A stretch of 35,401 bases of DNA. It comes from Candidatus Iainarchaeum sp. (GTDB lineage Archaea; Iainarchaeota; Iainarchaeia; Iainarchaeales; GCA-2688035). The notes beneath the pieces were generated by a model that worked only from the letters and a program-made list of their open reading frames with translations, made no database searches and was not told the origin of the DNA. Shown here piece by piece: positions 1-35,401 of the stretch (positions within the stretch are counted from its first letter, which is position 1; every line of letters starts with the position of its first letter). The stretch spans positions 1-35,401 of the forward strand of contig NZBU01000011.1 in NCBI GenBank assembly GCA_002688035.1. Direction: 5' to 3'. The position numbers and the translations under genes are program-made.

Positions 1-208
1 AAAGAAAAAACCAGTACGAAAGAAAAAACCAGTACGAAAGAAAAAACCTGTGAAATGGACGGGTAAGGGAGTTGCAACTGCTCTAGAACTTAGTGGAGCA
101 AAGATCCCAATAAAAACCAGAAGACCAACAGTTTCTGTTGCACGAGAACAGGGATTTAATGTTAGAACCAGAAAGGTCGGTCCAAAGGGAAAGAAAGTAG
201 TAATTTAA
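1..208 (+). CDS. Basic protein, C-terminal fragment (partial at window edge)
   Basis: An open frame enters from the left edge (codons from base 2) and stops at TAA 206-208, giving 68 residues. It opens with a lysine-rich tandem repeat (unit KKKPVR), followed by a segment that aligns with residues about 12-62 of the next gene. Shared blocks are W-x(3)-GVA, a GA-x-x-PIK block, RPT-x-S and an E-x-G-x-N stretch. The two proteins are therefore paralogues lying 39 bases apart. The positive charge suggests binding to nucleic acid or another polyanion, but no family is recognised. The start and most of the protein lie outside the window. Confidence 0.7.
   Translation, partial: KKKPVRKKKPVRKKKPVKWTGKGVATALELSGAKIPIKTRRPTVSVAREQGFNVRTRKVGPKGKKVVI
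2..55 (+). repeat. 18-bp in-frame tandem repeat coding KKKPVR
   Basis: Two exact 18-base copies (2-19 and 20-37) are followed by a diverged third copy (38-55). The array probably continues to the left of the window. It keeps the reading frame and encodes a basic, proline-spaced tail like those of archaeal and bacterial nucleic-acid-binding proteins. Confidence 0.85.
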
Positions 209-247
209 CAATCCTGGAAAAAAATAAAGCAATAGATTTGAGTAAAT

Positions 248-976
248 ATGAATAGGAGAAGAAGGCCCGCGGGTAGAGCCGGTTGGAAAAAAGCCGGCGT
301 CGCAAATAGCATAGAGATCAGTGGAGCAAATGTTCCTATAAAAGTAAAGCGGCCTACTCTCTCCATAGAAAAAGAAAGAGGCGCAAACATCGAAGTCAGA
401 GACGTTCCCGGAGGATATAAGGGAATAATTGTAAAGGATGAAAGAGGAAGGCACGGTAGAAGAGGAGGAATGCCAGAAATGCCAATGATGGACTTTAATG
501 TGATTAGAGCCGAGCTGCAGCAGACTATTACTACTTCCAGAGAACCATTTGAGGATCTGAGAAAAGGAATTAAAAAATTGGAAGCTCTTAGGGACAAAGC
601 AAGGGGAAGAAAGCGCAGAGACCTTGAAAGAAGGCTTGAAGCCAATAGAGAATATGTTACAGGCAACGCGCCTGCAAAAACCAATGTTGGCAGAGCAGTC
701 CAACAACTATTGGCTATGGAAGCACAGGTTAATGCATTGGAACAGGTATACAGGCAGATGGAGCAGGGTTATGCAAGAGGCCGATACACCCCTGAGCAAT
801 TCAGGGTTGCTGTGAACCACTTCTATGGGCAAGTGAAAGCCTTCAATTCCGAAGTTGCAAAAAGAAGTGATAGAATTCGGGTTACGGTGTCAAAGGCGAC
901 CGGTGATTATGGTAAAAAATTCTCGCACGGTGCCAAGGGGCGAATAATTAGAAGAAAAGCAAAGAAAATCTTCTAA
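248..976 (+). CDS. Basic hypothetical protein, helical, paralogue of upstream gene
   Basis: This encodes 242 residues of unrecognised family. Residues 1-11 are arginine-rich. Residues about 12-62 form the segment shared with the preceding gene. Residues about 85-215 are charged and predicted helical, with alternating K/R and E/D suggesting a coiled coil or helical bundle, and the C-terminus is again strongly basic. There is no signal peptide or membrane helix, so it is probably cytoplasmic. ATG 248 has no clear ribosome binding site; an A/T-rich stretch at about 219-229 lies where a TATA box for a leaderless mRNA would be. Its stop codon overlaps the stop of the convergent riboflavin kinase gene by four bases. 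Binding to nucleic acid is a guess from charge alone. Confidence 0.75.
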   Translation: MNRRRRPAGRAGWKKAGVANSIEISGANVPIKVKRPTLSIEKERGANIEVRDVPGGYKGIIVKDERGRHGRRGGMPEMPMMDFNVIRAELQQTITTSREPFEDLRKGIKKLEALRDKARGRKRRDLERRLEANREYVTGNAPAKTNVGRAVQQLLAMEAQVNALEQVYRQMEQGYARGRYTPEQFRVAVNHFYGQVKAFNSEVAKRSDRIRVTVSKATGDYGKKFSHGAKGRIIRRKAKKIF

Positions 977-1620
977 AGTTTACTTATTCTAACTTTACTT
1001 CCTTCTTTTAGATTCAGTTTTTTGCGCAGATAATTTGGGGCAATTATTTCAATCTCGTTTTGTGGATGAGAACTTCTCTCTGGAAAAATGATTGCTCCCT
1101 TTTCCTTGCCCTCAATCAAAATCTTGAACGCCGTTATTTTTCCAAAAGTTCTTTGCTTTGTTTTGAAGCCCTTTATTTCAATTGACTCAAAGCCAGATAG
1201 GAAAGCTAAGAGTTTCTCCTCATCCATGACTAGGTTCAATGTTCCAAAATAAGGTTTGAATCCAAGTAGTTCTTTGAATTGTTTCACATAGGGGGCTTGT
1301 GCAACATAGTATGCGCCTTCACCCAAACCAGTTTTAAGCGAACCGCTAATGCTCTTTAAATGCTTGGCTTCAAACAATTGTTTTAGTTCAAGATATCTGC
1401 TCTTGAGCAAGCGTGTTCCTTTCTCAGTGAGTTTTGCTTCAACTCCACGAGGAGAAGCTGAAACCTCTGCAAGCCCCTTGTCCTGCAGCTCGCGCAACTT
1501 TCTTGAAACACTTTGCTGCGAAATACCAAGCTTTACAGAGATCTTTGCGGTTGAAGAAACAAATGTTCCGCGAAGCATTGCGCTCTTTGCAATGAAAAAA
1601 AGCAGTTCTTCGTCAAGCAA
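973..1620 (-). CDS. ribK: CTP-dependent riboflavin kinase with N-terminal winged helix (RbkR type)
   Basis: This 215-residue protein should phosphorylate riboflavin to FMN using CTP, the archaeal route to flavin cofactors. Residues 1-90 form a winged-helix DNA-binding domain (recognition helix near 33-46). Residues about 91-215 are the archaeal riboflavin kinase domain, formerly DUF120. Visible family motifs are G-x(5)-GLGEGAYYV ending at 106, LGFKP-x-x-GTLN at 119-129, and P-E-R-S-S-H at 180-185 followed by the IEIIAP stretch. The fused regulator-kinase form is known as RbkR and regulates riboflavin genes in several archaea. The start is TTG, two bases after the stop of the upstream giant gene, with AGGTAA just ahead. 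It is the last gene of a three-gene minus-strand operon with membrane and surface proteins, an odd setting for a cofactor enzyme. Confidence 0.9.
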   Translation of the reverse strand: MLDEELLFFIAKSAMLRGTFVSSTAKISVKLGISQQSVSRKLRELQDKGLAEVSASPRGVEAKLTEKGTRLLKSRYLELKQLFEAKHLKSISGSLKTGLGEGAYYVAQAPYVKQFKELLGFKPYFGTLNLVMDEEKLLAFLSGFESIEIKGFKTKQRTFGKITAFKILIEGKEKGAIIFPERSSHPQNEIEIIAPNYLRKKLNLKEGSKVRISKL

Positions 1621-1622
1621 TA

Positions 1623-4600
1623 TTACCTGCCCCTTTCGACCTTTATCCTGAAGACGGTTATTACTCCTAATAATGAGACTATGAACAGCATCATTACTAA
1701 TGGGTCCTCTGGAAGTGAAGGGAGATTGAATGGCGCCCCTGAATCAGATCCAATTTGAACACTCAAATTGTTTCCACCTGGACCAGTTGTAACTCGCCCA
1801 TCTGGCCCTACCGCTGTGTTGAAACCCTTTTGTTTGAAGGTATCAACCAATGGCAGGAACTGAGCATTTTCTGGATACCATCTGCCTGTATCAGGGTCAT
1901 ACCAAAAGCTTCCATTTGGACCTTGCGCGGTCAACAGTGTTTCAGGTGGTCCGCCGTTATAGGATATTCTTGGTGTGCCGTCCTCTGCATCAAAGTCAAG
2001 TGTATGCTCCTTTCCGTCAGCTGTCTTAAAGCGAATGCCGTCAGGAGTATTCTCTATTGGACCGGTGATAGCCTGATCATAGATTTCACCGGTTTCCTTA
2101 TTAATAATTTTAACTCTATCCTCACAAGTCCCATCAGAAGTAAGCTGGCTATAGAACACAAAGCGATGCTTCTCAGTATCAAATACCTGGAATGGCCCCA
2201 TCTTTGCCAGAGAATCATTCATGTTTCCAACAGTTTCCGCTATTGCCGGGCTGCCACCAATAGGCAATGCCTCAAGATTTATTGCGGGCTCTGAGCAACT
2301 TGTTTCAGGATTTGTAACAGTGGTTGGAGTGGCCTTCAATCCCTGGATATCAAATTTGCTGGCAACAGCTTTTGTATGGTGCTTTAACCAAATTATTAGC
2401 TCGTGGGTTTCAGGTTTGTAGATTATTACTCCGTCATTGAACTGTATGCTTTCAAGCAATCCAACTCCTGCTTCATTTCCATTCTTAAGCAATGCTTTTC
2501 TAGTCGTGAAGATTTCGGCTCTTGCATTTGAACCACTCACAATTCTTCTTGGGGCACCAGTTGCAACAACAGAACCTGTGTCCTTGTCAATTGTAATGGT
2601 GTGCGAATCGGTGATAATACTTTCAACGTCTCCAAACGCATCTGTAATATTATCAGAGCGAAGCTCTACTCCTGTTTGCTCCTCAACATTTCGCTTAATG
2701 CAACCAAGCACTTCCTCAATGCTTACTGTAAAACGACCCTTTGCATCCCACTCGAACAACAGTTTCTCCACATCAGTTGGCATCAATATTTCGCCAATTC
2801 TTTGTGGTATCTCAACAGCGGGAATCTTGCTGTTTGGTGAGCTAAGTCTTACATGGTCCTTGCTTGTTATCACTGGTTCGCCATTGACAAGTATCTGACC
2901 CAACTTGTTGTCAAACAGAACATTTGTATCGGTATTTGGATCGGTGATATTCATCTGGCTTTGCTCATCATACTTTGCAGCATTAGTCTCTCCCTTAAAC
3001 CAGAAGAAGAACAGTTCTTTTGCAAACAGTTCCCCGTCAGTTGTTCCCTGAGTTTGAAGTGTTGCCTGTAAAATAGTGTTGCTTCTTTGCTTCTCGTCAA
3101 GGTTTTGTGTTTGCTCCCTAATCTTATCTTTGGCTACTTCAATAAAACTATTATCTCCGTCGTCTTTTCCCTCGCCAACAAGCGTGTCAGAAATATTTTT
3201 CACGAGGTCTGTTGCTTTCTCAGAGGCCTTGTCACCAACATTCTCCTGGTTCTCCTGTTCTTCTTCTGTTGGTGCAAACATGTGGACAAAGTATCCTTCC
3301 TGGTCGTCAACACAATTCTGCAATTTTGGGGCAATGAGTGTTTGTTGCAGCACAGAACCGATTATTCCACTCCAGCCAAAGATTGCATATGAGATAGATT
3401 CGCTGAAAGCTAGTACTCCGCCAATGCGCGCAGGATTCTCCTGTATTATGGCAGAGCTTCCTATTGCACCCAATCCAAGGCCAAGTTCTGTTACTTTATC
3501 CCTGCAGGTTTCTTCCTCGTTCTGGGCCTCTATAAGTTCTGTTTCCTCGCCCTGGTCAGTATCTGTTGCCTTTCCCTTGACATTGGTGTGGTGTCCAAAC
3601 GCGATAAGGGTGCTTCCCTCTTTTCTTGCTTCCTTTGAAATTGCATCCTCCAGCAAGTATGTGTCCATTGATTGCTCTGCTTTGAAGTCAATGCTCATGT
3701 CGCCCTGGCCAGAAGTTGCGGTTTCGGGGGAACGCAACTTGAGGACGCTTGTGCACCCTACACACTCGTCTCCTGTAGAAGTAAAATATGCAACATTCTC
3801 AACCTTTGGACGCCAGCCTCTCCCTGTAAGCCGGTTATATGGTTCAAATGTGTCAAAAACATAGTTGTAAACCATCTTCCAAGGCAGCTTATTAAGCAGT
3901 TGCCTGAAAATGTCTCCCTCATCGCTCCCATGATTTGCAAAGAAGTCAACAAAAGCATCGTTGTAAATTGATTGTGGTCCAAGATAGAACTCTATTTCTC
4001 TCCAATTCTCCGGAAGCATGAAAGCCGAGATTTCACCAAATCCAAATCCTCGCTTGGCTCCTGAATAAATATAGGGCAGCACAGTCCATTTTGCCCCTCC
4101 ACGTATTGACAAATAACTCTTGATTATTTCTTCTTCCCTTGCAAGTGACTTGTCCAAAACAGAGAGATAGCGCCTGTCCATTCCGGCAAAGTTCTTTTCC
4201 ACAAGCTGGTTGTAGAATCTATCCATATTGTCATTGAAATTGTTTGCCAATCTCCCCTTCACCCTGCTGTGAGTCATCTTAGATGCAAATTGTTCAGGTG
4301 ATAAAGCAGGACCTTCTTTCCACTTTAAATCATAAACTTTTACTTTTCCTGTTCCTGGAACTCCACCAACAATGTAGTCTACTGTTACCTCATCAACTTT
4401 CAGTAAGTCGCCTTTCTCTGTTCTAACCATTTTATCCTTAAAGCGAGAGAAATGCTTTTTCAAGTCCTCTACTGGAACAGTGTCAATAAATCTTCCGGCA
4501 GGATCTGCCTCATAGAGCTGGAGAAAACCATCTGAATTAGTTTGATATGAGTTGAGACCACTCCAGTCATCCCAGTGGCCATCCTTTACAAACTTTCTTC

Positions 4601-6218
4601 CTATTCCATCAATGTGCTGTGAATCCCCTATCAGCGTAACTGTTGTACCACTTGTCTTGTGCTTTACAGCATAAGGATACATGCCTGCATAAGAATCCCT
4701 AAGCCAGTACTCTGGATAGTCAAGGCTCAGAAGGTTATCCATTTGGTCGGCCATATTATAGTTGACTCTGCCATACTCTATCAGCGCGTTTCGGGCTTCA
4801 AGGCTGCCTTCTCCAAATCTTTTGATTGCATGGGAGTATACTTCGTCGGCAGAATTAATTATATCTCTTTGCGCCCTACTATAGCCGCGCATATCCCTTG
4901 CAATTTTGAAGAACTGTCCCCTCCTAATAGGGTCCTTTATCTCATCAATGTAACCGCCTGGTTTTAAGCCATCATTCAGCCATTTCCTAAAGCCGCCGCC
5001 CTTTATGGCAGTGTAACCAGAATCCCAATCGGCGTTCTCAACCATTTTTGTCCAGTATTCTCCAAAACCATATTCTCTTGCACGCTGCACTATTCGTCTG
5101 GCTCTAACCTTCCCATACCATGAGTCAGGGCCCATGAATTTTCTTCGGAAGGTATTGAATAAAGCGTTTTGCTCTATACCCCATGCCCAACCCTGTCTGG
5201 ATGGATATGTAAGGTAGCGCTTGGCCTGCCCAAAGAGCGTTGGTCCAAAATTACTTACAACCAAATCAGCTGCAAACCAGCTGTTATAATATTTGTCAAA
5301 CATACTGTAACTACTGATCAAACAATCGGTAGTATTACAACTTGACCCCATCGAGCTCGTGAAAGATTCTGTTTTAATGCTATTTGGAATTAGCTCATCG
5401 GACGGTCTTGTGAAAGCCTCATATTGCAAACTGTTAATGTCTGCTTCCCCCGCCATGTTTACTCTAAGAGCATCTTCATCCTCTTTTGTCATCTCAGGAA
5501 TTGTTTTCTCCCCAGTAACAAAGTCAGAGGTATCAGTGAAAATGTCTTTGAAATCCTTCCAAACAAGTTTGAAGTCTGAAACAATTCCCTCCCCACTATT
5601 GCGGAAGAAAAGCTGTTTGTCGGCAACAGGACAAGGAACTCCTTCAGGAAGATCTTTACACACTCCAATCCTCACAGTGTCGTTAAGGGAGAGGCCAAAT
5701 GCAAAAGGACCCTTAATGAATTTGGAGAGCCAGTGCTCCATCTCATCTGGAGTGAATTTCTCGGTTGGCATCTCTTTAAGAGTTGCCTCGCCATCCTTTC
5801 CAGTTGGGATAACTATTGCAGACTGGGGATTCCCAAGCTCGTCCCTATCGCTTTTCGCTGGCGCGCCACTGCTTATTTCTTTTCCAACAAAACCGTTTCC
5901 ATCAACTTGAAGTTTTTGCTTGAGGTTTGCAACCTCTTTTGGGTCGAGAATTTTTTCCTCAGGATTTGAATCAGGGCTATGGCAGATAAAGCTGCTTCTC
6001 TGAACAGTTGTTCCAGGCAACACTATTTTTGGTTCTTCCCCTGACACCAATTCAGGTTCGACGTCAGGATCTGTAACACTTGTTGTATCCAAGGTATCGA
6101 TGCCGTCGTCTGCAGCATCGGCTCCATCACTCGGAGTCTCTTGTGCAAAAACAGGCACAAAGCTCATTGACATGAAAAGCAGTATGAGAAAAAAACATGA
6201 AATTCGCTTTGCCAACAT
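1623..6218 (-). CDS. Giant secreted protein with signal peptide and C-terminal membrane anchor
   Basis: This encodes about 1531 residues. A Sec-type signal peptide is plain: basic start, hydrophobic core, and likely cleavage after the VFAQ region near residue 26. The mature N-terminus is rich in D, E and T. The middle (about 300-820) is aromatic- and arginine-rich with no recognisable domain. A CxxC pair sits near residue 821, and a glycine-rich hydrophobic stretch near 912-967 may be membrane-active or buried. The C-terminus has a proline/acidic motif (LPSLPEDP), one hydrophobic helix and a basic RIKVERGR end, the tripartite layout of archaeosortase substrates. ATG 6218 is preferred because GGGTGA ends about five bases upstream; GTG 6227 would add three residues. 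It lies 21 bases after the membrane-protein gene and two before riboflavin kinase. Function unknown. Confidence 0.85.
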   Translation of the reverse strand: MLAKRISCFFLILLFMSMSFVPVFAQETPSDGADAADDGIDTLDTTSVTDPDVEPELVSGEEPKIVLPGTTVQRSSFICHSPDSNPEEKILDPKEVANLKQKLQVDGNGFVGKEISSGAPAKSDRDELGNPQSAIVIPTGKDGEATLKEMPTEKFTPDEMEHWLSKFIKGPFAFGLSLNDTVRIGVCKDLPEGVPCPVADKQLFFRNSGEGIVSDFKLVWKDFKDIFTDTSDFVTGEKTIPEMTKEDEDALRVNMAGEADINSLQYEAFTRPSDELIPNSIKTESFTSSMGSSCNTTDCLISSYSMFDKYYNSWFAADLVVSNFGPTLFGQAKRYLTYPSRQGWAWGIEQNALFNTFRRKFMGPDSWYGKVRARRIVQRAREYGFGEYWTKMVENADWDSGYTAIKGGGFRKWLNDGLKPGGYIDEIKDPIRRGQFFKIARDMRGYSRAQRDIINSADEVYSHAIKRFGEGSLEARNALIEYGRVNYNMADQMDNLLSLDYPEYWLRDSYAGMYPYAVKHKTSGTTVTLIGDSQHIDGIGRKFVKDGHWDDWSGLNSYQTNSDGFLQLYEADPAGRFIDTVPVEDLKKHFSRFKDKMVRTEKGDLLKVDEVTVDYIVGGVPGTGKVKVYDLKWKEGPALSPEQFASKMTHSRVKGRLANNFNDNMDRFYNQLVEKNFAGMDRRYLSVLDKSLAREEEIIKSYLSIRGGAKWTVLPYIYSGAKRGFGFGEISAFMLPENWREIEFYLGPQSIYNDAFVDFFANHGSDEGDIFRQLLNKLPWKMVYNYVFDTFEPYNRLTGRGWRPKVENVAYFTSTGDECVGCTSVLKLRSPETATSGQGDMSIDFKAEQSMDTYLLEDAISKEARKEGSTLIAFGHHTNVKGKATDTDQGEETELIEAQNEEETCRDKVTELGLGLGAIGSSAIIQENPARIGGVLAFSESISYAIFGWSGIIGSVLQQTLIAPKLQNCVDDQEGYFVHMFAPTEEEQENQENVGDKASEKATDLVKNISDTLVGEGKDDGDNSFIEVAKDKIREQTQNLDEKQRSNTILQATLQTQGTTDGELFAKELFFFWFKGETNAAKYDEQSQMNITDPNTDTNVLFDNKLGQILVNGEPVITSKDHVRLSSPNSKIPAVEIPQRIGEILMPTDVEKLLFEWDAKGRFTVSIEEVLGCIKRNVEEQTGVELRSDNITDAFGDVESIITDSHTITIDKDTGSVVATGAPRRIVSGSNARAEIFTTRKALLKNGNEAGVGLLESIQFNDGVIIYKPETHELIIWLKHHTKAVASKFDIQGLKATPTTVTNPETSCSEPAINLEALPIGGSPAIAETVGNMNDSLAKMGPFQVFDTEKHRFVFYSQLTSDGTCEDRVKIINKETGEIYDQAITGPIENTPDGIRFKTADGKEHTLDFDAEDGTPRISYNGGPPETLLTAQGPNGSFWYDPDTGRWYPENAQFLPLVDTFKQKGFNTAVGPDGRVTTGPGGNNLSVQIGSDSGAPFNLPSLPEDPLVMMLFIVSLLGVITVFRIKVERGR

Positions 6219-6239
6219 AACATTCACCCTATTAATTCA

Positions 6240-6782
6240 TTAACTCCAGTAAAGTAAATAAAACAATCCTCCCCATGCAAAAGGGAAAACAAACAACAAA
6301 ATAATCCAAGCCAAGACAGATGTTGCAAATACGGCTATGAATTTATTTGCAATACTGGGCAAGGGCTTTTCTCGTGCTTTCAATTTCTCTAACACATAGG
6401 TTGAAACCAAGAGCAAGGGCAAAACCATGACAGTGTAAATGGCAGCCGTTATCAGAATTTTTAGTAATGAAATAACTGCCACGGTGGCAATGTCAACTAT
6501 TGTTGTTTGCAAAATTGCCGGGGCAGGGGTTCCTGTCAGCTGGCTTTCACTCCAACCCAAAAACAGTGGAACGATGTACAAAACCATTATTAATAAGGTT
6601 ACAGCTAAGTATGCAGTAATCAAGGAGGCTTTAGCCCATGAAAGGGAGAACCGCTTTGTTATTGCACGATAAACCGGCTCGGCAACCAGCACCACAACAA
6701 AGGTTGGAATTGCTGTAACCAAACCAAGTCTTAAGAGCTCAATTATGGCAAGTAAGACCTCGATTGCAATGTTTTGAGGCAT
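6240..6782 (-). CDS. Polytopic membrane protein, five predicted helices
   Basis: This 180-residue protein is almost wholly hydrophobic. Helices are predicted at about 17-34, 52-75, 93-112, 113-127 and 148-178, with a basic loop (KLKAREK) between the fourth and fifth. No family is recognised. It is the first gene of the operon that continues with the giant secreted protein, so an accessory role in export or anchoring of that protein is possible but unproven. ATG 6782 lies about 25 bases from a TATA-like element (6804-6810, read on the minus strand), so the mRNA is probably leaderless. Confidence 0.8.
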   Translation of the reverse strand: MPQNIAIEVLLAIIELLRLGLVTAIPTFVVVLVAEPVYRAITKRFSLSWAKASLITAYLAVTLLIMVLYIVPLFLGWSESQLTGTPAPAILQTTIVDIATVAVISLLKILITAAIYTVMVLPLLLVSTYVLEKLKAREKPLPSIANKFIAVFATSVLAWIILLFVFPFAWGGLFYLLYWS

Positions 6783-6803
6783 GTTAAACTTAAATCGGAA
6801 CTA

Positions 6804-6830
6804 GTATAAAAAGGTTCTTAGTATATAAAA
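6804..6830. promoter_or_regulatory. Divergent promoter region with TATA boxes
   Basis: The element GTATAAAAA (6804-6812) can be read both ways. On the minus strand it sits about 25 bases before ATG 6782. On the plus strand it would start transcription near 6833, just upstream of the GGAG ribosome binding site of the zinc-protein gene. A second box, GTATATAAAA (6821-6830), would start the plus transcript almost at the TTG codon. Placement follows the usual archaeal TATA-to-start distance of about 26 bases; start sites were not measured. Confidence 0.5.
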
Positions 6831-6851
6831 GATTGGAAGAGGAGATGTTTT

Positions 6852-7625
6852 TTGGGCGAAGATATTCCACGCAGGATGCGCAGATTTCACCGCGATGAAG
6901 AGGACAAGGAAGAAGCCATAGAAACAGGCGGAAGCACTGAGCCCCTAGCAAAAAGCATCCTCGCGCAAACAAAGGAAAAAAATGATGTAACTGATAGTCG
7001 GCAGACAATGGAACTGGCCCTAGCGGAAATCAAAAATTTCAAGAATCAGCACAAGCGCTTGCCCAAAAAAGAAGAGTATGATACTATTGCAGAAAACATT
7101 TTTAATCAATTGAAGTCGAAAAGAGATAGAGAGAGAGCCCAGGCAAAAATGGAGCGCATGGAAAGCAGGCTCTCCAAAAAAAGGTTTAGTGGGCGAAAAG
7201 GGAAAGAAGTCAAGAAAGCAGAGGAAAAACAAAAGCCAAGCATCCCAGGCCCTGATGAGGGCACACGTGAAAAAGAGGTGAGTACGACAATGAAGAAGCT
7301 CAAGGGTCTTGGGGTAGAAGACCTTTTCGCAGAAGAAAAAGAAACAAAGCCTATCTCAAAAAAAGCAGGGGAACTGGATGAATTATCAAAACTTGGGATA
7401 GAAGACCTTGAAACCGATTCAGATTCAATGAAAGAAATTTCCCTTGAAAAGGAAGCTGAACAAGCTCCAAATGCGTGCCCCAACTGTAAGGCAAAGGGAG
7501 TGGATATAATTTACTGCCCAGGATGTGGAGCAGCTTACTGCAAAAACTGTGCGACAAAAATCGAGAAGCTTGCAGACAGAACAAAATACTATTGCCCAAA
7601 ATGCGACAAGTCCATTGAAAAATAA
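6852..7625 (+). CDS. Charged linker protein with C-terminal four-CxxC zinc domain
   Basis: This encodes 257 residues. The first 200 are highly charged and low in hydrophobics, with K/E-rich stretches that look helical or disordered. The C-terminal 50 residues carry four CxxC pairs (209/212, 222/225, 230/233, 248/251), which could bind two zinc ions in a zinc-ribbon or RING-like fold. Two near-identical short motifs, KGLGVEDL ending at 158 and SKLGIEDL ending at 186, sit in the linker and may be docking peptides. TTG 6852 is chosen because GGAG lies seven to eight bases upstream and the nearby ATG 6845 is out of frame. It is probably cytoplasmic. The convergent pilin gene ends one base away. 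Function unknown; a role as a scaffold or adaptor is only a guess. Confidence 0.8.
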   Translation: MGEDIPRRMRRFHRDEEDKEEAIETGGSTEPLAKSILAQTKEKNDVTDSRQTMELALAEIKNFKNQHKRLPKKEEYDTIAENIFNQLKSKRDRERAQAKMERMESRLSKKRFSGRKGKEVKKAEEKQKPSIPGPDEGTREKEVSTTMKKLKGLGVEDLFAEEKETKPISKKAGELDELSKLGIEDLETDSDSMKEISLEKEAEQAPNACPNCKAKGVDIIYCPGCGAAYCKNCATKIEKLADRTKYYCPKCDKSIEK

Positions 7626-7626
7626 A

Positions 7627-8379
7627 TCAGCATTCTTCCCATCTACCGTTTCTCAGGCGCAGGAAACACTTTGGATTGCAGTTCAAATGCGAAGAGTCAA
7701 GGATATTCCCACTATCTGTTTCAGGGAGCGCTGTTGAAACCCACATGGTAAGATTTACCTGAGCTGGAAAAACATCATAGCCCCTCCCCCCTGTTTCCTT
7801 GATTTTTACGAGTTGCATTCTACTGTTTGACTGGTATATGCGGCCAATGTTTGTAACAAGTTCGTCAAGCTTGTTAAGGGCCTTTGGATTACAAAGAAAG
7901 ACAACACTCTCCCCTGGACTCACATCAACCTGGGAGCCACGTACCTCGGTCCAAGTCCACTGACTCACGTAAAGCATTAGAAAAGCAAACTTGTTCTCTC
8001 CCGGCAAATAAATGTAGTACATATAGTTGAAGCTGTCTGCAATTGGCTCCATTAAGCCAACAACATTGTTAACAACAAGCCTGTTCACATCATCAAACTG
8101 CCCGTTGTCCGCAAAATCCTCTTTCATTGCAGCAAGCAGAAAGTCAACTTCTGTCGCGGTTTCAAGGGTCTCCCCCGAAATTCTGGGAGTCGACGAATAC
8201 AAAAGTGTTTTGAGGGCAGAAACAGCATAGTCAGACCTATACTCTAAGCCAACTCTTTCAGTTACACCAATGCCATAGCTGCTTGCAAAAAAGAATAAGA
8301 ATGTTGCAAGCCCACTAACTATCATCAAAAAGTACAGGGAGTCTGCTAATGCTGCTTGACCCCGGTTGTTTATTGCCAA
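7627..8379 (-). CDS. Type IV pilin-like protein, class III signal (NNRGQ)
   Basis: This 250-residue protein begins with a short basic leader ending in RG, then Q, then a hydrophobic helix (about 14-32). That is the class III signal of archaeal pilins, normally cut by an EppA-type peptidase before Q. The rest is a predicted extracytoplasmic domain with an ALKTLLYSSTP block near residue 55. TTG 8379 is well supported: GGTGGTGAT lies just upstream, and the product starts MAINNRGQ, like the neighbouring pilins. The gene overlaps the upstream gene by ten bases and is last in the minus-strand pilin operon. It is likely a minor filament subunit or pseudopilin. Confidence 0.8.
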   Translation of the reverse strand: MAINNRGQAALADSLYFLMIVSGLATFLFFFASSYGIGVTERVGLEYRSDYAVSALKTLLYSSTPRISGETLETATEVDFLLAAMKEDFADNGQFDDVNRLVVNNVVGLMEPIADSFNYMYYIYLPGENKFAFLMLYVSQWTWTEVRGSQVDVSPGESVVFLCNPKALNKLDELVTNIGRIYQSNSRMQLVKIKETGGRGYDVFPAQVNLTMWVSTALPETDSGNILDSSHLNCNPKCFLRLRNGRWEEC

Positions 8380-8888
8380 GCAATCACCACCAACAGCATT
8401 GGCTTTACAAAGAAGTGTCTTCCATCTTCATCTCTATAATCGCGCTCAAGTGCAACGGGGAAAAAGCGCACAAGAATCTCGTGTGTTCCAAGCACAGGCT
8501 CTTCATCAGTATTACTGCAGACATAGGTATCACCAGTTTCTGGATCGGAGAAAAAATCTAACTCCTCAATATCAATTCCTTCAAAAGAGTTGTCGCGCCT
8601 GACATAAAGTGGTAAGAGTCCGGCTTTGAAGCTTATTCTTTTAACACTATTTGCTTCGTTGCATCGCTCAACAAAAGTGCTGTAGTTTGGAATATAACTA
8701 TTTCCTTTGAGAATGCTTGACACACGCAGTATTGAAATATCGTTGTCAAAGCTGCGGTTTTTCTCATCAAAAGTGTTCCAAGTAAAAGTGAATATATAGA
8801 AGAAAATTGTCAGTGCAAAAACAAGTGGAATGAGTGAGGGGAGATCATCTCCTATTGGCCCAAGAAAACCTTTTTTTGTCCTCATCAT
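8370..8888 (-). CDS. Pilin-like protein with KKG-F leader
   Basis: This 172-residue protein starts MMRTKKGF, a basic leader ending in KKG, followed after a short GDDLPS segment by one hydrophobic helix (about 18-35). This resembles the class III layout, but with F instead of Q after the glycine and an acidic DD ahead of the helix, so processing is uncertain. The remainder is a soluble, probably external domain with two cysteines. A strong GGAGGA site (8896-8901) lies seven bases before the ATG. It sits three bases after the previous gene and overlaps the next by ten, so translation is probably coupled. Confidence 0.75.
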   Translation of the reverse strand: MMRTKKGFLGPIGDDLPSLIPLVFALTIFFYIFTFTWNTFDEKNRSFDNDISILRVSSILKGNSYIPNYSTFVERCNEANSVKRISFKAGLLPLYVRRDNSFEGIDIEELDFFSDPETGDTYVCSNTDEEPVLGTHEILVRFFPVALERDYRDEDGRHFFVKPMLLVVIAWQ

Positions 8889-8891
8889 TCT

Positions 8892-9524
8892 TTAGTCCTC
8901 CGGACAAGGAAGGCAAGAGGATTCTCTGCCAAGTATGTTGCAGGCAACTTTTTGCTGGTTGGCCTCACATGTCCCAGCACTTGAACACGTTATTATGTGC
9001 AAAAAGTTTTTTCCCTCCAAAACTTCTTTGATAATTATTAACGAATCTTTTCGCATGATCGCACTCTGCGGGTCAAGAATAATTGCCTTTGCATCACCCT
9101 TAATAGTGTTTACTTCTGATGGCTCCCAGTCATAGAATAATACTTCGGCATTGACATCAATTCTACTTGCCGCTATAAGCTTGTCGGGATTTTTTCGATC
9201 CGAAATCGAAAAAATAACGGAGGTTAGGTAATCGGGATCATAGTCCTCGGGAAACCTTGCAATATTCATGAAATAAAAGAACCTTTTTGACGTCTGAATT
9301 CCGCCAAAGTAAGACAAATGTGCAGGAACCGTTACCTCTGTTTTAAAACAAAGAGAATCACTCCCCACAATGCTTGCCGCTTTCTCGGCGTAAGTGCTCA
9401 CTGTCTGCTGCGCAGAATTACTTACAACAACATCAGTTATACCAAACATGAAGTATGCTACAATTGCAAATGTGGCAGTAACAAGAATAAGCAGATTTAG
9501 TTTACTAAGAGTAAATCCAATCAT
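8892..9524 (-). CDS. N-terminally anchored secreted protein in pilin operon, Cys-rich tail
   Basis: This 210-residue protein has an N-terminal hydrophobic helix (about 10-30) after a short leader (MIGFTLSK). It lacks the KGQ/RGQ motif of its neighbours, so it may be an uncleaved anchor or a divergent pilin. The external domain ends in a cysteine-rich tail with six cysteines in the last 35 residues (near CSSAGTC, CNILG and CLPC), suggesting disulfides. GGGAG at 9534-9538 lies nine bases before the ATG. Spacing of three bases on both sides marks it as part of the operon. Confidence 0.75.
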   Translation of the reverse strand: MIGFTLSKLNLLILVTATFAIVAYFMFGITDVVVSNSAQQTVSTYAEKAASIVGSDSLCFKTEVTVPAHLSYFGGIQTSKRFFYFMNIARFPEDYDPDYLTSVIFSISDRKNPDKLIAASRIDVNAEVLFYDWEPSEVNTIKGDAKAIILDPQSAIMRKDSLIIIKEVLEGKNFLHIITCSSAGTCEANQQKVACNILGRESSCLPCPED

Positions 9525-9527
9525 CTG

Positions 9528-10085
9528 CTATATCTCCCTATAGTATGCGCAGATTGTTGGGAAGGTGTCGGTTGCAAGCGTTGCATTGGTTAGCAGGTAG
9601 TCTCCCTGAGGAATCCTGACATCGAAGTCCTGAAGCTCGTAGCTTGTGTCCTCTCTGTCCCGGCACTTGGCTCCTGCAAAACTTTGTGAGGGAAAGACAG
9701 TGTCCGGCGGTATGTTCAGACACTTTCTTACACTAAAACTATTTTTTCCCGAATAACTGTACTCAAGGAGTGTGCAAAGTTTTTTTGGCGAGCCACAAAA
9801 GTCAGCGCAAAAAGATGGTTCATCCCAGTCCGTAATTTTCATTAACTCATCCTCTTCGTTAAAGCATCCGCTCAAACGAAAGTTGATGCTTTGCGGACTT
9901 TTTTGGTCAACAGCAACTTCAAGAATTGTTTTCATTTCCTCAAGTTTTGCATCCGTTGTTCCAAAACACTTCTGGATATAAAGGCGTTCCATTGCCTGCA
10001 TTCCAACAAAGATTACAAAGCCCATTACAATGACGGCAATCAATAATTCGAATGGGGCGGCTTCCTGCCCTTTTTTGTTAAACAT
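9528..10085 (-). CDS. Class III signal pilin-like protein (NKKGQ), Cys-rich
   Basis: This encodes 185 residues. It starts MFNKKGQEAAPFELL, then a hydrophobic helix to about residue 29: a clear archaeal class III signal with predicted cleavage between G6 and Q7. The conserved glutamate five residues after the cut (E in FELL, or E8) fits pilin practice. The external domain holds about nine cysteines, including FCADFC and LC blocks near 94-105, so it is probably disulfide-stabilised. AAGGAA lies five to six bases upstream of the ATG. The gene follows the 54-residue peptide gene by ten bases. Likely a filament subunit or minor pilin. Confidence 0.82.
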   Translation of the reverse strand: MFNKKGQEAAPFELLIAVIVMGFVIFVGMQAMERLYIQKCFGTTDAKLEEMKTILEVAVDQKSPQSINFRLSGCFNEEDELMKITDWDEPSFCADFCGSPKKLCTLLEYSYSGKNSFSVRKCLNIPPDTVFPSQSFAGAKCRDREDTSYELQDFDVRIPQGDYLLTNATLATDTFPTICAYYREI

Positions 10086-10095
10086 AAGAATTCCT

Positions 10096-10260
10096 TCAAG
10101 ATGCAGTAGGTTGTGTTTTTTGCACGATGCGCTGGCTCTGCTTGAACATTGGTTTTATCACAGTAATCAACAACAAGGCAGCTATTATTAGAATGATGAG
10201 CATGTAAACACTGCTCCAGTCGCTCTGTGCTCTTTCCTCGTTAAACAGTTCTAATTGCAT
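10096..10260 (-). CDS. 54-residue single-helix membrane peptide
   Basis: This small gene runs from ATG 10260 to TGA 10098-10096. The protein has an acidic, aromatic N-terminus (MQLELFNEER), one hydrophobic helix at about 19-35 rich in I, L and A, and a basic C-terminus (KPMFKQSQR). It is supported by its fit: a TTTAAATA box about 26 bases upstream, which gives a leaderless mRNA, and a ten-base gap to the next pilin gene. It fills what would otherwise be a 240-base gap at the head of the operon. It could be an assembly factor or a very short subunit; no family is recognised. Confidence 0.65.
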   Translation of the reverse strand: MQLELFNEERAQSDWSSVYMLIILIIAALLLITVIKPMFKQSQRIVQKTQPTAS

Positions 10261-10284
10261 TAAAGATAATAAGGAAAAAGGAAG

Positions 10285-10292
10285 TATTTAAA
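10285..10292 (-). promoter_or_regulatory. TATA box of the minus-strand pilin operon
   Basis: On the minus strand this reads TTTAAATA. Its centre is about 28 bases from ATG 10260, so transcription would begin at or just before the start codon. The same octamer occurs ahead of the pilin gene at 10892-10899 and at 16582-16589. Confidence 0.55.
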
Positions 10293-10309
10293 TGATTCGT
10301 TTAAAGGCC

Positions 10310-10316
10310 AAAAAAA
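10310..10316 (-). terminator. Poly-T tract after class III pilin gene
   Basis: Seven T residues on the minus strand lie nine bases after the stop codon at 10325. Archaeal RNA polymerase terminates at such T-runs without a hairpin. It would separate the archaeosortase-pilin unit from the operon that starts at 10260. Confidence 0.5.
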
Positions 10317-10324
10317 GTATTGGT

Positions 10325-10858
10325 TTAGGATGAGGCTCTTAGTGCAAGTGCACAGCACCTACCGGCATCACACACACTTCCACAATCAAGGTCTTCTTCT
10401 CTCAAATCATCGAAAACCGTTCCAACAATACTATCCTCAAGCCTATTCTTGTTAATGTGACATGTTACGGCTATTTGCACAACCTTGTTGGTTTCACCAT
10501 GCCACACTATTCTTTGATAGGTGGGATCTCCAACTTCCTGCAGTTCAAAACCAGCATCATCATCCGGAAAATCACCAGAAGTAATACATATTTGATCACT
10601 GCTCAAAGTAACTTTTTCTGCTAGTGCTGCAGCAGATAATACGTAGCCCGGAGTAAATGTGACATCCTCAGTGTGCTTCAGTGATTCAGGTTGGTTGTAA
10701 AGGTTGTTGATAAGCTCTCTTGCCTTGTCATTTGGATCGTTCTGCAGTATTCCTAGAACGGAAGAAATAATTGGCAGCAAAATCATTAGAATTGCCAGTG
10801 CAACAATTGCCGCAATAAGCAGTTTGAAAGTCGAGTAAGCTTGACCTTTATTGTTCAA
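10325..10858 (-). CDS. Class III signal pilin (NNKGQ)
   Basis: This 177-residue product begins MNNKGQAYSTFKLL, followed by a hydrophobic helix to about residue 35. Predicted cleavage lies between G and Q. The start is taken as TTG 10858 because GGTGA (10864-10868) lies five bases upstream and the short leader matches the other pilins; an ATG at 10885 would add nine residues and lacks a site. The C-terminus is cysteine-rich with spacing C-x3-C-x4-CC. The N-terminus is close to that of the pilin at 16120-16563 (GQ-x-x-S-x-F-x-LLI). It lies 36 bases downstream of the archaeosortase gene and is probably co-transcribed, though it may also have its own TATA box. Confidence 0.82.
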   Translation of the reverse strand: MNNKGQAYSTFKLLIAAIVALAILMILLPIISSVLGILQNDPNDKARELINNLYNQPESLKHTEDVTFTPGYVLSAAALAEKVTLSSDQICITSGDFPDDDAGFELQEVGDPTYQRIVWHGETNKVVQIAVTCHINKNRLEDSIVGTVFDDLREEDLDCGSVCDAGRCCALALRASS

Positions 10859-10891
10859 CGAAATCACCAAAATAAAAGAATGCATTTCTTA

Positions 10892-10899
10892 TATTTAAA
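10892..10899 (-). promoter_or_regulatory. Possible internal TATA box before pilin gene
   Basis: TTTAAATA on the minus strand overlaps the end of the archaeosortase gene. A start about 26 bases on would give a short leader just holding the GGTGA site of the pilin. It is identical to the box at 10285-10292. Confidence 0.35.
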
Positions 10900-11452
10900 C
10901 GTTTGGTTTTTGTTTGGTCACAGCCCAGTAAAACCAGGTCATGTAAATCGCTGCAATTGAAATGAATAGGAAAACCCTGAACAAGATGTTGTGCGTGAAC
11001 TCTATTAGAGGCATGTCGTTAGCTGCAATGATTATTGCGATTGTTGCAAAGATGCGGAACAAGTTCAGGGAGAAAACTATTGCGGCTGCTGCAATTGCTC
11101 CAAGTACTCTACGCTTTACCGAGATTCCAATCGAGGCAAGAATTGCTGCAGTAATAATAAACAATTCGGTAAGGCCAGTGCAAAGCTCGCTTATCTCTAT
11201 TTTCGTGCCGCTCTCAAGTTCTACCACTGGATTGTCTTCCATTGCAACTGTTCCAAAGTAAAATCCTGCAACACTGTTGGCAATAAAATTCTGGGTGCCT
11301 GCTTCAGCATTAAGCGCGCCAAGTCCAAAAGACAGAACAAGATAAACAAAAACGAATGAAATAATAAAGCGCCCGGTCTTTCGTGCTTCTTCCTTGTCCA
11401 ACTTTAGTGCAAATAAGTTGTCTGGTTTGGCCGCTTGGGTTTTGGGAGGCAT
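10895..11452 (-). CDS. Archaeosortase/exosortase family transpeptidase
   Basis: This 185-residue polytopic protein belongs to the family of membrane cysteine enzymes that recognise a C-terminal motif-helix-basic tag, cut it and join the protein to a lipid or other acceptor outside the membrane. The catalytic signature is visible: C91 in ELCTGL at the start of a helix, R133 in LNLFRI, and H154 with R159 in EFTHNILFR. These match the Cys-Arg-Arg(His) residues known from exosortases and archaeosortase A. Four to five helices are predicted (about 28-45, 96-112, 117-145, 157-178). It is short for the family and has no extra domains. ATG 11452 is about 27 bases from a palindromic TATA box, so the mRNA is probably leaderless. 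It sits between pilin genes and the motor ATPase. The natural substrate is not obvious; see the protein at 1623-6218. Confidence 0.88.
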   Translation of the reverse strand: MPPKTQAAKPDNLFALKLDKEEARKTGRFIISFVFVYLVLSFGLGALNAEAGTQNFIANSVAGFYFGTVAMEDNPVVELESGTKIEISELCTGLTELFIITAAILASIGISVKRRVLGAIAAAAIVFSLNLFRIFATIAIIIAANDMPLIEFTHNILFRVFLFISIAAIYMTWFYWAVTKQKPNV

Positions 11453-11473
11453 TTCACTAGCTTCAAGTAAAGC

Positions 11474-11485
11474 AATATATATAAC
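11474..11485. promoter_or_regulatory. Shared divergent TATA box for archaeosortase and ATPase genes
   Basis: AATATATATAAC is nearly self-complementary. Read leftward, it would start the archaeosortase mRNA at about 11453, one base before its ATG. Read rightward, it would start near 11505, giving a leader of about 25 bases that carries the GGTGAG site of the ATPase. One core box could thus serve both transcripts. Confidence 0.5.
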
Positions 11486-11529
11486 TTTATGGCTATTATG
11501 AATGAAAAATTATAGGTGAGTGATTAGCC

Positions 11530-13806
11530 TTGGAAATAGGCGGGTTTAAGGTAGGGGACTATGCGGTCAGGGATGAGGGCGGAAAACGCCACCTAATATT
11601 TGACTGTAAGAACTGCGTGTACAGTGCAAGTGTTGCCGACGATCCTGCTTGCCGCTACCACCTTACTACGATTTTAAGCGAGGCTGAAGCAGACCTGATT
11701 GTTCTGGCAGATGTTTATGAGAGAGTATATGATGAGCAGCAAGCTAAGATGTTGTCGGAGATTTCCGCACTCAAACAACAGTTCAGCATTGAAAGCATTT
11801 GGAGCTACAAACATCTTGGAGGCCAAGGAAAAGAGTGCGAGCAATACTTTTCAGGGAGACACGATACGGTTGTCAAAATCGGGCATGACCTGATTGCCTT
11901 TGACCCAATCATGGCTTATCTTACCTTGCTCAAGGAAATAAAACTTGAAAAAACAAAAATGAGCGAGGGTGAGAAAGACTATGAGAAATGCACCAAGCCT
12001 TACATCAACACTCTTGATCATTTGCGAAATGCGTTTGAGCAAACCGAACTCATAACGCGCACAAAAAATTTTATAACAAAGATGAGCCAAATCCCCGAAA
12101 CAAGTAAAGTTTACCATTCACTGTTCGAGGTTGAGGTAAAACCCGCGTTCATTGGTTCAAGGCTCTTGTTCAAGGAGATGGAGAAGCTCGAGCTATTGGA
12201 TGAATATGGTGTAAAGGAATCCACGGTTCAAATTTTTAAACACCCGCACAAAACCGAGAACCTTTACTTTATCAATCCCCCTGAATACACTTTGTCTCCT
12301 GACAAGTACTTTGTGATGTCAAAGACAAGAGAGGTTGTAGCAGGCTACAAGCCAGGTAAAACAAGTTTGAGCACTGTTGCAAAAAGCAGAAGCTACTTTG
12401 AAAGAGTATATGAATCAACCATAAAGGATGTTGCAAAAAGCAATGGGGTTAAGCTCTCACAGGCAGAGATAAAGGAGCTTGCGCAAATCGTTGCGCGATA
12501 CACGGTTGGATATGGAATACTAGAACTCTTGCTGAGCGATAGGAGGCTAACAGACATTTACCTTGACTCTCCAATTGGACAAAAGCCGGCCTATATTGTT
12601 CACTCAGACTTTGGCCAGTGCCAAACAAACATTCTTTACACTGAAAGAGAAGCAAGCAGCCTAAACAGTAAGCTAAGAGCAATGTCAGGCCGGCCATTTG
12701 ACGAGGCACACCCAGTACTTGACTTTGACCTCCCTGATCTTGACACAAGAGTTGCGGCTATTGGACCACCGCTTTCCCCTGATGGAACAGCGTTTGCATT
12801 CAGATTGCACAAGGTTACTCCTTGGACTTTGCCGCAGTTCATTGACAACAATTTTATGAATCCACTGGCTGCTGGCCTGATTTCATTCCTGATTGACAAC
12901 CAGTCATCAATGCTTGTTACAGGAAGTAGGGGAAGCGGGAAAACATCGCTTCTTGGAAGCTGTTTACTTGAGATACTTCAGAACGCGAGAATAATTGTGC
13001 AGGAAGATACACTTGAAATTCCTGTCCCCTACCTAAAAAAAATCGGCTACAACATTCAAAGACTTAAAACCCGCTCGCCAATAAGCGTGAGCAAAACCGA
13101 GAGCGAGGTTGCTCCGGAGGAAGCACTCAGAACCGCGCTAAGGCTTGGTGACAGCGCACTGGTTTTGGGTGAAGTGCGAAGCAAGGAAGCAAAGGTTTTG
13201 TATGAGGCCATGAGGGTTGGAGCCGCAGGAAACATTGTGATTGGAACGATTCACGGAGACTCAGCTTACAGTGTGTGGGATCGCGTTGTGAATGACTTGG
13301 ATGTTCCAAACACATCATTTAAAGCAACAGACATTGTGATTGTAGCAAGACCAATAAGGTTCTCGGGTTCTTTGAAAAAACACAGGCGATTAGTGCAAGT
13401 AACAGAAGTGAAAAAGCACTGGATTAGTGATCCTGAGCAAGAAGGCGGTTTGCTTGATCTAATGCTCTATGATGCGAAAAAAGATACACTTGAACTTATG
13501 GAGGATAATCTTAAGGAGTCAGAGTTGTTTGACAAAATCAGTAGGATAAGTGGATTAAGCATGAAGGAAATTTGGGAAGATATTAGAATGAGGGGAAATG
13601 CAAAAGCATTCCTAGTCGAGTTGAAGCGCGAGAACAAGCTTCCACTGCTACTCGAGTCAGAGAACAGTTCAGCGGCAAACAACAAGCTCATTCTTTTCAA
13701 GGAAGAGCAGCTGCAGGAAAAAGGAAAAATTGATTATGAGGCCGTGCTTGGCAAGTGGAAGTACTGGGTTAAAAATTCTTTGCTCCCAAGCGTTGCAAAA
13801 ACATAG
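11530..13806 (+). CDS. Type IV pilus/type II secretion motor ATPase (GspE/VirB11/FlaI-like)
   Basis: This 758-residue hexameric-type ATPase should power assembly of the pilins encoded nearby. Walker A is GSRGSGKT at 465-472; the Walker B region is ALVLGEVRS with E548; the His box is GTIHGD with H575. The Asp-box region lies near 495-502 (VQEDTLEI). The N-terminus holds a CKNC-x(9)-C cluster, seen in some archaeal members of the family, and a long helical region (about 50-300) comes before the NTD2-like segment at about 310-440. It is larger than bacterial GspE or FlaI (about 500-550 residues) because of the N-terminal extension. TTG 11530 is the first usable start after an in-frame stop at 11521, with GGTGAG at 11515-11520. 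The platform gene follows two bases later. Confidence 0.92.
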   Translation: MEIGGFKVGDYAVRDEGGKRHLIFDCKNCVYSASVADDPACRYHLTTILSEAEADLIVLADVYERVYDEQQAKMLSEISALKQQFSIESIWSYKHLGGQGKECEQYFSGRHDTVVKIGHDLIAFDPIMAYLTLLKEIKLEKTKMSEGEKDYEKCTKPYINTLDHLRNAFEQTELITRTKNFITKMSQIPETSKVYHSLFEVEVKPAFIGSRLLFKEMEKLELLDEYGVKESTVQIFKHPHKTENLYFINPPEYTLSPDKYFVMSKTREVVAGYKPGKTSLSTVAKSRSYFERVYESTIKDVAKSNGVKLSQAEIKELAQIVARYTVGYGILELLLSDRRLTDIYLDSPIGQKPAYIVHSDFGQCQTNILYTEREASSLNSKLRAMSGRPFDEAHPVLDFDLPDLDTRVAAIGPPLSPDGTAFAFRLHKVTPWTLPQFIDNNFMNPLAAGLISFLIDNQSSMLVTGSRGSGKTSLLGSCLLEILQNARIIVQEDTLEIPVPYLKKIGYNIQRLKTRSPISVSKTESEVAPEEALRTALRLGDSALVLGEVRSKEAKVLYEAMRVGAAGNIVIGTIHGDSAYSVWDRVVNDLDVPNTSFKATDIVIVARPIRFSGSLKKHRRLVQVTEVKKHWISDPEQEGGLLDLMLYDAKKDTLELMEDNLKESELFDKISRISGLSMKEIWEDIRMRGNAKAFLVELKRENKLPLLLESENSSAANNKLILFKEEQLQEKGKIDYEAVLGKWKYWVKNSLLPSVAKT

Positions 13807-13808
13807 TT

Positions 13809-16115
13809 GTGGGTAACATGGCGAAAAGAAAAACACAAAAAAGGGAAATGAGCCCTGGAGATCTTTATAGAGAAATTGCGGTAAGCAGAGAAGAGTTTGG
13901 TGAAGGAGCGGGAAAACTTGTTAAGAGAGAAGAAGTTCCATTCGTCAGATTCTGCAAGGGAATACACAAAAGATTCCCTTCTCTTGGAAAGGGAGCAAAG
14001 TTTGGCAAAGAGCACAGAGAAGCAGTAGACTTTTTGGGCTGGAATTTGAAGGCAGAGGAGTTTGCGGCAACAGCCAAATTTGTTCTAATAGCAACAATAA
14101 TTATTGGAGTACTCGCGTCAATAATAATTTCTGTTTCGCCACTTCGCGATATAATAATAGGCTTTGTTGGAGTGCCACAGCTTGTAATGATTTATATTGC
14201 CGCGCCCTTTGTGGTTATCGCATTGATTGCAACAAATTATATTCAAAGCTACCCAGTCTCAGCTGCACAGACAGAGCAGACAAAAGCACTCACCTATGTT
14301 CCTGAGATTGTCGGCTATATGATAATGTCAATGAAGCTTGTTCCAAATCTTGAGAAGGCCGTTGAATTTTCAGCAGAGCATGGGAGCGGAAAGATTTCCG
14401 ATGATTTCAAAAGAATAATTTGGGACACGCAAATTGGAGTATATGGAACATTAAGCGAAGCACTGGACCAACTTGCATACAATTGGGGAAAGTTCAGCGA
14501 TGAATTCAAACACGCGCTAATGATGATTCGCGCATCAGTTCTTGAAAATACCGAGGCAAAGCGATACCAGCTTCTTGACAAAACAATGACAACAATACTG
14601 ACAAGCATTAGAGACAAGATGGAAACCTATGCCAAAGAACTCTCAGAGCCAAGTGTATTACTATTCTACCTTGGAGTATTGCTTCCACTAATACTCATTA
14701 TTGTTCTGCCTATTGGCTCTGCTTTCAGTGGAACATCGATGGCGTCAACCTGGGTGCTTGTCGGTATATACAACATTCTTATTCCGGTGGTAACACTTTT
14801 GTTTGCCCGCCATGTTCTAAAGAAACGCCCGCCAACATCTGAGTCCCCAAAGATTCCTGACAACTATCCCGGGCTTCCTCCAAAATACAAGGCAAGAATC
14901 GGGAAATCGCTTGTCGACTTAAGATTAATAATTGCAAGCATGATTCTAATCGGGGTTGCCGGAAGCTTTGTCCTTTCAGTAGAGGGCATTCCGCCAAAAA
15001 GCTGGAGCGAACCATTTGCCCCGCAGTTGCTCGCTGCAGACAGAACGATTGCGGATGTGATGGAGGATGTCAGTCAGCCCGTAGACTACTATGAGGATGG
15101 CTCGGCATTTGAAAGAACACTTATATCAAGATATGGGGAGGAGCGCGGCAAACAATTGTTTGTTTCAGAGCGAACCAAGTTTTTCTCCAACCCAAAAAAT
15201 GATGCTACCCCCTACAATTTGATATTTGGTTTGGTCCTCACAATCTCACTTTGCTTTTTCGCATGGCTCTACTTCACAAATGTTTACAAGAGAAAAGCAC
15301 AACTTGTAATAGAAAAAATGGAATCTGAATTCAAAGACAGTTTGTATATTCTGGCCTCGCGCCTAGGGGAAAACAAGCCTGTTGAGGAAGCCCTCAAACA
15401 CACCAGAAATTTCCTGCCTGGCTTTGAAATATCGAAAAGAATTTTCACAAAAACCATTGAAAACATTGAACTACTTGGCATGCCACTTGAGCTGGCAGTA
15501 TTTGACAAAAATTATGGAAGTCTAAGAAATGTGCCATCTCGAACAATTCAAACAGGAATGAGAATTCTGGTTGACTCAGTTAAGCTAGGGGTAAATGTTG
15601 CTGCCAGAACAATCATCTCACTAAGTTTGCAGCTTGGCAACAGCGAGAAAGTCAACAAAGATCTAAAGCTAATGATTTCTGACACCACAAGCATGATGCG
15701 CACAATGAGCATTTTCATCGCGCCGGTTGTTCTTGGGGTCACAACTGCATTGCAAAAAGTTGTGATGATCACACTTAGCACGATTCAAACAAGCAGTGTT
15801 GGCAATACTTTAAGTGATCTCTCAAGTTTGCCGGGGGGAGCCCCAGGAGGACTTGGTAGTATATCCCAGGGAACACAACTGTTTGCAATTGACTCGGCAA
15901 CACAGGCAAGCATGGTGCAGCCCTGGCAGTTTGTGATAATAGTTGCAACATATGTGCTCCAACTGGTCTTCATAATGGTCTACTTTAGCAGTAAGATAGA
16001 GGAGGACAACGACATTCTCTTCAGACTGAATCTTGCAAAGGCCCTGCCGATTGCAACAATCGTATTCCTTCTCTCAGTTATTGCATCATCAACAGTAGTT
16101 GGAAACTTCGGGTAA
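13809..16115 (+). CDS. Type II secretion F / TadC / FlaJ-like platform protein
   Basis: This 768-residue protein is the membrane platform that partners the motor ATPase. About nine helices are predicted (near 91, 114-147, 281-304, 313-337, 371-392, 469-490, 633-652, 707-727, 747-766). Two cytoplasmic helical blocks (about 160-280 and 500-630) look like duplicated T2SSF domains, as in FlaJ. An external loop between 392 and 468 is unusually polar and may contact pilins or giants. The start may be GTG 13809 or ATG 13818; neither has a strong site. The gene lies two bases after the ATPase stop, and the next pilin begins four bases after its end. Confidence 0.88.
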   Translation: MGNMAKRKTQKREMSPGDLYREIAVSREEFGEGAGKLVKREEVPFVRFCKGIHKRFPSLGKGAKFGKEHREAVDFLGWNLKAEEFAATAKFVLIATIIIGVLASIIISVSPLRDIIIGFVGVPQLVMIYIAAPFVVIALIATNYIQSYPVSAAQTEQTKALTYVPEIVGYMIMSMKLVPNLEKAVEFSAEHGSGKISDDFKRIIWDTQIGVYGTLSEALDQLAYNWGKFSDEFKHALMMIRASVLENTEAKRYQLLDKTMTTILTSIRDKMETYAKELSEPSVLLFYLGVLLPLILIIVLPIGSAFSGTSMASTWVLVGIYNILIPVVTLLFARHVLKKRPPTSESPKIPDNYPGLPPKYKARIGKSLVDLRLIIASMILIGVAGSFVLSVEGIPPKSWSEPFAPQLLAADRTIADVMEDVSQPVDYYEDGSAFERTLISRYGEERGKQLFVSERTKFFSNPKNDATPYNLIFGLVLTISLCFFAWLYFTNVYKRKAQLVIEKMESEFKDSLYILASRLGENKPVEEALKHTRNFLPGFEISKRIFTKTIENIELLGMPLELAVFDKNYGSLRNVPSRTIQTGMRILVDSVKLGVNVAARTIISLSLQLGNSEKVNKDLKLMISDTTSMMRTMSIFIAPVVLGVTTALQKVVMITLSTIQTSSVGNTLSDLSSLPGGAPGGLGSISQGTQLFAIDSATQASMVQPWQFVIIVATYVLQLVFIMVYFSSKIEEDNDILFRLNLAKALPIATIVFLLSVIASSTVVGNFG

Positions 16116-16119
16116 TCAC

Positions 16120-16563
16120 ATGAATCAAAGCGGACAGGAATTCTCAGGCTTTCGACTCCTAATTGACGCAATCCTTGTACTGATGATACTAGTGATAATA
16201 ATCGGGATCCTGGGTTGGGTTGACTCCCTGCGTTTTCAAATTAGTGAGAAGAGGCTTTACGAAGGATTCAACAAATCATTGAATAGTCCTGATGGAAAAA
16301 CGGTTGTAGAAAAAGACATTACAATGCGAAGCGGGACAACATACCTTGTGGGGGCATTTGCAGGACCAGGGGTGGACAGGGATTGCATCCGCTTCAGGGC
16401 CCTAAATTTAACGGCGTGGAAACTAAGCTCGAACAAAAAGCAGCTTGACATAGAAACCGATATTGTGATTGACGTGTTTTACCAGTGCACAAGGCAGTTC
16501 GACGAAGGAGCATGCGAAATTCTCTGCGAGATATCTTTTGGCGACGAATTTGAGGAAGATTAG
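16120..16563 (+). CDS. Class III signal pilin (NQSGQ)
   Basis: This 147-residue protein starts MNQSGQEFSGFRLL, then a very hydrophobic helix to about residue 34. It has the GQ-x-x-S/F-x-LLI pattern of the pilin at 10325-10858 and is probably its paralogue. The residue before the glycine is S rather than K/R, a departure from the usual site. The external domain has four cysteines, two in a C-x3-C pair near the end. ATG 16120 lies four bases after the platform gene stop with GGTAATCAC ahead; an earlier TTG at 16099 would overlap that gene and add a leader not seen in the other pilins. It is probably co-transcribed with the ATPase and platform. Confidence 0.82.
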   Translation: MNQSGQEFSGFRLLIDAILVLMILVIIIGILGWVDSLRFQISEKRLYEGFNKSLNSPDGKTVVEKDITMRSGTTYLVGAFAGPGVDRDCIRFRALNLTAWKLSSNKKQLDIETDIVIDVFYQCTRQFDEGACEILCEISFGDEFEED

Positions 16564-16568
16564 GCAAG

Positions 16569-16671
16569 GACAATAATTAGCTTTAAATACTTCTTTGGTT
16601 CTCTTTAAATGCGACAATAATAGTTGATTTATATATTAATTAAGATTAATAAGGAGTTCCGACAATAATTA
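16569..16671 (+). repeat. Three direct repeats of GACAATAATTA upstream of giant gene
   Basis: Copies lie at 16569-16579, 16613-16623 (one mismatch, AG for TA near the end) and 16661-16671. They are 44 and 48 bases apart, about four to four and a half helical turns. They flank the two candidate TATA boxes in this 135-base gap, the position expected for a regulator binding on one DNA face. Function as operators is inference. Confidence 0.45.
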
Positions 16672-16698
16672 ATTTGGGTAAGTGAATAAGGTGTTATC
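16582..16698 (+). promoter_or_regulatory. Promoter and ribosome binding site of first giant gene
   Basis: Two TATA-like boxes occur: TTTAAATA (16582-16589) and TTTATATATT (16628-16637). The second would start transcription near 16659. AAGGTG (16688-16693) lies five bases before GTG 16699, which decides that start over ATG 16705. The 10-mer AAGTGAATAA (16680-16689) recurs just ahead of the second giant gene at 27029-27038. Confidence 0.5.
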
Positions 16699-19600
16699 GT
16701 GGTAATGGAGAAACTTGCAGGAGTATACACCGGCTTGGAAGACAAGTACTACGGCTTCCTTGACTTTCTAGAAGGAAAAGGAATCCCTGTTTACGCTTAC
16801 AACGATTTTTTAGAGGGCAAAGGTATACCGGCTTTTCCTTTCACCATTGCACTGCTCTTAATTCTAATTGTGGCCATTTCTGCACTTGCAACAGTTGGCA
16901 CAAGTCTCAATCCAACAATTTCATTCAACTTTGAAAACCAGTTCCAAGAATCTGTGAGCGGAGTAACAATTACTGCGCGAGACCTTGGGGGCAGAAAGCT
17001 GGGGGAGAAAACTGTTAGCGATGGAGGCACAATGGAACTCCAGGGAATTGGAATCGGAACCACCATCGAACTTACTGCAGAGAAAGATGGTTACAAGACC
17101 ACTACTTACAATATTCAAATAAAGAAAGAAAATAATTCTGCCAGCATCTCGTTGGAACAAAACATCAAAACAATTAACGCTACCTTAACGCTAACTGATG
17201 AGACAAGCGGGGACGGAATAGCAAACGCGCATGTTGTTGCGCAGTGGAAAACTCTCTCCATCGACCAGTACACAGACGGAACCGGGAAAGTTTCTTTGGC
17301 CGGAATTCCTGAGGGAGTACAGGTCAGTGTAAGGGTTGACGCAGAAGCCTACGAAACTTTAATCGATAATCTCTCATTTTTCGAGAACGAGGATAAAACT
17401 GTAACACTTAGCCCAAAAGGAATTTCACTGCAGGGATTAAGCAAGATTCTGATCAGTGTTAAGGATGAAGAAGGAAGCATTGTCAGAGGCGCAAAGGTTA
17501 TAATCCGGGACAACACAAATGACGGAATCCTATTTGACGATGTTGCAGTGGACGGAGAATATTACGCAGAGATTCCAAAGGGAACAAGCATCAGGCTTAC
17601 AGTTCAAAAAGACGGTTTCCTGCGATATGACTCCTCACTAGAACAGGAGAACAGAACAATCAGACAGGATGAAGAGCTCTGGGACATCGTGCTAGTACAG
17701 GGTGGAGAGAAGCTAAATGTGCTAGTTTATGCTGAAGGGAATGTTCCACTAGGGAATGCAGAAGTTCAACTCTACAACCTAGAGAATGTAATGCTTGACT
17801 CAGCCACAACAGGCTTTGGGGGTTCAGTAGAATTCACAGACTTGAATGGCGAACAATTTTATGTTACAGCCTGGAGAGACGGCTACCTCCCTGCAAGAAA
17901 ACTCGTTAATGTTAATGAAACAGAGCAAACCGCTCTAGTACTTGAAGCAAGCGACCCACTAAACAGTGTTTCACTCTCAGTTTACGTTGTCAACTCAAAC
18001 CTGGGTGCTGCAAACGGGGCCCACTTAACATTTTGGGAAGCGCAGGGCGACGACCTATTACCTCTAGGAATACCAAGCAGAAGCACTGACATAACCGGTG
18101 CAGTAATAGGTGTAAAGGCTCCGCTTGACATAACCATTGCAGTTCACGCAACCAAGGACTTGGAGGAAGGTTGGGGCGAACACACAATACAAGCAGGGGC
18201 TCCAAACGAAATTAGAATAGAATTACTGCACTCTGTAACAGTTGTTGAAATAGAAATCTTTGACGAGGAAGGAAACCCTGTTGAGGGAGCAGTAACAATC
18301 AGAGCCCTGAATGGAGACTTGCTTTTTGAAGGCGAGATTTTAGATGGAAGTGTTTTCTTTGACGCAGAGGGAAACGAAAGAGTAAATGTTGAAGTTGTGG
18401 ATGCAGATGGACAGAGCTACAGCGAGCAAGTAAACATTTCAAGCGGACTTGCAACAATAAACCTCGGAGAAGAAGTCTTAGATAGTTTATCGCCAACAGT
18501 TTCTTTCGAAGGAATTTACAACAACGGCAATGAGAAAGTTGATGGAATAGTTAAAGGAGAATTTTACTGGTTAAAGTTTGAGCTTAATGTTCCCGAGGGA
18601 ACACCGCAAGCAGGACTGCACGTAAGACTTGGTGGAGACGAAATTGCTTTTGTTGACTCACAAGAATTTGGAGTAGTAGGATTTGATGCTATTGCATCAG
18701 ACTACTTTTTTGGCAGAAGTTATCAACCAGAACCAACCCCTGGAAATGAAAGTGCTGACAAGCAGAACAAAGGAGGAACAGGTTCACTAAACAAGTGGCT
18801 TGAACTCTACTTCAACAATCCTGCAAACACTGTTGTCGCAAAAGTAAAAGTTAAAGCAGAAACAATTCTGCTGAACAGAGAAATAGAAGTGCATTACAGG
18901 GCCTGGGGCAGAGTCGGAACAGACTACTACAGACAGCCTGTTGACACAGAACTTGGAAACGATTTGTTCTCAGAATCCAAGACAGCTCTTTACGCTGAAA
19001 CTTTGGTGGATAGAATAAGTGTGTTTGAGTCAGAGGCAACATGCCAAGACAGTCTCTGTACAGCATACAGGTTTGTGGATGCAGATGGTCTTTACATTGA
19101 ACCAGATCAGTTCAAGCCAGTAACAGGAAACACTTATGCTTTAGAAATAGATTTGAGGGCAAGAAAGCAGGTCACAGCAAGCCTAAAGCTTGACACAAGC
19201 AAGACGGCTCCTTCACTCTACTTTACAGGACATGAAATAGATTCATTTGATAATGTTCCAAGCCCCGCAAGCCTTGCAGAGGAACTTCCTGTTGACACAG
19301 ACCTAACACTCTCAGGCTACATAGAGGATCTGCCTGCATCAATCATTGACTCAGAGCTTGAGACAAACCCTTATGGTTTCAGTGAGAACGCAAGCACAGA
19401 CACATCCCTTACAATCTCACAAATAAACATTCTGCCAGGACAGCAGAGAACTGTTCGCGTGTACTTTAGGGCAGATGTAGCAGGAGACACGTTCATCAAC
19501 ACGCAGGCAATAGCAGATAGCGATGTTGTAAACAAAGACTTTAGGTTTAGAATTAACACTGCAAGAGAACTTGCCCTAAGCGTTTCTCCATCAGAAGTTT

Positions 19601-22600
19601 CGGTTGGAGAAGACTTTACTGTAAGAGTAAAGGATGATGCAACAGGATCAAATATTACAAATGCAACCTTGCACCTCAAGAACAGCGAAGGAGAAATCGT
19701 TACCTCCATTGTTGGAAATGGCCGCGCAGGCAGAGGAGCAAACGGAAACTACACTTTCAAAAACAATTTGGACCCAGGACTCTACAAGTTAGAGGCAATG
19801 GCAAAGGATTACACACAAACCGAACTTGAAATCCCTATTGGGCAAGACAAGTTACTTGAATTGAAACCAGAGTTAAAGATAAGGGTTGAGAAGGGACAGA
19901 CTCAGGGTAATGTTGGAACTGCTTTGAAGAATCTCTCTGAGATGCCAATCAATTCTATAACTTATGAACTTGAAAGATCAGAGGATTTCCCGGAAGAATT
20001 CTATGTAACAGTTGAAGTTCCACCTTCTTTGAATGCGAGGCAGGAAGGCAGGATAACTGTTCATGTTGAAGTGGATACAGAGGAAGATTTGGAGAAGAGC
20101 TTGCACGGAGAACTAACTCTGATTGTTAAGGGTTCTGTTGCAGGAGAATTTCCAACAAAGACCGAGAGCAAAGTACTAATCGATTACAACAAGAAACTTG
20201 ACTCTGACTGCTTAAGGTTTGACAAGGATGAAATAAGGGTAAAGCTTATTGGTAGGGCAGGAAGCTCTGCATCCGAAGACCTTGAAATTGAGAACAAGTG
20301 TGGAGAACAACTCTCGCTAAGAACAAAGGTAAGTGAAGGTGAACAGGATCCAAATCTCGAGGTAAGCGCAAACCCTGTTTCAATAAAATCTGATGAAACA
20401 GAAGTAATCAAAGTAAATATTTTGAATAGGATTGAAAGAAATCCATCTTTAACTAGGGAAGCAGAGTTCACACTAATGCTGGAGTCCAACAAGATAAGCA
20501 AAAGCATTTCAGTTATTGTGGAGCTTTGGAACCCAAGAGTTAATCTTGCATATCCTCCAAACGTTTCACTATGGCTTGCGAGAAGGCAAGGCGCAAACAT
20601 TGCAACAGACAACCAGTCTCTCTTCCTGAGGAACACGGGTAGAGCACCAATAACATCGTTCAGACTTGCGATTGAGGATGAAACCTACAAGCAATACGCA
20701 GGGCTTAGAGTAAACATGCGGCCTAGAAGTGTTGATCATGCGACAATACAGCCTGGGCAGCCACTCCTCCCAACTAGATCTGTTCACGCAGAGTTCTCAG
20801 GGCAAACAGCATTCACACAGCCAGTGCAGGGCTATGTATCCTTCTCAGGAGTAGTAATGGGTCGACAATACCCACTTGGAAAAACAGGAGTAGCTGTGAA
20901 CTATGGTGGATTCAACTGCCTGCAACTAAGCTCTGATGTTGCAATGAACTTTGCAAGCAAAGCAAGCTATGGCACACATTCAAAAGAAATAACTCTAACA
21001 AACAAGTGTGCAGAAGCAATTCGTGTTAGAACTGTTGAGCCAAGACAAATACAAGGCAATACCCTCTCAATTATTCCAAATGACATTGTCATACAACCGC
21101 AGCAACAGCAAAAAGCAGCGCTCCAACTTACGGTTGCAAAAGAAACTCGCTTTAGAACGATTAAGGTAAAGGCACAAGGATTACTTGTTAGAACGCAACA
21201 GTTTATTGAATCAAACGAACTTCCAATAACAATTGACATTGGAGAGAAAGCCACTACAAAAGAAGGAAAAGCAACAACTGAGAGAACTGTGAAAGTTTGT
21301 GGAGAGGATGGTGGAGAGAGAAAGATTACTTTCCCAAAATTCTCAAGCGATTGTTCACAGGGCTATTGTGATGCAAAGCAATTAGCACAGTTTGTTGCAA
21401 AAGAAGTTGACAACACTATTAAGAGGGCAAAGCAAGCCGTGCAAAGAGGAGAGCAAAATGCTAGGAACTTCCCTGGTTGCGCAAACCAATCACACTGCAG
21501 CTTCTCAACAATGGGCATAAACCTGCAGCCAATGGTTGTGTTCATGCAGCTTGACGCAATGACGCCAGAAGTTGTAAGGCATGAGATACAGAACGGAAGT
21601 TTTAACGAGCTTAAGGGAATATCAAGCGTTGCGCAGGGCGAAAAGCGCTTTGAGGATATTGGGGACACAGGATTTGACTATGGCGCAGTGCACTTAGGAG
21701 GATTGTTTAGGGGCTGTGGAAAGTACAGCATCCAAGTTGATGGAGCATTCCAAGTAGTGAACAATGAGATACTTGAGGAACACGTTGTTATCACAGTTAA
21801 CCAGATTGATGAAAGAAAGATAACGCCAGAATGTGAGAACAAGATACAGAACATTGCTAACTTCCTGCCATTAGATGAAGAATATACTAGCACAGAGAAC
21901 TATGATAGTTGGCCAGGCTTGGTTTGGTATGAGGACAACAAGCTTGCTGATGCCGCAGAAGAGTTTGCAGACAGACTATTCAAAGCAAAGGGGCCAAGGC
22001 TTGTTAAATCAAGGCAAGACAACAACCTCAAGATTGTTTTAGGGCAAACAGAGGGCTCACTTGTAAGAGTAGAAATTGAGGGAGCTGGAGACAGTGATGA
22101 GGCAAAAGTTGTAACAGCCTACATCAACGAGGTTGCAGAATCCAATTTGGGAAAAGTTGCAAAAGAGGCTGCGGAAGCAATATTCGCACTAAAAAGTGGA
22201 ATCATAAAGGGTTGTATTGATCCAAATGACCCACCACTATACTTCCTTATTGAAGAAGCAGAGTTTATTGACAAGCTTTATGGAAAGCTGGAAATTTCTG
22301 CCGACCAGGACACAATCCAAATTAATGCACAAGAACAGTGTATTGACTTCAATGTTACTAGCAAGCTCAAGGACGAGCCAGTTGTACTTAAAACAAACTT
22401 TACTGATAAAGCAACTGCTGAAGAAAAAGTCCGAACTGGAATTGCAGCAGTAAGAATTAGAGACAAGAAAGGAGAACTGCTCCTGGAGGAGCTTGCTGCA
22501 GATAATACTGCAGGGGAAACAGATGAGATAGAGCTTTCAACCAAGACCGAGAAGGAAGAGCGCTACAAGGTAGAACTCAAGCTTTGTGTGGAGGGTGATG

Positions 22601-25224
22601 ACTACTTCCCACTTGCAGCAGAGAACATTGGAAGCATAAAAATTACAGCTGAAAGCCGCCTGGCGAGCATTGCCGACAGGAAGACAGAGCCACTTGAAAT
22701 AAAGATAGAGGCTTGTGGCCTACATCCATATGACCTGGTTAAAAAGATGGCTGGCGTAAAGCTTGAGGAAATTGAAAAGAAGCCTGACAAAAAATTTATA
22801 GCTTATGCAACAATTGGCTGGAAAGGAAAGCCAGATGACAAGATTGATATAAGTGTTGTGCAAAGGGCACTAGCAGCTGAACTTGCGCAGAATGAAGCAG
22901 AGAAAAGACTTGGAAAAGGAAAGGGTAGTCCAGGAGCCAGCTGGCCAACATATATGACGGAACTTGCCTGGAGAAGACTTGGAGGAATATGGGGCGGATA
23001 CTTTATCCCCTGTGCAATAACCTCTGCGATTTACGGTGCAATAATGCACTTTGGTATTGGAGCAATATGGGACGTTGGATTTGACTGTGCTCTACCTGCA
23101 ATCTGGCAGACAAAAGACGTGCTGAAAGACTTTGGTGGAGCCGCAAAAGAAATTGTTGAAGGAGTAGAGAGTTTTATTAGAGCAATACCTCTTATTGGAG
23201 AATGGTTAGTTGGAACCGGAGAGGACGAACCATTACTTGACAAAACAAGCGCAGAAGCAAAAGCAAGTAACTTCCAAGAAACTGTTTTGCCACCGGCTGT
23301 TGCAGGGGTACTTACAAAAAGCGCACTATCTGTTGTAAAGAACGGAGGCGCAGCAATAGCCACAGGAAGTGCTGAAGTAGCTGGTAAACAGGTTGCTGCA
23401 ACAGTATTTAATACACTCAAAAAAACAAACTTGCAAAGTCTTGCGGTAGCAGCTGCAGGAGGAGATACCGCAGCCGCAGATCTTTTGAAAGAAATGCAGG
23501 AAGCCTATGCAAAGAAAGTTGCGACGAATATTGTGTCTGCTGGAGCCGCTGATCCAAAGAACGTGAGATTTATTGATGACGCTTTACTACCTTCAGCACA
23601 AAAAGCTTATGGGGAAGTTGGAACAGAAGTCAACGAATTGCTGATCCAGAATGCTTCGAAGTTGAGTGGACCACCATCAACTGCGTTTAATGACATTAGA
23701 AAAAATGCTGTTAATGGCTTAATTGATGAAGGTGCAATCGCAGATACTGCAAGTGATGGAATCTCAAGAAGATTATCTGAAAGAATTGTGACAACTAAAG
23801 CTGATGCCGATGCCCTTATCAAAAAGTTTAGAGCGGATACTAGAAGAACTTTTAGAGAAAATGTTAGATCACAACTGGGTCAACAATTTGATTCAAGCAC
23901 TGAATTTAGAAAAGTATATGATGATGCTTCAAGTGGTTTGAGAAAAGAAGTTGATAAAGTTCTAAATAAGGTGAGCAGAAACCAAATACCTTTCGATGAA
24001 GTAGTAAGTCCTGTGACCGAACAAGTAACTACAATTACATATATTGGAAGCGAAAGAACTAGGGTCCCAGTAACAACAACGAAAACACAAATAACAGGCT
24101 GGAAAGTCAGTGCTGAAATAAGTGAAAATACCATCGAAAAAGCCGGAAAGCGAGCAGTTAGAGAGATAGGATCTGGTCCGGCGGGAGATATTCTTACCAA
24201 GAGTGTTGTAAACAAAAAAATCGGAAAAGAATTCACTGAAACCATTATGGGCGGAGACGCGACAAAAGGAATCGGCGGAATCGCCGATGATATGATTGAT
24301 CCAAAGATAGGGGCAGGCAGGTTATCAAGATTAAAGACCAGTTTGAAGAATTGGAGAAGATTCGTGAACCTGAAAACCATGGGGAACATTGTAAAGAATC
24401 TTGCAAAGGGAATTGCAGGAGGCGCTCTTGCAAACTACGTTGGATACCTTGGATTCAATAAGTATTGGGACAAGGTTGGGCCAGAGCCAGTTGCGCCAAT
24501 GGACACTATAACTACTGCACAGGAAGAGTGCCCAGACAGAGATAATGATGGAAAGTGCAATGAGGATCCAGTGGACGGCATAGATAATGATGGTGACGGC
24601 TTGATTGATGAGGATTATCCATTACTAAAAAGTCAGGACATATTCAAAAACCAGACTTATATGATTACGATTACAAAAGACCAGTATGGAAGTAAATTCT
24701 ATAAGTTTGACAAACTAACAACACTTGCACACTTTGATCAAATGCAGAAAGCATTGAAGGAAGATAAAGCAGTACTGTGGGCAAGCGAGAATTGTAACAG
24801 ATTCTACAAGGAGGGTGTAGCTGTTGTTTTAGGAAACCTTGCACCTGTACCAGCAGAAGGAGTTGAACCACAGTATGTAATATTTTACTATGTTAACGCA
24901 CAAGCGATTGTGAAGGCAGCTGTTGGGGCTCCTGATGATCCTTCTGATGACCTACTTGAAGAAGATTTGATGGCAGTAATGATTGTACAAGCAACCAATG
25001 TTAATCCTTCAATGAAAGGCGAATGGTGGAAAGATGGAGAAGAGAATGTCGCTGGATACATTGATTTTGCTGCAGGCAGACTGAGGAATGCGCTTAAAAG
25101 AAATAGTTACGAGTTTGATGACGCAGTTAGAGACATTAAGAACGACCAAAGATATGTCTCACTTGCAGTGCAAACAAAGAACAGATGGGAAAAATTCAGG
25201 ATTGTAAAGGCTGAGTCCAGCTAA
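16699..25224 (+). CDS. Giant membrane-tethered Ig-like repeat protein A (2841 aa)
   Basis: Residues 1-47 form a cytoplasmic tail with the motif LEDKYY at 13-18 and a duplicated DFLEGKGIP (22-30 and 36-44). One helix (48-67) follows, so the rest is outside. Residues about 80-600 hold five or six carboxypeptidase-regulatory-like Ig domains with typical GA-x-V and DG-x-G turns. A central block has YRAWG at 733-737 and C782/C787, matched in giant B. Cysteine-paired modules lie at C1171-C1201 and C1407-C1437. The last third is helical, with a hydrophobic stretch near 2098-2135 (C2105, C2130), a glycine/alanine segment near 2562-2586, and an Asp-rich likely calcium loop at 2611-2640. There is no C-terminal anchor. 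Probably a surface stalk or adhesin; its partner is unknown. Placement after the ATPase-platform-pilin genes suggests a linked role. Confidence 0.88.
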   Translation: MVMEKLAGVYTGLEDKYYGFLDFLEGKGIPVYAYNDFLEGKGIPAFPFTIALLLILIVAISALATVGTSLNPTISFNFENQFQESVSGVTITARDLGGRKLGEKTVSDGGTMELQGIGIGTTIELTAEKDGYKTTTYNIQIKKENNSASISLEQNIKTINATLTLTDETSGDGIANAHVVAQWKTLSIDQYTDGTGKVSLAGIPEGVQVSVRVDAEAYETLIDNLSFFENEDKTVTLSPKGISLQGLSKILISVKDEEGSIVRGAKVIIRDNTNDGILFDDVAVDGEYYAEIPKGTSIRLTVQKDGFLRYDSSLEQENRTIRQDEELWDIVLVQGGEKLNVLVYAEGNVPLGNAEVQLYNLENVMLDSATTGFGGSVEFTDLNGEQFYVTAWRDGYLPARKLVNVNETEQTALVLEASDPLNSVSLSVYVVNSNLGAANGAHLTFWEAQGDDLLPLGIPSRSTDITGAVIGVKAPLDITIAVHATKDLEEGWGEHTIQAGAPNEIRIELLHSVTVVEIEIFDEEGNPVEGAVTIRALNGDLLFEGEILDGSVFFDAEGNERVNVEVVDADGQSYSEQVNISSGLATINLGEEVLDSLSPTVSFEGIYNNGNEKVDGIVKGEFYWLKFELNVPEGTPQAGLHVRLGGDEIAFVDSQEFGVVGFDAIASDYFFGRSYQPEPTPGNESADKQNKGGTGSLNKWLELYFNNPANTVVAKVKVKAETILLNREIEVHYRAWGRVGTDYYRQPVDTELGNDLFSESKTALYAETLVDRISVFESEATCQDSLCTAYRFVDADGLYIEPDQFKPVTGNTYALEIDLRARKQVTASLKLDTSKTAPSLYFTGHEIDSFDNVPSPASLAEELPVDTDLTLSGYIEDLPASIIDSELETNPYGFSENASTDTSLTISQINILPGQQRTVRVYFRADVAGDTFINTQAIADSDVVNKDFRFRINTARELALSVSPSEVSVGEDFTVRVKDDATGSNITNATLHLKNSEGEIVTSIVGNGRAGRGANGNYTFKNNLDPGLYKLEAMAKDYTQTELEIPIGQDKLLELKPELKIRVEKGQTQGNVGTALKNLSEMPINSITYELERSEDFPEEFYVTVEVPPSLNARQEGRITVHVEVDTEEDLEKSLHGELTLIVKGSVAGEFPTKTESKVLIDYNKKLDSDCLRFDKDEIRVKLIGRAGSSASEDLEIENKCGEQLSLRTKVSEGEQDPNLEVSANPVSIKSDETEVIKVNILNRIERNPSLTREAEFTLMLESNKISKSISVIVELWNPRVNLAYPPNVSLWLARRQGANIATDNQSLFLRNTGRAPITSFRLAIEDETYKQYAGLRVNMRPRSVDHATIQPGQPLLPTRSVHAEFSGQTAFTQPVQGYVSFSGVVMGRQYPLGKTGVAVNYGGFNCLQLSSDVAMNFASKASYGTHSKEITLTNKCAEAIRVRTVEPRQIQGNTLSIIPNDIVIQPQQQQKAALQLTVAKETRFRTIKVKAQGLLVRTQQFIESNELPITIDIGEKATTKEGKATTERTVKVCGEDGGERKITFPKFSSDCSQGYCDAKQLAQFVAKEVDNTIKRAKQAVQRGEQNARNFPGCANQSHCSFSTMGINLQPMVVFMQLDAMTPEVVRHEIQNGSFNELKGISSVAQGEKRFEDIGDTGFDYGAVHLGGLFRGCGKYSIQVDGAFQVVNNEILEEHVVITVNQIDERKITPECENKIQNIANFLPLDEEYTSTENYDSWPGLVWYEDNKLADAAEEFADRLFKAKGPRLVKSRQDNNLKIVLGQTEGSLVRVEIEGAGDSDEAKVVTAYINEVAESNLGKVAKEAAEAIFALKSGIIKGCIDPNDPPLYFLIEEAEFIDKLYGKLEISADQDTIQINAQEQCIDFNVTSKLKDEPVVLKTNFTDKATAEEKVRTGIAAVRIRDKKGELLLEELAADNTAGETDEIELSTKTEKEERYKVELKLCVEGDDYFPLAAENIGSIKITAESRLASIADRKTEPLEIKIEACGLHPYDLVKKMAGVKLEEIEKKPDKKFIAYATIGWKGKPDDKIDISVVQRALAAELAQNEAEKRLGKGKGSPGASWPTYMTELAWRRLGGIWGGYFIPCAITSAIYGAIMHFGIGAIWDVGFDCALPAIWQTKDVLKDFGGAAKEIVEGVESFIRAIPLIGEWLVGTGEDEPLLDKTSAEAKASNFQETVLPPAVAGVLTKSALSVVKNGGAAIATGSAEVAGKQVAATVFNTLKKTNLQSLAVAAAGGDTAAADLLKEMQEAYAKKVATNIVSAGAADPKNVRFIDDALLPSAQKAYGEVGTEVNELLIQNASKLSGPPSTAFNDIRKNAVNGLIDEGAIADTASDGISRRLSERIVTTKADADALIKKFRADTRRTFRENVRSQLGQQFDSSTEFRKVYDDASSGLRKEVDKVLNKVSRNQIPFDEVVSPVTEQVTTITYIGSERTRVPVTTTKTQITGWKVSAEISENTIEKAGKRAVREIGSGPAGDILTKSVVNKKIGKEFTETIMGGDATKGIGGIADDMIDPKIGAGRLSRLKTSLKNWRRFVNLKTMGNIVKNLAKGIAGGALANYVGYLGFNKYWDKVGPEPVAPMDTITTAQEECPDRDNDGKCNEDPVDGIDNDGDGLIDEDYPLLKSQDIFKNQTYMITITKDQYGSKFYKFDKLTTLAHFDQMQKALKEDKAVLWASENCNRFYKEGVAVVLGNLAPVPAEGVEPQYVIFYYVNAQAIVKAAVGAPDDPSDDLLEEDLMAVMIVQATNVNPSMKGEWWKDGEENVAGYIDFAAGRLRNALKRNSYEFDDAVRDIKNDQRYVSLAVQTKNRWEKFRIVKAESS

Positions 25225-25226
25225 AC

Positions 25227-25244
25227 AATATAAATATATAAAAG
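25227..25244 (+). promoter_or_regulatory. TATA region of the large pilin-like gene
   Basis: The A/T stretch contains ATATATAAAAG (25234-25244), about 26 bases before ATG 25264. There is no ribosome binding site, so a leaderless mRNA is likely. This makes the gene independently expressed although it lies only 39 bases after giant A. Confidence 0.5.
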
Positions 25245-25263
25245 AATAAACTAATTCTCTTGC

Positions 25264-26925
25264 ATGTTCCTAAACTCCGACAAAGGATTCAATCTTTTTA
25301 CTGCACTAGTGTCTTTTCTACTTATTGCACTAAGCGTTCTACTCATTAATGGAATGATTCAAAGCGAAAGAAGCGCTTCTACTCGAATTAGTCAGGAGCA
25401 AAGCATGGCTGAACTACAAGCAGTTGCAGATATGGCGAGAGCTGATGCAGTGCAAGTTTTCAATTATGGTTTGAGAAAAGCAATTGAGGATTGGATGACT
25501 GATCCACAAACAGGTGGAATCACACTAAACCTTTCGGATGAAAGCTGGGATGATATAAAGAAAAGTTTTGCAGAAGCAAAGTTTGGTGGTGCCGAGGGAA
25601 GAGAGTTCGCACGCTTTACCGCTTCAACCTTGACTGCGCTGTTCTACAGTGAGGCTCACTTCGGAAACTATGGTGTTTCACTGGAAGGGGAATCAACCAT
25701 GGAAGAAATGATTGCAAGGTTGACGGAGAAGAGTGTGGAGGAAGACGATTTTTTTGAAATTGTAGAGTGCCCTAACGGAGATCCAAGGAATTGCCCAAAA
25801 GGAACTTTTTATGTTAACCTAAAAGTTGCAAAGCTCACGCAGCAGGAGTACGAGAACTTGCCGCGCATTAGAGTCATCAACAAGTCTACACGAGATGAGA
25901 TAAAAGAAATTATTTTACCAAGAGCAAACTTCAGAATATATGTTCCGCTCAGAGTCTTTAAAGCAATTGCGGAAGCAAGGGCTCTTGCACACTTTCCACT
26001 AACAAACAATGGGGAAATAAACCCTGGTTCTGATCGCGGCCTTTTCTCCACAAGATTCCACAATGAGATAGAGGAAATGGGTCTTGGAATGTGTGATGCA
26101 GGTTACTGTAGTCCAAGAGGAAACCCGTTTAAGCCGCCTGCAAACCAGCAGTTCTCAGGGAGTGCTTGTCCAGAAGATGAACTTTATGGTGGAGAAGTAC
26201 TTGTTCCAGTACAACTGCCAAATAGGAACGTTGTCGAATATAATGCAAATGATCCAAACAGTGCTTCTCAAAAGAGTGCGAAAAGTGTCATGCAAAAAAT
26301 TGTAAAACAAAGAGTCTGCCAAGTAGCACAGGAAGCAAAGGATGGAGGCTGGATTGATTTTGCCGGGGCAGATGACAAGTTTGAGTTAGAAGCAGGACCT
26401 GACTGCCAGTTCCTAAAAGAGATGGATGTGATCGCAGAGTCAATGTCATCAAAAAATATTACTGCTGCAGAGGGATCTCCAAGTGGAAGCCCAGGAGGGG
26501 GTGGAAGTCCAGGTTATGGTTTGTGTCCGAACAATCCTATTAGAAAAATTGGACTTTACTTGGAAGGTGGAGAAATAAAAACTCCAGACATAAGTTTTAC
26601 CGATCTTCTTTGTGAAGGAGAAGGTGGAACAAATGGGCAAGCGCACTGCACTGAAATAAAAAAAGTAAGTGTGAAAATTTGGTTCAAAGAAACAAATCCA
26701 AATTACATGGTTGACAAGACATCGCAAACAGAAAGAATTTACAGCATTAGACTTTTGGACAATGCATATGTTCCATTCACTGCAAACAAGCAGCAAGGAT
26801 CTCTTGGTGCAACCTGTGCATACCACTCACAGCCACTAGATACTACTTGTCGCTTTGCAGAAGGGTGGACTTGCGCCACACAATTATCAAATGATTTGAA
26901 AGTTCAGGGTTGTGCGCCAGCCTAA
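25264..26925 (+). CDS. Large pilin-like protein, possible GspK-type tip subunit (553 aa)
   Basis: The N-terminus MFLNSDKGFNLFTALVSFLL has a basic KG site followed by F and a hydrophobic helix (about 10-29), then a polar amphipathic stretch (QSERSASTRISQEQSM). This is a type IV pilin-like layout with no glutamate at +5. At 553 residues it is far larger than the other pilins. GspK, the tip minor pseudopilin of type II secretion, is also oversized and likewise lacks the glutamate, so a tip role is plausible by analogy. A glycine/serine/proline linker lies near residue 403-418, and the final 140 residues are cysteine-rich. It sits between two giant genes. Another reading is an unrelated N-anchored surface protein. 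Confidence 0.75.
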   Translation: MFLNSDKGFNLFTALVSFLLIALSVLLINGMIQSERSASTRISQEQSMAELQAVADMARADAVQVFNYGLRKAIEDWMTDPQTGGITLNLSDESWDDIKKSFAEAKFGGAEGREFARFTASTLTALFYSEAHFGNYGVSLEGESTMEEMIARLTEKSVEEDDFFEIVECPNGDPRNCPKGTFYVNLKVAKLTQQEYENLPRIRVINKSTRDEIKEIILPRANFRIYVPLRVFKAIAEARALAHFPLTNNGEINPGSDRGLFSTRFHNEIEEMGLGMCDAGYCSPRGNPFKPPANQQFSGSACPEDELYGGEVLVPVQLPNRNVVEYNANDPNSASQKSAKSVMQKIVKQRVCQVAQEAKDGGWIDFAGADDKFELEAGPDCQFLKEMDVIAESMSSKNITAAEGSPSGSPGGGGSPGYGLCPNNPIRKIGLYLEGGEIKTPDISFTDLLCEGEGGTNGQAHCTEIKKVSVKIWFKETNPNYMVDKTSQTERIYSIRLLDNAYVPFTANKQQGSLGATCAYHSQPLDTTCRFAEGWTCATQLSNDLKVQGCAPA

Positions 26926-26953
26926 AAGACAAAAACAATTATAAACAAGGAAG

Positions 26954-26989
26954 ACCTATTCATTATCGATTTTCCTGTGGGGAATAGGT
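26954..26989. other. Inverted repeat between large pilin-like gene and giant B
   Basis: ACCTATTC (26954-26961) pairs with GAATAGGT (26982-26989) over a 20-base loop. It lies 29 bases after the stop at 26925 and about 18 bases before the TATA region of giant B. It may be an operator dyad or an RNA hairpin; there is no T-run after it, so it is not a standard terminator. Confidence 0.4.
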
Positions 26990-27006
26990 TAATAAAGATT
27001 AAATGA

Positions 27007-27017
27007 GATATAATAAT
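27007..27017 (+). promoter_or_regulatory. TATA box of giant B gene
   Basis: GATATAATAAT is centred about 29 bases before ATG 27041. With no ribosome binding site visible, a leaderless or near-leaderless mRNA is expected. Confidence 0.45.
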
Positions 27018-27040
27018 ATAGAGTTATAAAGTGAATAACC

Positions 27041-30000
27041 ATGGCCTTGAATGACGTTTATTTGCAACTCGAAGATAAGTACTATTCAGTCGTCGACTGG
27101 CTTGACAAAAAAGGCATTTCACTATACCCTTTGATTGATGCTATTGAATCAAAGAACATTCCTTCTTTTCCAGTTCTCACAATTATTGCTTTACTAATTG
27201 TTATCGCAATCGGATTTATTGCAATGACCCTTTTGGTTCCAACTGCGACAATTACTTTTGCTATAACAGATTCTGATGATGGTTTGGCGGTTTCAGGAGC
27301 CGAAATAACCGCGTCTTTTGGAGATCAAACTGTAACCGCACTAACAAATGATGACGGAATGGGCATTATTGTTTTGCCCTTGGGAGTTGATGTTACTATC
27401 AGCATTGTAAAAGAAGGGTTTGATGAGGAGACAACTTCCTTTACTGCAGATGCTTCGACTCAGAAGGCTATTATATTAATAAAAGAAATAGAGATGCTCT
27501 CGAAAACAATACAGTTGATGAACTCTAATACAAACGAGTTGCTTCAAAAACCAGTTACACTAAACTTTAGTTGTTCAAATCCAAGCGTTGATTTTACTGC
27601 AACAGAGAGTACAAGTAATGGTTTAATTGAATTGGATGTTCCTGCTGACTGTGGAAATCTTATTGCGCAGCCTGCAGCCGGCTTTAGTGTTGCTGATGGA
27701 ATAATTAGCATTGAGGATGCTGCCCCACAACTCTTACTGCAAGAGGATGCGGGAGAGACAGGAACTGTAGCAGTTTATGTTGAGGATGCTGAGGGAGAAA
27801 GCGTTGCAGGAGTAACTGTAAGATTATTGAGAAGCGATGGAGTAGAACAGCAGATAGAATACAGCAGTAGTGCTGGTTCAGCAGTTTTCGAGAAAATTCC
27901 AACAGGAAGCTACTACATCATAGTGCACGATAGACAGGGAAGATATGCAGAATTTGACAGTTCACTTTCAGGGGATGTGAAAAGCCTTGCTGTTAATGAG
28001 AGAATTGAATTTAGCATTGCGCTTGATGAGAGCGTTGCAGGTACAATAAAGGTTTTGGTAAAGGATTCTGAAACTCAGCAACCAGTTTCAAATGCACAAG
28101 TAAGACTTAAGAAAGACAATACTGTAAGAGACGCACAGTACACTGATGACGACGGAGAACTAGAGTTTAATGTTCAGGAGAACATTGGTTTTGATCTTGA
28201 AGTAAATCACGCTAGTTACCTTATTGCAACACTCAACAATGTGAGTCCTGGAACAAGTTTCAACGAAATTTTCCTAGAACCTGCGACCAGTGGAAACAGC
28301 CAAGCACTTGTAGTTGAGGTAAATGATTCTAGAGGAAATCCGATTGATGGGGTAAAGCTTGTTTTGAAAGAAAGCGATGGCACAATAGTTGGAAGTGCTA
28401 AGGTAACAGGCTTTGATGGGAAGGCAGAATTCACAAACCTGGCTTTGGAAACATACTATGTTTATGCAATAAAGAAGGGCTTTGAGGGAAAGAACAGCAA
28501 CCCAATCACAATACAGGCAAGACAAGACAACAGCCTCTTAATCGTACTTGATATTGGATTTGGAGACATTGAAGTAAAGGTTCTTGATGATAAGGGAGAG
28601 CCAGTGCAAGGCGCGCTAGTTGAAATGCACAACATTGTTTCCGAAGAACAAGAGGAAGAAGCAATTACAAACATTGAGGGGCTTGCAGTATTCAATGTAA
28701 GGGCTGACAAAAAGGTTTACTTTAGAATTGATGCAGATGACGCAATGCTCTACAATACTACGGCTGTTAGCCCTGATGCTGGCGCAAAGCTTACAAAAGA
28801 AGTAAGTGTTGTAAAGGATGTTACAAAGCTTGAAGTTGAATTACTTGGATTGTTCTTAGGTGGAGAAAAGACATTTGGGAGAACTGTGGCAGCAGGCCAA
28901 ACATATGTTGCAAAATTGCTGTTGAAGATTCCAAAAGGAAATAGTTTCAACAAAGCAGGCATACATATTAGAACTGGGAATAGTGAGGACGGCAGAATTA
29001 ACACAATGGAAGAGGATGACTTATACATAAAAGATGTTGATGCAGGAACCCTTGAGAAACTTAAAGGAACATCATTCTATCCCCCAACAGGCTATGGAGA
29101 GGACAGCAAGCACCTTACAACTGGAAATGCCAAATGGACAAATGTTGAGTGGAAAGAGGTAACACAAGGAGTTTACGAGCTTGAGGCTGAGATACAGGTC
29201 AAGGACAACGTGATTTTAGGAGAATTGCTCAAAATATTTTACAGAGGCTGGGGTAAAACTGGAGCATACACAAGATTCCCTGCTGACGCAGAACTTGGTG
29301 GACAAGAAGCAACAGCAAACAAACAAGCACTCTATGCAAACGCAAAGCTTGAAACATACACTGTTGGCCCAACAAACCTTTGTGATTCATTCTTCTGCAA
29401 GAGCTTTACAATAGAGGACTTGAGGAACAACACTAGAATGCGTGTTGTAAATGATTATCCTGCTTCAATCTCAAGCAATTACAAGCTGCGATTTTCAATC
29501 AACAGTATTGGAGATAAGCCACTCCAGAATGCTGAAATAGAAATCGGAAGTGAAAGTGATGGATTAAGGTTTACAAATTACCAAATAACAGATGTTCTTG
29601 GATCAAGCTCAAGCGGAGTAGTGGACGGCTATGTTCTCACAAAGACAATTGGAAACATTCAGAAGGGAAGCGTTGTATCAGGTTCAATCGAATTCGAAAC
29701 AGAGAAAGAGGGAACAAACAAGCTCACAATAATAATTAAGAGCGATCAAATCCCTGTGTTTGAGGATGGCATTGATGTAATGGTTGAAGCAGCAGATCAA
29801 CTCTCACTAGACATAGTACCAAAAGAAATTGTTCCAATGATTGACAACTTGCTTGTTGTAAGAGTAAGCGATGCAAACGAAAGCGGAGTAAGCAATGCGA
29901 TTGTTACTGCAAGCCTTGACAGTACCGTGGTGTTTAGTGGACAGAGCAATGGAGACGGCGAAGCAAGCTTTGAGCTTGAAGCACCTGTCCCAGGACAAGT

Positions 30001-33000
30001 TCTAACAGTAAAAGCAGAGAAAACAGGTTTCAAGCCAATAGAAACAGAAATCGCAATTGATAATAGTATATTACTGGTTACCCCTAGTGAGATAAAAGAA
30101 CTCTTGAATTCTATCCAATCAGAGCAAGAAGTTGGATTGCTACTTAGCAATATGACTGCGATAGGACTTGAAATAGCCGAGGTTACTACTAGCTCAGGAT
30201 TCAGAGACTTAGTGGAAATTTCATTTGAGAATGATCTTATTGGAAAAGATTTGCCGGTTAATAGTGATGAAAACACCTTTGTGACCATAGAATTAACAGA
30301 GGCAGGATTCCTAATTGACGAGCCAGTAACACTTAATGGTGCAATCTCCTTCTATATGAAAGGAGAGGGCATTGAAAGAACATTTGTGACAAACATTCCA
30401 ACCGAAGTAAGAATAGGATTGGGTGGAAATGTTGATGACAGTGACTGTTTAGAACTTATTCCAACCAAGTGGGAAATCGTTACAAGCAGTGACACAACAA
30501 AGAAGCTTGAATTAGAGTTTAAGAACAATTGTAAGGTTGACAATGAAGAAGTTCCACTGCGAGACCTCTCAGTTAAAATAAAGTCCAAGGAAGACAACAT
30601 GCTTGGAACCTTTGTTCTAACAAGCGATATTGCAGGCGGAAACACAGTTACCCTACAAGAGAACTATACCGTGATTACTCCACAGGTTTCAGCAGGACTT
30701 GAGACAACCCTTGAAATAGAGTTCACTCCAAGCAGCGGAATCGATAGTGAGGAAGCAGAGTATGACATTGTGTTTAAAGCAACCAACTTAGCACAAACAG
30801 AGGAAGAAGAGATAGAAAAAGAACTTCCAACAGAAGTATTCCTAAGCGACTTGGACAAATGTATAAAGGTTATTGCAACAGACCCAATTGAGATTAGAAC
30901 ACAGCCATGGAACACAGGTTATGGTCAATACCGTAACACTGGTTATGATCCAACTGGATTTGGTGGAAGCGGAAGCTATGGTGGAGGATACTCAGGCGGA
31001 AGTCTTTACCCTTACAGCAATTATGACGCTCCATACTATACCAGACAATACAATAACAATGACGAAGCTGCCTGGAAACATGGTTTGGAGAACAATGCAT
31101 TTAGAATAGAGAACACTTGTACTGTTTCAGTGGAAATTGATTTAGAAGTCGATCCACTGTTGAAAGCTGATGAGCCAAAGTTCTCTATTGACCCACAGGA
31201 AAGTAAGGACGTTGAACTCGAATCAGGATATAGAATGGGAAAATATACCGTTGATGTTAAAGCAAGAGTACTTGGAAGCAAGGACAAGTTTGCAAAAATT
31301 GAAACACTCAACGTCATTGTGAAACGGCCTGATGAAATTGATAGTGATTGCATAAAACTTGCTCCAACAAAAATCAAGTTGAACAACTTCCTTGGAAAAC
31401 CAGTTTCAGCAAAAATCTACAACTACTGTTATGACAGTGGAGTAATACTTGAGAAAACAGATAGAGTTATAGAATTCAAATGCCAGGTTCCAGGGCAACC
31501 AACCGGAACATTCAACTTTGCAGGAGTAGAAGGACAAAAGATTGAGTTGGCGAATGGTGGCTATTACCCAAGCGCTAGCGGCCCAGACCTATCAAGTGGA
31601 GGACTATACTCTCCAAACGAAAGTTATTCACGAAGTGGAGCTTATGGACAAGGCTATTATAACCAAACAGGACCAGGACAAGGATCATACTACCCAGGTT
31701 CAGAGTATCCTTATGGAAGCAACAACTGGGGTTATGCAGCCTCAGGTGCTGAAGGAACCTGCCCAGTAGTTGATAGTATCTATATTGTAGGAGAGCACAA
31801 GACAGGGGGCGAGGAAGGAAAGACAGTTCAAACCATAGAGTATGAGGTTAAGCCAAACATAAATTACAGAAAACAACTCTGCCAATATAAATCACAGCTA
31901 CCATTCCAAACAGTTGCAGGAGTAAGAATGACTGCTTCCTCTGCATTCTACAGAAGCAATATCAGAGCAACAGCAACAGTGCGCTATAGAAGTGCTTTCG
32001 GAGGTAGTGATTCAGCATACTTCCGCGTAATGATTGAGGATTTATGGGGCTTAGGTGAAACGATTGACGAGTGTATTTCAAAGGCCGGTGGAGGTATACC
32101 ACAAGAGTGCTGGGCAAAAACCAACACTAAAGGTAATCCAGTTGCACCAGTTGAAGCATGCATTAACAAGGGCGCAATGGATTCAACCAAGCAATGGACA
32201 CTTACAAAAGGATTTATTCCAAACTCAGAGTTTGTTGGAGACACTTACACATTCCTACCAAGTGAAGACGTACTGGTAATAAGGCCAGATGCCTGCGGTG
32301 GATTAGATAAGCTTGAGAACATTAAGGGTCAGGTAACACAGGGAGGAGTAACAGTAGGATTTAGTCCGGCAGAGAACTGTGGAAAAGCTTGGAAGATTAA
32401 GGCAACGATTAATAGGTCAGGAATGACTGCGCAGTGCGTGAAGATTGAGACAATGATCACAGCAGACATTGTCAGGCCAGGAACCTGGAGCAGTCCAAAG
32501 AAAACAACTATTCCAGTGAGACTCTTTGTGTTGAACAAGGGAGTGGATGCTAGCAAAGTAGACATTAAGACCTGTGAAGGAAAGACACCAGATGGCGATG
32601 GAGACGGCGATGATGAACAGCCTGATGACAAGATCCTAAAGTGCTCTAGCGGAGAAACTGGAGATAAAGTTTACAAGAAATATGGTTTCGACAAACTGTT
32701 ACTTGACTGGACAGTTGATGCAGTTGCAAAGGACGGAAGCTATGTTTGTGACGAAGTAAATAAGGATGATGGAACCCCAGAAACAAAAACAAAGGCCATC
32801 ACCAATTTCTGTGACGCACTGCAATTCAGCATCGAGCTAAACAAGAAAGGAACAGAGATTGACAACAAGCTTGGAGAAAAAGGAAGTTGGATTGGAGAAT
32901 TGGCCAGCGAAGATATTGTGAAAGAAGCAGTTGACTGTGAGAAAGATGATTGCGCCAACGAGTATAAGAATACCGAGAACCTGTTGAGATGGGTTAAGAA

Positions 33001-34750
33001 GCAGATTGTTGTAGAAGATGACGCTGCAAGCGATGAGAAAAATAAGAAACCAGTGTTCTTCCTGTCATCAAAGAATGACATTTTGAAAGAGGCCAGGGAA
33101 GACGTTATTAAAGCCCTAAAGGACGAGCTGAAAGACGTTAAAACAACCGGCACAAATTACGCTGAAATTGTTGAAAGCACTGATAAAGCATTAAACAGGA
33201 TTGCGAACGAGTCAGCAACCGAGCCATATAAGAGCTTGATAATTGGAATAGTTAAAGTTAAGGATCTGGATTGTACCGGAATTAATGAGAAGGTATGTGC
33301 TGCTATCGGAATAGATGCTCCAATAGTGAAGACTAAGAATAGCTTTGATCACAATGTACTAACATTCAACGAGTATAGAAGACTGCACAATGCGCTTTAT
33401 GAGGCACTAACTGAATCAGATGAAGCCAAGGATAGAGAAGACACGTGTAGAGACGAATCAAACACTACAACCACTGCTGAAAACAAAACTGAAGCTATGG
33501 AATGTGACGTAACACTGAGTGGAACAAAAGTCACAATAAAAACAAGCTTCCTTGTCGAACTACTGAACTCTACCAGCTTTACTATTGGAACACAGCACAC
33601 CAAAGACTTGGCAGAAGTCAAAGAAAATGTATTGAATAATGCTGCTGACTTAGGAACCGATTGGAAGATTAAAGACTGGTATCCAAAGAATGTTGAGTTC
33701 AACTCTTACTTGATTCAGGATGCTTACACCACAGGTTTGAGAGAAGCATTCAAAGAAGATTATAAATCAGTTGCAATGAATTCTTATGCAGATGAAGAGA
33801 AGTGGAAGTTTGAGGGTAAGGGCCTGAAAGCAGGGGACAGCAAAGAATTGGATGACCCAGGAAAATTCCCAATCCTAGTAAACTACAGTTGGGACAGCGA
33901 AGTGTTCACGATTGAATTTAGAAAAGGAACAGATCTTGACGACTTGGAGAAGTATGAGGATAATCCATTCTTCGAACTGCCATTCGATGGAGACCTTGGA
34001 AAGGGAGGGGAAAGAGCAGGTTATGGCGTGAGCTTCAAGGACGCTAAAGAACTTTACATTACTTATGATGAGAAACTCGAGGACGAGGATAACAAGAAGT
34101 TCTTCAATTCCAGTGATGGTTTGAAAGAAGTTGAATTCAAATACGGTGAGAAGTTTGCTGACACTATCTCAGGAACAATCCTTTCAGTTGACGGTGACAA
34201 GTTTATTTATAACCCATCAGTTCCAGTTGTTTTGGAGACTGAGCTTGAGAGTAGAAGTGGAAGTGAAGGACTGCTATACGAGCTTATTGGACCAGATGGA
34301 AAAGAGCTGGCACACAACACAGACTCACTCATACTATGGAAGAACGGAAGCAGCTTCTCAGATGGTAAAGTAAGTAAGACTTCTGGCCAAAACAGTTTGT
34401 GCCAAGAGGTTTCAAGAGAACACTATGGCTTTGTAAAGAGCTTCTCAAGCGACCAGGATATGAAAGGAGTAATCTTCACACCAGTAGCACACTTACACCA
34501 ACTCAGAGTATTTTGCTCACAAGCTGACGCAGACATCCAATCCACTGTTGATGGCGAGGAAGTTGATGAAATAAGCGTTGGAGCAGGCTACAGAAAAGAT
34601 GAAACACTGATAAAACTCAACGAGCCACAGGAGTCAACAGACTTCACACTAGAAAAATTCATTGAAGAAATAAAGAACAAGAAAGTCTGTGTAGACATCA
34701 AGGGCAATGACCTCAGATTGGTCTGGTATGCCAAAGGCTTGATAAGTTAA
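27041..34750 (+). CDS. Giant membrane-tethered Ig-like repeat protein B (2569 aa)
   Basis: A paralogue of giant A. Cytoplasmic tail 1-44 has LEDKYY at 10-15, then a helix at 45-66 and tandem carboxypeptidase-regulatory-like Ig domains to about 630. YRGWG at 734-738 and C781/C786 match giant A within one residue. Cysteine-paired modules lie at C1136-C1164, C1274-C1360 and C1437-C1463, two with the SDC(L/I) signature. Two glycine/tyrosine/serine/asparagine-rich segments (about 1291-1344 and 1505-1574) are absent from giant A. An Asp-rich loop (PDGDGDGDD) near 1850 may bind calcium. The final 700 residues are charged and mixed, without a C-terminal anchor. It is likely a surface stalk or adhesin. 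The start is ATG 27041; its mRNA is probably leaderless. Confidence 0.88.
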   Translation: MALNDVYLQLEDKYYSVVDWLDKKGISLYPLIDAIESKNIPSFPVLTIIALLIVIAIGFIAMTLLVPTATITFAITDSDDGLAVSGAEITASFGDQTVTALTNDDGMGIIVLPLGVDVTISIVKEGFDEETTSFTADASTQKAIILIKEIEMLSKTIQLMNSNTNELLQKPVTLNFSCSNPSVDFTATESTSNGLIELDVPADCGNLIAQPAAGFSVADGIISIEDAAPQLLLQEDAGETGTVAVYVEDAEGESVAGVTVRLLRSDGVEQQIEYSSSAGSAVFEKIPTGSYYIIVHDRQGRYAEFDSSLSGDVKSLAVNERIEFSIALDESVAGTIKVLVKDSETQQPVSNAQVRLKKDNTVRDAQYTDDDGELEFNVQENIGFDLEVNHASYLIATLNNVSPGTSFNEIFLEPATSGNSQALVVEVNDSRGNPIDGVKLVLKESDGTIVGSAKVTGFDGKAEFTNLALETYYVYAIKKGFEGKNSNPITIQARQDNSLLIVLDIGFGDIEVKVLDDKGEPVQGALVEMHNIVSEEQEEEAITNIEGLAVFNVRADKKVYFRIDADDAMLYNTTAVSPDAGAKLTKEVSVVKDVTKLEVELLGLFLGGEKTFGRTVAAGQTYVAKLLLKIPKGNSFNKAGIHIRTGNSEDGRINTMEEDDLYIKDVDAGTLEKLKGTSFYPPTGYGEDSKHLTTGNAKWTNVEWKEVTQGVYELEAEIQVKDNVILGELLKIFYRGWGKTGAYTRFPADAELGGQEATANKQALYANAKLETYTVGPTNLCDSFFCKSFTIEDLRNNTRMRVVNDYPASISSNYKLRFSINSIGDKPLQNAEIEIGSESDGLRFTNYQITDVLGSSSSGVVDGYVLTKTIGNIQKGSVVSGSIEFETEKEGTNKLTIIIKSDQIPVFEDGIDVMVEAADQLSLDIVPKEIVPMIDNLLVVRVSDANESGVSNAIVTASLDSTVVFSGQSNGDGEASFELEAPVPGQVLTVKAEKTGFKPIETEIAIDNSILLVTPSEIKELLNSIQSEQEVGLLLSNMTAIGLEIAEVTTSSGFRDLVEISFENDLIGKDLPVNSDENTFVTIELTEAGFLIDEPVTLNGAISFYMKGEGIERTFVTNIPTEVRIGLGGNVDDSDCLELIPTKWEIVTSSDTTKKLELEFKNNCKVDNEEVPLRDLSVKIKSKEDNMLGTFVLTSDIAGGNTVTLQENYTVITPQVSAGLETTLEIEFTPSSGIDSEEAEYDIVFKATNLAQTEEEEIEKELPTEVFLSDLDKCIKVIATDPIEIRTQPWNTGYGQYRNTGYDPTGFGGSGSYGGGYSGGSLYPYSNYDAPYYTRQYNNNDEAAWKHGLENNAFRIENTCTVSVEIDLEVDPLLKADEPKFSIDPQESKDVELESGYRMGKYTVDVKARVLGSKDKFAKIETLNVIVKRPDEIDSDCIKLAPTKIKLNNFLGKPVSAKIYNYCYDSGVILEKTDRVIEFKCQVPGQPTGTFNFAGVEGQKIELANGGYYPSASGPDLSSGGLYSPNESYSRSGAYGQGYYNQTGPGQGSYYPGSEYPYGSNNWGYAASGAEGTCPVVDSIYIVGEHKTGGEEGKTVQTIEYEVKPNINYRKQLCQYKSQLPFQTVAGVRMTASSAFYRSNIRATATVRYRSAFGGSDSAYFRVMIEDLWGLGETIDECISKAGGGIPQECWAKTNTKGNPVAPVEACINKGAMDSTKQWTLTKGFIPNSEFVGDTYTFLPSEDVLVIRPDACGGLDKLENIKGQVTQGGVTVGFSPAENCGKAWKIKATINRSGMTAQCVKIETMITADIVRPGTWSSPKKTTIPVRLFVLNKGVDASKVDIKTCEGKTPDGDGDGDDEQPDDKILKCSSGETGDKVYKKYGFDKLLLDWTVDAVAKDGSYVCDEVNKDDGTPETKTKAITNFCDALQFSIELNKKGTEIDNKLGEKGSWIGELASEDIVKEAVDCEKDDCANEYKNTENLLRWVKKQIVVEDDAASDEKNKKPVFFLSSKNDILKEAREDVIKALKDELKDVKTTGTNYAEIVESTDKALNRIANESATEPYKSLIIGIVKVKDLDCTGINEKVCAAIGIDAPIVKTKNSFDHNVLTFNEYRRLHNALYEALTESDEAKDREDTCRDESNTTTTAENKTEAMECDVTLSGTKVTIKTSFLVELLNSTSFTIGTQHTKDLAEVKENVLNNAADLGTDWKIKDWYPKNVEFNSYLIQDAYTTGLREAFKEDYKSVAMNSYADEEKWKFEGKGLKAGDSKELDDPGKFPILVNYSWDSEVFTIEFRKGTDLDDLEKYEDNPFFELPFDGDLGKGGERAGYGVSFKDAKELYITYDEKLEDEDNKKFFNSSDGLKEVEFKYGEKFADTISGTILSVDGDKFIYNPSVPVVLETELESRSGSEGLLYELIGPDGKELAHNTDSLILWKNGSSFSDGKVSKTSGQNSLCQEVSREHYGFVKSFSSDQDMKGVIFTPVAHLHQLRVFCSQADADIQSTVDGEEVDEISVGAGYRKDETLIKLNEPQESTDFTLEKFIEEIKNKKVCVDIKGNDLRLVWYAKGLIS

Positions 34751-34768
34751 AACTGTTTCTCTTTTCCC
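34751..34768 (+). terminator. Possible T-rich terminator after giant B
   Basis: A pyrimidine-rich stretch with TTT and TTTT runs follows the stop codon at once. The runs are short, so support is weak. Confidence 0.25.
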
Positions 34769-34792
34769 AGCAAAAGCTTTATTAAGAGGAAA

Positions 34793-34804
34793 AGTATTAA
34801 TACT
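34793..34804. promoter_or_regulatory. 12-bp palindrome, candidate promoter or operator of giant C
   Basis: AGTATTAATACT is a perfect palindrome centred about 40 bases before ATG 34839. If used as the TATA element, the transcript would start near 34825 with a leader of about 14 bases holding GGAAGAGA (34827-34834). It could equally be an operator site. Confidence 0.35.
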
Positions 34805-34838
34805 AAAAAAGTTAATTTATTAATTGGAAGAGATATAC

Positions 34839-35401
34839 ATGGACCTAAAGGATATCTACTATTCATGGGAAGATAAATGGTACAAATTCTTAGACAAGGT
34901 AGATGAAAAGGTTCCAATTTACAAGATTATAGAACCTGTTGACAAGATTGTTCCAAGCTTTGCGCTCATATTAATTCTTGTTGTAATTGCACTGCTCGGA
35001 ATTGGATTAACATTACTTTCACTAACTTCTGGAAGCGTTTTCTCTGTCGAAGTTTTGTATGAAGATGGAAACCCAGTTGAGAACGCAACTGTAAAAGCAT
35101 TTCTTGAGGGAGAAGAAGTATTCTCAGATGTAACAGATGCCTCGGGAAAAACAGGTTTCTCAGGAAGCTTACCACCTGGTTCAGAAGTAGAACTAAGAAT
35201 TTCTCGAGAAGGATATGAGGATTTAGTTGAAACCTTGACCCTAACCAACGCGGTTACAGAACAAAAATCATACTTACTCGAAATCGCGCTAAGAGAAGTA
35301 ACAATTTTGTTAAAGGATGAGTTCAACCAACCGATTAGAGAGCCGGTAACACTTTATTTTTCATGCCGCAACCCAAATGTGCAGGCTCCAAGCAGCCTAA
35401 C
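34839..35401 (+). CDS. Giant Ig-like repeat protein C, N-terminal part (runs off window)
   Basis: The frame from ATG 34839 stays open to the last base (187 complete codons). The product has the same plan as giants A and B: tail 1-40 with WEDKWY at 10-15, a helix at about 41-63, then a carboxypeptidase-regulatory-like Ig domain (about 66-140). The next domain starts with PVTLYFSCRNP, which matches PVTLNFSCSNP of giant B (near residue 170), so it is closest to giant B. The ATG lies 88 bases after giant B. A GGAAGAGA stretch sits four bases upstream of the ATG. Full length and function cannot be judged here. Confidence 0.85.
   Translation, partial: MDLKDIYYSWEDKWYKFLDKVDEKVPIYKIIEPVDKIVPSFALILILVVIALLGIGLTLLSLTSGSVFSVEVLYEDGNPVENATVKAFLEGEEVFSDVTDASGKTGFSGSLPPGSEVELRISREGYEDLVETLTLTNAVTEQKSYLLEIALREVTILLKDEFNQPIREPVTLYFSCRNPNVQAPSSL

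Follow-up and report, generated by a model that had tools for sequence, protein, structure and literature searches.

Giant surface proteins encoded with type IV pilus genes share a conserved N-terminal tail in two archaeal phyla

Three giant surface proteins of Candidatus Iainarchaeum sp. begin with a homologous N-terminal tail followed by one membrane helix, as can be read directly in the sequence of the window (the whole stretch of DNA analysed, 35,401 bases, which is an entire contig whose end truncates giant 3). We judge the evidence to be about evenly poised for the reading that we prefer, in which the tail is a lineage-specific cytoplasmic adaptor that holds the giants, as external tethers, adhesins or anchors, to a partner in a pilus-like machine. 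The locus itself is best read as a type IV pilus system of archaea whose surface proteins include tethered giants, and its features (positions in the window, with strand) are as follows.

1623..6227, minus: secreted protein, 1,534 residues, with a C-terminal LPSLPE-helix-basic signal; candidate archaeosortase substrate
6240..6782, minus: small multi-spanning membrane protein, pilus side
6852..7625, plus: zinc-finger-like cytoplasmic protein, present at some loci, not all
7627..8379, minus: minor pilin-like protein
8370..8888, minus: minor pilin-like protein
8892..9524, minus: minor pilin-like protein
9528..10085, minus: minor pilin-like protein
10325..10885, minus: small pilin-like protein (NNKGQAYSTFKLLIAAIV...)
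10895..11452, minus: archaeosortase/exosortase-family protein; orthologues keep Cys and Arg motifs
11530..13806, plus: type IV pilus/archaellum-type ATPase (T2SSE); extended N-terminal region
13809..16115, plus: TadC-like platform protein (T2SSF match weak, under cut-off)
16099..16563, plus: small pilin-like protein
16699..25224, plus: giant surface protein 1 (type A), 2841 aa, CarboxypepD_reg-like repeats
16705..16836, plus: cytoplasmic tail of giant 1 (type A), repeats LDFLEGKGIPVY / NDFLEGKGIPAF (sequence, profile)
16837..16902, plus: single membrane helix of giant 1 (hydrophobic run; aligned helix predicted in giant 3)
25264..26925, plus: large pilin-like protein flanked by giants A and B; class III-like N-terminus DKG/FNLFTALVSFLLIALSVLLI
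27041..34750, plus: giant surface protein 2 (type B), 2569 aa, Ig/CarboxypepD_reg-like repeats
27041..27169, plus: cytoplasmic tail of giant 2 (type B) (sequence, profile)
27170..27235, plus: single membrane helix of giant 2 (hydrophobic run)
34839..35401, plus: giant surface protein 3 (type C/D), truncated at the contig end
34839..34961, plus: cytoplasmic tail of giant 3 (type C/D) (modelled helices 3-24 and 28-37)
34962..35018, plus: single membrane helix of giant 3 (modelled helix 40-60)

A DUF120/CTP-dependent riboflavin kinase domain joined to a winged-helix domain is also encoded, at 973-1620 (minus strand).

The tails read MEKLAGVYTGLEDKYYGFLDFLEGKGIPVYAYNDFLEGKGIPAF in giant 1 (16705-16836), MALNDVYLQLEDKYYSVVDWLDKKGISLYPLIDAIESKNIPSF in giant 2 (27041-27169) and MDLKDIYYSWEDKWYKFLDKVDEKVPIYKIIEPVDKIVPSF in giant 3 (34839-34961). 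The original prediction had given them 47, 44 and about 40 residues, with giant 1 starting at 16699; the tails themselves stand, at 41-44 residues, that of giant 1 being read here from an ATG at 16705, two codons downstream of the GTG at 16699. With giant 3 as query, its own genome returned giant 2 (E=9e-10) and giant 1 (E=6e-5), and these matches, together with profile matches at E down to 9e-30, indicate that the likeness is not due to chance. Approximately, the tail is a 13-14-residue motif repeated, in giant 1 as DFLEGKGIPVYAYN and then DFLEGKGIPAF; across 59 tails the scores at offsets of 13-14 residues greatly exceed those of shuffled sequences, a figure that describes the repeat rather than giving a probability, since the tails are related. 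In a profile of 30 tails (giant 3 numbering) Y7, E11 and P39 are invariant, and Y15, D19, P26 and F41 nearly so. Searches of Pfam, NCBIfam and PDB sequences returned no family, only single chance-level matches, in keeping with the earlier remark that the tail belongs to no named family, and we file it as a new, unnamed domain family. A literature search of open-licence papers found no description of the tail or of the locus.

It had also been supposed that the external domains diverge faster than the tail, and this proved correct. Among giants in the same gene position, the criterion by which the groups were mainly defined, the tail core is 53-58% identical in pairwise comparison, whereas the membrane helix reaches 26-29% and the first two segments of the ectodomain 21-28%, so that the tail is conserved about twice as well as the rest; between different paralogue groups the tail core retains 38-57% identity. 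One correction is needed, in that the ectodomains are partly related and not all unrelated: giants B, C and D and the copies dispersed elsewhere in the genomes form one family beyond the tail, and giant A has a separate ectodomain family.

Conservation extends far beyond the copies in the window. Of 87 genomes of the same phylum, 81 gave the tail in profile searches, including all 25 of good quality; it is a genuine conserved module. All six genomes without the tail have incomplete assemblies (in the two examined, G002 and G052, the contig stops beside the archaeosortase, and G084 is highly fragmented), and we therefore rejected them as evidence against linkage to the pilus genes. Outside the phylum the tail was found in 10 of about 203 archaeal genomes sampled; all ten belong to a second phylum-level group, in which a fuller search gave 14 of 19 genomes, and the tail was absent from the roughly 190 other archaea sampled. 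Two archaeal phyla among those sampled thus carry it. Most genomes encode several tail-bearing paralogues, and several in the second phylum show a single tail giant that nevertheless keeps the tail. Nearly all tail-bearing frames are giant unless truncated by a contig end, the exceptions seen being three second-phylum proteins of 131-156 residues in which a shortened tail and membrane helix are followed by one small domain (L062:16980-17372, L066:12057-12524, L079:1839-2234).

A structural model built from eight sequences (mean pLDDT 76.7) contains helices at 3-24 and 28-37, a membrane helix at 40-60 and then a transthyretin-like external domain, the tail and membrane helices being modelled at pLDDT of approximately 66-78. 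The tail is accordingly described here as two short helices predicted to be amphipathic; their hydrophobic faces are significant against shuffled residue order (p=0.005 and p=0.002). A fold search with this model matched the external beta-domain only (transthyretin/carboxypeptidase regulatory fold) and gave no match for the tail; a model of the last 989 residues of giant 2, with a mean pLDDT of 36, was set aside. Residues of the hydrophobic faces exchange freely and the invariant aromatic and acidic residues face elsewhere, the displacement of conserved Tyr, Glu and Asp from the hydrophobic face being significant for helix 2 (p=0.014) but not for helix 1 (p=0.086). Together with a mean net charge of about -2, this disfavours plain lipid binding by the tail. 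Lysine and arginine average 5.2 in the tail and 0.9 in the 20 residues past the helix, and because basic residues thus lie mostly on the tail side, and Ig-like and carboxypeptidase-regulatory-like repeats are expected outside the cell, an N-in topology is inferred. We further infer a tail placed on the inner surface of the membrane with its conserved polar-aromatic face presented to a protein, protein rather than lipid as its main partner, and a tethering role for the giants.

Two other functions were weighed against this anatomy. That the tail is a membrane-insertion or stop-transfer signal only, with no specific partner, would agree with its position directly before the membrane helix and with its amphipathic helices, but insertion hardly explains the invariant Tyr, Glu, Asp and Pro positions or the restriction to two phyla, and we regard this as highly improbable. 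The least probable of the readings considered treats the tail as a long leader, with the K-G-I-P before the helix as a prepilin-peptidase site from which the giants, at least those of type A, would be released as pilin-like proteins that enter the filament. Most type A giants do have K/R-G before the helix, and A24 peptidases are present, one of them adjoining a dispersed giant in the genome of the window; yet types B and C/D and the second phylum have no conserved basic-Gly pair, prolines follow at +2 and often at +5, KGIP also occurs upstream with no membrane helix after it, and leaders are not normally as conserved as this tail. Classification of the giants as pilins was likewise rejected on the alignments, in which a basic-Gly/Ala pair before the helix is not conserved and prolines start the helix.

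Cytoplasmic docking of the tail is supported by the gene context. The original prediction had tied the tail to pilus genes, and this is borne out by linkage to the ATPase and TadC in two archaeal phyla, although tail giants also occur elsewhere in the genomes. The ATPase and the nearest tail giant lie 14 kb or less apart (0.3 to 13.4 kb) in 27 of the 28 contigs that carry both, a sample picked partly for showing both genes and in which related genomes are not independent events; for contigs over 180 kb, 8 of 9 are linked. The exception, the near-complete genome G020, has its giants 434 kb from the ATPase on one 840-kb contig. Linkage of tail giants with ATPase/TadC, the pilin-like protein and the archaeosortase is common to both phyla, and loci with a single giant still carry the tail. 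The most constant neighbour of the giants is the large pilin-like protein, found within 0.9 kb of a giant wherever it was detected on the linkage contigs, G020 included. Most relatives have two divergent operons, one for the pilus (pilins, TadC and ATPase) and the other holding the archaeosortase, the pilin-like protein and at least one giant, up to several; the window shows a rearranged form, as does the ATPase contig of a relative, G008. The zinc protein is not constant at tail loci, although some have one. At 8 of 9 loci inspected, in both phyla, the last giant is followed by a series of small membrane proteins that have two to four helices (for example L018:7126-9318, L069:15702-18193, L073:14530-16640, L078:18186-19894), and related proteins lie further along in G094; the three tested matched no Pfam family. 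Some of these small proteins carry a motif resembling PIIV(K/Q)R(K/R)Y.GPESIYP.

Many genomes also encode one or more tail giants apart from the pilus locus, so that the tail is not confined to it. Nine such dispersed giants adjoin a Hel308-like helicase gene in a fixed position (L032, L034, L036, L037, L043-L046, L051), a housekeeping setting. An A24-type prepilin peptidase directly follows the dispersed giant in the genome of the window (L032:17416-18474, Pfam-confirmed), and a similar protein does so in G003 (L051:2697-3767). The possibility that the tail sits on unrelated proteins with no link to pilus genes is therefore realised only in part: it is found away from those genes, but the proteins are mostly paralogues, and one has a prepilin peptidase after it. 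That dispersed copies off the pilus genes keep the tail would also suit a self-association module, in which tails bundle the giants in one membrane patch with no pilus partner, as would the several tail-sharing paralogues of most genomes and the short, repeated amphipathic helices. We nevertheless consider such clustering quite improbable, since a tail kept by the single tail giant of several second-phylum genomes leaves it with homo-assembly only.

In the adaptor reading, a short helix-turn-helix tail on the inner membrane face would hold the giants there by contacting a common protein partner, either the motor or platform or membrane proteins encoded in the same module, and the giants would serve outside the cell, round the filament base, as long tethers, adhesins or anchors of the envelope. 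The N-terminal cytoplasmic tail of PilN, in the type IVa pilus, binds PilM; the giants resemble PilN in that a short conserved cytoplasmic tail leads into one membrane helix within a pilus system, a likeness of architecture, and differ from it in being thousands of residues long. In both groups of small, uncultured archaea, the shared tail of the giants and their position next to a pilus-type motor and a protein-sorting enzyme suggest a surface machine, not described before, in which one common tag ties the parts to the inside of the cell. More tentatively, and with less than even confidence, we propose that the pilus motor, a dedicated archaeosortase and the giants form one undescribed envelope machine of the two phyla, for which the repeated helix-KGIP tail would be a common docking code, recruiting as well those giants whose genes lie elsewhere in the genome. 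The ways in which DPANN archaea attach to their hosts and live with them are largely obscure and their surface proteins are mostly unannotated, and a tail present in every good-quality genome of one phylum offers a sequence handle on a giant surface set. Its conservation beside the pilus motor and archaeosortase in two phyla predicts that the giants act as one machine, and the tail is itself short enough to serve as a peptide in a direct search for its partner. The finding is wider than the original prediction could know, and the open-licence literature yielded no paper describing the tail.

In the pilus core, the ATPase matches PF00437 over cut-off (E=6e-17), its best NCBIfam matches being the archaellum FlaI and TadA models, under their cut-offs; the platform protein matches PF00482 at E=1.9e-4 (21.8 bits, against a cut-off of 25.2), its constant synteny with the ATPase supporting the assignment. 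Five pilin-like proteins on the minus strand span 7627-10885, and KG followed by Q or F and then a hydrophobic helix was read by eye in proteins 9528, 10325 and 25264. An A24 prepilin peptidase was detected over cut-off in all 11 genomes tested, that of the window included. Direct binding of the tail to the motor ATPase or the TadC platform, which would make the giants part of the pilus base and be analogous to the binding of PilM by the PilN tail, is favoured by the occurrence of this recognisable pair of cytoplasm-facing proteins at almost all the tail loci read, in the two phyla alike, and by the N-terminal region of the ATPase, found in about 84 of the approximately 203 sampled genomes outside the phylum of the window, which is 40-48% identical in the second tail-bearing phylum and 34% or less identical elsewhere outside the first. 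However, the same ATPase/TadC subfamily occurs in many other archaea without tails, and the dispersed giants and those of G020 are unlinked to the ATPase; we regard this direct contact as possible in principle but unlikely, and do not favour it over a partner within the module.

In 11 tail-less genomes of other phyla, the stretches around the ATPase usually have TadC nearby and contain no archaeosortase, no pilin-like protein of the family and no tail giant. From this absence, the archaeosortase, the pilin-like protein and the giants, and probably the small membrane proteins, appear to have joined, as one module, an ATPase/TadC core that is older. As the ATPase/TadC pair is far more widespread than the tail, a partner among the module proteins (archaeosortase, pilin-like protein or small membrane proteins) is as likely as the motor or platform. 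The added-module layout fits equally a lineage-specific contact with the core and a contact inside the module.

The archaeosortase, protein 10895, scores 39.6 bits against a cut-off of 23 for family TIGR04178, and its orthologues keep the LC(T/A)G-like and N..RI motifs that contain the conserved Cys and Arg. Unlike the family in general, it sits inside a pilus and giant-protein locus. The putative substrate signal, LPxxPE, lies on a neighbouring secreted protein rather than on the giants, from which an LPxxPE-like C-terminal signal was absent where their ends were read. This large secreted protein on the pilus side, with its LPSLPE-helix-basic end, is a putative archaeosortase substrate, and secreted proteins of about 1,500 residues with an LPxxPE-like motif, helix and basic end occur in both phyla (window 1623-6227, minus strand; L065:3782-8392, L068:2063-6796, L070:1868-6253, L075:2598-7481). 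In Methanococcus maripaludis the archaeosortase ArtE is required for natural transformation, as is a type IV-like pilus (PMC10133366), which provides a precedent for a functional link between archaeosortase and pilus.

Complex loci of archaeal type IV pilus systems, such as that of the Epd pilus of Methanococcus (Makarova, Koonin and Albers 2016, PMC4858521), have in common with the present locus a T2SSE-type ATPase, a probable TadC-like platform and several pilin-like proteins with putative class III signals, and also large accessory surface proteins and a prepilin peptidase encoded elsewhere in the genome. The large proteins described in that paper have DUF2341 or C-terminal anchors, and the window locus differs from the systems described there in its N-terminally anchored giants, their shared tail and the archaeosortase within the locus; text searches of the paper returned no mention of DPANN. 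The pilus 'dark matter' islands of some DPANN genomes (Makarova et al. 2019, PMC6393860, Figure 2A) likewise include TadC, dark-matter proteins of pilin-like type and 'specific surface proteins', and the passages on these islands describe neither a shared cytoplasmic tail nor an archaeosortase at the loci.

The ATPase orthologue of G026 (L039:2316-6218) contains an intein with a LAGLIDADG domain. Matches to the ATPase are broken at about 482-495 in G003, G012, G038, G070 and G071, and at 552 in G039, which suggests the same kind of insertion.
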